The notes under the pieces: generated by a model
Seen by the model: only the letters and a program-made list of their open reading frames with translations
The model's database searches: none
Told to the model about the DNA's origin: nothing
Position numbers and translations under genes: made by a program
In this document: positions 1 to 64,000 of the stretch, one piece after another
Layout of the letters: each line of letters opens with the position of its first letter
How positions within the stretch are numbered: position 1 is the stretch's first letter
From: Vibrio hyugaensis
GTDB lineage: Bacteria; Pseudomonadota; Gammaproteobacteria; Enterobacterales; Vibrionaceae
Length of the DNA: 64,000 nucleotides
Reading direction: 5' to 3'
Assembly: GCF_002906655.1 (NCBI RefSeq)
Contig: NZ_CP025795.1
Span: 1,240,001 to 1,304,000 of the forward strand

Positions 1-1293
1 CGAGAAGGCTATGAGGCATTTGAAGCACGAACGGGTTTAACTGCGCTTAAAATCGACGTTGAGCGTATCACGTGGAAACGTGTTATGGACCATAACGATC
101 GCGCACTGCGTATGGTGAAAATTGGTCTGAACGAAGAAGGTAAAACCATTAACGGTTTTGAGCGTGATGAAGGGTTTGATATCTCTGCCGCTTCCGAGCT
201 GATGGCGATACTCGCGCTTGCAAAAGATTTAAACGACTTACGCCAGCGTATAGGTCGGATTGTTGTCGCTTACAACTTAGAAGGCAAACCGATTACAACG
301 GAAGACCTACAAGTCGCAGGAGCTATGGCTGTCACATTAAAAGACACCATTGCCCCAACACTCATGCAAACGTTGGAAGGTGTACCTACGTTAATTCACG
401 CTGGCCCTTTTGCCAACATAGCCCATGGCAATTCCTCTATCATTGCCGATCAAATTGCACTAAAACTTTCTAGTTACGTTGTCACTGAAGCAGGTTTTGG
501 TTCTGATATGGGTTTCGAGAAAGCATGCAATATTAAAGCTTCGGCTGCGAATCGAGCCCCGGACTGTGTGGTGATCGTAGCAACACTCCGGGGCTTAAAA
601 GCCAATTCGGGTCATTATGATCTTCGCCCAGGCATGGCGATTCCGGATTCAATCTTTAACCCTGACCAAGCCGCATTGGAAGCAGGATTTGAAAACCTAA
701 AATGGCATATTAACAATGTCCACAAATATGGTATTCCTGCGGTCGTCGCCATTAACCAATTCCCTCAAGATTCGTTAGAAGAACTTAGTGAGTTGAAATC
801 ATTGGTTAAGCGTTTCAATCCGGATGTAAAAGTGGCCGTGAGCACGGCATTTGGCCAAGGGGGTGAAGGCACGATTGAGTTGGCGCAACATGTTGTTGAA
901 GCCTGTGAGCAACCCTCATCATTCCGTCCCCTTTACACGCCAGAACAGCCCCTAAAAGAAAAATTGATGGTAGTGTGTGAAGCGGGTTATGGGGCGTCAA
1001 CCATCGACATGAGCGAGCAAGCCAAGAAACAATTAGCACACTTTGAAGCACTCGGCTTTGATAACCTAGCGGTCTGTATTGCTAAGACACCATTGTCGAT
1101 CACAACCGACTCTGCCATTAAAGCGGCACCAAGTGGCTTCAGCGTGCCAATTCGAGAACTGCGTTTGTGCGCAGGGGCTGGCTTTGTTTACGCGCTTTCA
1201 GGTAATGTTATGACCATGCCAGGCTTACCAGATAAACCAGCATTTATGAATTTGGACCTTGATGATCAAGGCAATATTATCGGCCTTTCTTAA
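1..1293 (+). CDS. fhs: Formate-tetrahydrofolate ligase, C-terminal part (5' end outside window)
   Basis: Catalyses ATP-dependent formation of 10-formyltetrahydrofolate from formate and THF in the cytoplasm, feeding one-carbon metabolism. The reading frame is open from base 1, so the 430 residues seen are only the C-terminal part; the family is usually about 550-580 residues. Family hallmarks include the stretches around [14 protein letters not shown] and [16 protein letters not shown], and the C-terminal segment with [11 protein letters not shown]. The in-frame ATG at 85 is internal, since the codons before it already read as family sequence. A hairpin terminator follows at once. It fits the one-carbon theme of the glycine-cleavage cluster further on, but it is not adjacent to it. 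The assignment is firm. Confidence 0.95.
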
Positions 1294-1315
1294 GGTATGC
1301 GAATTTAAAAATATA

Positions 1316-1342
1316 ATGGGAGTGTTCAACACTCCTATTTTT
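1316..1342 (+). terminator. Rho-independent terminator after fhs
   Basis: A 7-bp perfect stem GGAGTGT/ACACTCC (1319-1325 and 1329-1335) with a 3-base loop is followed by TATTTTT. It lies 25 bases after the fhs stop. Confidence 0.8.
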
Positions 1343-1648
1343 CCATTTATTCCTCTTAATCCTCTGTTTTTAAATAGCTTTACAGTGTAAACCAACACCA
1401 AGGTACTACTTCCACACCTCCCTTTCACCAATATAGTGCACGGTATATTCCTTAACTCCCTAATATAGTGCAACCAACCTTCCATTTTGTTCAAAGCGCA
1501 TTGATTCTATTAGAAAAATTCTGTGGCTCGAATCTTGTAATGCGTTATGTAGCATTACATAACGTCAAATATAAGCACGCGAGCAGTTGGCTAACTCCTC
1601 AGGCTTATCGCTGCTTCAGGACACGAAGAACAAGGGAAAGGGAATATT
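1343..1648 (+). promoter_or_regulatory. glgC leader with two overlapping inverted repeats
   Basis: This 306-base gap holds no convincing gene. At 1536-1564 two perfect inverted repeats overlap and exclude each other. TGTAATGC (1536-1543) pairs with GCATTACA (1552-1559), while CGTTATGTA (1543-1551) pairs with TACATAACG (1556-1564). Such an arrangement could be a regulator site or a pair of alternative RNA hairpins. The glgC ribosome-binding site (AAGGGA, about 1638-1643) is at its right end. The function is inferred only. Confidence 0.45.
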
Positions 1649-2863
1649 ATGCAAGATGCACTCGCCGTAATTTTAGCTGGAGGAATGGGGTCTCGACTCA
1701 GTCCATTGACCGATGATAGGGCAAAGCCTGCGGTCCCCTTTGGAGGAAAATACCGAATCATCGACTTTACGCTAACTAATTGTCTTCATTCAGGTTTAAG
1801 AAAGATATTAGTTCTCACTCAATACAAATCCCATTCATTACAAAAACACTTAAGAGATGGGTGGTCCGTTTTTAATCCCGAACTTGGTGAGTACATTACC
1901 GCTGTCCCACCCCAAATGCGCAAAGGTGGTGCATGGTACGAAGGCACTGCGGACGCTATTTACCACAACATGTGGCTTCTCGACCGTAATGATGCCAAGT
2001 ACGTCGTCGTTCTATCCGGCGACCATATCTATCGAATGGACTACGCGGCAATGCTCGAAGAGCATAAATCGAACGGAGCAAAACTAACTGTAGCTTGTAT
2101 GGATGTTCCTGTAGAAGAAGCAACCGCTTTTGGTGTGATGGGAACAAATGAAAGTGGTTTGGTGCAGTCTTTCATCGAGAAACCAGAAAGCCCACCTACT
2201 CTGCCTGATGATCCGACACAGAGTCTCGCATCGATGGGAATTTACATCTTCAATATGGATGTATTGCAAGAGGCTCTCGAACAAGACTCGCAACTCGAAG
2301 AGTCGAGCCACGATTTTGGTAAAGATATCATTCCTAAGCTCATTGATACCGAGTCGGTTTACGCGTACAAATTTTGTGGCAGCAAAGGCCGGGTTGACAA
2401 AGACTGCTATTGGCGCGATGTGGGTACGATTGACTCTTTCTATGAAGCAAATATGGATTTGTTAGAACCCGTTCCACCGATGAACTTGTACCAACCCAAT
2501 TGGGCCATTCGAACCTATGAAGCCCAATTTCCACCAGCACGAACCGTTTCTTCTGCTACTGGCAATGAGGGTATTTTCATTAACTCAATCATTGCTAATG
2601 GCGTCATAAACTCTGGTGGCTCTGTTCAGCATTCTGTTATTGCATCTAACGTGCGTATTCAAGACAGCGCAACGGTCGTGGACAGCATTATTTTTGATGA
2701 TGTTGAAGTAGGCGAAGGCTGCCAACTCGTGAACTGTATTATCGATAAACATGTTTGCATCCCACCACACACTCAAATCGGTATGAACAAGATCGAGGAT
2801 GCAAAGCGATTCCACGTATCGGAAAAAGGCATCGTGGTTATCCCTGAGGGGTATGAATTCTAA
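1649..2863 (+). CDS. glgC: Glucose-1-phosphate adenylyltransferase
   Basis: Makes ADP-glucose from glucose-1-phosphate and ATP, the committed step of bacterial glycogen synthesis. The 404 residues match the usual length. The nucleotidyl-transferase signature [11 protein letters not shown] lies at about residues 11-21, followed by [16 protein letters not shown]. The sugar-nucleotide part ends near residue 290, and a left-handed beta-helix of hexapeptide-like repeats follows ([20 protein letters not shown] and on). The start is set by ATG 1649 with AAGGGA eight bases upstream. It stands alone: no other glycogen gene is in the window. A strong bidirectional terminator separates it from the convergent chitinase gene. 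Confidence 0.95.
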
Positions 2864-2904
2864 CTGACTCGCCATTGGTAACACTATTAATCTCCCATAA
2901 TAAA

Positions 2905-2930
2905 AAGCGCGCGATTTACATCGCGCGCTT
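2905..2930. terminator. Bidirectional terminator between glgC and chitinase
   Basis: An 11-bp perfect stem AAGCGCGCGAT/ATCGCGCGCTT with a TTAC loop sits between the convergent glgC and chitinase genes, with an A-run on the left side that gives a U-run for the minus-strand transcript. Confidence 0.8.
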
Positions 2931-2952
2931 CCCCATAACCGATTAAAACGGA

Positions 2953-5900
2953 TTAGATGTTACATACTGTCGCCCAGCTACCATCGCTACCTGGCTCAGA
3001 TGCTGTCCACCAATTTGCTTGGTACACCACACCATTGTGAATCACTTTATCACCTTGGTTTGCGTGGCTTGGGTTACCTTGCCAATCTGTTTGTGGAAGA
3101 TCTGGGTAAGTAACTAGACCCGCAGTGTCACAAGTACCCGGCTCAGTACCACCACCGCCAGTGCCAGAGTTTAGGTCACCAATTGGTAGGTCTGGTTGCT
3201 CGAACTTAAACGCGAACTCTTTACCGCCAGAAATCACCGTGTAATTAGCAGGGCCAGAGATTGGTAGGTAGTAAACCATATCAAGCTCGTAAGTGCCGCC
3301 CGCTGGTAGATCTTTCCATGCTGGTAGAGAGAAGGATACGCGGTGCATTACGCCATCCAAACCGCCGATGTTGTTTGCACGAGTATGACCAGAAGCAATC
3401 ACACTTAGACCGCCGCCAGACTGATCTTTCGCATTATCTGGTGCAGATACAGGAATATCGAACTGGAATTCTGTACCACCAGGGATAGCTTGACCAGTGT
3501 TGTTTGTGAACGTGATCTTAGGGTTAATTGGGTAGTTCTGGTCACCAACTTTGAAACCACCGACACTGACTGCAATATCTACAGCTTCCGTTGGGAGAGC
3601 ACCTGTCGCGATCTTGTTACCGTAAGGCGTTGCAGACTTAAACTTGTCGTAAATCGCTTTAGTCATAGTGTTACCCATGTGGTACTCACCATTGCCCGCC
3701 GCACAAGCCTGTTCTGTAGCATCGATTGCAGTACGGTTGCCATTTGCGTCTAGTACATAACAGTTGTAGTCACCTGCCAGTTCCCAGAACATAATGCCAC
3801 CGATTTCTTTGTCGATAACGTAGTCCGCTTTCACTTGTACAGACGCTTTATCTTCTGTCGATAGGAAAACGCTCTTCTCAGCATTCCATAGCCATGGTGC
3901 AACCGCAACATCATCATAGTGACGAGTGTAAGAACCAACAAACTTGTCCGTTGGATCGTTCACAGGGTCTAGGCCGTAAGCTTGAGCGTAAGAACCCCAA
4001 ATACCTTTCTCTAGGTTCTTCGCATGCCACATTGGGTTTGAACCTGCACCCATTTCGTTGCCTTTAGGGTCAGTGTCATGCCACATGTTATCGATACCGA
4101 TAGCGCCGTGACCACAATTGTTCTTCTCACCCTCACCAGTGCCAGGAGCACATTCAGATTGGTTAGGAAGTGCTGCTCGGCCCCATAGGCCATTATCACC
4201 ACCTGTTACACCTTGCCAACCACGAGTGTAGTAAGGAACACCGATGTTAATTCGACCTGCTGGCATAGAACCACGGAAGTAGTGATACGCCCAGTCAGTA
4301 TTCAAGTAGCCGATACCACCGTATGCCGCCGTGCCGTATACGTTCCACTGTGCCAACTCAGAATCTTTACCAGTGTCGTACAAGGCAGCGTTGTGACCAA
4401 CGTGATCATTCCAAGCACCGTGCAAGTCGTAGGTCATGATGTTTACGTAATCGAGGTACTTAGTAACGTCGAACGTTTCCATACCACGCAGTAAGTAACC
4501 AGAAGAAGGCGCCGCGATTGTTAGCATGTAGTGGATGCCGTCTTGCGAAGAAGCCGCATCTAATTTCTCACGTAGAACTTTCATCAGCTCTTGGTAAGAT
4601 GCCCATAAGTAAGCACGACGTGGTTCCATGAAGTCTTTATCGTAAGGGTTACCAGCACCCGCCATTGACGTTGGGTACTCGTAGTCGATATCTAGACCAT
4701 CAAACTTGTAGGTACGCATCATTTCAACGGCAGACGTTGCAAACTTCTCGATACCAGCATGGTTGATAGAGCCATCAGCATTGGTCGTCATGGTGTAGAA
4801 ACCACCGTCAGCAACACGATTACCATCAGCACCGAAGTGACCGCCGGTTTCAGCCCAACCACCAATTGAAATTAGCGTCTTAACATCGTGTTTTTGCTTA
4901 TAAGTTGCAAGTGCGCCGAAGTGACCTTTAAAGCCCAGTGCTGGGTCAACTTCAACACCTGGCCATGTTTTACCTGTTGCTGGGTTAGTTGGATCTGTTA
5001 CATCGCCCACATTCACTTTACCGTCTGAGCCAATGCTCACGAACGCGTAATTAATGTGTGTTAGCTGATCCCAAGGAATGTCTTTCACTAAGTATGCAGC
5101 TTGCGGGTCATCCCCACTACGCCAGCTTGTGAAGTAACCGATAACACGACGCGGGTGATCTGTACCCATTAGTTCACGACCATCTTCATCGTAAATAGTA
5201 CAGTAAGGAACGTCGACACCTGCCGTTTGATACAGACCATCTGGACGACAGTTTGAAGTAGCCGCACCGCCATTAATCACTAACGATACAAGAGAAGAGT
5301 CTGTTGTCGCACCAGCATCGTCTGTCGCTTTCGCGTAAATTGAGACGTTGCCTGCCGTTGCTGCAGTAAAGTCAACCGAATAAGGAGCAGCAGTTGCTGT
5401 ACCAATCAGCGTACCTGCTGCGAAGAATTCCACTTTCGCAACCGCACCGTCAGCATCAGCTGCATTTGCAGTCACCGTTACCGTACCACCAAGATCCACA
5501 GTCGTTGCAGAGAGCGCTACGTCAACGGTTGGTGCTTCATTACCAGGCTGACCGGCGTTAACAGTAAGGGTTACAGCACTTGCCGCACTCACTGCGTTTT
5601 TATCATCGTAAGCTTTCGTTGAGAATTCATGCGCGCCTTCAGTCGCCGTCCATGATGCTGTGAAAGGTGCTGCAGTTGACGTACCCACTAGAGCGCCATC
5701 AACAAAGAATTCAACTTTACTGATGGTTCCATCCGTATCTGCCGCATCCGCAGCAAGAGTAACAACATCACCTGCTGTAATTGAAGCCGACGCAGAAGGT
5801 GAAGTTAATGAAACTGTCGGAACTTCATTCACTGGTGGGTCAATTGGGCCACCATCACAAGCGCCAAGGTTTTCCCACTCCCCCCATTGACCGGACTGTG

Positions 5901-6111
5901 CAGGGTTGTTGTTTTGCGTCCAGTAGCGCGCTTTGTATGCGCTGTTTTCGTGTTGAACTTGGTCACCGCCATTGTAAACCTTTGACGAATCCCAAGCCGC
6001 TAACGGCGTACAATCAACGGCTGCATAGCTGTTGAAGGCCATTAGACAAGATGCAGTTAACGTACTGAGTGTAAATACACTCTTTACTGCTTTCCCGTTT
6101 CTAAGGTGCAT
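2953..6111 (-). CDS. Secreted multidomain GH18 chitinase
   Basis: Extracellular endochitinase of 1052 residues. Domain order from the N terminus: signal peptide (about 1-30, ending near NSYAA); a CBM5/12 chitin-binding module (about 33-86); two Ig-like repeats carrying the VEFF motif (about 95-185 and 192-280); the GH18 catalytic barrel (about 320-780); an immunoglobulin-like C-terminal domain (about 830-960); and a final CBM5/12 module (about 985-1050). The GH18 active-site motif DGLDIDYE is at residues 471-478, so the catalytic Glu is present. ATG 6111 is preferred over the upstream codon at 6147 because AAGGAAGAG precedes it and the signal peptide follows directly. It is longer than the roughly 850-residue ChiA-type Vibrio enzymes because of the repeated Ig-like domains. 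Confidence 0.93.
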
Positions 6112-6389
6112 ATTGCTCTTCCTTAAGTTATTGTTAGTACAATACAAAATACGCTTTAAATACTGCGCATCATTACTTTTGTTTCGACGTAAAATAACTT
6201 AAGTACAAGTACAGAGTTTCACACTAAGAATTTATAGATTTTCAGCAACACCTCTCAAGAATCCACTAAAACTTTGCAACGAATGACATCTTATTTTGCA
6301 CCGATAACTAATTTTATTACTCAAATAAATATATCGATCGCAAATAATTAAAAAACACAAAAAAAGTCCTAATTTTGAAATAAAGATCA

Positions 6390-7271
6390 CTAAGCCTTTG
6401 TTGATCTTGGCGTTTCGTTAAAGTGCCGCTTGTACTCACGACTAAACTGAGAAGGACTGCTATAGCCCACTTGTCTCGCGGCGTCATTCACTCTTCTTCC
6501 TTCAAGCTGAATCAATTCACGAGCTTTGTTTAAACGCACCTTTTTGATGTATTGCAAAGGCGATTCTAGAGTCACACTTCTAAACGCTTGGTGGAATGCA
6601 GAGACACTCATGTTCGCTTCTTCCGCCAAGGTTTGTACATTGAGTTGTTCGTGGTATTCCTGATGAACGCGGTTTAATGCTTTTGCAACCCTCGCATACG
6701 ACCCCTCTTGATGTGCGAGCTCAAAAAGAACATGGCCGGATTCACTCACCAAAGTACGGTAGACGATCTCTTCTAGAAGCATGTCGCCAAGCATCGCGAC
6801 TTCAAGATCGTTACACAATGCCTTCATTAGGCGTTTGCACGCATCCAGCATCTGATCGTTCATACGAACCGATTTCAACCCACAACGAGCAGTGTCCTCA
6901 CAAGTATTACTGAAGTGTTGCGACTCCAGTTTTTTGACCAACTTTTGAAGCATGGCGGGAGAAATATCAATGGAAATACCCAACAAAGGCTCGTCGTTAA
7001 CAGAAATTGCTTCGCACTCAAGTGGCATAGGCACGCCTACAACCAAATAATCGTCAGGGCCATAACGTACTGGCGTTTGGCCAATATGAATATTCTTGTA
7101 ACCTTGCCCTAAAACAATAATCCCTGATTGATAAACAAAAGGTTGACGATTATTGCCTTTGCTACTGCGATAAAACCACACACCATCAATGGCGGTTTCT
7201 TTAATGCCTTCTAAATCATCTAAACCATATTTAGTCGCGTACTGCTGCATGATCTCAGCAAGTGTCTTCAT
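6390..7271 (-). CDS. AraC-family transcriptional regulator (YqhC-like)
   Basis: DNA-binding regulator of 293 residues. The N-terminal cupin-like AraC_N region (about 20-180) is followed by a double helix-turn-helix (about 195-290) with the typical QVGYSSPSQFSREYKRHF segment. ATG 7271 is chosen because TTGGAGTG lies about 7 bases upstream. It is divergent from the aldehyde reductase gene, the same arrangement as yqhC-yqhD in enterobacteria, where the regulator senses aldehydes and activates the reductase. The same role is inferred here. Confidence 0.85.
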   Translation of the reverse strand: MKTLAEIMQQYATKYGLDDLEGIKETAIDGVWFYRSSKGNNRQPFVYQSGIIVLGQGYKNIHIGQTPVRYGPDDYLVVGVPMPLECEAISVNDEPLLGISIDISPAMLQKLVKKLESQHFSNTCEDTARCGLKSVRMNDQMLDACKRLMKALCNDLEVAMLGDMLLEEIVYRTLVSESGHVLFELAHQEGSYARVAKALNRVHQEYHEQLNVQTLAEEANMSVSAFHQAFRSVTLESPLQYIKKVRLNKARELIQLEGRRVNDAARQVGYSSPSQFSREYKRHFNETPRSTKA

Positions 7272-7452
7272 CTTGTCACTCCAATAGTTATGCACGCACT
7301 ATACTTGGAGTTCCGATTACAGTTCCAGCACAAGAACGGTATATTTGTAGAAATAGGCAATAAATTTGCAGAAATCGGTCTACTCAGCGCCGTTAACGCA
7401 TACTAATATGCATGTATTAACCATCCTCACATTGGAAGCAAGAGGTCTAATA

Positions 7453-8601
7453 ATGAACTTTTCATACGTCAACCCTACTCAAATCTTCTTTGGCCAAGGC
7501 CAAATTGCCGCAATCAAAGATGCAATCCCTGCAGACCAAAAAGTACTGGTGATCTACGGTGGCGGTTCTATTAAAAAGAACGGCGTGTATGACCAAGTTG
7601 CACAAGCACTTGAAGGTCGCGAGTGGCTTGAATTCTCAGGCGTAGAGCCAAACCCAACGAAAGAAACCTTGGATAAAGCGGTAGCGACCGTTAAAGAGCA
7701 GAATGTTGATTTTATTCTTGCTGTTGGTGGTGGCTCAGTAATTGATGGTTCTAAATACGTTGCAGCTGCGGCTAAGTACGATGGTGATGGCTGGGACATC
7801 ATGGTAGGTAAACACCAAGTAACAGAAGCAACACCACTCGCAGCTATTTTGACACTGCCTGCAACAGGTTCCGAGTCAAATATGGGCGCGGTAATCACGA
7901 AGAAAGAAACGCAAGATAAATTGGCGTTCTTAGCACCTGTAGTTCAACCGAAGTTTGCAGTTCTTGACCCAGACGTAATGAAGACCCTGCCAGAGCGTCA
8001 GCTTATCAACGGTCTTGTGGATGCATGGGTTCACGTTTGTGAGCAATACCTAACATTACCAACAGGCGCAATGGTTCAAGACGGCTATGCAGAAGCGCTA
8101 CTTAAAAACCTAAAAGTACTCGGCGATCAGTTCGCAGAACGTGATAACGACCAATGGCGTGCGAACCTAATGTGGACAGCAAACCAAGCATTGAACGGCC
8201 TTATTGGTAGTGGCGTTCCACAAGACTGGGCGACTCACATGATTGGTCACGAACTAACTGCGCTTTGGCACGTAGACCACGCACGCTCACTAGCGATCAT
8301 CCAACCATCGCTACTTCGTAACCAAATGCAGTTCAAACGCCCTAAGCTTGAGCAAATGGGTCGTAACGTATTTGGCTTATCAGAAAGTGAAGATTTGGCA
8401 GAACGCACGATTCAAGCCATCGAAGCTTTCTATCATCAGCTAGACGTAGCAACTCAACTTGAAGGTTACGGTGATGATCGTGAAGCCGCTATTGACTCAG
8501 TAATTGCACAGCTATCAAAGCACGGCATGACCGTTCTTGGCGAGAACCAAGCGATTGACCTAGAAAACAGTCGTAAGATCCTAGATCTCGCCGTAGCATA
8601 A
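7453..8601 (+). CDS. yqhD: Iron-containing alcohol dehydrogenase / aldehyde reductase, YqhD-like
   Basis: A group III metal-dependent dehydrogenase of 382 residues that probably reduces a broad range of aldehydes with NADPH. The cofactor motif AVGGGSVIDGSK is at about residues 92-103. Metal ligands are visible as Asp in LVDAWVH and His in HMIGHELTALWHVDHARS. The start at ATG 7453 is preceded by AGAGGT; the upstream in-frame codons at 7366-7452 look like untranslated leader. It is divergent from an AraC regulator that probably controls it. A strong terminator follows. Confidence 0.88.
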   Translation: MNFSYVNPTQIFFGQGQIAAIKDAIPADQKVLVIYGGGSIKKNGVYDQVAQALEGREWLEFSGVEPNPTKETLDKAVATVKEQNVDFILAVGGGSVIDGSKYVAAAAKYDGDGWDIMVGKHQVTEATPLAAILTLPATGSESNMGAVITKKETQDKLAFLAPVVQPKFAVLDPDVMKTLPERQLINGLVDAWVHVCEQYLTLPTGAMVQDGYAEALLKNLKVLGDQFAERDNDQWRANLMWTANQALNGLIGSGVPQDWATHMIGHELTALWHVDHARSLAIIQPSLLRNQMQFKRPKLEQMGRNVFGLSESEDLAERTIQAIEAFYHQLDVATQLEGYGDDREAAIDSVIAQLSKHGMTVLGENQAIDLENSRKILDLAVA

Positions 8602-8633
8602 CGACCTGATCTATCAAATTTCTGCCTTTTTTA

Positions 8634-8672
8634 ACGGTATTGTGTCCGCGCAGACACAATACCGTTTTTTTA
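8634..8672 (+). terminator. Terminator after yqhD
   Basis: A 13-bp perfect stem (8634-8646 with 8653-8665) has a 6-base loop and runs into a T-tract of seven. Confidence 0.88.
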
Positions 8673-8866
8673 TGGTAATTTAGCCGCACACTGACAAATC
8701 GATATAAATTGAACTTTTCTGCTAAAAAAATAACAAATAGGCGATAGTTCGATGTTGTTATGTAAGCCGATGACCAAAAACAAACCAAGTGCTTACTAGT
8801 CGATGTGTCCATTTTTTGCTTGCTCATAAAAATGAGCGTTTAGTCGTCTATTCAAGAGTTAATCGT

Positions 8867-9505
8867 ATGTGGCTGATTGTCGTAGCTTGCGCGCTCATGC
8901 ATATCATCAGTATCAAGACTGGCCCTAAGTGGTTATTCTTTTTGACCAAACCGTTACCCATCACAGCAATGATTGGGATGCTAATGCTGTCTCCGGCAAG
9001 CCACCTCCCCTACACCCACTGGATCATTGGCGGTCTCTCATTGTCACTCATGGGTGACCTAATCTTAATGCACCCAAAAGACAAATTTGTTGCGGGCATT
9101 AAACTGTTTTGTCTTGCCCAAATTAGTTACGCTTTGGGCTTCATCAATATGGCAGCATGGCACTTCACACCTTGGTTGCCATTTGCCGTATTTGGCGTAG
9201 GCGTCTGTGCCTATTTCTTCTTTAAACCCGATTTGGGGAAAGAAAAGTGGTCGGTAGCTAGCTATATCTTTGTTTTGATGACAATGCTATGGATGGCGAT
9301 GGAGTACTACGCCAGTGGAAAGACCCAATCATCGGCCTTCGCGGTTCTCGGCAGTTTCATCTTCACTATGTCCGGAGTTGTCCTTGCCTTCGAACGATTT
9401 GGCAGTACATCGGTATTTTCGCGCCAAGTGGTGATGACAACCTACTACTCTGCACAGTTTCTTATCACTATGTCTGTCTTCGCAATTGTGATCCGTTTTC
9501 TCTAA
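8867..9505 (+). CDS. YhhN-family membrane protein (lysoplasmalogenase-like)
   Basis: A 212-residue integral membrane protein with about seven to eight hydrophobic segments. The conserved segment around GGLSLSLMGDLILMHPKDKFVAG (about residues 56-78) is typical of YhhN/TMEM86, a family that includes lysoplasmalogenases. The start is taken at ATG 8867 (MWLIVV), because the 26 codons upstream are not membrane-like and have no good ribosome-binding site. It is monocistronic. The substrate in bacteria is not known. Confidence 0.75.
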   Translation: MWLIVVACALMHIISIKTGPKWLFFLTKPLPITAMIGMLMLSPASHLPYTHWIIGGLSLSLMGDLILMHPKDKFVAGIKLFCLAQISYALGFINMAAWHFTPWLPFAVFGVGVCAYFFFKPDLGKEKWSVASYIFVLMTMLWMAMEYYASGKTQSSAFAVLGSFIFTMSGVVLAFERFGSTSVFSRQVVMTTYYSAQFLITMSVFAIVIRFL

Positions 9506-9631
9506 AACTGACTATATTATTGATTAGTTTTATCACGAGTTATTTGCTCACCAGTTGGACAGTTTATGCTTGATTAACAGGTGCAATACGGTTAATAACT
9601 TGTTATTGTAGAAAGAAATTTATTCTAAAAG

Positions 9632-10375
9632 TTGGCAGCCTTGAAAGAGAAAAATATCGTTGTTGAGTTCAGCGGCGTAAACAAGTGGTATGGTGAATAT
9701 CACGCCCTCAAAGACATTAATTTTTCAGTACATACCGGTGAAATCGTTGTTGTTTGCGGCCCTTCTGGCTCAGGAAAATCCACGCTAATCCGTTGCATCA
9801 ACCACTTAGAATCCATCCAAGAAGGTGAGCTCAGCGTCTTCGAACACCCTGCCAATTCTAAAGCACAAAAACCGGGTAAAGTCGGCATGGTATTTCAGCA
9901 CTTTCACCTGTTTCCACATCTCACGGTGTTAGAAAACCTCACTCTTGCCCCTATCCGCACGCTAAAGCTTTCTAAACAAGAAGCGGAAAAACGTGCAATT
10001 CATTATCTCAAGCGCGTTAACATCGAAGAACAAGCCAACAAATACCCAATTCAACTGTCTGGTGGTCAGCAGCAGCGTGTGGCTATCGCACGCTCGCTCT
10101 GTATGGAACCAGATTTACTGCTATTTGACGAGCCGACTTCGGCGCTCGATCCTGAAATGATCAACGAAGTGTTGGACGTGATGGTGGAGTTAGCACAAAG
10201 TGGCATGACCATGATTTGTGTAACGCACGAAATGGGATTCGCCAAAAAGGTCGCCAATCGAGTGGTCTTTATGGATGAAGGTGAAATCATCGAGATGAAC
10301 TCCCCTGTGGCACTTTTTGAGACACCGCAGCACCCTCGGACGCAGGCATTCTTAAATCAGATTCTGAGCTACTAA
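9632..10375 (+). CDS. Polar amino-acid ABC transporter, ATP-binding subunit
   Basis: ATPase that powers uptake of a polar amino acid (PAAT family, GlnQ/AapP-like). It has 247 residues. Walker [10 protein letters not shown] is at about 48-56, the signature LSGGQQQR at about 143-150, and Walker [14 protein letters not shown] at about 163-175; the H-loop is in VTHEMGF. The only plausible early start is TTG 9632, which has a weak ribosome-binding site; GTG codons a few residues in are alternatives. It is the first of four genes, with the permease following after only four bases. Confidence 0.92.
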
Positions 10376-10379
10376 ATAC

Positions 10380-11177
10380 ATGGTCTATAGAATCTTCAAA
10401 CCTGTCCTTCAAGCGTTACTACAAATCACTGTCCTTCTCATCGCTATCGCATGGGTATTAGATTCTGGTGCTCAAGCAATGGGGTATCAATGGCAGTGGG
10501 AACGTGTACCTGACTATATCGCCTTCTACGAAGATGGTGAGTGGTGGCCGGCAGAATTAATCGAAGGACTTATCGTCACGCTAAAGATTTCTGCGATTAG
10601 TCTATTCTTCACTTTAGTGATTGGATTGGTGACTGCGCTTTTAAGGCTTAGCGATTCCAAAGTTGGTAATGCGATTGGAACGACGTATGTCGAACTTATT
10701 CGTAATACGCCGCTACTGGTACAGATTTATCTACTCTACTTCGTCTTTGGTCCTGTCATTGGCTTGGATAGATTCAGCACCGCAGTCCTCGCATTGTCTT
10801 TATTCCAAGGAGCCTATACCGCCGAGATCTTCCGTGCTGGCTTAAACAGCATTCCAAAAGGTCAGTTTGAAGCTGCGAAGACATTAGGTTTATCGCCTTT
10901 CTTCGCCTACAAAGACGTCATACTTCCGCAAGTGTTGCAACGCACCTTGCCACCTTTGACGAATGAAGTGGTTTCTCTTATTAAAAACTCTTCAATTGTC
11001 AGCGTCATGGCAATCTTTGACTTAACGACCGAAGCGAGAAACATCGTATCGGAAACGGCCATGCCGTTTGAAATCTGGTTTAGCGTAGCAGCAATCTACC
11101 TTGCTCTTACACTATCACTTTCTGGCCTATCCGCTTGGCTAGAACACAAACTAGGAGCCAGTTGGCGCAAATTATAA
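10380..11177 (+). CDS. Polar amino-acid ABC transporter, permease
   Basis: Inner-membrane permease of 265 residues (HisM/GlnP type). It contains an N-terminal membrane anchor, five further hydrophobic segments, and the cytoplasmic EAA loop (EAAKTLGLSPFFAYKDVILPQ, with G at position 7) that docks the ATPase. The segment ELIRNTPLLVQIYLLYF is typical of this family. Its start lies four bases after the ATPase stop. It should pair with the second permease downstream to make a heterodimeric channel. Confidence 0.9.
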   Translation: MVYRIFKPVLQALLQITVLLIAIAWVLDSGAQAMGYQWQWERVPDYIAFYEDGEWWPAELIEGLIVTLKISAISLFFTLVIGLVTALLRLSDSKVGNAIGTTYVELIRNTPLLVQIYLLYFVFGPVIGLDRFSTAVLALSLFQGAYTAEIFRAGLNSIPKGQFEAAKTLGLSPFFAYKDVILPQVLQRTLPPLTNEVVSLIKNSSIVSVMAIFDLTTEARNIVSETAMPFEIWFSVAAIYLALTLSLSGLSAWLEHKLGASWRKL

Positions 11178-11186
11178 GGAGATAAC

Positions 11187-12005
11187 ATGAAGTTATTCAA
11201 AGCGACCATTACTGCATTATTGGGGCTTGCGATTGCTTTGCCTTCGCTTGCAAAAGAAGAAGCCGCGACCCCAAATGTTGATCAAATCAAAGACCGCGGC
11301 ACGCTTCGCGTTGGTATGTCAACATTTGTGCCTTGGGCAATGCGTAACAAACAAGGTGAGTTAATTGGTTTTGAAATCGATGTAGCGAAACGCCTAGCCG
11401 CAGATTCAGGCTTACAAGTTGAATTCGTACCGACAGCGTGGGACGGCATCATCCCAGCTCTTCTTGCTAAGAAGTTTGATGTAATCATTGGTGGCATGTC
11501 GATTACGCCAGAACGTTCAAAGAGCGTATTGTTCACAGAACCGTATTCTCACTCAGGCGTTCAAGTAGCAGCAAACAAAGAGCTAGCTGCTGGCTTTAGT
11601 GAGTTTTCAGACTTTGACTCTCGCCGTATAAAAATTGCCGCTCGTCGTGGCGCGTTCACAGTGCAAGTAGCGCGTGAGACGTTCCCTAAAGCGAAGATCC
11701 TTCAGTTTGATGACGATGCTCAAGCATTCCAAGAAGTACTAAACGGCAACGCACACGCAGTCATTGCATCAAGCCCGAAACCGGAGCATGAAGCGATCAA
11801 ACACGCAGATAAGCTGTTTATTCCATTTACTGAGCGCTTATCAAAAGGTAACGAAGCCTTTGCGGTTCGCCTAGGAGAAGAAGACAAAAAAGCCTTCTTT
11901 AACAAGTGGATTGAAGCTCGCACACAAGATGGTTGGTTAGATGAGCGCTACGAATACTGGTTCTCAACGCTAGATTGGCAAGACCAGGTGGCACAAGGTC
12001 AATAA
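11187..12005 (+). CDS. Polar amino-acid ABC transporter, periplasmic binding protein
   Basis: A solute-binding protein of 272 residues (SBP_bac_3). A signal peptide (about 1-23, cleaved after PSLAK or just before) is followed by the family start IKDRGTLRVGMSTFVPWAM and the signature GFEIDVAKRLAADSG. The ribosome-binding site AAGGAGA is 5 bases upstream of ATG 11187, the strongest in this operon, as expected for a protein needed in excess. The exact amino acid bound cannot be read from the sequence. Confidence 0.9.
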   Translation: MKLFKATITALLGLAIALPSLAKEEAATPNVDQIKDRGTLRVGMSTFVPWAMRNKQGELIGFEIDVAKRLAADSGLQVEFVPTAWDGIIPALLAKKFDVIIGGMSITPERSKSVLFTEPYSHSGVQVAANKELAAGFSEFSDFDSRRIKIAARRGAFTVQVARETFPKAKILQFDDDAQAFQEVLNGNAHAVIASSPKPEHEAIKHADKLFIPFTERLSKGNEAFAVRLGEEDKKAFFNKWIEARTQDGWLDERYEYWFSTLDWQDQVAQGQ

Positions 12006-12028
12006 CCTTAATCATCGCACGAATTAAC

Positions 12029-12057
12029 AACACCGACTCGTACTGCGAGTCGGTGTT
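12029..12057 (+). terminator. Intra-operon stem-loop after the binding-protein gene
   Basis: A 12-bp perfect stem AACACCGACTCG/CGAGTCGGTGTT has a 5-base loop but only a broken T-run after it. Its place between the binding-protein gene and the second permease suggests partial termination or 3'-end protection, which would raise the binding protein relative to the permeases. Confidence 0.6.
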
Positions 12058-12082
12058 CTTCTCTACTATCGGGAGTCAAACT

Positions 12083-13003
12083 TTGAGCGGACAAACCACC
12101 ACTCGCGTTGCACCAACCAAAGCAAAATCAGGCTTTTTCTTAAGTCGTTTTAACCTACTCGATTGGGTACTGCTTGCCATCTGCGCGTTGGCTGGGGTTT
12201 GGCTCTATCATCGTTCTACCGTTGGCGTAAACTACATCTGGCATTGGAAAGAAGCCATTGACCTCTTATTCACCCCAAGAGCAGACGGCGGCTTGCCGTA
12301 TTTCTTCCAAGGCCTAATCTCAACGCTGCGCTTAAGCCTTTGGGGCATCACCTTTGCTCTCGTATTGGGCACGCTACTTGGTTTAGCTCGTTTCTCAGGC
12401 TCAGCTTGGTTGCGCACACCTGCCAACGCTTTTATTCAATTGGTACGAAACATTCCACCTTTGGTATTCGTATTCATCTTCTATTTTTTCATCTCGAACC
12501 AGTTGATCCCATTACTTGGGTTAGAAGATCTTCTGCGCAACTATCGCGGAGATATAAATGCACTGCAGAACTTCTTATTTGGTCCACCAAACCTATGGGA
12601 AAACTTGGCCTCTGGTGTGCTTTGTGTCGGCTTACTGTCTTCGGCTTATATTGCTGAAGTGGTTCGCGCTGGTTTGCAAAGCGTGGATAAAGGCCAGTGG
12701 GAAGCTGCAGATTCACTCGGCTTATCTCGCTGGGTCAAATACCGTTTTGTAATTGCCCCACAAGTACTCAAAGCAATTACACCTGCCCTCGCCGGACAAA
12801 CCATTTCACTGGTTAAAGACACTTCTATCGTTTCGCTGATCTCGATTCAAGAAATGACCTTTGTCGGCACAGAGATGGCCAATTCATCAGGCTACATTTT
12901 CGAAATTTGGTTAATCGTCGGCTTCGTTTACTTTCTGATTTGTTTCGGTCTATCAATGATTTTTAGATACATAGAGAAAAAATCGGAATCTATTTCAAAT
13001 TAA
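12083..13003 (+). CDS. Polar amino-acid ABC transporter, second permease
   Basis: An inner-membrane permease of 306 residues. The EAA loop reads EAADSLGLSRWVKYRFVIAPQ, and FIQLVRNIPPLVFVFIFYFF is typical of the family. The start is set at TTG 12083, because GGGAG lies seven bases upstream and the protein then begins with a short cytoplasmic tail before the first membrane segment. An earlier in-frame codon at 11975 would overlap the binding-protein gene and the stem-loop, so it is rejected. It forms the four-gene transporter operon with the three genes before it. Confidence 0.88.
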   Translation: MSGQTTTRVAPTKAKSGFFLSRFNLLDWVLLAICALAGVWLYHRSTVGVNYIWHWKEAIDLLFTPRADGGLPYFFQGLISTLRLSLWGITFALVLGTLLGLARFSGSAWLRTPANAFIQLVRNIPPLVFVFIFYFFISNQLIPLLGLEDLLRNYRGDINALQNFLFGPPNLWENLASGVLCVGLLSSAYIAEVVRAGLQSVDKGQWEAADSLGLSRWVKYRFVIAPQVLKAITPALAGQTISLVKDTSIVSLISIQEMTFVGTEMANSSGYIFEIWLIVGFVYFLICFGLSMIFRYIEKKSESISN

Positions 13004-13096
13004 CTTAAAAGCCCTCATATTTAAGACTTTGTAAGCCTTCAAATCGGAACTCCATCCTGTTACAGTCATTGCCATGCTAGTTTTTTGGCGTTTTTC

Positions 13097-13915
13097 ATGG
13101 AGTTAAAGCAGCAGTCCGACTACGAGCAGTACATAAGACAGGACAGTCTTGGTGAATACTATGTCGTGCTCAACCAATATACGTTTTACAGTGTTTATCA
13201 ACCTATCTTCGATAAGCATAGAAACATAATAGGTATGGAAGCCCTACTCCGCATTCGTGGTGTAGACGGCGCTAACATTCGGCCAGACCTGTTCTTTGCT
13301 GATGCAAGTATTGATACCTACTTTCGTCTATGTATCGAGTTTTTATCTCGTGCTATTCATATTCGTAACTTTGCCAAGCACTTCGCAGGTTCAACAATTA
13401 AGTTATTTCTTAATGTCATGCCTCAAACGCTGCTTACCCTAACTAAAGATATGGGTTTCAAAGATAACGGCCTTCTGTACAAACGCTTAGAAGAGCTTGG
13501 AATGCACCCCTCTGACGTCGTATTTGAAGTAGTTGAAGAATCTTGTGGTGACACTGAGCTTTTGATAGAAGCCGTCCAATTGATGAGGGCGAATGGCTTC
13601 TTGTTCGCTATTGACGACTTTGGCTCTCACCATTCAAACATGTCTCGCGTTAAACATCTTTGCCCCGACATCATCAAGATAGACCGTTCTTACCTTCTCG
13701 ATTATTGTTCAGGTGATACGCTGGCGATTGCAAACGCAGTAGAACTGGCTGAAGAGATGAATGCGAAAGTCGTGATAGAAGGTGTAGAGGAAAACATTCA
13801 GCTTTCCGCCATGCAACGATTAGACTTAGATTATTACCAAGGTTTTTACCTCGGCAAGCCTAACGCAATCCACCATTGGACGAATCAGGTTAATAGTAAT
13901 AAGCTTCTGCATTGA
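13097..13915 (+). CDS. EAL-domain cyclic-di-GMP phosphodiesterase
   Basis: A stand-alone EAL domain of 272 residues with no visible sensor or membrane segment. The residues needed for catalysis look complete: Glu of EALLR, Asn of LFLNVMPQ, Glu of VVFEVVEE, the two Asp of IDDFGS, Lys of IIKIDR, Glu of VIEGVEE and Gln of YYQGFYLGKP. It should therefore hydrolyse c-di-GMP and favour motility over biofilm. ATG 13097 is chosen although no clear ribosome-binding site is seen; TTG 13085 is the alternative. It ends at a bidirectional terminator. Confidence 0.88.
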   Translation: MELKQQSDYEQYIRQDSLGEYYVVLNQYTFYSVYQPIFDKHRNIIGMEALLRIRGVDGANIRPDLFFADASIDTYFRLCIEFLSRAIHIRNFAKHFAGSTIKLFLNVMPQTLLTLTKDMGFKDNGLLYKRLEELGMHPSDVVFEVVEESCGDTELLIEAVQLMRANGFLFAIDDFGSHHSNMSRVKHLCPDIIKIDRSYLLDYCSGDTLAIANAVELAEEMNAKVVIEGVEENIQLSAMQRLDLDYYQGFYLGKPNAIHHWTNQVNSNKLLH

Positions 13916-13948
13916 GCTCATACGAGCATCCTCGCCCACTCTACAAAT

Positions 13949-13987
13949 AAAAAGCGCCGACTTAGTCACACTAAGTCGGCGCTTTTT
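13949..13987. terminator. Bidirectional terminator between EAL and S4 genes
   Basis: An 18-bp perfect stem with a CAC loop, with an A-run at the left and a T-run at the right, lies between two convergent genes and serves both. Confidence 0.9.
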
Positions 13988-14022
13988 AGTTATTCGAATC
14001 TATCGAATCAAACCAACATCAA

Positions 14023-14562
14023 TTAAAAGAAGTCGATTGAGTTACGGCCGCTGTTCGGATCGCGAGTCGCTTTAGGCTTATCTTCTTTTTTGCCTTTCTT
14101 AGCCGATTGAGATAAGGCTTCTTTCTGTGCTTTACGCTCTTTGTGCGCGGCTTTACGGCCTGTTGATTTCGGCCCTTTAACGTTCGCTTTGTCGTTCTTT
14201 TTCGCACGAGACTTTTCTTTGCGAGCCGCTTGTGCTTCTTTCTTCGCCTTTTTCTCTGCTTTTTCTTCAGCAGATTCAGGTTCAGTTACTGGCGCGTCAC
14301 AGACAACAACATAATATTCTTGGTTGAACTCGAAAAAATCACCATCGTACATTTTGCGACGCTTGCGCGTTTCTAATTCACCATTTACCGCAACGTAACC
14401 TTCTTCGATGATGTGTTTTGCTTCACCACCGCCACTCACCAAGTTTGCGATTTTAAAAAGCTTATACAGTTCAATTGGGTGCGCGTCGACGTCGATGCCA
14501 ATCGCTTCGATTTCAATTTCTTCGCCTTCTAAATACTCTTCGTTTTCGTAATCTTGGGTCAT
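14023..14562 (-). CDS. S4-domain RNA-binding protein with lysine-rich tail
   Basis: A 179-residue protein. An acidic N terminus (about 1-20) is followed by a YbcJ-like S4 RNA-binding domain (about 25-90) with IANLVSGGGEAKHIIEEGYVAVNG. The second half (about 100-165) is a highly charged Lys/Ala/Glu-rich tail and is probably disordered. It likely binds structured RNA or ribosomal parts; the target is unknown. The start is ATG 14562. The tail is longer than in the short (about 70-residue) YbcJ proteins. Confidence 0.8.
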   Translation of the reverse strand: MTQDYENEEYLEGEEIEIEAIGIDVDAHPIELYKLFKIANLVSGGGEAKHIIEEGYVAVNGELETRKRRKMYDGDFFEFNQEYYVVVCDAPVTEPESAEEKAEKKAKKEAQAARKEKSRAKKNDKANVKGPKSTGRKAAHKERKAQKEALSQSAKKGKKEDKPKATRDPNSGRNSIDFF

Positions 14563-14688
14563 GTTCGGTACTCATTAATCTTGATGAACGGAGTTTAAAC
14601 GGAATGCGTACAAATAGAAACGTGATCTTCACTCATCTCTGCTATTTGGGTATATACTCACCCAATAACTCCTTGAACGAGCGTCATT

Positions 14689-15642
14689 TTGTCTAAAACG
14701 AGCCAAATCACCTTCGCAACCGCGAATCTATTTAACTTTATCGCCCCACCCAATGCCTATTATGATTTCGAGAACATCTACTCGACAGAACAATGGCAAG
14801 ACAAGCTCGCTTGGACAAAATCACAAATCGAACAGCTCAATCCTGACATCATCGGCTTGCAAGAAGTGTTCAGCATTGAAGAAACCAAAAACTTCTTTGC
14901 TGAGATCGGTTACGAACACTTTGCCTGTGTCGATACGCCACATGTCGAAGGCGATTATATCTACTCGCGTCCTGTTGTCGCCGTCGCTTCGCGTTTTCCG
15001 ATTGAACATTATGAAGCAGTTACGTTCGACAAAGAAACACTCGCTGCCTTTGGCGACCTCACCGCGCCCCCTTTCAGTCGAAAACCGGTTAGAGCGAGCA
15101 TTGTGCATCCCGTTATCGGCCACATTACGGTTTATGTGACGCATTTAAAATCTCAACGCCCTGCGGACACAGAAGCCCCCGAACAGGCAAGCAGACCAAT
15201 AGCCCGTTGGCTCTCAACTCAACAACGTGGCTGGGAAGCGGCAATGTTGCGTGATGCCATGCAAAAGCACTATGCGAGTAGCCCGATGCCAACGGTATTA
15301 ATGGGCGACATGAACCAACCCATCACTGATGCCAGTGTGAACAAGGCGTTGGTTGAACAATATGGTGATAGCGTCACTGATTTACAGCTCAATGACGGAT
15401 GGGAATTGCACGTAACGCCCTCACTAGATTCACGGCCAGCAACGCACTACCACTTTGCGAAAGGAAACGTGTTGGATTACATCTTGTTGTCGCAAGAGTT
15501 TGATGCGCACGCCGATATATCAATAGCAGAAGTCACGAACTACCAAGTGCTGGATGCGCACTTAATCAATCCGTCTTTTGAGAGAGATAAAAACGCCAGC
15601 GACCACGCATTTGTGGCGCTGACGGTTGAAATTAAGCTTTAG
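14689..15642 (+). CDS. Endonuclease/exonuclease/phosphatase-family hydrolase
   Basis: A 317-residue metal-dependent hydrolase fold. Motifs in order: NLFNF near the N terminus, IIGLQEVF (metal-binding Glu), TVYVTHLKSQ (catalytic His), VLMGDMNQP (Asp and Asn), and NASDHAFVAL (the C-terminal Asp-His pair). No signal peptide is seen. The start is TTG 14689, giving MSKTSQITFATANLFNF; the ribosome-binding site is poor. The substrate (nucleic acid, phosphoester or lipid) cannot be decided. Its last 11 bases overlap the end of the convergent cra gene. Confidence 0.82.
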   Translation: MSKTSQITFATANLFNFIAPPNAYYDFENIYSTEQWQDKLAWTKSQIEQLNPDIIGLQEVFSIEETKNFFAEIGYEHFACVDTPHVEGDYIYSRPVVAVASRFPIEHYEAVTFDKETLAAFGDLTAPPFSRKPVRASIVHPVIGHITVYVTHLKSQRPADTEAPEQASRPIARWLSTQQRGWEAAMLRDAMQKHYASSPMPTVLMGDMNQPITDASVNKALVEQYGDSVTDLQLNDGWELHVTPSLDSRPATHYHFAKGNVLDYILLSQEFDAHADISIAEVTNYQVLDAHLINPSFERDKNASDHAFVALTVEIKL

Positions 15643-16627
15643 CGTCGGTGTGGCGCTTTACAATCTTACGCGGAATCAACTCTACACCTGCTTTATAGCG
15701 TTTAGCTGAGGCATTAAGCGCCAACTCCATTGCGCTGTCGGCAATCAGCTCAAACTGCTGTGGAAGTGAGTTGATTTTGATTGCAAGAAAGTCGAGCAAG
15801 CGGTTATCACCGAAGGTGGCCAAACGTACTTTGCCCATCAACTCTGGCTTTTCTAACATCACATCCAACACGCCTTCTAATAAGGTGTAAGACATGGTCA
15901 CCACCGCATCTGGCAGCTTGCCCTTTTCGATCCAACCTTCGAGCACCTTCTTGCCTTCTTCACGGGAGAAGTGCTGACCATAGCCAACCAAAACACCAGT
16001 GCTACCTTGCTGACAAGCCGAACGGAAACCAAGTTCACGCTCTTTAGAGACTTGCAGTTCTTCTAACGCACCAATCAAACCAATCGAATCAATCTCTGAA
16101 GACAAGACCGATTCGGTTAGCTCAAACGCCGCATCGAAATCTTCACTGATCACACAACAGAAGTGCTCATCATCCATAGGGCGGTCAAGCGCAATAACTG
16201 GCGTACCGGAGTTTTGTAGTTTGAGGTAATACTCGCTCGCTGCTGGCATACTGCTCGCGACGAATAGCGCATCAATACGACGACTCACGAGCGCCTCTGC
16301 AACCTTTTGCTCCGTTTGCGGATCATCATCAGAACAACCAATCAAAATTTGATAGCCCGCTTTACGCGAGTTCTGCTCAATCAGTTTTGCTAAACGTGCG
16401 TAACTGGTGTTCTCTAAATCTGGAATGATCAAACCAAACGAACGTGAGTTGCCCGCTCTTAAAGAAGATGCTGCGTGATCCGGTTTGTAATTGTACTGCT
16501 CAACCACCGCCATGACTTTCTTTTGAGTCTTTTCGCTGATGCGGTATTTCTGCGCTTTTCCGTTAATCACATAGCTTGCTGTGGTCTTCGAAACCCCAGC
16601 TAATTTTGCTATTTCATCCAGTGTCAT
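15632..16627 (-). CDS. cra: LacI-family catabolite repressor/activator, Cra/FruR
   Basis: A transcription factor of 331 residues. A LacI-type helix-turn-helix opens the protein (MTLDEIAKLAGVSKTTASYVINGKA) with the hinge near residue 55. A periplasmic-binding-protein-like effector domain follows, and should sense fructose-1-phosphate made by FruA. It is divergent from fruBKA, with three Cra-type palindromes in the intergenic region, which supports direct repression of the fructose operon. The gene overlaps the end of the convergent hydrolase gene by 11 bases, with no terminator between them. Confidence 0.92.
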   Translation of the reverse strand: MTLDEIAKLAGVSKTTASYVINGKAQKYRISEKTQKKVMAVVEQYNYKPDHAASSLRAGNSRSFGLIIPDLENTSYARLAKLIEQNSRKAGYQILIGCSDDDPQTEQKVAEALVSRRIDALFVASSMPAASEYYLKLQNSGTPVIALDRPMDDEHFCCVISEDFDAAFELTESVLSSEIDSIGLIGALEELQVSKERELGFRSACQQGSTGVLVGYGQHFSREEGKKVLEGWIEKGKLPDAVVTMSYTLLEGVLDVMLEKPELMGKVRLATFGDNRLLDFLAIKINSLPQQFELIADSAMELALNASAKRYKAGVELIPRKIVKRHTDAKA

Positions 16628-16697
16628 ATTCTAAGCCCTGTTCTGTGCGCGGGATCATATTAATACATCAACGATCCTTCGATAAGTTGAATTATAT

Positions 16698-16735
16698 GCT
16701 GAACCGATTCAGTATAAAAGCTGAAAGGATTCAGC
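16698..16735. promoter_or_regulatory. Two Cra/FruR operators near the cra start
   Basis: GCTGAACCGATTCAG (16698-16712) and GCTGAAAGGATTCAGC (16720-16735) both fit the known GCTGAAnCGnTTCA-type Cra operator, and lie close together 71 to 108 bases upstream of the cra start codon. They could serve autoregulation as well as control of the fru promoter. The rest of the 425-base gap (16628-17052) holds no gene. Confidence 0.75.
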
Positions 16736-16876
16736 AAAACTCAAAAATTGACGAGAGTCACCAAAATCACGCAATACAGGCTCCCTTTGCTAGGCTTTAA
16801 AAGCATAAAGCCATGAGTGGTTAAGTTTCGATTTTAGAAACAGTTTCGCTGAGTGTTTTAAAAAATTTGACCAAAA

Positions 16877-16891
16877 GCTGAATCGATTCAG
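16877..16891. promoter_or_regulatory. Cra/FruR operator upstream of fruB
   Basis: A perfect 14-base palindrome CTGAATCGATTCAG (16878-16891), preceded by G, lies about 160 bases before fruB. It matches the Cra operator and is the strongest of the three sites. Confidence 0.8.
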
Positions 16892-17052
16892 TTTCTTTTG
16901 TTCAGTAAATTGTTGTTAAGCAAAACCGTCTCACATAGAGAAATGACGAACAAAGACACGTTCAGCAACCATAGATAAACGGCGTTACGCAAACAAAGTA
17001 CTGCGTAGCCAAGATGAATTAGAAATAGATACCTTAAGGCTGGAGAAGCACC

Positions 17053-18186
17053 ATGCTTAAGCTAAGTAAGAACGACATTACCCTATCTCAATCCGCTACA
17101 GATAAGTTTGAAGCGATCAAAAGCATCGCGAAAAGCCTGACAGACAAAGGTCTGGTTGAACAAGGCTATGTAGAAGGCATGCTAAACCGTGAAAACCAGA
17201 ACTCTACGTTTCTAGGTAACGGTATCGCGATTCCACACGGCACGACTGACACGCGCTCAATGGTGAAAACCACCGGCGTTGCTGTTCACCACTTCCCAGA
17301 AGGCGTTGAATGGGGTGATGGCAACACAGTTTACGTTGCTATTGGTATTGCTGCGAAATCAGACGAGCACTTGGGCATTCTTAAGCAGCTAACAAAAGTA
17401 CTGGGTGCGGATGGCGTTGAAGAGCGTCTGCGTGATGCGAAAAACGAAGACGACATTATTGCCCTGCTTCATGGCGACGTTCAGCTAGAAGCGGATTTCG
17501 ATGCTTCTCTCATTCAACTGCTATTCCCAGCAAGCGACATGATTCAAATGAGCGCGGTTGCTGGCGGCCTACTTAAAAACACAGGTTGTGCAGGTACAGA
17601 GTTCGTTGCAGACCTAGTAACAAAAACACCAACGCACCTTGGTCAAGGTCTATGGCTTGTTGGTAGTGATAAACAAGTAACTCGCACTGGTGTTTCTTTT
17701 GTATCAACAGCAAATGATTGTGAATTCGAAGGTGAGAAAGTGCGTGCTCTAGTTGCATTTGCAGCTTGCAACAACGCTCACCAATCTATCCTAAGCACGA
17801 TTTCAAAGCTTGTGTTTAACAACGAACACAACAAGTTACTTGATGCTTCTGCTGAACAGATCCTTGCACTGTTCAAAGGCGAAGAAATGGCAACTGAAGC
17901 GGCTGAAGATGGCAACACGGCAATCTTCAAAATCAAAAACGCCCACGGCCTACACGCTCGTCCAGGCGCAATGCTAGTAGCAGAAGCGAAGAAGTTCGAA
18001 TCTACCATTCGTGTGGCAAACCTAGATGGCGACGGCAAAGCAGTGAACGCGAAGAGCCTAATGAAAGTTATCGCGCTGGGTGTGAAACACGGTCACCAGC
18101 TTCAATTCTCTGCTGAAGGTCCAGATGCTGCACAAGCACTTGAGTCAATCGGCAAAGCAATCGCATCTGGTCTTGGCGAAGGTTAA
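17053..18186 (+). CDS. fruB: PTS fructose-specific EIIA-HPr fusion protein (FPr)
   Basis: A diphosphoryl-transfer protein of 377 residues that passes phosphate from enzyme I to FruA. The N-terminal EIIA domain has its phospho-His at 62 in GIAIPHGTTDTRS. A middle region (about 150-285) links it to a C-terminal HPr domain with phospho-His 301 in GLHARPG. The gene is preceded by GCTGGAGAAGCACC as ribosome-binding site. It is first in fruBKA, 11 bases before fruK, and lies under three Cra operators. The layout EIIA-M-HPr is the usual FPr form. Confidence 0.95.
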   Translation: MLKLSKNDITLSQSATDKFEAIKSIAKSLTDKGLVEQGYVEGMLNRENQNSTFLGNGIAIPHGTTDTRSMVKTTGVAVHHFPEGVEWGDGNTVYVAIGIAAKSDEHLGILKQLTKVLGADGVEERLRDAKNEDDIIALLHGDVQLEADFDASLIQLLFPASDMIQMSAVAGGLLKNTGCAGTEFVADLVTKTPTHLGQGLWLVGSDKQVTRTGVSFVSTANDCEFEGEKVRALVAFAACNNAHQSILSTISKLVFNNEHNKLLDASAEQILALFKGEEMATEAAEDGNTAIFKIKNAHGLHARPGAMLVAEAKKFESTIRVANLDGDGKAVNAKSLMKVIALGVKHGHQLQFSAEGPDAAQALESIGKAIASGLGEG

Positions 18187-18197
18187 GGGGCGAGAGA

Positions 18198-19172
18198 ATG
18201 ACAGGATTGAAAACAAACAAAGTCGTTACCATCACGCTTAACCCTGCCCTTGACCTAACAGGTTCGCTGGACTCAATTAAAGTGGGTTCTGTCAGCCTAG
18301 TTGAAAAGAGCAACCTACACGCGGCCGGTAAAGGCGTAAACGTAGCGAAAGTGCTTAGTGACCTAGGTGCAGACGTAACCGTGACGGGCTTTCTTGGCAA
18401 AGACAACCCAGAGCTCTTCCACCAGCTATTTAGCGATATCAAGGTTAAAAACGAGTTCGTCGAAGTCGAAGGCGCAACTCGCATCAACGTGAAATTGGTT
18501 GAAGCAGATGGCCAAGTGAGCGACATCAACTTCCCTGGCGTTCAAGTTACGGCAGAAGAAATCGCGCGCTTTGAAGAAACCCTATTCCGCCTTGCAGAAA
18601 CACACGATTACTTTGTATTGGCAGGCAGCCTACCGGGCGGTGTTACTGCAGAGCAATGCGCGGCATGGATTGAGAAGCTGCATCAGAAAGGCAAGAAAGT
18701 CTTGTTCGATAGCAGCAAAGCGGCACTACGTGCAGGCATCGACGCTCACCCTTGGTTGATCAAACCAAACGATGAAGAGCTAAGTGACTTTGTCGGCGAG
18801 CACCTTTCAACGCCAGAACAATGCCAAGAAGCAGCGCAAACGGTAAGCGATAAAGGCATTGAGAACATCGTAGTTTCTATGGGAGCAGACGGCGTGATGT
18901 GGCTTAACCAAGGCGAATGGTTACGTGCTCAACCACCAAGAATGAATGTAGTAAGCACTGTTGGCGCTGGCGATACGCTTGTTGCTGGCTTGTGCTGGGG
19001 TCACATGCAAGCGATGCCGAAAAACGATTTACTGCGCTTCGCTACCGCGCTTTCTGCCCTAGCAGTAAGCCAAGTTGGCGTTGGCCTAACCAGTCAGGAA
19101 GAACTGGAGAACATCAAGCTCCAAACGCAAGTAACCGAGCTTTACCCTAATACGAACTTAGACAAAAACTAA
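18198..19172 (+). CDS. fruK: 1-phosphofructokinase
   Basis: A PfkB-family kinase of 324 residues that converts fructose-1-phosphate to fructose-1,6-bisphosphate. It starts with TLNPALDLTG, has the substrate-binding HAAGKGVNVAKVL segment, and ends with the PfkB signature GAGDTLVAGLCWG containing the catalytic Asp. ATG 18198 is preceded by GGGGCGAGAGA. By removing fructose-1-phosphate it also resets Cra. It lies 19 bases before fruA. Confidence 0.95.
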   Translation: MTGLKTNKVVTITLNPALDLTGSLDSIKVGSVSLVEKSNLHAAGKGVNVAKVLSDLGADVTVTGFLGKDNPELFHQLFSDIKVKNEFVEVEGATRINVKLVEADGQVSDINFPGVQVTAEEIARFEETLFRLAETHDYFVLAGSLPGGVTAEQCAAWIEKLHQKGKKVLFDSSKAALRAGIDAHPWLIKPNDEELSDFVGEHLSTPEQCQEAAQTVSDKGIENIVVSMGADGVMWLNQGEWLRAQPPRMNVVSTVGAGDTLVAGLCWGHMQAMPKNDLLRFATALSALAVSQVGVGLTSQEELENIKLQTQVTELYPNTNLDKN

Positions 19173-19191
19173 GGAACAGAAGGTTATCAGT

Positions 19192-20937
19192 ATGAATATT
19201 GCCATTATTACAGCTTGTCCAAGTGGTGTTGCGAACAGCATCATTGCGGCAGGTCTACTAGAACAAGCAGCGGCGAAGCTGGGTTGGAACGCAAAGATTG
19301 AATGCCAATCAAGCGTGGTTGAACCAACACTGCTGACAGACGCTGACATTGAACAAGCAGAAGCGATCGTAATTGCGGCTAACACTCCAGTTGATACTTC
19401 TCGTTTCGTAGGTAAAAAAGTCTACCAAGCAGATATCAGCACTGTAGCGAAAGACGCATCCGCTTTCCTACAAACGGCTGTTGAAGGTGCAGTGACACTA
19501 GAGCAAGTAACTACAGTTGCGGCACAAGTAGCAGCACCAGCAGAAAGCGCATCTGCAACTAAGAAGATTGTTGCTATCACAGCATGTCCAACCGGCGTGG
19601 CACACACCTTCATGGCAGCAGAAGCGCTAGAAGAGGAAGGCAAACGTCGTGGTCACCAAATTAAAGTGGAAACGCGTGGCTCAGTAGGTGCGAAAAACCA
19701 ACTGACTGACCAAGAAATCGCAGACGCAGATTTGGTCATCATCGCAGCAGACATCGAAGTACCTCTTGACCGCTTTAACGGCAAAAAGATGTACCGCACT
19801 AAAACAGGTCCAGCTCTGAAGAAAACAGCGGAAGAAATGGACAAAGCGTTTGAACAAGCAAGCGTATACCAACACTCTGGTTCTTCTAGCGCATCATCAG
19901 CGACAGAAGAGAAGAAAGGCGCGTACAAACACTTAATGACAGGTGTATCACACATGCTGCCAGTTGTGGTAGCCGGTGGTTTGATCATCGCCCTATCCTT
20001 CGTATTTGGTATCGAAGCGTTTAAAGAAGAAGGTACGCTAGCAGCAGCGCTAATGAACATTGGTGGTGGCTCTGCATTCGCCTTGATGATCCCAGTTCTT
20101 GCTGGTTACATCGCCTTCTCTATTGCTGACCGTCCGGGTCTGGCTCCAGGTCTAGTTGGCGGTATGCTTGCTAGTTCAACAGGTGCAGGTTTCCTTGGTG
20201 GTATCGCAGCAGGTTTCATCGCAGGTTACGCTGCTAAGTTCCTTGCCGACAAAGTAAGACTGCCACAATCAATGGAAGCGCTTAAACCGATCCTTATCAT
20301 CCCGTTCGTGGCGACACTGTTCACGGGTCTAGTGATGATTTACATCGTGGGCGGTCCAGTATCTGGCATCATGAACGGCCTAACTGATTTCCTAAACAAC
20401 ATGGGTTCAGACAGTGCAGTTCTACTGGGTATTATCCTTGGCGCAATGATGTGTTTCGACTTAGGTGGTCCGGTAAACAAAGCTGCTTATGCATTCGGTG
20501 TAGGTCTATTGGCTTCGCAAACTTACGCACCAATGGCTGCAATCATGGCCGCGGGTATGGTTCCTGCACTAGGTATGGGCCTTGCGACGTTCATTGCTAA
20601 GAACAAGTTCGAGCAAAGCGAGCGTGAAGCAGGTAAAGCCTCATTCGTGCTTGGTCTGTGCTTTATCTCTGAAGGTGCAATCCCATTCGCAGCGAAAGAT
20701 CCAATGCGTGTTATCCCATCATGTATGGCGGGTGGCGCACTAACTGGTGCTCTATCTATGCTGTTCGGTGCAAAACTGATGGCACCACACGGTGGTTTGT
20801 TCGTACTGCTTATCCCTAACGCAATCTCACCAGTGCTAATGTACTTGGTAGCAATCGCAGCAGGTACAGCGGTAACAGGTTTCACTTACGCGTTCCTAAA
20901 GAACAAAGCAGAAGCGAAACAACAAGCAGCCGCTTAA
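19192..20937 (+). CDS. fruA: PTS fructose-specific EIIBC component
   Basis: An inner-membrane fructose permease of 581 residues. Two EIIB-like domains are at the N terminus. The first (about 1-100) has Cys 9 in ITACPSG, and the second (about 124-225) has Cys 132 in ITACPTGVAHTF and is the likely phosphorylation site. A Ser/Ala-rich linker leads to the EIIC membrane domain (about 240-575). This B'-B-C order is the standard FruA form. The stop is followed about 60 bases later by a terminator, closing the operon. Confidence 0.95.
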   Translation: MNIAIITACPSGVANSIIAAGLLEQAAAKLGWNAKIECQSSVVEPTLLTDADIEQAEAIVIAANTPVDTSRFVGKKVYQADISTVAKDASAFLQTAVEGAVTLEQVTTVAAQVAAPAESASATKKIVAITACPTGVAHTFMAAEALEEEGKRRGHQIKVETRGSVGAKNQLTDQEIADADLVIIAADIEVPLDRFNGKKMYRTKTGPALKKTAEEMDKAFEQASVYQHSGSSSASSATEEKKGAYKHLMTGVSHMLPVVVAGGLIIALSFVFGIEAFKEEGTLAAALMNIGGGSAFALMIPVLAGYIAFSIADRPGLAPGLVGGMLASSTGAGFLGGIAAGFIAGYAAKFLADKVRLPQSMEALKPILIIPFVATLFTGLVMIYIVGGPVSGIMNGLTDFLNNMGSDSAVLLGIILGAMMCFDLGGPVNKAAYAFGVGLLASQTYAPMAAIMAAGMVPALGMGLATFIAKNKFEQSEREAGKASFVLGLCFISEGAIPFAAKDPMRVIPSCMAGGALTGALSMLFGAKLMAPHGGLFVLLIPNAISPVLMYLVAIAAGTAVTGFTYAFLKNKAEAKQQAAA

Positions 20938-20995
20938 TCATGGCTGAAACGCGTATGCGTATCTAATTACAATGCCTCCCTCGATTTGGCATTCG

Positions 20996-21034
20996 ACACC
21001 TCCCTCTAGCCTCGGCATTGGGAGGTGTTTTTTA
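20996..21034 (+). terminator. Terminator after fruA
   Basis: A 9-bp stem ACACCTCCC/GGGAGGTGT with a 15-base loop runs into TTTTTT. Confidence 0.8.
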
Positions 21035-21062
21035 TTGAGCGATAATCGGAGTCTAACGGGCG

Positions 21063-21557
21063 CTAAATCCGATAGCAGATAAAGTTACTCTCTTCTGTTT
21101 CGCTCTGATTGAAAAAGAACAGTTGCTCGTCCTCCACTTTGTAAATGAAGTCCGTTTTTGTGCCCACGTATGAGTTCATGTCTCTTACGAAGACCTCACT
21201 CTCCGTTGGCTGTTCATTCCAACTGACTTTCTGATAATCCACTGTCAGCGCATGTCCATCCACTTGATACTTGCCGTTGTAAACCAGTTCATATTCTTTG
21301 CTTTCGCCCTTTTTCGTTAGCAAGGAGCCTTTCTGGAAAATGTACATGTCTCTATCCGAGTTAAACACCACGACAGAACGATCACTGATGTTTTCATAAC
21401 GTCGGTAACCTCTGGTAATAAAGTCTTCTTCAAACGTTGCACACGCCCAGCGCGAACCAGTAATTTCATCGGATTGGAAATACTTTTGGTGAACGACCAC
21501 GCCCACTAGGCCAATTGCCAACGCAATATTGAGTACGAGTAGTTTGTTTATCTGCAT
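21063..21557 (-). CDS. ToxS/VtrC-like periplasmic partner of the ToxR-like regulator
   Basis: A 164-residue protein with one N-terminal membrane segment (about 5-23) and a periplasmic domain of beta strands. Two cysteines sit at the two ends of that domain (39 in SRWACA and 161 in FICYRI) and could form a disulfide. The G-Y-x-V-D-G pattern (GKYQVDGHALTV) is lipocalin-like, as in VtrC, the bile-binding partner of VtrA. The gene overlaps the end of the ToxR-like gene by 10 bases, the arrangement of toxRS and vtrAC pairs. The role is inferred from this context; it is too divergent to name. Confidence 0.65.
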   Translation of the reverse strand: MQINKLLVLNIALAIGLVGVVVHQKYFQSDEITGSRWACATFEEDFITRGYRRYENISDRSVVVFNSDRDMYIFQKGSLLTKKGESKEYELVYNGKYQVDGHALTVDYQKVSWNEQPTESEVFVRDMNSYVGTKTDFIYKVEDEQLFFFNQSETEESNFICYRI

Positions 21558-22381
21558 ATTGCATCCGCCCTGCTCATGCTCTCTAAGACCGTTTCTTTCA
21601 AGGTGTCGATATCGAGAGAAAACTTAATGTAGTTGACGTTCTTATTGCTGTTTTTGGCGAAAGCAAATGCACGCAAAATATGCGCTCCTTCTTGATAAGC
21701 CGATTCAGACACACGCAAATATACGATGGCCGGACACACCGGAAATACCTCATCGTTGAGGCTCTTTGCCAAAGCCGAAAGATCTAACTCGTCATGATTT
21801 TGATCGTAAAAGTAGAAGTCCGTTTCTGACACAGAAAAGTGTTGGTAATCCGAATCATCAAGAAAATCAGGATGTGGCACAAACGGACGAAAATAAAGCA
21901 CAAAGACAACCGCAAAAAGCAAGAAAGCCGTCATCAGTATTGGGGTTAAGCTAAATGCCTTGTCTCGCGATTCAGCTTCTTGCTTGGGCGCTGCTTTGAC
22001 TTGATGCTCAACATCATCAATTTCGAGCGTTTGGAGTTCCGGTATCTCAACTTTCTGTTTGATGGGTTTCACATCCGCATCAACTTCCAGTAAATAGCCA
22101 ATTTTACTTACCGTTTTTATCTGTACGCCTTGTGCGTTCAACTGAACAAGTTTCTTTCTTAAACCGGAAATGACATTGGTCAATGCTTGATCGGTCACGA
22201 CTGAACCATCCCAACAGGTTTCGAACAACTCTTCGCGAGTTACATGTACGCCCTGCTTTTCAAGCATCAAGTTCAGCACTTGGTATGGAAGTGGCCTTAG
22301 AGGAACATCATTACCGTGTGAATTGGACAATGTCCTTGTCGTCGGATCGAGGACCAAATTGGCGAAATAGATTCTATGCAT
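21548..22381 (-). CDS. ToxR-like transmembrane winged-helix transcription factor
   Basis: A membrane-bound regulator of 277 residues. The OmpR/PhoB-type winged helix occupies about residues 5-100 (with LRPLPYQVLNLMLE and VISGLRKKL). A linker of about 45 residues, one membrane segment (about 146-166) and a periplasmic domain (167-277) with two cysteines at 216 and 276 follow. ToxR itself also has two periplasmic cysteines. It is not the housekeeping ToxR, because its N-terminal sequence is different. It is co-transcribed with the ToxS-like partner and divergent from an outer-membrane protein gene that is its likely target. Confidence 0.78.
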   Translation of the reverse strand: MHRIYFANLVLDPTTRTLSNSHGNDVPLRPLPYQVLNLMLEKQGVHVTREELFETCWDGSVVTDQALTNVISGLRKKLVQLNAQGVQIKTVSKIGYLLEVDADVKPIKQKVEIPELQTLEIDDVEHQVKAAPKQEAESRDKAFSLTPILMTAFLLFAVVFVLYFRPFVPHPDFLDDSDYQHFSVSETDFYFYDQNHDELDLSALAKSLNDEVFPVCPAIVYLRVSESAYQEGAHILRAFAFAKNSNKNVNYIKFSLDIDTLKETVLESMSRADAICR

Positions 22382-22588
22382 ACAGGCTCACTGCTTTCTC
22401 AACTCCTTGAATTATAGGTCAGGTTTGCAGAACCATTCTAAAAACCAAGTCATCTTCATCACACCACAATGCAGCACTCAGTTTTTAGTAATGAAGGATT
22501 CAAACATCAATTTTTAACTCTGCATACCTTCCGAGCGCACAAAAAACACACAATTGCCTAAGTCACTAAATCAATAGAAATTATTTGG

Positions 22589-22615
22589 TTTTTGTTTACT
22601 TTTTGTTTAGTTTTT
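22589..22615. promoter_or_regulatory. T-rich direct repeats before the outer-membrane gene
   Basis: TTTTTGTTTA occurs at 22589-22598 and again at 22600-22609, with a third partial copy starting at 22611; the period is 11 bases, about one helical turn. ToxR-type regulators are known to bind T-rich direct repeats, so this may be the site of the neighbouring ToxR-like protein. The rest of the 306-base gap (22382-22687) holds no gene. Confidence 0.45.
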
Positions 22616-22687
22616 CAGCACCTCATTTAGATAATGAACACTGTTTTAAACACAACAATACAGACAGTAATACAGAGGTAAATAACA

Positions 22688-23251
22688 ATGAAAAAAGCAG
22701 CCACCCTTATCGCCGTACTTGTTAGCATTCAGGCTCATGCAAATAGCTCACAGGATGTATCAGGGTTTTATCTGGGCGGGGGTATGGGTAACACCACATA
22801 CAGTGATGATAGTCCGTTTACACATTTGGATGCTGATGGCACAACTTTTAAAATTATTGGCGGTTATCAATTCAATCGTATCGTCGGTATAGAAGCTCAA
22901 TACACTGACTACGGTGATATCAAAGTGAAGAACACGCCTTTTGATCTCAACGTAAATAGTGCGTCTGTTGCTGCAAACATTGGCTACACATTCGACAATG
23001 GGTTACGACCATTCGCGACGCTAGGTTTGGGCTACATTTCGGTGGATGTTCCTGAATTTCTCGGTGAAGACGAAAACGAGTTGCTACTTCGCGTAGGGGC
23101 CGGTCTTGAATACACGCCGCATCAGTTTAACAACATCACTTTCCGAGCAGCGTATGAGATGGACCACTTCAATGTCGGCTCGAAAGGTTCAAACTGGGAC
23201 ACCAACATTCAGGTCGGCTCTTTCTATGCGGGTGCAACTTATAAGTTTTAA
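22688..23251 (+). CDS. Small outer-membrane beta-barrel protein
   Basis: A 187-residue protein with a signal peptide (about 1-19, ending QAHAN) followed by an eight-stranded barrel of the OmpA/OmpX-like type. GFYLGGGMGN opens the barrel, and the chain ends with the aromatic F of GATYKF, needed for barrel assembly. An AGAGGTAAATAACA leader precedes ATG 22688. It is divergent from the ToxR-like regulator gene and probably controlled by it. The ligand or role is unknown. It ends at a strong terminator. Confidence 0.82.
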   Translation: MKKAATLIAVLVSIQAHANSSQDVSGFYLGGGMGNTTYSDDSPFTHLDADGTTFKIIGGYQFNRIVGIEAQYTDYGDIKVKNTPFDLNVNSASVAANIGYTFDNGLRPFATLGLGYISVDVPEFLGEDENELLLRVGAGLEYTPHQFNNITFRAAYEMDHFNVGSKGSNWDTNIQVGSFYAGATYKF

Positions 23252-23283
23252 TAAAAAAACAAACGCGGACACATAGAAAGTAC

Positions 23284-23321
23284 AAAGGGCGAACGCTTAC
23301 GATAAGCGTTCGCCCTTTTTT
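23284..23321 (+). terminator. Terminator after the barrel-protein gene
   Basis: A 16-bp perfect stem (23284-23299 with 23303-23318) has a CGA loop and is followed by T residues; it can also serve the convergent lipoprotein gene. Confidence 0.88.
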
Positions 23322-23336
23322 GTATAACGTGCCGAT

Positions 23337-24050
23337 TTATTGCATCGGTTCAGATTCGATATCCACGTCACCGCTGTTCAAGTTCACCGTCGCGTTGTAA
23401 ACATTTTGCGGATCACCATGGTGTTTAAAGGTGAAGTGATACACGTTGGCCGGCGTCCAAATCTCTTTGTCATCGACGGGCATAATATCGTAACCATCTT
23501 GCTGGTATAACTCTGTCGCCATCACATACGCTGTCGCTGTCTGAACTTGAGTGTTGTGGTCGATTTTAGGTTCTACTGAAGGGTTACTTGGATAAGATTC
23601 ACCGTTGTAACTCATCTGACGATAAGCACCATTACTCCACACAACAAAGTCTTGCCAACCGTTGCTGTAGCTGTCTATTAGTGCAATCGGTGTTCTGGTT
23701 ACTGACATGCGGCTAAGCACTTTGCCGCTGTTATCGAATATGTACCCAGTACAGCCACCACTGCCGCAGAAGTAACGATCTTGGAACAACACCAAATGTT
23801 CTGCTGTACCATCACTGTTCAAATCAGCAGATCCTGTAACATAACGAATTTTGTCCGTTTCTAAAGAAAGCCCCTGTGGCATCAGAATACTTTGGTCAAT
23901 CCACGTTGCGATGGTCGCTGCATCTGCACTTTTTATCTCTACAGGGACTTGAGAATCTGTATTATCAGTAGAAATGCCGTCTGTGGAAGAACAGCCAATT
24001 AGCGTTAGTGAACCTAAAAGGAAGAGTCCATGTAATCCGCGATTGTTCAT
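23337..24050 (-). CDS. Predicted lipoprotein of unknown function
   Basis: A 237-residue protein with a lipobox (LTLIGC, Cys at about residue 20) after a short signal sequence, so it is expected to be anchored to a membrane. I do not recognise the family. The stretch SADLNSDGTAEHLVLFQDRYFCGSGGC suggests a small calcium-binding-like or FG-GAP-like turn. The start ATG 24050 is preferred, because the signal peptide begins there, over the upstream codon at 24104. It is monocistronic and faces the barrel-protein gene tail to tail. Confidence 0.65.
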   Translation of the reverse strand: MNNRGLHGLFLLGSLTLIGCSSTDGISTDNTDSQVPVEIKSADAATIATWIDQSILMPQGLSLETDKIRYVTGSADLNSDGTAEHLVLFQDRYFCGSGGCTGYIFDNSGKVLSRMSVTRTPIALIDSYSNGWQDFVVWSNGAYRQMSYNGESYPSNPSVEPKIDHNTQVQTATAYVMATELYQQDGYDIMPVDDKEIWTPANVYHFTFKHHGDPQNVYNATVNLNSGDVDIESEPMQ

Positions 24051-24255
24051 TTGCGTTCGCTCTTTTATTGATGATGTTTCCTTAGTATACGCAAGATTTA
24101 TCAATCGCTTGTAAGAAAATCATAAAAATCAGTAAGGTGTACACCAAACCACCAGCCTTCCTTTTCGCCCTTATCTTTTTCTCCAGCCTCTCTTCTTCTC
24201 TCTTTTGCTTCTCACTTCTATTCTCTTTTCCCTCTCGTATCTTGACTCTCCCCGA

Positions 24256-24287
24256 TCAAAAAAGCCCTGAGGAAAGTCCCCAGGGCT
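24256..24287 (-). terminator. Terminator of the RND efflux operon
   Basis: A 7-bp stem AGCCCTG/CAGGGCT (24263-24269 with 24281-24287), read on the minus strand, is followed by a run of T. It lies 38 bases beyond the pump gene stop. Confidence 0.75.
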
Positions 24288-24325
24288 AGGCAGGAATCTG
24301 ACAATAATAAAAGCCAGGAAGTCCC

Positions 24326-27300
24326 TTATGCAGTGGTTGGTTTGATCTTAAACAGAATTGCAAACATGACTGGTACAACAATCAGAGTCAAAACTGTAGC
24401 GAAACCAAGGCCTGCCATAATCGTAATCGCCATTGAGCCGAAGAACGCATCTGATACCAGAGGAATCATTCCCAGAATCGTCGTCAATGCCGCCATACTC
24501 ACTGGACGAACACGGCTGATCGCACTGTCGACAATCGCTAAGTAAGGATCCTTACCTGATGCTAGCTCTAGGTTAATCTGGTCAAGAAGTACGATACCGT
24601 TTTTCAGAATCATACCGCTCAAGCTCAATAAGCCTAGGAACGCAGTAAAGCTAAAAGGCATGTTTGTCGTCAGAAGACCAAATGCCACACCAATGATAGA
24701 CAGCGGTACCGTGAACCAAATAACCAACGGCTTCTTCAGTGAGTTAAACAGAAGCATCGTAATGATGAACATCAACAAATAACCCATTGGCAATGAGCCA
24801 AACAGACCTTCTTGTGCATCTTTCGATGATTCGTATTCGCCGCCCCACGTGATTTCATAGCCTTCAGGAAGGTGCAAAGCCATCACTTTAGGCTCAATGC
24901 GAGAGAATAAACTTGCGGGAGTATCGTCACTAAGCACATCGTGGTCAGCTAATACCGTTAGCGTACGTTTACGGTCACGACGTTGAATCAACGGCTCATC
25001 CCAAGCCAGCTTCACACCATCGATCACTTGATCAACTGGGATATAAGATTGTAACGATGGACTCCAAATATTCACGTTTTGCAGTGATTCGAAATCTACA
25101 CGCTCTTCTTCTGGTAAACGCGTCATGATAGGTAGTGTATCTGTACCATCACGAAGGAAACCAAGCGTGCTACCCCCAAACGCCATTTGTAACGTGCTTG
25201 AAAGATCTTCTTTCGAGATACCCAAACGACGCGCTTTTGATTCGTTAAATACAGGCACTAGCTCTTTCGTTCGCTCACGCCAGTCATGACGAATGTTACG
25301 AGCACCCGGGTCAGTATGAAGAATGTCTTCTACTTGCACCGCGAGATCACGAAGCACTTGTGGATCTGGGCCAGTAATACGCGCTTCAATCTTAGACGCC
25401 GGCGACGGGCCGAATTCCATCAACTTGAACTGGAACGTGGGTTTATCAAACGTCTTCGCTAGGTTGTCATCCAACTTATGCAGCAGTTCAAACATGTTCT
25501 CACGATCTGTCGTACGAACTTGGAACTGCGCGTAAGCTTCGTAGCTTTTCTCTGGTTGGTAAGTCAGAGCGAAACGCTGCAAGCCTTGACCAATCGAAGC
25601 TGAAACAAAATCGACATCATCTTGTGAACGAATGTAGCTTTCTACTTCTTCCGCTTTCTTGATGGTCTCGCGAATGTCTGTGCCTTCTGGCATCCACATA
25701 TCAACGTAGAACATCGGCGTGTTTGATGGCGGGAAGAACTGTTGCTTCACACTACCAAACGCAACCACAGCACCAACGAGCAATGCCACCATGCCTGCTA
25801 CCGTTAACCAACGGAAACGCAACGCAAATTTAAGAGACGCACCAAACGTGACGAACAACCAACCTTTGTACGGATCTTCGTCTTCTGCTTGTGTATTTTT
25901 GTCTTCTTCTTTTAGTAGAAGGTCTGCAAGGAATGGCGTTAACGTAATCGCAGTTACCCAGCTTAGAAATAGCGAGAAACACAGTACCCAGAACAGAGAG
26001 CCCATGAACTCACCAGTCGCATCTTGAGACAGACCGATAGGCGCAAACGCGGTAATAGCAATGACTGTCGCACCAAGCAGCGGCCACTGAGTTTGTTTTA
26101 CGATATCTGTTGCAGCTTGAACTTTGGTTCGCCCCTTCTTAAGGCCAACCAATATCCCCTCGACCACCACGATGGCATTATCCACCAGCATACCGAGCGC
26201 AATGATCAACGCACCAAGCGAGATACGGTGCAGTTCGATATTGTTGTAGTTCATCAAAATGAAGGTACCGAATACCGTCAACAACAGAACCAAACCGATG
26301 ATCACGCCACTGCGTAAGCCCATAGTGAACAGCAGTACGATGATTACGATAGCCACGGCTTCTGCCAAGCTAATAACAAACGCTTTAACTGAATCGTCTA
26401 CTTCTTGCGATTGGTTGTAGAAGTAGTTCATATCCAAACCAGCGGGCTTGATGGTCTCAAGATTCTCCAGTTCAGCTTCAATACGTTGACCGACTTCTAC
26501 TACGTTTACGCCAGACGCAAACGAAATACCAATGTTGATTGCTTTCTTACCGTTATACAGCAGCACATTGCCCGGCTTTTCTTGAATGCCACGGCTGATG
26601 GTTGCAACGTCTTTCAAGCGAATCAGGTTACCGGTGTCACGACCGTGAATGATCAGGTTTTCTAGTGCTTCTACGGTGTTTAATGTACCGCTTGGGCGAA
26701 TAATAAGGCTCTCGCCGTTTACCATCACCTCGCCCGCAGAAACCACATTGTTCTGTTGGTTCAGCAAGCCAGAAATCACGTTCATGTCGAGGTTCAGAGC
26801 CGCTAAGCGATCCAATGAAATCTCAACAAACAGCATTTCTTGTTGGTCGCCTGCAATGTCGACTTTACCCACGCCATCGATCAGTTCGAGTTCACGCGTG
26901 AGCTGGTCTGCGTAACGTTTCAGTTCTACGTAATCGTAGTCGTCACCCGTTAACATCAGCATTACGCCGTACACGTCACCAAAATCATCAATGATTTGCA
27001 GAGATTGAACGCCTTGCGGCAAAGTTGGTTGCAGATCGTTGATTTTACGGCGCATTTCATCCCAGATTTGCGGCAATTCATCCGGACCGTAGTCCATCTT
27101 CATGCTCACCATAATCTGTGACATACCACTTGAGGACGTCGACGTAATCTTATCGATATAAGGCAGCTTACGAATCTCTTTCTCAAGCGGATACGTCAGC
27201 TCTTCTTCTACTTCTTTAGAAGTCGCGCCGGGATAAGTCGCCACCACCATCGCATCTTTGATAGTAAATGCCGGATCTTCCAATCGGCCCAACTCTAGGA

Positions 27301-27385
27301 ATGACATTACCCCGCCAACCGCGAGAATAACGATGAACAGCCAGCTGATGACTTTGTTCTTAATTGAGTATTCAGCAATGCTCAT
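24326..27385 (-). CDS. RND-family multidrug efflux pump, inner-membrane subunit
   Basis: A proton-driven exporter of 1019 residues, the normal length for the AcrB/HAE superfamily. It has the first membrane segment at about 12-30, two large periplasmic loops, and two blocks of membrane segments (about 330-470 and 850-1010). The proton-relay segment reads LGMLVDNAIVVVEG, with Asp-Asn in place of the Asp-Asp of AcrB, as in several Vibrio-type pumps. It overlaps the preceding adaptor gene by one base. It needs a TolC-type outer-membrane channel, which is not in this window. The two-adaptor operon resembles Vibrio vmeTUV/vexGHI-type systems. Confidence 0.92.
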   Translation of the reverse strand: MSIAEYSIKNKVISWLFIVILAVGGVMSFLELGRLEDPAFTIKDAMVVATYPGATSKEVEEELTYPLEKEIRKLPYIDKITSTSSSGMSQIMVSMKMDYGPDELPQIWDEMRRKINDLQPTLPQGVQSLQIIDDFGDVYGVMLMLTGDDYDYVELKRYADQLTRELELIDGVGKVDIAGDQQEMLFVEISLDRLAALNLDMNVISGLLNQQNNVVSAGEVMVNGESLIIRPSGTLNTVEALENLIIHGRDTGNLIRLKDVATISRGIQEKPGNVLLYNGKKAINIGISFASGVNVVEVGQRIEAELENLETIKPAGLDMNYFYNQSQEVDDSVKAFVISLAEAVAIVIIVLLFTMGLRSGVIIGLVLLLTVFGTFILMNYNNIELHRISLGALIIALGMLVDNAIVVVEGILVGLKKGRTKVQAATDIVKQTQWPLLGATVIAITAFAPIGLSQDATGEFMGSLFWVLCFSLFLSWVTAITLTPFLADLLLKEEDKNTQAEDEDPYKGWLFVTFGASLKFALRFRWLTVAGMVALLVGAVVAFGSVKQQFFPPSNTPMFYVDMWMPEGTDIRETIKKAEEVESYIRSQDDVDFVSASIGQGLQRFALTYQPEKSYEAYAQFQVRTTDRENMFELLHKLDDNLAKTFDKPTFQFKLMEFGPSPASKIEARITGPDPQVLRDLAVQVEDILHTDPGARNIRHDWRERTKELVPVFNESKARRLGISKEDLSSTLQMAFGGSTLGFLRDGTDTLPIMTRLPEEERVDFESLQNVNIWSPSLQSYIPVDQVIDGVKLAWDEPLIQRRDRKRTLTVLADHDVLSDDTPASLFSRIEPKVMALHLPEGYEITWGGEYESSKDAQEGLFGSLPMGYLLMFIITMLLFNSLKKPLVIWFTVPLSIIGVAFGLLTTNMPFSFTAFLGLLSLSGMILKNGIVLLDQINLELASGKDPYLAIVDSAISRVRPVSMAALTTILGMIPLVSDAFFGSMAITIMAGLGFATVLTLIVVPVMFAILFKIKPTTA

Positions 27386-28446
27386 TATTGTTGTTTCTCC
27401 ACCACATCCACTGACTTACCTTCGCGTAACTTACGTAAGCTGGAATTCACTAATACATCGCCTTGTGTAACGCCTGATGACACAATCGCGCCTTCACCGT
27501 TAATTTGATCAATCGTCACCGCCACCTTTGTGACCGCGTCACTGTTTAATTTCCACACAAAGAACTCACCATCCTTGTTACCCGCTTGAAGCGCAGTCAT
27601 TGGAATGTTGTAGCCATCAATTGACGTTATACCTGCTGCCACCATGTCTACTGCAACGCTTACACTAGTACCCGGCAAAATCTCTTCATCAGGTTGTGGC
27701 ATGGTTAAATACATTTGGTATGTTTGTGTCTGCGCGTTTGGCTCACTGGTGTGCTCCAAGTAATCCAACGCATAAGATTTCGCGTCACCCGAGAACGTTG
27801 CTTGAGGTTGGTAGCTCATGCTTTGTGTATTTGGGTTTACCATCGCAAGCACGTTGTCTGACAGCTCGATGCGAACGTACACTTTGTCGCTTTGATAAAG
27901 GTTTAGAACCGGCTCACCAATCGCAACACGCTCAAAACGCTCTTTGAATACATCCGAAACCTTGCCCGCAAACGGGGCAAATAAACGTGTGTAGTTCAGT
28001 TGGTTTGTCGCGTTGTAGAAGTTTGCTTCCGCCAGCTCTTTATTTGCCGTTAGCTCATCCAACTCCGCTTTAGAAATCATTTGGCGGCGATGCAGTTCTT
28101 CACCACGTTTCAGTTGACGAATCGCGAGTGTGTATTGTGCTTCTGCATCGTTTACCGCTTGCTTTTCTTTGCTGTCGTCTAACTTAGCGATCATCTGGCC
28201 TTCTTTAACCGTGTCACCCGCTTTAACGAGCACATGCTGAACTTCGCCTGCGCGACGGAATGCAATTGGCGTTTGTTCCGCAGGCACGACTTGGCCTTTG
28301 AATGTGCGGTATTGGCTTTTTACTGGAACATCAACAGCAACCGTAGAAACATACAAAGGCTGCTCTGCGGTGACTTCGTCTGTGCTGTTACAACCGGTTA
28401 GTACGGCCAATGCGATAGCCGATACTGTGAATAATGAACGTTTCAT
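27385..28446 (-). CDS. RND efflux membrane-fusion (adaptor) lipoprotein, second
   Basis: A periplasmic adaptor of 353 residues with a lipobox (LTGC, Cys 19) that anchors it to the inner membrane. It shows split lipoyl halves (AGDTVKEGQMIAKLDD and FAPFAGKVSDVF), a helical hairpin between them (about 85-150), and a beta-barrel domain after. It overlaps both the preceding adaptor and the pump gene by one base, so translation is coupled. It probably forms a mixed hexamer with the other adaptor. Confidence 0.88.
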   Translation of the reverse strand: MKRSLFTVSAIALAVLTGCNSTDEVTAEQPLYVSTVAVDVPVKSQYRTFKGQVVPAEQTPIAFRRAGEVQHVLVKAGDTVKEGQMIAKLDDSKEKQAVNDAEAQYTLAIRQLKRGEELHRRQMISKAELDELTANKELAEANFYNATNQLNYTRLFAPFAGKVSDVFKERFERVAIGEPVLNLYQSDKVYVRIELSDNVLAMVNPNTQSMSYQPQATFSGDAKSYALDYLEHTSEPNAQTQTYQMYLTMPQPDEEILPGTSVSVAVDMVAAGITSIDGYNIPMTALQAGNKDGEFFVWKLNSDAVTKVAVTIDQINGEGAIVSSGVTQGDVLVNSSLRKLREGKSVDVVEKQQ

Positions 28447-29519
28447 TAGATACCTTCCTCACGAACCCAAGCTTTCACCACTTGGCCTTCTACTAGGCGT
28501 TCAACACCTGCAATAACAACGTAATCATTCTTGTCCAGACCCGACTCCACAGCACCGTTCGCACTTAGTGACAAGGTCACTTTGTTCACTTGCTGTGTAT
28601 CGCTGTCCATTACCCAAACCTCACCATGAGCGGCATCTTTCGACACCCAAGCCGCATTTGGCAGCATCATCGCGTTCGATACGTTTTGCTTCGCAATATG
28701 TACTTGGCCTGTCATGCCCGTTAGCAAGTTACGATCAGAAGGACGAATAATCGTCACGATCGCTTCGTAGCTGTTGGTATCGGCATTGGGTTGAGTAGAG
28801 ATCTCTTTGAATTTGCCTTGGATGCGGTTGTTTGGTTCGCTGTCCATCGTCACCCACATCTCTGCGTCTTTAAGTGAGTTCAATGACACCGCTTCGGCGT
28901 AAGTCACAGGCAAAGTAAACGACACATCCAAAGTGGTGTTGTCGATTAGATTTAGGATTTCTTGCTTAGCAGCAACCACCTGGTATGGCTTCACATAGGT
29001 ATAAGACACCACACCATCAAACGGCGCATGAATCTCTGTGTAGCTCAAATCGGTTTTCGCTTGCTCTAGATTTGCCAGTGCCGCTTTGTATTGCGTTTCT
29101 TGTTGGTCGTAACTGTCTGTACTGATCAGCTTCTTGTTGTACAAGCTTTTCGAGCGTTCCCATTGGGTTTTCGCTAATGCGTACTGTGCTTGTGATGCAT
29201 CAAGAGCTAACTGCAAGTCTTTTGGGTCTAGCGTTGCAAGTACATCGCCCTGCTTTACCTCTTCACCCATTCTCACGATCAACTTCTCAATTTCGCCACC
29301 TACCTGAAATGAAAGTTGGGCTCTGTACGTTGCATCTATTCGTGCAAGGAATGCATCGGAATCGGCAACAGTCAGATCATTAACAGCAAGTAATTTTACA
29401 GGTTTGATTAATGGCTCAGACGGTTCTGATACGGCTTTGTTACACCCTGTCAGCATCGTGGCGAGGCTCAATGCCACCGCTGCTCCGACAAATGTGCGCT
29501 TTAAGTATTGTTTTCGCAC
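28446..29519 (-). CDS. RND efflux membrane-fusion (adaptor) lipoprotein, first
   Basis: An adaptor of 357 residues with lipobox LTGC (Cys about 26). The lipoyl halves are around GEEVKQGDVLATLDP and HAPFDGVVSYTYV, with a coiled-coil hairpin between. It is the first gene of the three-gene operon, divergent from the TetR regulator. Two different adaptors for one pump are unusual outside a few pump families. Confidence 0.88.
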   Translation of the reverse strand: MRKQYLKRTFVGAAVALSLATMLTGCNKAVSEPSEPLIKPVKLLAVNDLTVADSDAFLARIDATYRAQLSFQVGGEIEKLIVRMGEEVKQGDVLATLDPKDLQLALDASQAQYALAKTQWERSKSLYNKKLISTDSYDQQETQYKAALANLEQAKTDLSYTEIHAPFDGVVSYTYVKPYQVVAAKQEILNLIDNTTLDVSFTLPVTYAEAVSLNSLKDAEMWVTMDSEPNNRIQGKFKEISTQPNADTNSYEAIVTIIRPSDRNLLTGMTGQVHIAKQNVSNAMMLPNAAWVSKDAAHGEVWVMDSDTQQVNKVTLSLSANGAVESGLDKNDYVVIAGVERLVEGQVVKAWVREEGI

Positions 29520-29544
29520 TGGCTTTCTCCATCGACTTTATATT

Positions 29545-29564
29545 TACTACACAGGTGTGCAGTA
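29545..29564. promoter_or_regulatory. Candidate TetR operator in the efflux/TetR divergent promoter
   Basis: TACTACACAG/GTGTGCAGTA is a 20-base imperfect palindrome (8 of 10 positions match). It lies 25-45 bases upstream of the adaptor start and in the shared intergenic region with the TetR gene. Confidence 0.55.
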
Positions 29565-29682
29565 TATGTATAACGAAAAAATGATCAACATATTTTCCAT
29601 GTGGATAATAAAATAATTAGGCAAACTGTCCGGTTTCTGGTAAAAATAGGCGCGTTGATTAATATTCGGGAAAATTCGAACT

Positions 29683-30408
29683 ATGACAGAAAGAAAGCAA
29701 GGCCGTAGAAGTGCTGAAGCCGCTGAGCAAACTAAGTGTCTGATTCTAAGAGTCGCGGCAGATATGTTCTGTGAGTTAGGGTACGAACGTGTCTCGCTTC
29801 GAAACATCAGTGAGAAAGCTGGTGTGTCTCATAGTTTGATTCGCCACCACTTCGGTAGCAAAGAGAAGATCTGGCAAGCCGTCAGCGATGGCATGGACGA
29901 ATTCATGCAAAGCTACATGGCGCAGTTGGTAAGCGAAATGCCAGCGAATACGCCATCGAATCAAAAAATCTACCTGTTCATGGTAAGAATGCTGGCGTTT
30001 GCACTCGTTAACCCGCACCCAGTTCAAATGATTGCCGATGCGATTCGCCAAGGCGACGATGCATTGCTGCAATACTTCTTAAGATCCAAAGATGAGTTCG
30101 CGGCAATCTTTACCGACCTATTTGCTGACTACAACGTGGAATACCCAGAGCATCGTATTGATCAATGGGAATCAAAGTGGCAAATGCTGGTGTTTGCACA
30201 TGGTGCGATTAGCCTAGCACCTATGATGCAAGAAACGTGGCCAGAAGATGCAGACAATCGCGAGAAAATGCTGATTAACCACTGGGAATTGTTCAACACC
30301 ATCATGGCAAGTCAGTTTAGCGTGAACAAAGAAGACATGATTCATCCAACCAAACTGAATGAAGTAGTGATTGAAATGTGTTGCCCTATCGAAGAGCTCA
30401 CCGCATAA
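29683..30408 (+). CDS. TetR-family regulator of the efflux operon
   Basis: A 241-residue repressor. The TetR helix-turn-helix (about 15-65) includes VSLRNISEKAGVSHSLIRHHFGSKEKIW, and a ligand-binding helical domain follows. It is divergent from the RND operon, with a candidate operator between them, which implies local repression relieved by pump substrates. The start ATG 29683 has only a weak ribosome-binding site. A terminator follows 24 bases after the stop. Confidence 0.87.
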   Translation: MTERKQGRRSAEAAEQTKCLILRVAADMFCELGYERVSLRNISEKAGVSHSLIRHHFGSKEKIWQAVSDGMDEFMQSYMAQLVSEMPANTPSNQKIYLFMVRMLAFALVNPHPVQMIADAIRQGDDALLQYFLRSKDEFAAIFTDLFADYNVEYPEHRIDQWESKWQMLVFAHGAISLAPMMQETWPEDADNREKMLINHWELFNTIMASQFSVNKEDMIHPTKLNEVVIEMCCPIEELTA

Positions 30409-30431
30409 GTTGAGCTTTCAAAAGAACATAA

Positions 30432-30464
30432 AAAATGCCGAGCAATGTGCTCGGCATTTTTGTT
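30432..30464 (+). terminator. Terminator after the TetR gene
   Basis: A 14-bp stem (30432-30445 with 30449-30462) with an ATG loop ends in TTTTT. Confidence 0.88.
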
Positions 30465-30634
30465 TGTGTTTATCATCTTAGATGAGGAAACGAAATGGAA
30501 CCTACTTCATAGTTGCTTATTCCTAACCACGACACTGTAGCTATACAGCGCGTGGGAGGTAGATTCCTAGTCTCGCTTTGGCTCGCTGAAATGGCGAGCC
30601 TTATTTAACTCTCTAAATCAATGAATTAGCTTAA

Positions 30635-31753
30635 TTAACCACGGTAGTAGCGTTGTGGTACGAACGGCATTTTTTCTACCGTCATTGGTAGCATCTTGCC
30701 ACGTACTTCTGCAAACAGCTCTGTACCGATAGCCGCTAGATCTGCACGTACGTAACCCATTGATACAGGCTTGCCTGCGTTAGGGCCAGCTGTACCACTG
30801 GTTACCACGCCAATCTTATTACCGTCTGCATCGAACAGCTCAGCGCCTTCACGAACTGGCGCTTTGGTTTGACCAACCAAGCCAATACGCTTACGTGCAA
30901 CATCTTTCGTTTCGATCTGCTTAAGAATGATGTCAGCACCAGGGAAGCCACCTGCACGCTCGCCATCAGCGCGACGTACTTTTTGGATGCCCCATAGTAG
31001 GCTTGCTTCAACAGGCGTTGTTGTTGTGTCTAAGTCATGACCGTACAGACACAGACCACATTCAAGACGAAGTGAGTCACGAGCACCAAGGCCAATCCAC
31101 TCGACTTCTTCTTCACCTGTGAGTTTACGAGCCAGTTCTTCTGCTTTGTCCGCAGGGACAGAGATTTCGTAACCGTCTTCGCCTGTGTAACCACTACGAG
31201 AAACAATGCACTCAACGCCTAGTAGCTCAACTTTGCGAACATCCATAAACAGCATCTCTGCTACTTCTGGTGCGAAACGCGCTAGTACTTCTGCCGCTTT
31301 AGGACCTTGAATCGCAAGCAGTGCGCGATCATCAATGATCTCTAGCTCAATGCCAGAAGGAAGATGCGCCTGAAGGTGCGCGATGTCTTGCTCTTTACAT
31401 GCTGCATTCACAACAACAAACAGATGATCGCCAAGGTTAGCCACCATCAAGTCGTCCATGATGCCGCCCTGCTCATTAGTAAAGAAAGCGTAACGTTGCT
31501 TGCCCGCACCTAGGTCAACAATATCAACCGGAACCAGTGTCTCTAAGAACGCTGCTGCGCCATCACCAATCAAACGAAGTTGACCCATGTGAGAAACATC
31601 GAACAGACCTGCTGCATCACGAGTGTGTAAGTGTTCTTTCTTTACGCCTAGTGGGTATTGAACTGGCATGTCGTAACCCGCGAACGGGACCATCTTTGCG
31701 CCTACTTCAACATGAAGTGCATGCAGTGGTGTTTTCAGAAGTTCTTGAGTCAT
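30635..31753 (-). CDS. gcvT: Aminomethyltransferase (glycine cleavage T protein)
   Basis: T protein of the glycine cleavage system, 372 residues: it moves the methylene group from lipoylated GcvH to tetrahydrofolate and frees ammonia. Family features include the start LLKTPLHALHVEVGAKMVPFAGYDMPVQY and the segments GLFDVSHMGQ and SRSGYTGEDGYEI. ATG 31753 is chosen for TGGAGACG just upstream. It lies on the opposite strand from glyA-gcvH-gcvP, with the XRE-cupin regulator between, so its expression must be coordinated in trans. A palindromic interspersed repeat lies in its leader. Confidence 0.95.
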   Translation of the reverse strand: MTQELLKTPLHALHVEVGAKMVPFAGYDMPVQYPLGVKKEHLHTRDAAGLFDVSHMGQLRLIGDGAAAFLETLVPVDIVDLGAGKQRYAFFTNEQGGIMDDLMVANLGDHLFVVVNAACKEQDIAHLQAHLPSGIELEIIDDRALLAIQGPKAAEVLARFAPEVAEMLFMDVRKVELLGVECIVSRSGYTGEDGYEISVPADKAEELARKLTGEEEVEWIGLGARDSLRLECGLCLYGHDLDTTTTPVEASLLWGIQKVRRADGERAGGFPGADIILKQIETKDVARKRIGLVGQTKAPVREGAELFDADGNKIGVVTSGTAGPNAGKPVSMGYVRADLAAIGTELFAEVRGKMLPMTVEKMPFVPQRYYRG

Positions 31754-31804
31754 TTTCGTCTCCATTTAGATAGACCCGAGAATGCTGTCGGCATTCACTT
31801 GAAT

Positions 31805-32071
31805 AATACCCAAGTAACCTCGAGATGCTTGGTTCAGCGAGAATGACTTGGTTTGCAGACGCGGCGGCGATTTAAAGGTCTAGTGGCTCTAAATCAAGAA
31901 TCGGCAACAAAGTATGCAAGCCAAGGCAACTCGCCCTTCGGGAGCGTGTCATTGAACCGATTTCTGCGTCAAACAACTTGGCAAGAGCTGGCTATTACGC
32001 TGCATTGTTTTCCTTGAACTCGAATCAATGACAACGCTCTGAATCCTGCATCTTGAAGTCACTTGGGTATT
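31805..32071. repeat. Vibrio-type interspersed palindromic repeat (MITE-like)
   Basis: A 267-base non-coding block is bounded by imperfect terminal inverted repeats of 24 bases (31805-31828 and 32048-32071; 21 of 24 match), beginning AATACCCAAGT and ending ACTTGGGTATT. It contains an inner hairpin around CGCCCTTCGGGAGCG. No transposase is inside. Elements of this kind are known to be scattered in Harveyi-clade genomes; only one copy is in this window. It sits between the candidate gcvT operator and the gcvT start, so it would be part of the transcript leader. Confidence 0.65.
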
Positions 32072-32173
32072 TGTTTCCAATAATAAACACGCTTGATTCA
32101 ATTTTGCACGAACAAGACATCACTCGACTTTCAAAAGTGTGACTTTTAACATTTTAATCACAACAGAACGCAC

Positions 32174-32216
32174 AAAAAAGGCGCTCTGTTGAGTGAGATA
32201 TCATCAACAGAGCGCC
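32174..32216 (-). terminator. Terminator after the XRE-cupin regulator gene
   Basis: A 13-bp perfect stem GGCGCTCTGTTGA/TCAACAGAGCGCC with an 11-base loop is followed, on the minus strand, by a run of six T. It separates the regulator from gcvT. Confidence 0.8.
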
Positions 32217-32252
32217 ATCATAACGCATTCAAAACTGATAGCAAACGTTTGC

Positions 32253-32270
32253 TTTCACTATAGGAAATTT
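32253..32270. promoter_or_regulatory. CTATAG-centred site between regulator and gcvT
   Basis: TTTCACTATAGGAAATTT shares the 13-base word CTATAGGAAATTT exactly with the palindrome upstream of glyA. It is a candidate operator, probably of the XRE-cupin protein. Confidence 0.5.
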
Positions 32271-32284
32271 ACAACTATTTATCA

Positions 32285-32908
32285 CTATTTGGCAGTCACC
32301 CACAAAATGTGTGCATCTTCCTCACTCACACTGGTCAACATATGACCCATGTTCGCATCGTAATACACACTGTCGCCTTCGCTTAATACAACAGGCTCAT
32401 AGAACTCAGAATAAAACATCACCTCACCTGATAAGATGAGTAAAAACTCTTCCCCATCATGACGAACCCAGTCTTTGTATTCGTCAAAACTACGGGCACG
32501 AATTTGGCTCTTAAAAGGCATCATTTTCTTATTGGAAAGTTGAGTCGCCAACAGCTCGTGTTCGTAGGTTTGGGTTGGGTGTGGTTTACCCTCTTTTTTC
32601 TTGGTTACATCCCTGCGCCCTGTCGCGACCTTTTTTCTCGGTGGTTCAAACAGTTGCGGCATATCAATTTGCAAACCATGCGCTAATTTTTGCATCGCTT
32701 GGAACGTTGGAGAAATCTGTTCGTTCTCGATCTTACTTAGCGTAGAACGCGCAAGGCCAGTTCGTTGGCTTGCCTCTTCTAACGTAATACCAAGTTTAGA
32801 GCGGATATCTTTAATGCGCTGACCGAGCTTAAGCGGTTCAATATTCTGGTCTTGCTGCTCTTTCGCCAACGTCATTGACGGGTATTCATCGTAAATACTT
32901 TCTGCCAT
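32285..32908 (-). CDS. XRE-cupin transcriptional regulator of the glycine-cleavage locus
   Basis: A 207-residue regulator. An XRE helix-turn-helix at about residues 30-84 (IRSKLGITLEEASQRTGLAR and on) is followed by a basic linker and a C-terminal cupin (about 135-205, with GEEFLLILSGEVMFYSE). It sits between gcvT and glyA on the gcvT strand. The cupin probably binds glycine or a related metabolite. ATG 32908 is preceded by AGAGGG. No glycine riboswitch is visible in this locus, so this protein is the best candidate for glycine-dependent control. That role is inferred from position and shared sites. Confidence 0.8.
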   Translation of the reverse strand: MAESIYDEYPSMTLAKEQQDQNIEPLKLGQRIKDIRSKLGITLEEASQRTGLARSTLSKIENEQISPTFQAMQKLAHGLQIDMPQLFEPPRKKVATGRRDVTKKKEGKPHPTQTYEHELLATQLSNKKMMPFKSQIRARSFDEYKDWVRHDGEEFLLILSGEVMFYSEFYEPVVLSEGDSVYYDANMGHMLTSVSEEDAHILWVTAK

Positions 32909-32960
32909 AAATCCCTCTGTAAATATCCTTTATTCCTTCCTATTAGCATTGTGCATGAAG

Positions 32961-32971
32961 CCTATAGTGGA
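32961..32971. promoter_or_regulatory. CTATAG-centred half-site upstream of the XRE-cupin gene
   Basis: CCTATAGTGGA is the reverse complement of TCCACTATAGG, close to the site before gcvT. It lies 53-63 bases upstream of the regulator start and could serve autoregulation. Confidence 0.4.
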
Positions 32972-33027
32972 TAAAAGTCCACCGAGTTAATTAAAGCGTG
33001 CTCTTGTTAACAAAACCAGAAATCTCG

Positions 33028-33041
33028 TTTCCTATAGGAAA
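33028..33041. promoter_or_regulatory. Palindromic operator upstream of glyA
   Basis: TTTCCTATAGGAAA is a perfect 14-base palindrome about 250 bases upstream of glyA. It shares CTATAGGAAATTT with the site before gcvT. Confidence 0.6.
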
Positions 33042-33099
33042 TTTTTGGTTGATTGTTCGTGCCGCAAGCGCTATGTTACCAACTTGTTAGATGTAGAGA

Positions 33100-33275
33100 T
33101 GCACATTTCCGTAAGAGATTGGACAAGAGAAACCACAATCCAACGGAGTTTTGCCCACTTATTCGGGCCGAAAGTTCACTCTGTTCTGCTATGCAGTTCA
33201 GCTGTTTTGAGGACAAATGAGCCACCATCGCAATCAAACAACTATTTCTACTGCGGGTTCATTTTAAGATTTGGA
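33100..33275 (+). promoter_or_regulatory. Structured 5' leader of glyA
   Basis: The roughly 200-base leader before glyA is rich in hairpins: TCCG...TTGGA pairs with TCCAA-CGGA (33108-33147), and GCCC pairs with GGGC (33153-33168). It lacks the conserved core of the glycine riboswitch, so it is reported only as a structured leader. An upstream extension of the glyA reading frame crosses it but has no start signal. Confidence 0.35.
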
Positions 33276-33287
33276 AGGTCAACTACC

Positions 33288-34583
33288 ATGAACAAGAGTT
33301 ACCCTAACCACAGCTTGGAAAACTTTTTCTCTACCAACCTCTCTGCGACAGATGACGCTGTCTTTGCTGGAATTCAGGCAGAATTCGCTCGCCAAAACGA
33401 ACAAATCGAACTTATCGCTTCTGAGAACATCGTTTCTAAAGCGGTAATGCAAGCTCAAGGCACATGCCTAACAAACAAATACGCTGAAGGTTACCCAGGT
33501 CGCCGTTACTATGGTGGTTGTGAGCACGTAGATACAGTGGAAGCCATTGCTATCGAACGCGCGAAAAAACTTTTCAATTGTGAATACGCAAACGTTCAAC
33601 CACACTCAGGCGCACAAGCAAACGGCGCAGTAAAACTGGCACTACTTCAGCCTGGCGACACCATTCTTGGTATGTCTCTAGACGCAGGTGGCCACCTAAC
33701 ACACGGTGCTCGCCCTGCACTTTCTGGTAAATGGTTTAACGCAGTTCAGTACGGCGTTGACCGCGAAACACTAGAAATTAACTACGAAGACGTTCGCCAA
33801 CTGGCACTTGAGCACCAACCTAAAATGATCATCGCAGGTGGTAGTGCCATTCCACGTACGATCGACTTTGCAAAATTCCGTGAAATCGCAGACGAAGTAA
33901 ACGCGATTCTTATGGTCGACATGGCACACATTGCCGGTCTTATCGCAACAGGCGCGCACCCTAGCCCGCTTCCTCACGCACACGTTGTTACAACCACAAC
34001 GCACAAAACATTGCGTGGTCCACGTGGCGGTATGATTCTGACCAACCACGAAGACATCATTAAGAAAATCAACTCAGCGGTATTCCCAGGTCTACAAGGC
34101 GGCCCACTGATGCACGTGATTGCTTCTAAAGCAGTAGCGTTCGGTGAGGCGCTCGGTCCTGAATTCAAAACTTATATTGATTCAGTGATCAACAACGCAA
34201 AAGTCATGGCAGAAGTATTGCAAACTCGCGGTTGCGATATCGTAACTGGTGGTACAGACACGCACTTGATGCTGGTTGACCTTCGCCCTAAAGGCTTGAA
34301 AGGTAACAAAGCAGAAGAAGCACTAGAGCGTGCAGGCATCACATGTAACAAAAATGGCATCCCATTCGACACAGAGAAGCCTATGATTACATCGGGCATC
34401 CGTTTAGGAACGCCTGCGGGTACAAGCCGCGGCTTTGGCGCTGAAGAATTCAAACTCATCGGTAATTGGATTGGTGACGTACTGGACGGTTTGGTAAACA
34501 ACCCTGAAGGTGACGCAGAAGTAGAAAAACGCGTGCGCAAGCAAGTAAAAGAGCTTTGCAGTCGCTACCCTCTTTACCAATAA
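33288..34583 (+). CDS. glyA: Serine hydroxymethyltransferase
   Basis: PLP enzyme of 431 residues that interconverts serine and glycine with tetrahydrofolate. The PLP-binding Lys is at 240 in [16 protein letters not shown]; the segment [14 protein letters not shown] is typical. The start is ATG 33288 with GGAAGG nine bases upstream; the open frame before it (from 33045) is leader RNA. With gcvH and gcvP downstream and fhs in the same window it belongs to glycine/one-carbon metabolism. It is a second-type glyA, tied to glycine cleavage, as also seen on Vibrio chromosome II. Confidence 0.95.
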
Positions 34584-34634
34584 AAGATTTATTAAATCAG
34601 AAACTATCCTGACAAGTTATTTGGAGATTAAGCA

Positions 34635-35015
34635 ATGGACAAAACACTGAAGTTTACAGATAGCCACGAGTGGGTACGTGACAACGGTGACGGCACAGTA
34701 ACTATCGGTATTTCAGAGCACGCTCAAGAAATGCTGGGTGACGTGGTATTCGTTGACCTACCAGACGTGGAAGATGAAGTCGAATCAGGCGAAAGCTTTT
34801 CTTTGGTGGAATCTGTAAAAGCGGCTTCAGACATCTACTCACCAATCACTGGTGAAGTAGTTGAAATCAACGAAGAGCTAGAAGACAGCCCAGAGCTAAT
34901 CAACGAAGAACCATACGAAGGTGGTTGGATTGTGAAAGTGAAGCTTTCAAACCCATCTGAGTTGGAAGACTTAAAAGATGCGGAAGAATACCTAAGCTCT
35001 ATCGAAGAAGAGTAA
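34635..35015 (+). CDS. gcvH: Glycine cleavage system H protein
   Basis: Lipoyl carrier protein of 126 residues. The lipoylated Lys is at 62 in LVESVKAASD, inside the usual hammerhead fold. It shuttles the aminomethyl group between GcvP and GcvT. ATG 34635 follows a GGAGATT ribosome-binding site. It lies 51 bases after glyA, and a stem-loop separates it from gcvP. Confidence 0.97.
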   Translation: MDKTLKFTDSHEWVRDNGDGTVTIGISEHAQEMLGDVVFVDLPDVEDEVESGESFSLVESVKAASDIYSPITGEVVEINEELEDSPELINEEPYEGGWIVKVKLSNPSELEDLKDAEEYLSSIEEE

Positions 35016-35028
35016 TTAGGATGAGACG

Positions 35029-35067
35029 AAAGCTGTCCCCTTAACACCAAGTGGGCAGCTTTTTTTC
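35029..35067 (+). terminator. Stem-loop between gcvH and gcvP
   Basis: AAAGCTG/CAGCTTT with an inner CCC/GGG pairing and a long T-run lies between gcvH and gcvP. A TATAAT box follows at 35080-35085, so gcvP may have its own promoter as well as read-through. Confidence 0.65.
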
Positions 35068-35140
35068 TAGGTTCGGACGTATAATTTAGATTATCAGTAG
35101 CGTTCATCCGTTACCCGAATCAAGGAGTAGGTAAAGGACA

Positions 35141-38005
35141 ATGACTGAATTACTTCAAAGCCTCAGCACACAAAACGAGTTCGTTGCTCGCCACAACGGA
35201 CCAAACAAATCTGACCAACAGAAAATGTTGGAAGCGATCAACGCAGTTAGCCTAGATTCGCTTATCGACGAAACCGTACCAGCACAAATTCGCCTAGAGC
35301 AGCCAATGAGCTTGGCAGAAGCAAAAAGCGAAGCAGACATGCTGGCAGCAATGCGTGAGTTCGCCGATCAGAACCAAGTTAAACGTACATTCATTGGTCA
35401 GGGTTACTACAACACCTTCACGCCAAACGTAATTCTACGTAACGTGATGGAAAACCCGGGCTGGTACACCGCTTACACCCCTTACCAACCAGAGATCTCA
35501 CAAGGTCGTCTAGAAGCGCTTCTAAACTACCAACAAATGGTGATGGATCTTACTGGTATGGAAATCGCGAACGCGTCATTGCTTGATGAAGCAACGGCGG
35601 CCGGTGAAGCGATGACACTTTGTAAGCGTGCGGGTAAGAGCAAGAGCAACGTATTCTTCGTTGCCGACGACGTTCACCCACAAACGCTAGAAGTGGTAAA
35701 AACTCGTGCGAAATTCATCGGCTTTGAAGTCCTAGTCGGTTCTCTAGAATCACTACCAGAGCAAGACGTATTCGGCGCGCTAGTTCAATATCCAAGTACA
35801 ACGGGTGAAGTTCGTGACTTAACGGACATCATCGCAAAAGCACAAGCAAACAAAACGCTAGTAACCGTAGCGACTGACCTATTGGCTTCTGCCCTACTGA
35901 AACCTGCGGGTGAAATGGGCGCAGACGTTGCAATCGGCTCGGCACAACGTTTCGGCGTACCTATGGGTTACGGCGGTCCACACGCAGCCTTCATGGCAAC
36001 ACGTGACAAGCACAAGCGTACAATGCCAGGTCGTGTTATCGGTGTTTCTATCGATACCAACGGCAACCAAGCACTGCGCATGGCAATGCAAACTCGTGAG
36101 CAGCACATCCGTCGTGAAAAAGCGACATCAAACATCTGTACCGCTCAAGCACTACTAGCGAACATGGCGTCTTTCTACGCGGTTTACCACGGCGCAGAAG
36201 GCCTACGCACGATTGCTCGTCGTACGCACCACATGACCGCTATCCTAGCTGCTGGCCTAACGAAAGGCGGCTTCGAGCTTGCTCACAACAGCTTCTTCGA
36301 CACCATTACCATCAATACTGGTGCACAAACTGAAGACCTATACGCGAAAGCACTAGCCGCAGACATCAACCTACGTAAGTTGGGTACTCAGCTAGGTGTA
36401 AGCTTCGACGAAACCACAACCGTGGCAGACGTAGAAACCCTATTCGCTGTATTCGGTGTGAAAGAAGAAGTCGCAGCACTATCAACGGAAATTGCAGGCA
36501 ACGAGTTTGCAGCGATTCCAGAAGCACTGCGCCGCACAACAGAATATCTAACGCACCCTGTGTTTAACACGCACCACAGCGAAACACAGATGATGCGTTA
36601 CCTAAAACAGCTAGAGAACAAAGACTTCTCGCTAACGCACGGCATGATCCCACTGGGCAGCTGTACGATGAAGCTGAACGCAGCAGCAGAGATGATTCCA
36701 GTAACATGGCCTGAGTTTGGTTCGATCCACCCGTTCGCACCAGCAGAACAAGCAGCCGGTTACGCAGCACTAGCAAAAGACCTTAAAGAGAAGCTATGTG
36801 AAATCACAGGCTACGACGCATTCTCACTACAACCAAACTCTGGTGCATCAGGTGAGTACGCAGGTCTTATCGCGATTCAACGCTACCACGAAAGCCGTGG
36901 CGAAGGTCACCGCAACGTATGTTTGATCCCAAGCTCTGCGCACGGTACTAACCCTGCGACAGCGTCTATGGTGTCAATGAAAGTGGTTGTGGTTAAGTGT
37001 GATGAAGAAGGCAACATCGACATCGACGACCTAGCAGCGAAAATCGAGAAACACAAAGACAACCTATCAAGCATCATGATCACTTACCCTTCTACGCACG
37101 GCGTATACGAAGAGCAAGTGAAAGAAGTGTGTGAAATGGTTCATGCAGCAGGCGGTCAGGTTTACCTAGACGGCGCAAACATGAACGCACAGGTTGGTCT
37201 AACAACGCCGGGCTTCATCGGCTCAGACGTTTCTCACCTAAACCTACACAAAACCTTCTGTATCCCACACGGTGGTGGCGGTCCGGGCATGGGTCCTATC
37301 GGTGTGAAATCGCACCTAGCACCTTTCCTACCGGGTCACATTGAAAACGGTGCAGACGGCGAAAACTTCGCAGTATCCGCAGCGGACATGGGTAGCGCGT
37401 CTATTCTACCTATCTCTTGGGCTTACATCGCAATGATGGGCGAAGCTGGCCTAACAGACGCAACGAAAGTAGCGATTCTGAATGCGAACTACGTGATGGA
37501 GCAACTGCGCCCTCACTACCCTGTTCTTTACCGTGGCTCAAACGGCCGTGTAGCGCACGAATGTATTATCGACATTCGTCCACTGAAGGAAGAAACAGGC
37601 ATCAGCGAAGAAGATATCGCGAAGCGCCTAATGGACTACGGTTTCCACGCACCAACTATGTCGTTCCCTGTAGCAGGCACGTTAATGGTTGAGCCAACAG
37701 AATCGGAAGATCTAGAAGAGCTAGACCGCTTCTGTGATGCGATGATCGCAATCCGTGAAGAGATGACGAAGGTTAAGAACGGTGAATGGCCGCTAGATAA
37801 CAACCCACTTGTTAACGCGCCACACACTCAAGTTGACCTAGCGAAAGAAGAATGGGATCGCCCTTACTCTCGTGAGCTTGGCTGCTTCCCTTCTAAAGCA
37901 ACCAAATCTTGGAAGTACTGGCCAACAGTAAACCGCGTAGATAACGTATACGGCGACCGTAACCTAATCTGCTCGTGCCCAAGCATCGATAACTACGAAG
38001 ATTAA
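35141..38005 (+). CDS. gcvP: Glycine dehydrogenase (decarboxylating), P protein
   Basis: PLP enzyme of 954 residues, about the length of the single-chain bacterial P protein. It decarboxylates glycine and loads the aminomethyl group onto lipoyl-GcvH. The PLP Lys is at 704 in [18 protein letters not shown]. The glycine-rich loop and the two tandem aminotransferase-like halves are present. It is the last host gene before the accessory region. AAGGAGTAG lies upstream of ATG 35141. Confidence 0.97.
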
Positions 38006-38023
38006 CTTTTGTAGATGATCACA

Positions 38024-38082
38024 GATAACCAAGTTGGAAACTGTGATAACCGAGTTGGAAACCGATAACTAAGTTGGAAACT
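38024..38082. repeat. Triple tandem repeat after gcvP
   Basis: Three near-identical units start with GATAACC or GATAACT and end with AGTTGGAAAC, at 38024-38044, 38045-38063 and 38064-38082. They lie 19 bases after the gcvP stop and before its terminator. TCACAG (38019-38024) and CTGTGA (38041-38046) also bracket the first unit. They may be native mRNA or protein sites, or remnants of a transposon end. Confidence 0.6.
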
Positions 38083-38094
38083 AACTTGAAAACA

Positions 38095-38120
38095 AAAGGC
38101 GAACCATTTGGTTCGCCTTT
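38095..38120. terminator. Terminator after gcvP
   Basis: AAAGGCGAACC pairs with GGTTCGCCTTT around a short loop. It is the last host-like element before the AT-rich accessory DNA. Confidence 0.8.
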
Positions 38121-38125
38121 CTCAT

Positions 38126-38482
38126 TTTAAGCCTCATATCCCCAGTCACCTATCATCATGTCAGTCCACACAAGATGACTTAATTTTTTTTCTGGTTCGT
38201 AGTACTCGGTTTCTGTAAAAAGTTAACTAGATTCAGATCATATCATAAGGCTCTTCATCGACCTCCCTCCCAAGAAGCGCCGACTCTCAGAAATCAAACA
38301 TTATCAATAGCCTATCAAATATGAGACTGATATAATATTAGGAATCTTTTACTGTTGTATAAAAAACAAACTCAGTTGTTAAGAATCCACTAATTAGGCT
38401 ATTAAAAAGCATATTTTTCATGTAATTAGTGAATCCGTTACTATTTATTACTTGGTAACTAGAACAAACTATATTCAAGGAA
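38126..38482. other. Left junction region of the accessory island; candidate operator
   Basis: This 357-base gap has no gene. Composition turns AT-rich here, so the junction between host and island is placed in or near it. CACTAATTA (38388-38396) and TAATTAGTG (38423-38431) form a perfect 9-bp inverted repeat with a 26-base spacer, about 50 bases before the first island gene, and may be an operator. No convincing transposon terminal repeat was found. Confidence 0.4.
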
Positions 38483-39610
38483 GTGGTGTTGGTCGATCAA
38501 AGTGTAAATGCAGGTGTTACTGCACAGCAGGGCTTCGCCTTACAGCGGAATATGGCTCTTTTCTTAATACTGGACAACTACGATAGTAAATTTGATGGCT
38601 CAAAGTACTTTCTATCCCTAGAACATTTAGAAGATATATTATTCTGTCATCTAGACGATCACGGCCAGGCTGTCAAAGTAGAGACATATCAATCAAAAAA
38701 GAAGTCCGTTGGCAATTGGTCTATTGATGCTGAACTTGCCGAGATAATAGTAAAAATACTCAAGGTAGGGAAAACGCTATTAGCAGACCCCCACCCTAAG
38801 TGCAGCAACTATAGTCACGACCTTCACTTTTCTTCTAACTCTAGTATGAAATTAACGACGAAAGTAAAATGTGGCGCTGATGGAAAGCAGACAACTAAAA
38901 CCTATAGCCAAATCGTAAGTGAAGCAGACTCAGAAGTAATCTACTCAGAATTAGATCCCATAATACAAAATGCTCTAACCACAAAACTTACAACGCATGA
39001 TTCATACAACAGTGAAAATTTGTATGAAGAACTAAACAATTTAAAATTCTTGTACATCGATTTCAGTCGAACAAATAAAGAACAAGAAAATCAGTTAAGA
39101 ACCAAACTCGAAGATATCTTTGATAGAAAAATAAGTGACTCTAAGGCTGCACTGGATTCGATCTTTAGGCTGTTCAGAGATGTTGAATTAACATACAACC
39201 AGCAGAGTATGGCTCGGCTGTCAGATAAGTCAAAGCAAGTACACAGTCAAGATATCAACAATGCTATCGAAATCATAACCACCAAATCAAAAGCATTCCA
39301 GTTTTGGCGAGACCATAGTAGAGACATTAGCCGAAAGCTAGGAGTTAAACCATTTGAACGAGACTCATTTGAAATGAAGTTCAGCCTAGCATTTGACCTA
39401 TTTAAGAGCAAAGATGAAGCAGAACATCAGAAGATCCTGAGATTTGTAAAATCTAATTATCGTAAGTGTAGTGGATTCAGTGAAGATGACTGCATAGAAG
39501 AACTAGTAGATTTGTTCAATCAAAATCATAACTCCAACTTGGACGAGCAAACTTTAAAAGCCACCATGTATGCAGCTTACTTTGAATCTATTAATAAAAT
39601 GGACGATTAA
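38483..39610 (+). CDS. DUF4297/Cap4-type dsDNA nuclease (Lamassu LmuA-like)
   Basis: A 375-residue protein. The N terminus (GVTAQQGFALQRNMALFLIL) and the following LEHLEDILF and VETYQSKKK segments match the DUF4297/Cap4 nuclease pattern of the PD-(D/E)xK superfamily; the likely active-site residues are Asp51, Glu68 and Lys72. The rest is helical and unassigned. Starts at 38483 (GTG), 38486 (GTG) or 38489 (TTG) all follow AAGGAA; the exact codon is open. It lies two bases before a Rad50-like ATPase gene. A nuclease with a Cap4 domain next to an SMC-like ATPase is the layout of Lamassu systems, but the third component is missing. Confidence 0.6.
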   Translation: MVLVDQSVNAGVTAQQGFALQRNMALFLILDNYDSKFDGSKYFLSLEHLEDILFCHLDDHGQAVKVETYQSKKKSVGNWSIDAELAEIIVKILKVGKTLLADPHPKCSNYSHDLHFSSNSSMKLTTKVKCGADGKQTTKTYSQIVSEADSEVIYSELDPIIQNALTTKLTTHDSYNSENLYEELNNLKFLYIDFSRTNKEQENQLRTKLEDIFDRKISDSKAALDSIFRLFRDVELTYNQQSMARLSDKSKQVHSQDINNAIEIITTKSKAFQFWRDHSRDISRKLGVKPFERDSFEMKFSLAFDLFKSKDEAEHQKILRFVKSNYRKCSGFSEDDCIEELVDLFNQNHNSNLDEQTLKATMYAAYFESINKMDD

Positions 39611-39612
39611 AA

Positions 39613-41343
39613 ATGGGAATTTCAGTAGAATATAACAAATTCTTTGCATATAGCAGCAAGGCAGAAAAATATTTTGATTCTACCTTCTCTAAGGGAATTA
39701 ATATTGTTCATGGTAAGAATACATCTGGTAAAAGCACATTTATTCAGGCACTGCACTATACCTTTGGAATCAATGATGAAAAAAGGAAACTTGCCGACTT
39801 ATTGACAGAGAATGTGATTTTTAGACTAGATTTGACTATTCACAACCCTGCGCCTACCAATGTTTCGATAGTTCGAGATGATGAGATCGTTTCTATTAAA
39901 GTTGGCGAACAACCACCAATTAAGTTCATAGGTATTGGCGGTAATAACTCGCGAGAACATGTTAAGCTGAAAGTGTTTTTGTCTGAGCTATTGGGCTTTA
40001 CCCTACAACTAGAGTATGACAATGAATATAAACCAGCATCGCTGGAAGCGATGTTTTTGCCTTACTACATAGCACAAGACGTTGGCTGGGTTTATCGCCA
40101 CAAATCATTCCGAGGTTTGGACTTTGTTAAGAACTTTAAGAACGATTTTTTTGACTACTTTCTAGGTATTACAAATAATTACGACCGCCTTGAAAAAACT
40201 CGCCTCGATCGGGAAAAGAAAGAACTAGAAGCTGAATCTAGGCTTCTTCACAAGATCGAGCAAAACAACAAGAAGTTCAAATTAGCTAAAATGAAGGATG
40301 AAGCATTTACAGCTAAAACTAACGAATACATCGAGCCGTATAAAGAGAATAAATCTGAGCTGATTAGGCTAGAAAAAGAATACTTGTCCATATGCAACAA
40401 GATAACACTACTAGAGGAAAGTAGAAAAACTCTGCTTAGGGTTAGGCGTAACCTGAAGACAAATATTCTGGCCGCTGAAAAGTGCCCTACGTGCTCGCAC
40501 ACACTATCTCATTCAATAGAAGATACTTATAATTTTCTCCAAGACAAGAATGATACTGAAACGCAAATAAAAGAGTTAAACAAAAACATCAAAGCACTCA
40601 AAGATTCTCAAGGAAAATTGAACTCAATAATCAATGACATTGACGAGAAACGCCAGATGGTTGAGCAGGATTATTATGAACTCTTAGAGTATAAGGTTGA
40701 CGATGTAACCTTAGACTCATGGTTAAAAAATAAAGTCAACGTAGAGGTATCAGGAGAGCTCAATAGTAAGCTTGGTGAAATAACATCAAGAATACTGTCT
40801 ATTGAAGAAGAACTAAGCAAATTCAAAACCGATGAAGCCGTTAAAAAAGAAAGAAGAAATGCAAGTTATTCATTCAAATCTACTTTTGAAAAGTATACGT
40901 CTGAATTGCACGTGAAACCTTTTGAAGACGATAGGTTCTACTTACTCTATGACATACCTGCATTTCCAAGACAAGGCGTTGAATTGTTGAAGACTCTTCT
41001 GGCTTACAATTTCACCTTTGTAGAGACGATTAAAAAAACTGAGTATGTGCATGTATTGCCGTTCGTACTTGATGCCATATTTGAAGGTGATTTCGAGGAT
41101 GAAAGCAAGGATGAGATTCTTCATTTTATCAAAAGTCATACGCCATCAGATCAACAGTTCATTTTTTCAATAGCCGACTCAAAAAGTAACGCACATTCTG
41201 CTAAGTCATACAACATAAAACATTTTGAGGGTAACGCTAACCTGATTTGTATCGGAGAGAATACTAAGCAAAGATCATTTCTTGCGGACTACCGAGGGGA
41301 ATGCGACCAGTATATCAGTGAAACTATGGATATTTTAAGTTGA
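39613..41343 (+). CDS. Rad50/SMC-like ATPase with zinc-hook motif (LmuB-like)
   Basis: A 576-residue ATPase. Walker A HGKNTSGKST is at 33-42, the Q-loop region AMFLPYYIAQDVGW at about 146-159, and a coiled coil (about 190-400) carries a CPTC hook at 291-294. The Walker-B-like segment VLPFVLDAIF is near residue 485. Such short hook ATPases serve as DNA-end sensors in Lamassu-type defence. ATG 39613 follows the nuclease stop by two bases, so the two proteins probably form one complex. A hairpin follows the stop. Confidence 0.7.
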   Translation: MGISVEYNKFFAYSSKAEKYFDSTFSKGINIVHGKNTSGKSTFIQALHYTFGINDEKRKLADLLTENVIFRLDLTIHNPAPTNVSIVRDDEIVSIKVGEQPPIKFIGIGGNNSREHVKLKVFLSELLGFTLQLEYDNEYKPASLEAMFLPYYIAQDVGWVYRHKSFRGLDFVKNFKNDFFDYFLGITNNYDRLEKTRLDREKKELEAESRLLHKIEQNNKKFKLAKMKDEAFTAKTNEYIEPYKENKSELIRLEKEYLSICNKITLLEESRKTLLRVRRNLKTNILAAEKCPTCSHTLSHSIEDTYNFLQDKNDTETQIKELNKNIKALKDSQGKLNSIINDIDEKRQMVEQDYYELLEYKVDDVTLDSWLKNKVNVEVSGELNSKLGEITSRILSIEEELSKFKTDEAVKKERRNASYSFKSTFEKYTSELHVKPFEDDRFYLLYDIPAFPRQGVELLKTLLAYNFTFVETIKKTEYVHVLPFVLDAIFEGDFEDESKDEILHFIKSHTPSDQQFIFSIADSKSNAHSAKSYNIKHFEGNANLICIGENTKQRSFLADYRGECDQYISETMDILS

Positions 41344-41372
41344 GATACTTAGCTTAATCACCAAACTCATCA

Positions 41373-41395
41373 AGCGCGAGCCTACTGCTCGCGCT
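41373..41395. terminator. Hairpin after the Rad50-like ATPase gene
   Basis: A perfect 9-bp stem AGCGCGAGC/GCTCGCGCT with a CTACT loop lies 30 bases after the stop. There is no T-run on either side, so termination is uncertain. Confidence 0.5.
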
Positions 41396-41471
41396 GCTCT
41401 AGTTAGATACCCAGTATCTCCACCAAATTCAGATGCAATTAGTATCAATTACACCATAAACCGTGCGCTCT

Positions 41472-41924
41472 TTATCGCATTCTTGCCTGTAGCCCATACC
41501 GTAGAGGTATTGCTGACATATAAAAAGGTGAACTCCTGTGATAAAGCAAGTTCTTATATGATTCTTTAGTTTCAAAAGACATTATAACAACCAGAGAGTT
41601 ATTCGCAGCGACGATAGCCGACCTCAGCCAGAAAGTCTCATTACACTCCAAAGGTGCCAGCGCGTCAGCTCCTTCAAAGATGACAAGTGTCTTGCGTCTA
41701 CAACCTTCCAAAGTAGCAACCAGTTCTCGATTCTCTTCTGCTGTGAAAGCAACTAGGGGGGATGCATACTCATTAAAGTTCAGATTAAAGACATCTATGC
41801 CTCTACTCTTAGCTCGGTCTCTACACACATCCAAGTAGCCCTCTGGTGTATGCTCAGTTATCAATGAGCAGATGGTGAGCTCTAGTTCCCATGCCATACT
41901 GATAAATATTTCTGCGCTAACCAT
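41472..41924 (-). CDS. Small unknown protein divergent from the Tn7-like operon
   Basis: A 150-residue protein that I do not recognise. It has an acidic, mixed alpha/beta look, with a hydrophobic strand ending in Asp (KTLVIFEGADALAP) that resembles a Walker-B strand, but no Walker A. It could be a truncated or degenerate ATPase. It is divergent from tnsA across a 423-base gap. The start ATG 41924 is the first ATG; the ribosome-binding site is weak. Whether it belongs to the transposon or to the preceding nuclease pair is unclear. Confidence 0.45.
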   Translation of the reverse strand: MVSAEIFISMAWELELTICSLITEHTPEGYLDVCRDRAKSRGIDVFNLNFNEYASPLVAFTAEENRELVATLEGCRRKTLVIFEGADALAPLECNETFWLRSAIVAANNSLVVIMSFETKESYKNLLYHRSSPFYMSAIPLRYGLQARMR

Positions 41925-42124
41925 AACCAAGCCTAACTAATCATCACATGTTTGTAATTTTAGCCTCTTTAAAAAAGATATCTAACTCTGTCGAAAATAA
42001 GCAACCAGACCAATAAATTTGCATGTTTTATCAGTTTTTTTTAAGTCAGGGATCCAAGTGTACGATCCGTGAACAATCCTTTCTTAAAGCAATGAAATAT
42101 AAAGGCATTAGATTCTATATCGAT

Positions 42125-42258
42125 TTATATAAGGAATAATAAATAAGCCTAATGAAAAACTGCAAATTCCATGTATCACTTCAAATATCACATTGAATTA
42201 CAAGCTTTTCTAATTCAGATCCCTAAGCTCTAAACTAATTATATAAGTTATAATAAAT
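42125..42258. repeat. Two 20-base direct repeats upstream of tnsA
   Basis: TTATATAAGGAATAATAAAT (42125-42144) and TTATATAAGTTATAATAAAT (42239-42258) match at 18 of 20 positions. Spacing and length are in the range of TnsB binding sites at Tn7-like ends, but they could also be regulator sites. The 423-base gap 41925-42347 holds no gene. Confidence 0.4.
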
Positions 42259-42347
42259 CCTTTATTTACAACCACTTATAAGCACAGCCAGTTAGACAAA
42301 CCCTAGAAAGGCTGCTAACAATATATTAGTAAGTGAGGATTAGGCAT

Positions 42348-43211
42348 ATGAAAATAGTTAAGCAACCATACATAACAAACTATGAGCTCAGAAAATTAGA
42401 AAAACACTTAAAGAAGATTAAGAATGGCGAGTACGAGCCATATATTACAGTTCGCCGTTCAAATAGTGTCGGTCTATCTCATATTGTTTTCAGTCACAAG
42501 ACGAAACGCTGCCATCACTTATTCAGCCTAGGTGAGCTTGCTCTATTCTTTCATCTTGAGCACGATCCTGAAGTCTTGGATATACAAGAGCAATACCCCT
42601 TACCGATAAATGAAACTCTCGAGTGGGCTAAACATCTGAATTATCGACACCCTGCTAAATACAAAGAAAGGGATGGTAAAGATATTCCTGCTGCAACCAT
42701 GACCACGGATTTCGTTGTCACCTTGTATGATGCGACGAGAGACCAGCTTGGCGTTCAGCCGTATAACTATAAACCGACCTCAGCACTAAGCACTGAATTT
42801 GAGCCTCCCCAAAAAGTCACACGAACCCAACAAAAGTTCAAAATTGAAGAGATGTACTGGGGGCATTACAACCATCATCTAACGCAAATAACAGATGAAG
42901 ACTTAAACCCCAACAAAACATACAACCTTCAATGGCTTAGAGAGACTTACCATCATGTACGCGAGAGCCAAATCGAAGGCCCACTGTGCGAAGGGATGTT
43001 AAACACTCTAAACAAGAGCCTTATGAACGACCCAGAGAAAACTCTAAAGCAGCATTTGAATCACGCATCATTAGTACATGATGTAACCGAACTTGCTGCG
43101 TTAGAGATATTTCAACATCTTGCGTATTCAGGTCAACTAGACGTTGACCTGAATGAGCGCATAGAAGTTTTTCGCCCTGTAATGATGATTACGCAACACG
43201 ATGAGAATTAA
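42348..43211 (+). CDS. tnsA: Tn7-like transposition protein TnsA (endonuclease)
   Basis: A 287-residue restriction-endonuclease-like protein that cuts the 5' ends of the element, so that transposition is cut-and-paste. Candidate catalytic residues are Glu63 (in SLGELALFF), Asp121 (in TTDFVVT) and Lys142 (in YNYK), in the same order and nearly the same spacing as in Tn7 TnsA. The start ATG 42348 is preferred, with AGGA upstream. It overlaps tnsB by 11 bases. The length is close to the 273 residues of Tn7 TnsA. Confidence 0.9.
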   Translation: MKIVKQPYITNYELRKLEKHLKKIKNGEYEPYITVRRSNSVGLSHIVFSHKTKRCHHLFSLGELALFFHLEHDPEVLDIQEQYPLPINETLEWAKHLNYRHPAKYKERDGKDIPAATMTTDFVVTLYDATRDQLGVQPYNYKPTSALSTEFEPPQKVTRTQQKFKIEEMYWGHYNHHLTQITDEDLNPNKTYNLQWLRETYHHVRESQIEGPLCEGMLNTLNKSLMNDPEKTLKQHLNHASLVHDVTELAALEIFQHLAYSGQLDVDLNERIEVFRPVMMITQHDEN

Positions 43212-45378
43212 TCAAAAATTAGTCGATGGCAAAAAAAGGCTTGAATATCTTATCGTAGATATTTGCCAAGACCTCGACCAAATTGCTGTCACTCAGCTCA
43301 ATGTTGAACGCCCTAAAAGGCCTCATACGATTATGCTAAGTGATACGTTGAGGCAAATAGAGCTGGGCAAATGGAAAGTGCTAGAGCATTCCTTTAGCCC
43401 TTACCTATACATGTCGGACGAAGAGTTACTGAAGGATAAGAAGCGCAGAAAGTGGTTACAACGCAGAGATAGCAGCTTTAACATTATTGCCCCGTTAATC
43501 GATAACGACGAACTACGTTACAACTATCTTTTTATCGATAGCAGTTCAATCTTACATCGATTGATAGAAACATCAGGTCGCAGCCGCAGTTATGTAGCAA
43601 AAATTTTAAATCGTTACTGGTATTACGGTTCTCACGTCAATGCTCTACTCCCTCTATGGAGAAATTGCGGAACGAATCAGTCTTTACCTGAAGTACCGTC
43701 ATTTGACCAAGACCCTGAGTTAGGCAAAAGTGGCCCGAAAACCAGATATGGAAGTCCTTATCGTGGAATCACTCAGCAAGACATTAAACATATTCGACGA
43801 TTTGCTAAAACCATTCCAAACGGTGGCAAAGCTAGGCTGAGTGACCTTTACGATCAGTTTACACGCAAGTTCATGTATGCACGTGTTAAACCAATGATTG
43901 AAGAAGCACATGAGATAGCTTTGCCTGTTCCAAGGGCCAAACTCATTTCACGAAATGCATTTAAATATCATTTTAAGCAAAACGTAGATCAACTTGAATT
44001 GATAAGGAAGGCTGTCGGCACGACCAATTTTCAAAAAGACTTCCGAGGCCGTGCAGGCCTCGCTCGACAGGGTGTTCGTGGCCCCACAAGCCGTTATGAA
44101 ATAGATGCAACAGTCGTTGATCAATACATACGCTATCCCTACGACAAAACCAATCAGTTAGCCACGGGACGCCCTGTGATCTATCTAGTTGTAGATACGT
44201 GGTCTGGCATGTTTGTTGGCACTCACGCTTGTTTTCACGGCCCAGATTGGACTGGAGCATCACAAGCCCTTTTCAATGCTTTTACCAACAAAGTCCAGTT
44301 TGCTAAACGCTATGGCGTTGAAATTACTGAAAACGAATGGCCGTGCCACCATGTCTGCTCACAGTTAGTCATGGATCGAGGTTCCGAGTATACAGACCGT
44401 AACATTGAAAGCACGCTTAAGGGCGAAATTGGCTTATCAATCGCCAGTTTCGCTCCGTATCATCGCGGGGATTGTAAAGGAACTGTCGAGAAAGCATTTG
44501 ATATCTTTCATCAAAATGCTGTTCGATTTGTGCCTGGTCAAGTCATGAAAGTACCCAGCAAGGAAGAGCAACACGCTTCTAGAAAAGCGTCGATGTCCTT
44601 CGAAGCATTCATGGAAAAGCTCATAAGGACAATCATTTATACCAATAACAACCGCCTTAGAAAGAACAACCATAACTTCGAGATGTCTCGTGATGATGTT
44701 GGTTTCTCTCCTAGAGACTTATATCTCTACGGGCTAGAAGAAATGATGATACCGCCAGCTCAGATTCCTGAAGAGCGACTTCGTTTCGCATTGCTCCCTG
44801 CTGACAAGGCGACTGTGAGAATGGAGGGCGTTTACTTTAAGGGGCTGTATTACAGCGCTAACAAAATCATTCATAAACAATGGTTAGACAAAGCTCGTAA
44901 TTTTGGCCGATACACAGTGGAAGTTCGATACGACCAAAATTCAACGAACTTTATTTGGTGTAAAGACCCTGAATCTAACGAACTAATTACTTTAGAACTC
45001 ACTGATCGCTCTGAAGCGTATCGTAATCAAATTTGGCAATCGACCCTTCATGAAATCGAATTAACCAAACAAAAACAAAGCCTTCATGAAGAACATTCAT
45101 TCGCTAACAAAATTGAGTTCTTAAACAAACTGGATGAAATCGATAAACAAGCAAAAGCTGACGCTCGATACTTAAAAACATCGTCAGCAAAGTCTATCCA
45201 GACAGGTATCAAAGAACGAAAGAGTATCGTCTCTTCTATTGAACGCAGCAAACAATCTGAGCAAATAGCAGCAACGTTAAGTTCCGAAGGTAACGCTAGC
45301 TCCACTGCTAAAAAGAATACCCAACACTTGGAAACACCTGATTTTTTTGACTTTGATGATGAACAAGATGATAGCTAA
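43201..45378 (+). CDS. tnsB: Tn7-like transposase TnsB (DDE integrase)
   Basis: A 725-residue DDE-type transposase that joins the 3' ends to the target. The integrase core has Asp302 (in YEIDATVVD), Asp392 (in LVMDRGSEYTD) and Glu430 (in KGTVEKAFD), so the catalytic triad is complete. Helix-turn-helix DNA-binding regions lie before it. The C-terminal tail (about 640-725) is charged and probably contacts TnsC. It overlaps tnsA and tnsC, so translation of the operon is coupled. Confidence 0.94.
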   Translation: MRINQKLVDGKKRLEYLIVDICQDLDQIAVTQLNVERPKRPHTIMLSDTLRQIELGKWKVLEHSFSPYLYMSDEELLKDKKRRKWLQRRDSSFNIIAPLIDNDELRYNYLFIDSSSILHRLIETSGRSRSYVAKILNRYWYYGSHVNALLPLWRNCGTNQSLPEVPSFDQDPELGKSGPKTRYGSPYRGITQQDIKHIRRFAKTIPNGGKARLSDLYDQFTRKFMYARVKPMIEEAHEIALPVPRAKLISRNAFKYHFKQNVDQLELIRKAVGTTNFQKDFRGRAGLARQGVRGPTSRYEIDATVVDQYIRYPYDKTNQLATGRPVIYLVVDTWSGMFVGTHACFHGPDWTGASQALFNAFTNKVQFAKRYGVEITENEWPCHHVCSQLVMDRGSEYTDRNIESTLKGEIGLSIASFAPYHRGDCKGTVEKAFDIFHQNAVRFVPGQVMKVPSKEEQHASRKASMSFEAFMEKLIRTIIYTNNNRLRKNNHNFEMSRDDVGFSPRDLYLYGLEEMMIPPAQIPEERLRFALLPADKATVRMEGVYFKGLYYSANKIIHKQWLDKARNFGRYTVEVRYDQNSTNFIWCKDPESNELITLELTDRSEAYRNQIWQSTLHEIELTKQKQSLHEEHSFANKIEFLNKLDEIDKQAKADARYLKTSSAKSIQTGIKERKSIVSSIERSKQSEQIAATLSSEGNASSTAKKNTQHLETPDFFDFDDEQDDS

Positions 45379-46762
45379 TTATATACCTCACCCTAACTCT
45401 CAGATGGCACAAAATCCTCTGATTGAAGCGCTTGGAATGCCATTGCTACCTAAACAATTTATCCAGGCAACAACACTATCTCCTGACATGATGATTGATG
45501 TCAGTTCGCTCCCTACTGAGCATCATGGTTACTACACCAGAACATTCATTGATAACCTATCTGAGTGCTATGTTGTTCAGGATGAAGCCCCACGCCTTTA
45601 TGACACCGTATTTCGCATGATTGAGCGAGGCTATATCTATCGCAACCCTTTGGTGTATGGCGATATTAAACAATTGCAATTTGCCGACTCTATTGAAATA
45701 CCTGAAGGGCAAGAGCGCACTCTAAAGCAAACAGCAAATCAGCAGAGTTTTTTGGTAGCAGGTCTATCAGGTCGCGGAAAGTCAGCGATGGTAGAAAGCA
45801 TCTTGTCTGCCATTCCTCAAGTCATTTCACATCAAGAGTACCAAGGACAAAAGTTCATCTACGAACAGATTGTCTGGCTCAAGATCGATATCCCAACTGC
45901 TCGCGGGCAGCGTGCACTACTCTGGAGGATTCTTGAGTCCATCGATTCGGTAACTGGTGAGAATTATTACGAATCACATCAGAAAAGCTCAGTTACAGCA
46001 CTAATGATTGCGGTTCGTAAGGCTCTACTCATCCATGGTGTTGGGATTATTGTTCTAGATGAAGCTCAGAACCTATCTGAAACTCGACAGTACGAGAAAG
46101 TCGGTAACAACGAGAACGCCACACTAAAGTTCGTGGAAGAGTTGTTTAACAAGGTTGGTGTACCACTATTACTCGTCGGGACACTATCAACACTTAATCT
46201 GTTTTCTAAAGAGATGACTGCCGCTAGGCGAATTGGAAAGACAGGGTCGCTAATCTTAGAGCAATGTGATGTTGAAAGTTCGTTTTGGAGACGCTTCATT
46301 AAGCAAATGTGCCCGACACAATTACTTAAGAATCAGACAACTGACATTGATACTCTAACGCGCCATGTTCACTACTTATCAGCAGGGATCCCTGCTATCG
46401 CGAGCAGCCTAATAAAGGCCACATTGTCTTATCTGACTTATCTAACACCAAACAATCAAGACCTAAGCATGGCTGCTCTAGACCATGTATTTAAAGAGCA
46501 GTTTCTCTTGGTCTCGGGGGCATTAACGGCACTAAAGCGTGGTCAGTTTTATAAATATGAGGATTGCAATCCTTTATCTCAATTGCACTCGGTTCAACAA
46601 GATTTGTTTTCAGAAAGTGGCTCAAATATTGACGGCAACCAAGTCTGTAAGCAATCACCTAGAAGCTCTAGTTCTGCCGTAAACCTTACTGAGAAAGACC
46701 AAGAAATGCTAGAGAGCTTAACTCCTGAAGCCTTATTAGCGCAGGCTAGAAAGTATGAATAA
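45356..46762 (+). CDS. tnsC: Tn7-like AAA+ regulator TnsC
   Basis: An ATP-dependent target-complex adaptor of 468 residues. Walker A GLSGRGKS is at about 136-143 and Walker B IIVLDEAQ near 232-239. It connects the TniQ/TnsD target selectors to the TnsAB transposase. Several starts are possible (TTG 45347, ATG 45356, 45359, 45368), all inside the end of tnsB. The gene overlaps the tniQ start by 8 bases. Confidence 0.92.
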   Translation: MMNKMIANYIPHPNSQMAQNPLIEALGMPLLPKQFIQATTLSPDMMIDVSSLPTEHHGYYTRTFIDNLSECYVVQDEAPRLYDTVFRMIERGYIYRNPLVYGDIKQLQFADSIEIPEGQERTLKQTANQQSFLVAGLSGRGKSAMVESILSAIPQVISHQEYQGQKFIYEQIVWLKIDIPTARGQRALLWRILESIDSVTGENYYESHQKSSVTALMIAVRKALLIHGVGIIVLDEAQNLSETRQYEKVGNNENATLKFVEELFNKVGVPLLLVGTLSTLNLFSKEMTAARRIGKTGSLILEQCDVESSFWRRFIKQMCPTQLLKNQTTDIDTLTRHVHYLSAGIPAIASSLIKATLSYLTYLTPNNQDLSMAALDHVFKEQFLLVSGALTALKRGQFYKYEDCNPLSQLHSVQQDLFSESGSNIDGNQVCKQSPRSSSSAVNLTEKDQEMLESLTPEALLAQARKYE

Positions 46763-47669
46763 CATCTTGAACCTGCTACCGAACGAACACCTAAGAAGCT
46801 TCCTTAGCCGAGTTCATACTATGTCCCCTTTTGGCACTTTTGCTACTTCAGCAAAACGTGTAGGGCTGGCTAATTTCAGTGCGTCGCCAGTTACAGTCAT
46901 GTCTGACCTAGACACCATTCTGATGAATATTCTTAATGATGACAATCGTTCGATTTGGCAAATGCATATGCACGGTAACGTCATCGAGTCTTTCCTCAAC
47001 GAGCGAGAGAAGCGCGAACTACCATTGTTTTTGAAAGGAAAGCCATATGACATCGACTTTACACAATCCCAAACGGTACATAATCGTTTTTGGCGCTACT
47101 GCAAAGACTGTATTTCTGAAGACTTAGATACTGTTGGTATTTCATATTTTCACCAACAGCACCAACTACAGGGTGTTTTTCACTGCTACAAACACGGAAC
47201 GAGGCTCATTAATAGCTGTTCTTCATGCACTTACACTGTAAAGAACCTTAGTCGAATGCAAACCCCAGCATTAATCTGTCCGAGCTGTGGTTCCAGCATG
47301 ACAAGTCAGAGAGCGTATTATGATGAAACAATGCTAAAAGTTGAACAGCTTATGTTGGCGTTAAACGATCAAACGCTCACCCTATGCCTTGAATCAGTGC
47401 AACAAAATACGTTGGCACACATCGGTTTTACGCTTGAGCAAACTGAAACGTTGGCTTTTAAGAAAGCTTGTGGCGATTGGTACAAAGAGATTTTCGTGAC
47501 TCTAGGGAAAGGCGCTCTAGAGCAGTACTTCTCGAACACGAGGAAGGTAAATGATCACATAATTTCTCCCACTATGAGGACTACACGCTTATTTTTATCG
47601 ACTTCAACAAACAGATTTAGTCCACCACTGATCTACATTCTCATGCTGGTTGCTACAGGACAGTTATAG
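46755..47669 (+). CDS. tniQ: TniQ-family target-selection protein (short)
   Basis: A 304-residue TniQ protein. It begins with the family pattern (LPNEHLRSFLSRVHTMSPFG) and has CxxC-type zinc-binding pairs (YCKDC and ICPSC) with an intervening HCYKHG segment. It lacks the long C-terminal DNA-binding half found in the TnsD next door. In other Tn7-like elements a short TniQ works with another targeting module, such as a CRISPR effector or a second pathway; none of the cas genes are in this window. It overlaps tnsC by eight bases. Confidence 0.87.
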   Translation: MNNILNLLPNEHLRSFLSRVHTMSPFGTFATSAKRVGLANFSASPVTVMSDLDTILMNILNDDNRSIWQMHMHGNVIESFLNEREKRELPLFLKGKPYDIDFTQSQTVHNRFWRYCKDCISEDLDTVGISYFHQQHQLQGVFHCYKHGTRLINSCSSCTYTVKNLSRMQTPALICPSCGSSMTSQRAYYDETMLKVEQLMLALNDQTLTLCLESVQQNTLAHIGFTLEQTETLAFKKACGDWYKEIFVTLGKGALEQYFSNTRKVNDHIISPTMRTTRLFLSTSTNRFSPPLIYILMLVATGQL

Positions 47670-47673
47670 ACCT

Positions 47674-49257
47674 ATGTACCTGCACGAAATAGCTGGTGAA
47701 GCCTTTTATAGCCTTGTTGCGCGACACCACGCAGCCTCACCAAGACGCTCGCTACGCGAAAAAAACCGAGCTCTCCTAGGGCGCACAGATGTTCGCATTA
47801 ACCCCCAGCTTCCTTGCATGCTCAAACAAGTTGCCAAACAGACCTCAATAGATACGAAAAGGTTGTTGTTTAACAGTACTTGTTTCCCTGTTGTCGGCGC
47901 TTGCCTTCAAGATAACAAAAGCAAAGCAAGACTTAGATGGCACCTGTTGAGCAATGATGGCAGTCACATCGCGGTCTTATCACGTACTACTTCTTCTCGG
48001 CTACGATTTAGCAGCGCACTAAAGTTCTGTCCGCAATGCCTTGAGGACGACACATTGAAATGGGGTCATGGTATTTGGCGTACCGTACATCAGTATTGCG
48101 GTATGTTCGTTTGTCCAAAGCATGCTTGTTGGCTGCAATATACACCGACAGATGCCGATGGCCTTAACAAACGCATCGAACTACCACCAACACCTTACGA
48201 TAGATGTTTCCATGGTTCTGATCTTTGTTTAGAACGAGCGTTGAGGTTATCGCAATTCATCAGTAGTTGGCATCGCTATGAGTGCGAACGTCCATCCGAG
48301 CATATTGCTACAACCACTCACTCATCTTGGCTGAATAAGACCCATTTGTTAACTCAGAAAGGACAGATCAGGCAATCAGAAGCAATTAATCGTCTACAAG
48401 ACTTTTGGGCTCCTCTATTTGCTGGTGCAAAGCTACTGCCTTCGAAACTATATCAGTTCAATTTCTTAAGGTGCCTTCTCCTAAACGACCACTACAACCA
48501 TTACATACAGCATGCATTGGTTGGCGCTTTCTTTGCGAAGAACGCCAAGTGTTACTTTCTACAAACTGATCAGGTCTCAAATTACTGTAGTCGGGAATCT
48601 CATAAACCTCGTGTCTGTCTATCCGAGCTGACCTCAGGAAGCTCACTTCGTTCTGTCGCCAAGGCGACAGGGTGTTCGGTTGGCTTTTTGGCAGCCATGG
48701 CGCAACGCAATGGGGTCACAATCAAGCATCGATTTAAAAGACTCAACGATGCACTGGTCGACCAAATATTGAGACTCGCTTTCCGCGGGATCCATAGACG
48801 AGATATTGCCAAGTTATGCGGTGTTAGCGTTGGTACAGTAGAACAGCAAATTAATGCAATGTCAGGATTATCCGCATGGAGAAAACGACTCTGGTTCTGC
48901 CAAAAACGACATCAATATCGTCAAACACTCCAGAAGATCATTTTCCAAAACCCAACATTAACTCGGACAGAGATTAAACATTCGAGCAGTTGCTATATGT
49001 GGCTATTTCGATATGACAAAGACTGGCTAAACCAGCACTTACCAAAACGAGAGCCAGCTAAGTACCATCAATCTATTGATTGGAATCAGGTAGATAAAAA
49101 GCTGGCTAAACAAATTAAGCAACACGTAAAGAAGGCTACTTCGGTGTCACACGTCGAAAGACAGGTGGACTCACAACACTCATTAATCAAAAACAGAAAA
49201 CGCCTCCCCCTTTCGATTGGGCAAGCGGAAAAAATCGTCTCAGAATCCAAAAATTAG
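47674..49257 (+). CDS. tnsD: TnsD-like TniQ-family target-site selector
   Basis: A 527-residue protein with an N-terminal TniQ domain (EAFYSLVARHHAASPRRS) and a zinc-binding part (CPQC, then CGMFVCPKHACW). A C-terminal half carries helix-turn-helix-like repeats (SLRSVAKATGCSVGFLAAMA and HRRDIAKLCGVSVGTVEQQI). It is close to the length of Tn7 TnsD (508), which binds a fixed attachment site. The start ATG 47674 lies just after the tniQ stop; an upstream TTG at 47650 would overlap tniQ. The att site recognised here is unknown. Confidence 0.88.
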   Translation: MYLHEIAGEAFYSLVARHHAASPRRSLREKNRALLGRTDVRINPQLPCMLKQVAKQTSIDTKRLLFNSTCFPVVGACLQDNKSKARLRWHLLSNDGSHIAVLSRTTSSRLRFSSALKFCPQCLEDDTLKWGHGIWRTVHQYCGMFVCPKHACWLQYTPTDADGLNKRIELPPTPYDRCFHGSDLCLERALRLSQFISSWHRYECERPSEHIATTTHSSWLNKTHLLTQKGQIRQSEAINRLQDFWAPLFAGAKLLPSKLYQFNFLRCLLLNDHYNHYIQHALVGAFFAKNAKCYFLQTDQVSNYCSRESHKPRVCLSELTSGSSLRSVAKATGCSVGFLAAMAQRNGVTIKHRFKRLNDALVDQILRLAFRGIHRRDIAKLCGVSVGTVEQQINAMSGLSAWRKRLWFCQKRHQYRQTLQKIIFQNPTLTRTEIKHSSSCYMWLFRYDKDWLNQHLPKREPAKYHQSIDWNQVDKKLAKQIKQHVKKATSVSHVERQVDSQHSLIKNRKRLPLSIGQAEKIVSESKN

Positions 49258-49268
49258 GAACTATTACT

Positions 49269-49862
49269 ATGAAATTTCTCGGTAAATTCAAACAAATTTT
49301 CGAAGCACACGAAGTCAAACCTCACTTACGTGACATCGCGATGTTTGTGACTCTTAATAATACAAGGCTCTATCCGAGAGAGCAGTTTGATGAAAATGGA
49401 GACATTCATCCGTACCTAGCACCACGTCTTGACCTGATTAAGATCATCAAACAAGAAAACTCAGTTAAGTGGTTCTTTACTGAAAGAACTTATCAAATTT
49501 GGGATTACAAAGTACCTGTTAGGCGCCCAGCTTTCCTCAAGGCACGCATGAAGCAATACATGAAAGCCGAAAAGTTGTTTGAGCAAAGTCGTAACTATGT
49601 CACAGCTAGCCCTGCATCACTCTTAAGAAGAGACGATGAAGCGAAAGTGTTCAACATGTTCTGTGATTACATGCTCACATTTAATCAAATCGCTGTTGAG
49701 AGCAAATCTATAACATTGAATGAATGGCTTGTGTGGTTTTCAGACATCAGGCGTATTGAAGCACAAAAAGAAGAAAACAAAGAAAAACAAAGACGTCACC
49801 GAGAAGTTATCGCTGAATGTAACAAATTGGAAGATGACCAAGACTCAACCGACGAAAATTAA
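49269..49862 (+). CDS. Small protein with YPxxQFD motif, paralogue of the next gene
   Basis: A 197-residue protein of unknown role, 11 bases after tnsD and so in the transposition operon. A motif LYPREQFDE at 34-42, and NYVTASP at 109-115, recur in the next gene at about the same spacing. The FxxF/W-Q-F-D pattern resembles the Xre/MbcA/ParS toxin-binding family, which suggests a protein-interaction fold; this is inference only. The C-terminal 35 residues are charged and helical. The ribosome-binding site AGGAAC precedes ATG 49269. Confidence 0.6.
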   Translation: MKFLGKFKQIFEAHEVKPHLRDIAMFVTLNNTRLYPREQFDENGDIHPYLAPRLDLIKIIKQENSVKWFFTERTYQIWDYKVPVRRPAFLKARMKQYMKAEKLFEQSRNYVTASPASLLRRDDEAKVFNMFCDYMLTFNQIAVESKSITLNEWLVWFSDIRRIEAQKEENKEKQRRHREVIAECNKLEDDQDSTDEN

Positions 49863-49903
49863 CCGTATGATGACCAACGCAATGATCGCTGTGAGGAGAT
49901 CTG

Positions 49904-50347
49904 ATGAATAAGCTCGAAACTAAGCGATTAAAAGCTATTGTCTCGCTTCTCAACGGCCTAGAACTAATTTCTCATGAGGAATTACCCGAAGAGCAGCACA
50001 ACGCTCTTTGTATCAATGTGAACGGCTGGAGGTACTACCCGTCCTTTCAGTTCGATGAGCATTTTAACCTTATAGATAACCTTAGAAACAATCTTAGTCT
50101 CATGCGAGAAGGCCGAGACGACACTGATATTCTACTTTGGATGGTCTCCGAGAAATCGGTATTGGTGGAGCGAGCAGTTGCTCCACCAGCATTAGTTTCT
50201 AAATACCTAGATAAAGGTGACTTAGAAGGCTACGAGAGATTGGTCTCAGCAGAAGCGCAAAGTCATAAATACGTAACCGCTAAGCCCTGTGACTTGATTG
50301 ATGACCCGCTGTTTGAGGTGTTCGTTGAGGACTGGTTTAATTGGTAA
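49904..50347 (+). CDS. Small protein with YPxFQFD motif, paralogue of the preceding gene
   Basis: A 147-residue protein. YYPSFQFDE is at 44-52 and KYVTAKP at 122-128, matching the preceding protein over most of its length, apart from the charged C-terminal tail. A strong ribosome-binding site, AGGAG, lies 6 bases before ATG 49904. It is the last gene of the tns operon before convergent genes. Possible roles are partnering TniQ/TnsC or acting as an antitoxin-like regulator. It is not recognised with certainty. Confidence 0.6.
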   Translation: MNKLETKRLKAIVSLLNGLELISHEELPEEQHNALCINVNGWRYYPSFQFDEHFNLIDNLRNNLSLMREGRDDTDILLWMVSEKSVLVERAVAPPALVSKYLDKGDLEGYERLVSAEAQSHKYVTAKPCDLIDDPLFEVFVEDWFNW

Positions 50348-50370
50348 TCACACTCAGAAATGGGCATCAT

Positions 50371-51549
50371 TTATCTGTTATTAACAACATAATTTAGTCC
50401 ACCAATTTGGTTAAGGGCATCAACTAAGAATTTTTGGTATTGAACTCTTTTTTGACTATCGGACAAATTTAGATTTAATAGACGTCTTAGGTTCTCTGTA
50501 CTATTTAAACACTGTTCTAAGTTTTGTTGCCCTAAAGATTCTTGATACTGATAGCGTTCAATTAAGTCTATAAACTGCTGTTTACAAATAAATTTATTAT
50601 AGCTTGCTTCTAATTCAAATAAGCTAACGCTTAAATCGGCACCGCAGCCAACACTTTTAACTAGCACTTCAACATCTTCTCTCGATATTCTTCGGTCAAC
50701 AGGGTAAGAGAATTCAAACAACTGCTCTTGAGGGAACGGCTCTTCGTGTGGATGATAGTACCCCAACATTTCATTTGTTTTCTTGAAGTCACTATTACAA
50801 CGAGTTCCTGCGGGAACGAAATTGTATAAAGAAAGGGATAGAAATGGATACTTCGACTTAGGATAGAAGTGGTCAATCGCAGGTCTATATCGATCGAATG
50901 GCTCAATAACTTCTTCAGCGCAATATGGGCAAAAGCTAATTTCGAGACTTTGGACTATCTCTCTACCAAAACTTTGAATTAAGTAATCATAATTAAAAGC
51001 ACTATCTAAATCATTAACCCAATTTGGAAAACAATCAATCTGAGCGTCGGAAAGTTTAGAACTACCAGAGGTCAAAGTTGTCAGCTTTTTAAATAAGTCT
51101 CTCAAATCTCTGGGCGTTACAGTATTAGCTAACTGTTCTCTGTAGGACTCAAGGAGTAATGAGCGTCTAGTGGAGTTAAATTCATCGATGCACTCTATAA
51201 CGATATCCTTTAAAAGAACGATTCTATCTTTGTCTACATTGCGTCGAATGTTGTAGTCAGTTGGATCAAAAGTAAAAGCAAAGTTTTGAAAGAAAACCTT
51301 CCGATTATATCTTTCTGATAGAATTGGTAATTCTTCAAAAATTTCCTGAAAAGCTAATTGCAGACACTGTACGTCCCCCTTAATAAGGATACTTAATCCA
51401 CTTTCACCAAAAAAACATTCAAGTAGATCTCTATATTCTTCAGGCGCATCTTCCACAATTCGATTTATCCTATCGCGCATGTACTGTTTACATACACCCT
51501 CGTAACGATTCACCAAATCTTCAGCATAATTTGCGTTCAAATAAATCAT
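50371..51549 (-). CDS. HNH endonuclease of an ATPase-HNH pair (Septu PtuB-like)
   Basis: A 392-residue protein with an HNH/McrA-like zinc finger in the middle (about 203-260): CPYC, then AIDHFYPKSKYPFLSLSLYNFVPAGTRCN. The paired Cys, the DH and the Asn of the fold are present. It lies two bases after the ATPase stop and is co-transcribed. In Septu-type systems the ATPase activates an HNH nuclease against phage DNA. The flanking N-terminal 200 residues are unassigned and make it longer than typical PtuB. It is convergent with the tns operon; no terminator is visible between. Confidence 0.72.
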   Translation of the reverse strand: MIYLNANYAEDLVNRYEGVCKQYMRDRINRIVEDAPEEYRDLLECFFGESGLSILIKGDVQCLQLAFQEIFEELPILSERYNRKVFFQNFAFTFDPTDYNIRRNVDKDRIVLLKDIVIECIDEFNSTRRSLLLESYREQLANTVTPRDLRDLFKKLTTLTSGSSKLSDAQIDCFPNWVNDLDSAFNYDYLIQSFGREIVQSLEISFCPYCAEEVIEPFDRYRPAIDHFYPKSKYPFLSLSLYNFVPAGTRCNSDFKKTNEMLGYYHPHEEPFPQEQLFEFSYPVDRRISREDVEVLVKSVGCGADLSVSLFELEASYNKFICKQQFIDLIERYQYQESLGQQNLEQCLNSTENLRRLLNLNLSDSQKRVQYQKFLVDALNQIGGLNYVVNNR

Positions 51550-51551
51550 TA

Positions 51552-53234
51552 CTACTCGCTTAGCATTAGCTTAATATTTGGATTTTTTACTTTAGAAATC
51601 AGCAGTTTATCAAAACCAGTCTGTTCACCATTTAGCTTGTTGTTTAAGATATTGTCAATATATGTTTTTGAATGTTTACCGAAAGTAGATTCTAAGTGCA
51701 TACCATCCATATAAAGCTGCAATATCTGTGTACCAAACCCGTACGATTCTCCAACTTTTGGAGCACTGGCTGATTCACGGTAAAGAGAAACAATATCTTC
51801 AGGTAAGAAGTCCCCAATAATAATAGGAGAGTGAGAAGTAACAACAAACTGAACTCTCTCTGTAGGATACTCTGTTTTTAAAAAGCTTAGCGTGTCCGCC
51901 AAAAACTCCCTCTGCCAGTCTGGATGTAAGTACAGATCCACTTCATCCATTACAATCAGATGACTTTCTAAATGGTCACGTTTTTTATCTTTGATGTAGT
52001 AAAAAAGTTGAGCATACAAATTCAATTTTGCAAACTCTCCCGTGCTAAACCCTTTCCAACCATAGTGAAAGTTAGATACGACATTACTAGGTAACTTGGA
52101 TATAGACATCATCAAATCAATAATGAATGAAGTCTGGGAGGAAACAATCCTATCAGCATCCTTAATCCCAACATCGCTCCTATGAGCCATTATACACTCG
52201 GATATATCACTGATAATGCTAACAACATCATTAAATCTTTTGCATACGATAAGGGCATCGGCATGAGAGACGCCTTTCATTTCTGAATACTCATACATGT
52301 CGCTGCGAAGTAATAAATCTAACACTTTATCTGGTTCTGAAAGACTTAACCTCCCAGACATAAAACCAGCAAGAAGCTTCAGGAACATATAATCTTGTAA
52401 GCTCGCTCGAAATGAAGAGTACTTTGTTGCGTACCGAAGGGCCGACAGAAGGTTTGCACGTAGCAGTTCTGAAAATAAAGATACCTTGGGATCATCTATC
52501 GAGCTTGAAACGAGTGTTGGCTTAGAGACAAGCATATGTTCTAGTAGTTTAATTTCTTTAGGTGTAAGGTCAAAATCAACCTCAACTTGCTCTCTTGCTA
52601 AAAGATTCTTGAGATAAGTAGAGGAAGAAGACTTGAAAAAAAACTCAAACTCTACTTTGATATTTTTCTCTGTTGCCATCCAAGAACTGTTCGCAAAAAA
52701 GCTCATTAGCCGCGATATTCGCTCGGCTAACTTTGTAGAGCTTCCTGTTTTGTATTGAGCTAAGGTCAAATCGTGCGAAAACACATTCTTTCGTGTCCTT
52801 CGAGAAATCGTACTTGATTCCCCTCCAGACAAGTTGTTAGCTTTAATCAACCTCACCTTATGATAGTTAAGAAATCTTCGATAGTTGCTGCTGACTTTAA
52901 CGGTATTCGACGACTCAATATCAATAGACTCAATGTCATAGTTGATAGGGCAAATGTGGTAGGTTTTTTCCTTATCGTTGAACCACACAAAGAACCCAGA
53001 TGAGTCCGTAGCTTCATACGAAGACTCTATGAAATCTAGTAAAGTACTTTTCCCAGTACCATTTTTGCCTACAATCGCAGTACTTTGAATCCCATAGTAA
53101 TAATCTAGGTTGTTCTCAACACGTCTAAGGCATAGCGTCCTATTCTCGAAAGTTATTCGGTGTGAGTTTGATAAACTGACCCCGATCTCTTCAAGGACAT
53201 TGTGTTGCTCTACGTATACATAAGCTAGTTTCAT
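51552..53234 (-). CDS. AAA/ABC-type ATPase of an ATPase-HNH pair (Septu PtuA-like)
   Basis: A 560-residue ATPase of the OLD/RecF-like type. Walker A VGKNGTGKST is at 55-64, the ABC signature FSTGEFAKL about 415, Walker B LIVMDEVDLYLH about 438-448, and the H-loop VTSHSPIIIG about 475. No TOPRIM follows, so nuclease activity is expected from the HNH partner. The first gene of a two-gene operon, it begins at ATG 53234. A known relation to Septu is likely but should be tested by profile search. Confidence 0.72.
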   Translation of the reverse strand: MKLAYVYVEQHNVLEEIGVSLSNSHRITFENRTLCLRRVENNLDYYYGIQSTAIVGKNGTGKSTLLDFIESSYEATDSSGFFVWFNDKEKTYHICPINYDIESIDIESSNTVKVSSNYRRFLNYHKVRLIKANNLSGGESSTISRRTRKNVFSHDLTLAQYKTGSSTKLAERISRLMSFFANSSWMATEKNIKVEFEFFFKSSSSTYLKNLLAREQVEVDFDLTPKEIKLLEHMLVSKPTLVSSSIDDPKVSLFSELLRANLLSALRYATKYSSFRASLQDYMFLKLLAGFMSGRLSLSEPDKVLDLLLRSDMYEYSEMKGVSHADALIVCKRFNDVVSIISDISECIMAHRSDVGIKDADRIVSSQTSFIIDLMMSISKLPSNVVSNFHYGWKGFSTGEFAKLNLYAQLFYYIKDKKRDHLESHLIVMDEVDLYLHPDWQREFLADTLSFLKTEYPTERVQFVVTSHSPIIIGDFLPEDIVSLYRESASAPKVGESYGFGTQILQLYMDGMHLESTFGKHSKTYIDNILNNKLNGEQTGFDKLLISKVKNPNIKLMLSE

Positions 53235-53332
53235 AATTTTTTCTATCTGTTTGAGTTAGCTATTGCAGTTCTGTGATCGCACATTAGTCAAAAAGCAAAA
53301 ACCAACATAAAATCAATCAATTAAAACTTCCA

Positions 53333-54388
53333 TTAATCATACTTTAGTTCACCAAATAAACCTATCATCAAATCATCTTCGAGAATTTCATATGGTAGTT
53401 CTAAATATTCCTTAGAGTGTCGAGGGATTGCTTTTCCATCAAACGGAGCGTTCTTAGTGTGCCCTTGCACGTACTCTCCATTTTCCTTCACATAAGGTAA
53501 GACAACGATACGACCATGGTTTTTAGAAAGAATACTCCCTGTTTTCCAAAGTGTATTACCATTCTCATCAGCCTTGCTATAACTTGCCTCTTTGACGACC
53601 CACCCTATGTCTTCATTATCTTCAAACCAAAACACGAACCCTGATGCAACCACTACCTTATTACCTTTTAGCTCTGCTTCTAGCAGCATTCTTTTGACAC
53701 TCGCTAATTGAAGTAATTTATTTGCTTGTGGCAGTAGCAACTTACGAATCTTAGCTTTAGTTTTCCCCCAGTGACATTCTCCTTTCATCTGATAAGCAGA
53801 AGCAATTTGCTCTCGGTAAAAGTATTTTGCAGTTTGCTTGTTATCCTTGATCTTTGTTGACCAATCACTATCACCTGTTCGTATAAGGCCGACCCCATGA
53901 TGCTTTAGTCGAACAAATCTTAGATAAGGCATGTCACGTAAGAGAGCTAACAAAGGCGGTAAGAGTGCTTGAGAATTCGGAGGTAAAACGATTTCCTTCT
54001 CATTTGGCTTGGGATAGTTTTTATTACGACGCTTTCCTTCCAACAACATTAACTCTTCTTCACCAAACAAACGACTTTGCCGAACTACTGCTTTTTCAAC
54101 CTTTAAGCGCAATGAATCTCGCTCTATTTGCGTTAAGTGGATTTGTTCCACAACAGTGTTTAGGCCTTTGTTCCTCTCCTCCGCAGCGATTTTAGCTAAG
54201 CTATAATTGTCATAAACTTCGGCTTTCACATGACCTGATGCCGTCTTTACGAAGCTCTTGTACCATTTAAGGGAAGTATCATATTGAAGTTTGAGATCAT
54301 ACATCTGCCATCTGCCCGCTTCGTACCATGGCTGGGGCCATACTGCGAGTGTGGGTAATGAGTACCCAGGCATTTCTTCTGGTCGCAT
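53333..54388 (-). CDS. Unknown 351-residue protein
   Basis: No family recognised. The N-terminal part (about 1-60) contains several Trp and Tyr residues, a charged helical stretch follows at about 60-130, and the C-terminal half has strands with FVFWFEDNEDIGWVVKEAS and a basic region (GKTKAKIRKLLLPQANK). It is about 100 bases upstream of the ATPase-HNH pair, on the same strand, and may be its third component, but the gap argues against tight coupling. The start ATG 54388 is the only clear choice. Confidence 0.6.
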   Translation of the reverse strand: MRPEEMPGYSLPTLAVWPQPWYEAGRWQMYDLKLQYDTSLKWYKSFVKTASGHVKAEVYDNYSLAKIAAEERNKGLNTVVEQIHLTQIERDSLRLKVEKAVVRQSRLFGEEELMLLEGKRRNKNYPKPNEKEIVLPPNSQALLPPLLALLRDMPYLRFVRLKHHGVGLIRTGDSDWSTKIKDNKQTAKYFYREQIASAYQMKGECHWGKTKAKIRKLLLPQANKLLQLASVKRMLLEAELKGNKVVVASGFVFWFEDNEDIGWVVKEASYSKADENGNTLWKTGSILSKNHGRIVVLPYVKENGEYVQGHTKNAPFDGKAIPRHSKEYLELPYEILEDDLMIGLFGELKYD

Positions 54389-54620
54389 TTCAACACCTTG
54401 CTACTAAACTCAACTTAATAATTTCAGAGTACTCTAAATGCTACTAACACCACAATTCTCACCTTACCTTACAACCGCTTTGTGTAAGTAGAAATCAAAT
54501 GTTCATTCGTTAATGGCGAGAATATAAAAATAGTTATATCTGGGGCAGTGATTGCAACCCTATAACACAACTGATTGAATTATAACCTTCAAAAATGTAA
54601 TGTATATGCAATTGATTTAA

Positions 54621-54632
54621 TTCAACGTTGAA
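54621..54632. promoter_or_regulatory. Perfect palindrome at the start of the TIGR04141-type gene
   Basis: TTCAACGTTGAA is a perfect 12-base palindrome ending one base before the first in-frame ATG. It is a candidate operator in the 239-base divergent gap (54389-54627). Confidence 0.35.
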
Positions 54633-54633
54633 T

Positions 54634-56259
54634 ATGATGAACAAGGCAAAGACAGTAAAGTTGACTATTTATTTAGTTAAAGACAAGAGTGCCAAGCATT
54701 CCTCGATAATCGAGCTTGGTGGTGCAGAAGAACCCGTAAGCCTTGAGTTGGCTGGAGGCAATTGCTCCCTTTACATCAAAAAGCAGAAAGATAACCCACC
54801 GCAATGGGCCTCTCTACTCACATCAACGGGGCAAGTATCGAATGAGCAAATAGGCTTTGGCAAAAGCACTGGTGCAGCTCTTGTCATAAATTTACCTGAG
54901 GCAACATTTTTAGTTACTTTGGGGCAAGGCTTTCACTTAATGAATGATGAATCTATTGAACGAGACTTCGGACTTAGAGTCGCATTAAACTCGATTGCTC
55001 CTGAAGACATTCACAGTTTAGACAAAGCAACAAACGAGAGAACACCTTTAAGCTCAAGAACTCAAAGTGGGCTGGGCGTCGATCTATACGAAATGCTTGT
55101 TGACCCTGATAAAGACTTACTCTACGCCATCACTGGCAAAAGTACAGAGGGAACATTTGGCTCTTCTGTTACAGGAAGGGACTCATTCCAGATTAACGTC
55201 AAAGCTTCACTGTCCGACCTGCCAAACATTCTACGCAAAGCATTAGTTTATTATGGTACTCCTCTACCCAACGACTTCAAGTGGGTAGACAATGTACGAA
55301 AAATTAAAGACCCTAGACTCATTACAGATCTCAACGATGAACTAGTCAGCCACATCAACTTCAAGAACTTCGCTAAAATAGCTCTCATAGAGCCTGAAAT
55401 AGTAGATTTTTCTGAAGTTGACGGTTACTCCTTCGCTGGAAACCAGAAAGCAGCTCGTTATCAGTTTCTCAGTATTGATAAATACTATGACTTCCTAACA
55501 GCTAACAAAACAACTATTGATATTGAAGACATCAGAGGTAGTTCTATTTACGTAAGAAATGCGCTCCACGAAACACAGATGACTTGGAGTGGTTTTCGAT
55601 GTCTAGCTGCTGAAATAACGGTAAATGGGAAAACGTATATACTGCGAAATGCCATTTGGTACAAAGTTGACGATAACTTTGTTAAATCTATTGATTTAGA
55701 GGTAGCACAAATACCATTATATAGCGGCACTTTGCCCCAGTTCAATCACTCGGATGAGGGGGACTACAACGAATCAGTGTCCAAAACTCATGGATTTGAT
55801 CTGATGGATAAAAAGCTTATTCCTCTAGGTACGGGATCTAGTAGAGTTGAGTTCTGTGACCTAATAAAAGACGAGTTTACGTTGATACACGTCAAAAAGT
55901 ACTCTGGCTCAAGTACATTATCTCACCTCTTCTCTCAGGGGTTGGTTTCAGCCGAAGCATTCAAAAAAAGCGAACAATTTAGGGTAGACTTAAATAAGAA
56001 ACTACCACCCTCTATCTCATTGCGGGACACAGCTATTCCCCCTGACTCAACAATGTATGAGATAGTTTATGCAATCTATACGGACAAAATACTACCTGAT
56101 GAATTACCATTTTTCTCGAAGATAACTTTAAAGAATGCATATCAAAGCCTCAGAGCAATGAATTACAATGTCTCGATTGCAAAAATCAATATCAACAATG
56201 GAGCTAAACTTTTAGGTAAAGGTAAACCGCAAAAAAAACCAAAAAAACGAGTAGCTTAG
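54634..56259 (+). CDS. TIGR04141/DUF6119-type sporadically distributed protein
   Basis: A 541-residue protein of a family found sporadically in defence islands. Family-like segments include FLVTLGQGFHLMNDESIERDFGLRVALNSI and GRDSFQINVKASLSDLPNIL. The C-terminal tail is Lys-rich (GKGKPQKKPKKRVA), possibly nucleic-acid binding. It is divergent from the unknown gene, and convergent with the SMC operon, so it stands alone. The biochemical function of this family is not known to me. Starts at 54628 (TTG), 54634 and 54637 (ATG) are possible. Confidence 0.6.
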   Translation: MMNKAKTVKLTIYLVKDKSAKHSSIIELGGAEEPVSLELAGGNCSLYIKKQKDNPPQWASLLTSTGQVSNEQIGFGKSTGAALVINLPEATFLVTLGQGFHLMNDESIERDFGLRVALNSIAPEDIHSLDKATNERTPLSSRTQSGLGVDLYEMLVDPDKDLLYAITGKSTEGTFGSSVTGRDSFQINVKASLSDLPNILRKALVYYGTPLPNDFKWVDNVRKIKDPRLITDLNDELVSHINFKNFAKIALIEPEIVDFSEVDGYSFAGNQKAARYQFLSIDKYYDFLTANKTTIDIEDIRGSSIYVRNALHETQMTWSGFRCLAAEITVNGKTYILRNAIWYKVDDNFVKSIDLEVAQIPLYSGTLPQFNHSDEGDYNESVSKTHGFDLMDKKLIPLGTGSSRVEFCDLIKDEFTLIHVKKYSGSSTLSHLFSQGLVSAEAFKKSEQFRVDLNKKLPPSISLRDTAIPPDSTMYEIVYAIYTDKILPDELPFFSKITLKNAYQSLRAMNYNVSIAKININNGAKLLGKGKPQKKPKKRVA

Positions 56260-56307
56260 GAATTGCACATGTTTGATTCGGTCTAGCGAGATTCAATTAG
56301 AAGATGT

Positions 56308-57171
56308 TTATTCGATAAACCTTTCGATAACCAGAGGGCACTGATTCTTGATCAAGTGCTCTTGCGTTATTGCCAATGTATTCTTCTCAATGAAAGTTAA
56401 ATGCTCTCGTATCGATGCGCTGACATCTCTACTCTTGAGCCTGTCAAGCTGCTCTAGTTGTTTCAAAAACTCATCGAGCTTATTGATACTTCGAAATAAC
56501 TCCAGATCTAAGGCAGGGACAACCCAATAGTGCTGAGCATTGCTTAGCTGCTCAACCATATCCAAGCCTGCTGGATCGTAATCATAGAAAAAGCCTACTT
56601 CAACGGCATTGTTGTCAAAGCATTCAATCAGAGTAGGTAGGTCTTTTTGGTTTTTTCCGTGACCACGGTAAACGAGCACAGCGGATTGCCATTCATCTGG
56701 CAAAGAGAGTACAACATCTTTCCATCGAACCATTAGCTCGCCATTTTCGATAATAAGTACTCGGCTAAAACGCGGGAAATCTAGATCATCCAACTCTACA
56801 GAAGCTACATACCTAGCTTCTTTTGGTACATCTGGCTGGTTCTTTAAAGGGATATTCACATTACCAGCTAAGCTAATGAGCTGCTGAAACACACCACCTT
56901 TTGCAGACTTCTCGCTAATACCAGGGCGTGCAGTATCCATCCGAGAGTTGCTACTCTGTTGAAAGGTCAGAAGATTTTGTCCCAATGTTGAAGTAAAATA
57001 CTTTTCAATTTCCCTCAATTCTGAACGGGATAAAAGAATTGAATTGCCACTAACAGCCCCGACTTCTACGAGCCTGCAAACTTCAGTATTGGACTTGTTG
57101 GCAGGAATCCTCTCCCTTGAATTAACAACAATCCTCTTAGCAGCATTAATTAGCGATAGAGATAGCGTCAT
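56308..57171 (-). CDS. TOPRIM nuclease of the SMC operon (Wadjet JetD / MksG-like)
   Basis: A 287-residue protein with a C-terminal TOPRIM fold: Glu142 in VLIIENGEL, and the DxD pair Asp197/Asp199 in FFYDYDPAGLD; YRGHGK lies between at 168-173. In Wadjet the JetD TOPRIM cuts plasmid DNA that the SMC complex has extruded. It is shorter than JetD (about 380-400 residues) because the N-terminal arm is reduced. It overlaps the kleisin-like gene by four bases and is last in the operon. Confidence 0.72.
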   Translation of the reverse strand: MTLSLSLINAAKRIVVNSRERIPANKSNTEVCRLVEVGAVSGNSILLSRSELREIEKYFTSTLGQNLLTFQQSSNSRMDTARPGISEKSAKGGVFQQLISLAGNVNIPLKNQPDVPKEARYVASVELDDLDFPRFSRVLIIENGELMVRWKDVVLSLPDEWQSAVLVYRGHGKNQKDLPTLIECFDNNAVEVGFFYDYDPAGLDMVEQLSNAQHYWVVPALDLELFRSINKLDEFLKQLEQLDRLKSRDVSASIREHLTFIEKNTLAITQEHLIKNQCPLVIERFIE

Positions 57172-58409
57172 TTAGCACCTCCGATTGTTTCAAAAACAAT
57201 ATCACTAATAATAACATTACCGTCATAAGGTAATACGACTTCTCTTTCTTCCTTAATTTGAACGATACTCTTCAAACCGACTTTTTGCGCACTAATGTAA
57301 CCATCGACCAGTAAAAGCCAATCCTCCAGTTCTATATCGAGATCAAACAGTGTATAGCTTTGCGCAGCAGATAGAGGGAGAATGTTAGGGTTGGATTTTA
57401 TTGCCTCAAACATTAACTCTAGCGCTTCATCTACCTCGTTTAGTTCAAACTCTTCTTCATCTTCACGGACATCCGTAATTTCGATACTGTCTAAATCTGA
57501 AGCTTTACCTTTTTTCCTCTCACAGCTAGCAAGAGCCCTTACAGCCAAACCAATTAAGTCATCAGCTTGAATGTCACTGTTAGTATTTCCGTAGGCTCGT
57601 ACTTCTGTTTCCGAACCCTGAGACAAGCAGTCAGGCAAACATTCAATGGAATCTATAGATGGCGAAAAGGTTTTGTCATCTTGGAACTTAGCTGCAAAAA
57701 CATCAATAATGCGATTAAGCTTGGAAGATTTCTTATCTCGCTGAAGCTTTGCCAACATATCGACCATTTTTTTGTTTGATACATTTAAGTCCTTCAATGC
57801 TATATCGATTTTAGATTTAAGTAGCTTCAAAAGAATTCGCTCAAGGTGAATGTCAGTTTGTACCCACTCCCTTAGCTTTTTCACACTTAAATGCTCGAAG
57901 ATACTATTGATTCTACCGATCTCACGTTTGCATCGACCGATTTGGCGAATTTTGTCATCAACATCAGTGACCATGCTAAATTCATCAGCAACGATCCTAT
58001 GAAAAGAAGATACGGTCTCAACTAAGGCGTCATTTATCTCGACTGTTATCTCTCGAATTTCATCTAAGTAGTGTTGTTTTTTATCGTCATTAAAGTCCTT
58101 AACTCGTCGGTAACTGTCAACGGCATAATCCAAGTTTTCAATCTGATTAGAAAACTCACCATGACGTTCTCTGAATCTATAACGACTAGTTACCCTATCC
58201 AGTAAACGTTTAACAGACGAATGAACTTGGACTCCATGCTCATCATCTAAGTGATATGCCAACTGATGTTTTGTAAGTGCTGCAATTGCAGCTTTATTGC
58301 TTTCACTATGATGAAGTACTCCAGCTTGCTCATAGCAAGCCTCGTCTACTACCTCAGTATGAGTGCTTAAAGCTCGCACAGCTTCTTTTGACTCCACTTG
58401 TCGAGACAT
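57168..58409 (-). CDS. Kleisin-like subunit of the SMC operon (JetA / MksF / MukF-like)
   Basis: A 413-residue protein. RLLDRVTSRYRFRERHGEF resembles the N-terminal winged-helix part of JetA/MukF. A helical middle (about 100-240) is followed by an acidic C-terminal third (IEITDVREDEEEFELNEVDE) and a final winged-helix-like part. It would bridge the SMC heads. It starts immediately after the kite-like gene and overlaps the TOPRIM gene by four bases. Confidence 0.65.
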   Translation of the reverse strand: MSRQVESKEAVRALSTHTEVVDEACYEQAGVLHHSESNKAAIAALTKHQLAYHLDDEHGVQVHSSVKRLLDRVTSRYRFRERHGEFSNQIENLDYAVDSYRRVKDFNDDKKQHYLDEIREITVEINDALVETVSSFHRIVADEFSMVTDVDDKIRQIGRCKREIGRINSIFEHLSVKKLREWVQTDIHLERILLKLLKSKIDIALKDLNVSNKKMVDMLAKLQRDKKSSKLNRIIDVFAAKFQDDKTFSPSIDSIECLPDCLSQGSETEVRAYGNTNSDIQADDLIGLAVRALASCERKKGKASDLDSIEITDVREDEEEFELNEVDEALELMFEAIKSNPNILPLSAAQSYTLFDLDIELEDWLLLVDGYISAQKVGLKSIVQIKEEREVVLPYDGNVIISDIVFETIGGAK

Positions 58410-59051
58410 CTAAATCAACCCCATTTGAGTATCTAATTCATTTCCACCATCAGCTTCACTTTCCAGCATCCCTTCATTAATAGCGATAAACTCCAAAGTC
58501 TCATAAAGCAATGACCATTTCGCTGTAGCGATAAAGAGAGAACCAGTTGATGATGGAGATACAAAGTATCCTTCTTGGACAAGATAATCTAAGATAGACC
58601 TCAGCTTCGTTTTACTCTCTTTGCTTTTATGGGCTCTTTTAAGCTTGTGTGCAATATGATCAAGCTGATTTTGAAGTGAGTTACTTTCCTCTATTGCTGC
58701 GAGTAACTCTGACTCCGAAAGCTTGCCACCAGCCATGATAGGTCTGGAGTCTGAATCAATATTTCGGGCTAGTTTGAGCCAAGCGATTATTCCTTCCATC
58801 GTCTGCGAAAAAACTTCAAAGTCTTTGAGAACTTCGTTTTTCTTTCGAGTGTTATCGATGTTCTCGTATCCACAGTAAAAACCTAGGCCGTCTTGTGTTT
58901 CGACTGTTGTCATGCTTATTCGAGACAAGTATTGGTTCATGTCACTTCGATTTCTGGTATCGGATAAGTATGTGTACTCAATAGGAGATGCATATTCACA
59001 TATCACCTTTTTACTCATGAGCATTCGGAAAACCGATTCAAACTTATTCAT
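58410..59051 (-). CDS. Kite-like subunit of the SMC operon (JetB / MksE-like)
   Basis: A 213-residue protein. The C-terminal winged-helix segment (RSILDYLVQEGYFVSPSSTG, then AKWSLLYETLEFIAINEGM) fits the MukE/JetB kite pattern. It overlaps the end of the SMC gene by four bases and is directly followed by the kleisin-like gene. Identification rests on size, position and this segment. Confidence 0.62.
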   Translation of the reverse strand: MNKFESVFRMLMSKKVICEYASPIEYTYLSDTRNRSDMNQYLSRISMTTVETQDGLGFYCGYENIDNTRKKNEVLKDFEVFSQTMEGIIAWLKLARNIDSDSRPIMAGGKLSESELLAAIEESNSLQNQLDHIAHKLKRAHKSKESKTKLRSILDYLVQEGYFVSPSSTGSLFIATAKWSLLYETLEFIAINEGMLESEADGGNELDTQMGLI

Positions 59052-62000
59052 TCAACCACCTCCGTAGACTGATTTTGTTTCGACTCAGAAAGCAATGGAT
59101 TGACTCTGCTTCTACGTCCACCAATAAATGATTTGACACCTACATTCTTCACGATGTGATTTTTAGTGGCGAAGTACTTGTAAGTAGCTGGATGCAGATC
59201 TGGCTGAGCTGTGAACAAGCAAATACCTTTTTGAGCCATCATGTCGAATAAAATAGCCAGGTTAGAAATAGAAATTTTCCCTAATTCGTCGAGCGGCCAG
59301 TGAATGGCAACGTCTTCATCCTGACACAAGAATCGAGTCATCCCACAGAAAACAACGATAATAGCTAGTTTGGAAATCCCTTCGGAGCCGACCTTTTCTA
59401 AATCTTCATCATTCCGAACCACTGCTGGGCGTCCATTCTCAACAATCGTTATCTCCATCTCGACCAAAGACTCTAGGTTTTTAGATATCTGAGCCTCTTT
59501 AAATGAAGCCAACAGTTGCTTGAAGGAAGCAAGAAACGCTTTGGAAGGTAGACCTCTTGAGGTTTCGCCTGACCATCTATCCAATTCGACACTAAATAGA
59601 TTAAGGTCTTTCCAAAGATCAAAAGTATGTATCTTGCTTGATAATTTGATATGTATGCTGTCGATAGCAGGGAAAGGATTGCCCGTTTCAATCGACTTGT
59701 CCAAAGTGCTCGAAACTGAATCTACTTTACTATTCACCTGTTTAAGGGTTTGGTGATAGTTAGAAATCTGAGTCGATATTGAACGAAGTGTCTCAATTTT
59801 AACGTCCCTAACATCTGGAATCACGTTAAGGACAAGCTCTTCAAGATCTCCCAAGCAAGCAAGGGAAAATTGAGGACTATCGTAGTTGATAGCATAGTCA
59901 TAATTTTCTGAGAGCTTCGTCATGGTCGCAGAGCGCATCTGTTCCCACATCATCTTTATTTCATTGTTGTCGTCCAACCCTAAGATTGTGTTACTTACGT
60001 CTTTTACTTTACTAACGATTTCTTTCTTAAGAGTGTTAATCGCAGTGATTTTATCCGTCACTAGACTCACTGCGTGCTCAACAGAATGAAATTCCGAATC
60101 TACAGAGACATCCTCTACGTTAGCTAAATCCGATTCATCGACCGCTTTTTCTAGACTGTTAGTACAAGTAGTAAGCTGCGCTATGGCCTCCTTGACTGTA
60201 ATGAGTTCTTCTTCATCTAACTTAATTGAAGACAATACTTCATCAATTCTTTTGTTTACCGACTTCTCATAGTCGTCTCTCTTCGCTTCACCTCTCGCTA
60301 TCTGGCGCTCTAAAACCAAAATTTCAGAATTATAGCTATCAATGTATTTCCATTCCGATTCTAGCCAAGTACCATAACCGTGAATTAAAGCTTGAAATGT
60401 TTTTATTTCCTCACATTGGCGCTCGAGGGATTCCCAGTTCAACTTGGCTCTTTCGATGCTAACTGGATCCACTCCTTTATTCATCAACGCCTGGTTGAAC
60501 GCTAACTTGTAGTCACTAACTCTGTCTGAAGTTATCTTTTCTTTATTTTTAATCAGATCATCAATAGCACTTTTTTTCGCGTCTTCTTCTGACAAACGAT
60601 AGTCGAAGTTAGCTTTTACCTGAACACGCTCCTGTTGATGGCGCTGTTCTTCGTTTTCAAGTTTTTCTTTCAGCTCAGACTTGATAGCGAAAAATTGCGA
60701 CTCTAGTACGCTTTTCTGTTTCTTAACTTCAGATGTACGACTTTCAGCATCACTTTCAAACTGGACTGTTTTTTGATCTTTCAGGAGATTGAGCTTGCTC
60801 AGTTCTTCCTCAAAGACTTTTGTTCTTTGACTTTGAATTTTTATTTCTTTGTGAAGCTTATCTACTTCTTGCTCATCACTTTTGGCCCTGCTCTTCGCTT
60901 TACCTTGCCGAACTTCTACTTCTGACTCCTTGATTTTTAGAGTCTCTAATCGCTCTGAAAGCTTCTCTTCACTCAGACAAAAATCAGGAAGTGCGATTGA
61001 ATCCAGATCCAAATAAAGACCAAAAATCGACTCCGTAGCTTCTGGGTCGAAAAATGGTTTCAAGTTTTTCGCATTTAACAAACTAGGAGTGATTACTTTG
61101 CCTATATTGCCGCGCCAATCAGGCACTTTTTGATCTAGGTACTCGTTGAGCGATCCTTTTGCTGGCAATAATGCACGACTAACAGAAACAATTTCATCTG
61201 AAATTTCTTTTAATTCGCTAGTACATGTGTGGTAAGTAGAAAGACTGTTCTCATGATTTTTCTCTGCCTGACGTAGTTGCTCATTCAAATGAATTACTGC
61301 ATTGTGGGAAGCGTTAAGTTGTTCACGCTTACTCTCAAGATCACTTTCCAGACTACGTAGTTCGCCTTTTTGTTCTGGTGTGAACTCTAAAGACTGCCCT
61401 TCTAGAATTGCAAGTCGGAATTGTTCTTGTCTTATCTTGTCAGACTGTTCATCAAACTCATCTTGCAACTTTTTCTTTTGAAGGTTGAGGTCACTCTGCA
61501 TCGCCTCTAAGCGGTCGTTTTTTTGCTCGAATATCTCTTCCTTAGTGTTAAGTATGTTATTGATCTCTTTTTGCTTACTGGAGCGGAAATTAGCACATTC
61601 GAGTTCCAATTTTTGTACCTGACTGTTAAACGTACTTTCTTCGGTTTCTACATCTTCCAGTAAGTTGTCATAATGTTTCCTTGCAGATTCTGCTTCCTTC
61701 AGCAAGTCACTCAAGCTATTGTAAAGCGTGATTTTTTCTAAAATATCATCCTCGTTCTCGTACTTGTCACGCTTATTGTAAATAGCATCAACTACTTTGG
61801 ATTTCCTTTCAAACTCAGTCCGATGAATGCTTAACTCAGTATCAAGCTTTTGAAGTCTATCTTTCCTCTCACTGACTAGGGAGCCGTGCAACTCCTTCTG
61901 CGAACGAATTTTGTCAGACAACTGAGTGTCATTTAGTGCCAGTTGACGCTGATAAGAAGCGATTTGAGCTCGATAGGAGTTTAGTTGCTTGATGTACTCA

Positions 62001-62815
62001 TCAAGGCTGTCTTTACTTGCAACTGCTTCATCGAACTTGCTCTTTTTAGTGTCTAGTTGAACAAACACATCTAGGCTATTTGCTAGGTTGATATACTCTT
62101 TCTTATATGGAACATCGTCCATCGATGTATTGTTCAAGAAACAGTCCACAATCATCGTCTTAAAACGGCTCAACATCTTCTTGTGACGCATCATTGTCGC
62201 CGTCAAAATGTCGATATGATTCATGTTATGGCTCGCAGAACACAACGAGTACTCATGGGCGATTGCTACTAAGTTTTTACCCGCACTGCGTCTTTGGGCC
62301 AAACGCTTTTTATTGTTTAGAATTACTGAACGGTAATCGACACTAGTTTCAATTTGCGAACTTACTGACATTGACTGAGACACAAGGTTTTTAAGCCATG
62401 TTCGAGTTTCACTTCCTTGCTTAATTAGCTCGTCGTACAAATGCTGAGAAAACAATTGTTCAGCGGTTCCTGTCAAAAACCTATAAGCGACACTGGAGCC
62501 ATTTCGATACATTACAGAACACTTTCTCTCACCAAGCTTTTCATATTCGAACACGATGACAGATTTTGGGGTGGGCAAGTAGTAATCAACAAAGGAAACT
62601 TTATCCGCTTGTCTATCTACCAGCTTACTCGGATCGGCTCCATAGAACGCTGGAAGTAAGCTTAACAAAGTGGATTTACCAGCTCCGTTATCACCCGTAT
62701 TGTTGCTATGCCCGATAGCCTTGACCTTGAATAGTTTCCCAGGGATAAAGGAGTGGAAAAGTACGATCCCTAGTAGTTTTGAGCTTTTTGTTTCAGATTT
62801 ATTCATTTCTTTCAT
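59048..62815 (-). CDS. MukB-like SMC ATPase (Wadjet JetC / MksB-like)
   Basis: A 1255-residue SMC-type motor. Walker A TGDNGAGKSTLLSL is at 40-53, a very long coiled coil (about 270-950) with a hinge-like region near its middle follows, and the C-terminal head has GSEGISKLAIIVV (about 1143) and WPLDELGKIS (about 1173-1182). This end resembles MukB rather than SMC proper. It is the first gene of a four-gene operon whose last gene is a TOPRIM nuclease, which argues for plasmid or phage defence. ATG 62815 is chosen; GTG 62818 and ATG 62806 are alternatives. Confidence 0.8.
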   Translation of the reverse strand: MKEMNKSETKSSKLLGIVLFHSFIPGKLFKVKAIGHSNNTGDNGAGKSTLLSLLPAFYGADPSKLVDRQADKVSFVDYYLPTPKSVIVFEYEKLGERKCSVMYRNGSSVAYRFLTGTAEQLFSQHLYDELIKQGSETRTWLKNLVSQSMSVSSQIETSVDYRSVILNNKKRLAQRRSAGKNLVAIAHEYSLCSASHNMNHIDILTATMMRHKKMLSRFKTMIVDCFLNNTSMDDVPYKKEYINLANSLDVFVQLDTKKSKFDEAVASKDSLDEYIKQLNSYRAQIASYQRQLALNDTQLSDKIRSQKELHGSLVSERKDRLQKLDTELSIHRTEFERKSKVVDAIYNKRDKYENEDDILEKITLYNSLSDLLKEAESARKHYDNLLEDVETEESTFNSQVQKLELECANFRSSKQKEINNILNTKEEIFEQKNDRLEAMQSDLNLQKKKLQDEFDEQSDKIRQEQFRLAILEGQSLEFTPEQKGELRSLESDLESKREQLNASHNAVIHLNEQLRQAEKNHENSLSTYHTCTSELKEISDEIVSVSRALLPAKGSLNEYLDQKVPDWRGNIGKVITPSLLNAKNLKPFFDPEATESIFGLYLDLDSIALPDFCLSEEKLSERLETLKIKESEVEVRQGKAKSRAKSDEQEVDKLHKEIKIQSQRTKVFEEELSKLNLLKDQKTVQFESDAESRTSEVKKQKSVLESQFFAIKSELKEKLENEEQRHQQERVQVKANFDYRLSEEDAKKSAIDDLIKNKEKITSDRVSDYKLAFNQALMNKGVDPVSIERAKLNWESLERQCEEIKTFQALIHGYGTWLESEWKYIDSYNSEILVLERQIARGEAKRDDYEKSVNKRIDEVLSSIKLDEEELITVKEAIAQLTTCTNSLEKAVDESDLANVEDVSVDSEFHSVEHAVSLVTDKITAINTLKKEIVSKVKDVSNTILGLDDNNEIKMMWEQMRSATMTKLSENYDYAINYDSPQFSLACLGDLEELVLNVIPDVRDVKIETLRSISTQISNYHQTLKQVNSKVDSVSSTLDKSIETGNPFPAIDSIHIKLSSKIHTFDLWKDLNLFSVELDRWSGETSRGLPSKAFLASFKQLLASFKEAQISKNLESLVEMEITIVENGRPAVVRNDEDLEKVGSEGISKLAIIVVFCGMTRFLCQDEDVAIHWPLDELGKISISNLAILFDMMAQKGICLFTAQPDLHPATYKYFATKNHIVKNVGVKSFIGGRRSRVNPLLSESKQNQSTEVVE

Positions 62816-63013
62816 CACAGCGCGGTAGAGATATTCTCAACCCCTCGGTTAGTGAATGTTCTACAACAAACTTACTGACTCGGCTGCCACTAAGTAAGTC
62901 CATTATTTGTGCTTCCAACTTCCACCAGAGTTAAGAGGCTGCGTTTAAGATAGAAATGCCTCAACACCCAAAAGAGCCAAGTGTGTCGTGTCTACTAGCG
63001 GTCAAAGAATCAA

Positions 63014-63046
63014 CTAGTGTCATATTACACTGGAATCAAATGATTC
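63014..63046. promoter_or_regulatory. Two adjacent inverted repeats before the WYL regulator
   Basis: CTAGTGT (63014-63020) faces ACACTGG (63027-63033), with 6 of 7 matching, and GAATC (63033-63037) faces GATTC (63042-63046). They lie 45-77 bases upstream of the regulator start and in the divergent gap with the SMC operon (62816-63090), which has no other gene. They are candidate operators for the WYL protein. Confidence 0.5.
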
Positions 63047-63090
63047 GTTAGAGTAAATTAGTACAGTTCATTTTGATAAGGGTAATCATT

Positions 63091-63966
63091 GTGCGTTGTG
63101 TCGAATCTCCACAAACCAAACGACTAAGGCTTATTGATTTCTATCTCTGCTTCTTTGGGAAAGTGAATCGCTCCGACCTTATTCAGCACGGTGATATTGC
63201 CGTTGCAACAGCAAGCCGCTCTTTTAATGCTTACAAAGAACGTTTTCCCAACAACACGGTTTTCAACGAAAGCCTGCGAGCATACATGAGGTCAGCATCG
63301 TTTAGCCCAGCTTTTGAGCATGACCCAGAAGCAGCTCTGAGGTTAATAGCATGGGGTCAGGAGCTTAACTCCATTCCAGTAACAACTTATGGTGTAAGCA
63401 GCTTTGCGACAGTGTTGGATTCACTATCTATTGATATCGTCTCTCAAGTCACAAGGTCGATTCTGAATAAACACTGTATTTCTGTCCTGTATAGTTCCTC
63501 AACTAGCACCGAGACTAGAACCCTGACGCCTCATTCTCTATTCAAAGGACTTGGGGCTTGGCACATCCGTGCTTGGGACAGCAAAAGACGTAAATTCCTG
63601 TGCTTTAGAGTCAGTCGAATTCTTAAGGCTCAGCAAACTGACAGCTCATACGACAAGACTATAAAGGACGATACTCTTTGGAACCGTGACGTTGTCCTAA
63701 GTGTTGCACCGCACTCTAAGCATGAAAATAGAAATGACTTAGCTATTGATCTAGGTATGGAGGGTCAATACGTGCGAAACATTACAACCAATGAAGCGTT
63801 AGCTGGTTACGTGCTAAATGACCTCCACGTAGACTGTACGCCTAATGCTTCGTTGCCGCCGCATGCCTTCAACTTGCAGTTGATGAATAGACACGAGCTA
63901 GAGCATGTTGACTCTATTCGAGCCCTAGTACCTGGATTTATACAGAACAAAGATGATAAAGCTTGA
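63091..63966 (+). CDS. WYL-domain transcriptional regulator (BrxR/CapW-like)
   Basis: A 291-residue regulator. An N-terminal winged helix-turn-helix (about 10-80, with LIDFYLCFFGKVNRSDLIQHGDIAVATASR) is followed by a WYL-type domain (about 125-205) with CISVLYSSSTSTETRTLTPHS and GAWHIRAWDSKRRKFLCFRVSRI. Such regulators repress defence operons such as BREX and CBASS. The start GTG 63091 is chosen for AAGGG eight bases upstream; TTG 63073 is an alternative. It faces out of the window, so its own defence operon likely continues beyond 64000, but it may also control the divergent SMC operon. The last 34 bases hold nothing recognisable. Confidence 0.75.
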   Translation: MRCVESPQTKRLRLIDFYLCFFGKVNRSDLIQHGDIAVATASRSFNAYKERFPNNTVFNESLRAYMRSASFSPAFEHDPEAALRLIAWGQELNSIPVTTYGVSSFATVLDSLSIDIVSQVTRSILNKHCISVLYSSSTSTETRTLTPHSLFKGLGAWHIRAWDSKRRKFLCFRVSRILKAQQTDSSYDKTIKDDTLWNRDVVLSVAPHSKHENRNDLAIDLGMEGQYVRNITTNEALAGYVLNDLHVDCTPNASLPPHAFNLQLMNRHELEHVDSIRALVPGFIQNKDDKA

Positions 63967-64000
63967 GGTAAGTAAGCCCTGAGCATATTGAGTTGCTTAA

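Follow-up and report, generated by a model that had tools for sequence, protein, structure and literature searches.

A Tn7-like transposon homing to gcvP in Vibrionaceae carries a pair of putatively RES-antitoxin-related genes

The window analyzed here comprises 64,000 nt of Vibrio hyugaensis DNA (contig NZ_CP025795.1; G000:C2:1240001-1304000, from a genome of two contigs) and contains most of a Tn7-like transposon inserted behind gcvP, whose tns operon ends in two small genes, smA and smB. The observation holds up, and the limits of the element are well defined. Judged by sequence comparison, both small proteins are apparently related to presumed antitoxins of RES-domain toxins. We tentatively propose, as our first choice, that this gcvP-homing transposon carries a RES-antitoxin-related, protein-binding pair whose partner would be a foreign RES-type toxin. 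The features are listed in the table.

Table. Features of the gcvP-associated Tn7-like element, with positions counted in the window.
Feature	Position	Strand	Evidence or remark
gcvP, host gene, attachment site at 3′ end	35141..38005	+	ORF; 52 of 58 right-type ends at most 187 nt away (57 genomes)
5-bp target duplication GTAGA	38011..38015	.	second copy L017:1246-1250, 246-250 bp beyond window end
Tn7-like element	38016..64000, plus 245 bp past window end	+	matching termini and target duplication
Right end	38021..38082	+	three TnsB-binding-like repeats (38021, 38042, 38061), directly 3′ of gcvP
Terminator-like hairpin inside right end	38095..38120	+	resembles hairpin behind gcvP (AAAGGCGAACCA / TGGTTCGCCTTT)
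Lamassu LmuA (38483-39610) and LmuB (39613-41343)	38483..41343	+	PADLOC E 8.9e-128 and 2.1e-216
orf152, conserved protein, divergent from tnsA	41472..41930	-	68-78% identity in all six other tns copies compared; two sister elements 52-74%
tnsA	42348..43211	+	PF08722, PF08721 (PF08721 0.1 bit below cut-off)
tnsB	43201..45378	+	PF09299
tnsC	45347..46762	+	PF13401, PF05621
Short tniQ, 304 aa	46755..47669	+	PF06527
tnsD, 535 aa	47650..49257	+	PF15978, PF06527
smA, antitoxin-like, shortened HTH segment, long C-terminal helix	49269..49862	+	BLASTP, profile, structure model
smB, antitoxin-like, shortened HTH segment	49904..50347	+	BLASTP, profile, structure model
HNH-like protein (50371-51549) and ATPase (51552-53234), PDC-M62B/A-like	50371..53234	-	PADLOC 2.4e-27 and 2.2e-37
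DUF6119 protein	54628..56259	+	PF19614 E 1.9e-132
Condensin-like four-gene module: DUF7281, unnamed, MksE-like, DUF3584	56308..62818	-	grouping is our reading
WYL-domain protein	63073..63966	+	PF13280 E 1.1e-11

Both termini read TGATCACAGATAACYAAG and each stands beside GTAGA, so that the element spans 38016-64245 (26,230 bp), starting 10 nt past the gcvP stop codon and ending with its left terminus at G000:C2:1304245. The inverted counterpart of the right end, 245 bp outside the window, has three spaced sites, and these 245 bp overlap none of the listed ORFs of at least 90 aa. The element was classed as Tn7-like on the repeated TnsB-type sites at its ends with a 5-bp target duplication, on TnsA, the DDE transposase TnsB, the AAA protein TnsC and TniQ/TnsD encoded in one operon, and on its orientation-fixed homing beside a conserved gene (gcvP). 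An earlier sequence-only reading, whose coordinates cover the tns part alone of this 26-kb element, had described the operon tnsA-tnsB-tnsC-tniQ-tnsD continued by two small genes; all these ORFs were recovered where it had placed them, with Pfam matches for the tns genes. The E values were 4.8e-10 for the TnsA N-terminus, 7.9e-5 for the Mu-type TnsB C-terminus, 2.2e-9 for TniB in TnsC, 1.2e-6 for TniQ in the 304-aa protein, and 9.6e-27 for TnsD plus 3.9e-14 for TniQ in the 535-aa protein.

That neither tnsE nor any cas gene is present, as the reading had stated, was borne out among the main ORFs of at least 80 aa within the window, and Rfam returned no match at 37000-64000; with neither cas genes nor a crRNA found in the element among the main ORFs and by the Rfam search, it falls outside the CRISPR-associated transposons. 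Its remark that two TniQ proteins usually mean two targeting modes agrees with passages of Faure 2023 (PMC10293859), in which such a pairing is described as frequent and 998 dual TniQ loci are counted. The two TniQ proteins are an already known layout.

The pattern of the ends was found at 80 places in 57 of 329 Vibrionaceae genomes, and the reversed control pattern gave 0 matches. Right-type ends were defined as those reading AAGTTGG, except for two that were reassigned to the left type by position or inner sequence (G302:C33:134690 and G175:C2:1570026). Among the 52 right-type ends within 187 nt of gcvP, 47 lie 8-13 nt past its stop codon. Of the other six, four (G114, G116, G165 and G237) share their locus with an element whose left end is about 100 bp away or less, and one lies 3.8 kb behind gcvP (G137); the sixth belongs to a 2.9-kb derivative with no tns matches in V. 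hepatarius (G302), flanked by the target duplication ACTTA on a contig other than that of gcvP. Exact 5-bp duplications surround 11 of the 17 paired ends. The home site of the element is thus the 3′ end of gcvP, which would be reached presumably through TnsD. A partial literature search found neither gcvP nor glycine dehydrogenase as a Tn7 site, and the available portions of the main texts of Faure 2023 (PMC10293859) and Benler 2021 contain no word beginning with gcv. The gcvP site with its derivatives is a new part of the finding.

The hairpin core GCGAACC..GGTTCGC, which is also that of the gcvP terminator (L017:1264-1290), is present in 46 of the 58 right ends, suggesting that the element may substitute for the terminator it displaces. 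Counting the gcvP terminator, the hairpin sequence occurs six times in the 20 kb that follow the element (G000:C2:1304259-1324332). Other traces were seen at this site. Two 1.6-kb derivatives with both ends and no tns matches stand at gcvP (L160:3052-4618 and L161:3429-5007), one with genes that we read as IS3-like and the other with a 266-aa ORF. At two further loci (L189:2893-2949 and L041:631-687) a left end is followed after a few bases by a right end that is older and has only one TnsB-type site, which points to repeated insertion at this position.

Tn7-like elements usually carry no cargo between the right end and tnsA; here Lamassu LmuAB and the conserved 152-aa protein sit there. This protein (orf152) is retained by tns elements; it also occurs without tns matches nearby (L159, L168 and L171), and its 3′ part differs among copies. 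In another element (L177:872-3729) the Lamassu genes are 97% identical to those of the window and the tns proteins only 40-62%, which is apparently a recent exchange of cargo. The genes of the table that follow smB, from the HNH-like protein to the WYL-domain protein, are cargo as well. For the condensin-like module, no PADLOC match naming such a system was obtained; matches of the MksE-like protein to Csm2 (PADLOC E 0.004 and 0.009) were weak and were taken as chance. A second TnsA, sharing 36-39% identity with that of the window, is encoded 2-3 kb behind tnsD in the sister elements (L093:4717-5586 and L094:6306-7157).

smA and smB are the last genes behind tnsD, separated by gaps of 11 and 41 nt. 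Their shared motifs, pointed out in the sequence-only reading, are YPREQFDE and YVTASP in 49269-49862, and YPSFQFDE and YVTAKP in 49904-50347; the spacing of 78 residues given for one protein was found, and the other counts 75 rather than about 74. The proposal of a paralogous pair was strengthened, since homology extends past the motifs (BLASTP 27% over 113 aa, E 2e-9), and a profile of six smA copies retrieved the smB copies at 2.6e-7 to 4e-5. No match to either protein was found in Pfam, NCBIfam or PADLOC.

The distribution of the pair was followed in close copies of the operon, defined by TnsD at least 74% identical. Eight are present among the 329 genomes; one (G305) ends inside tnsD, leaving seven assessable. 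smA is present in all seven, though broken in G116; smB is intact in five, G114 has a remnant of it and G040 lacks it, so that every carrier keeps at least one intact gene. The two genes therefore belong with the tns operon, as had been supposed, and the case named beforehand as speaking against it, close tns homologues without the pair, was not encountered among these operons. It is quite improbable that smA and smB are ordinary cargo lying beside tnsD by chance. Cargo does start directly after smB, the final codons of which vary among copies, and smB without tns genes survives behind gcvP in one genome (G275, V. penaeicida, where a left end lies some 8 kb off) and as fragments in others, but smA keeps its place beside all seven operons, although their flanking cargo is not the same from copy to copy.

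The relatives of smA and smB form three groups: in tns operons, standing alone, and directly before a RES-domain gene (n = 5). Several stand-alone relatives adjoin genes that we read as umuDC-like or UmuD-like and as mobile-element genes; the one UmuD-like neighbour scanned gave only a chance-like Pfam match. Of the RES-linked relatives, one is chromosomal (PF08808 E 3.9e-7) and four are plasmid-borne by annotation, the latter being four of the six records found, of which one of the remaining two has no listed RES gene. When a profile of ten tns-borne copies was searched against about 1040 ORFs, three of the five RES-linked proteins scored 2.3e-9 to 1.5e-7, with the best unrelated protein at 0.55. 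The RES-linked proteins of Mycolicibacterium and Paracoccus, which are the most distant of the five, scored 2.4 or not at all with the tns-only profile, and 4e-7 and 3e-8 only once all intermediate relatives had joined it. smA alone reached the nearer RES-linked proteins weakly (0.002 and 0.036). By their homology to proteins whose genes immediately precede RES genes, smA and smB would be classed with RES antitoxins, and this probable kinship is a new part of the finding.

No adjacent RES toxin gene was found among the ORFs of at least 80 aa in the element. A PF08808 search detected a RES gene in four of the seven carriers and none in G114, G040 and G116, an absence of little weight because in G170 the same search overlooked the linked RES gene, which hmmscan did detect. 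The RES gene of the V. hyugaensis genome adjoins its own PF09722 antitoxin. PF09722 (Xre_MbcA_ParS_C) itself gave no hmmscan match at E 0.1, and comparison with 13 PF09722-type proteins gave an hhalign probability of 0.3%.

In predicted structures, the overall fold matches Rv2175c-like winged-helix proteins, with 15-16% identity between Rv2175c (PDB 2kfs) and smA/smB in structural alignments; a sequence profile reached Rv2175c only at E 0.21. The profile search and structure prediction suggested in the sequence-only reading thus yielded the RES-linked kinship and an Rv2175c-like fold, and no Pfam family. No complete helix-turn-helix appears in the models: the segment where the recognition helix would sit is short in both proteins (20 aa), smA has no helix of at least 4 residues before the wing, and smB has none between residue 18 and the wing. 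Since Pfam searches of L153 and L050 gave no HTH, the term HTH segment follows our own reading together with the Rv2175c match. According to the models, smA and smB appear to retain the wing together with the partner-binding effector half, with the HTH segment shortened.

A role as regulators of the transposon, acting on tns expression or on the activity of the complex as repressor, co-repressor or adaptor, is an alternative that we consider rather unlikely. An Xre regulator is present in some CRISPR-associated transposons, and the place of the pair behind tnsD, the predicted fold of a DNA-binding regulator and the retention of at least one intact gene in each of the seven carriers would suit such a role. 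The short recognition-helix stretch in both models argues against it, as does the swapping of the smA effector half, which would be odd for an internal regulator: this half has been exchanged between operons otherwise 88-100% identical from 42000 on, with the last interval of the comparison, at and behind the smB end, at 73%.

The sequence-only reading had suggested new accessory targeting or regulatory parts. In the targeting version, smA and smB would select targets together with the short TniQ and direct the element to mobile replicons, which is improbable. Passages of Faure 2023 (PMC10293859) describe the small TniQ as a hallmark shared generally by elements that have additional selectors; the 2.9-kb derivative in G302, with its ACTTA duplication, adjoins a gene that we read as relaxase-like, and smB relatives adjoin apparent mobile-element genes. 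However, the sister elements G237 and G165 (TnsD 41%, same ends, second TnsA carried) stand at gcvP with neither smA nor smB. Both encode a homologue of TniQ, which in G165 lies in two frames; tnsB of G165 is interrupted as well. Likewise, a relative on Aeromonas pASA4 (TnsA 39%, TnsB 43%, TnsC 46% and TnsD 32%), with TGATCAC termini and the duplication GATCT at a conjugative-plasmid site, showed no relative of smA/smB by tblastn at E 0.01, although this case is not decisive because its tniQ is in two frames. Targeting is therefore disfavoured, and a regulatory or other protein-binding role may still apply.

Our preferred reading is that the pair binds a protein rather than DNA, as the shortened HTH segment and the kept effector half would most likely imply. 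In the Xre-RES system of Pseudomonas putida, the C-terminal domain of the antitoxin is described as interacting with the toxin in the consulted part of PMC12204516, and by kinship the first-choice partner would be a foreign RES-type (NAD-consuming) toxin. smA and smB would then be orphan antitoxins that shield the element as well as its host or target replicon. The exchange of the smA effector half fits a putative specificity domain. Weighing against this reading are the lack of a RES gene in the element, the empty PF09722 comparison, and the place in the tns operon, which would equally suit a transposition regulator. For three close smA pairs, the ratios were 2.1 and 1.7 (>1) at a dS of only 0.009, the third not being computable. 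The second-choice partner would be a component of the transposition machinery, TniQ or TnsC. More speculatively, and with some doubt on our part, the transposon may have recruited the partner-binding half of an antitoxin; the two proteins would then evolve fast, with a specificity domain open to exchange, and would serve either to inactivate NAD-consuming toxins in cells and plasmids that the element enters or as adaptors of the short TniQ. A limited literature search found no such class of transposon accessory in print.

Tn7-like elements differ chiefly in target choice and in the passengers of the tns operon. The present family, found in marine bacteria, has clear bounds: it attaches at gcvP, includes derivatives devoid of tns genes, and carries in its operon two proteins whose kinship can be traced and was not expected. 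Should these two neutralise toxins, the spread of the transposon would be tied to toxin-antitoxin systems; should they bind TniQ, they would represent an added kind of target selector.

Compared with known systems, smA/smB share with RES antitoxins (Xre-RES, PF09722/DUF2384 type; P. putida, in the consulted part of PMC12204516) that their relatives stand directly before RES-domain genes, but differ in lacking PF09722 profile similarity and an adjoining RES gene and in the shortened HTH segment. They also depart, by this shortened segment, from Rv2175c of Mycobacterium tuberculosis (PDB 2kfs), a DNA-binding protein whose winged HTH is complete. The selectors TnsE and TnsF are likewise extra genes in Tn7-like operons; smA/smB have no Pfam match, and TnsF is a 498-aa protein as given in Faure 2023 (PMC10293859). 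With the Tn7-like transposons carrying dual TniQ-TnsD, as described by Faure et al. 2023 (PMC10293859), the element shares tnsABC, a short TniQ and a larger TnsD in tandem, site-specific homing by a conserved gene and a 5-bp duplication. It differs from them in that Cas, TnsE and TnsF were not found, in its gcvP site, in the two antitoxin-like genes after tnsD and in cargo that lies also between the right end and tnsA.
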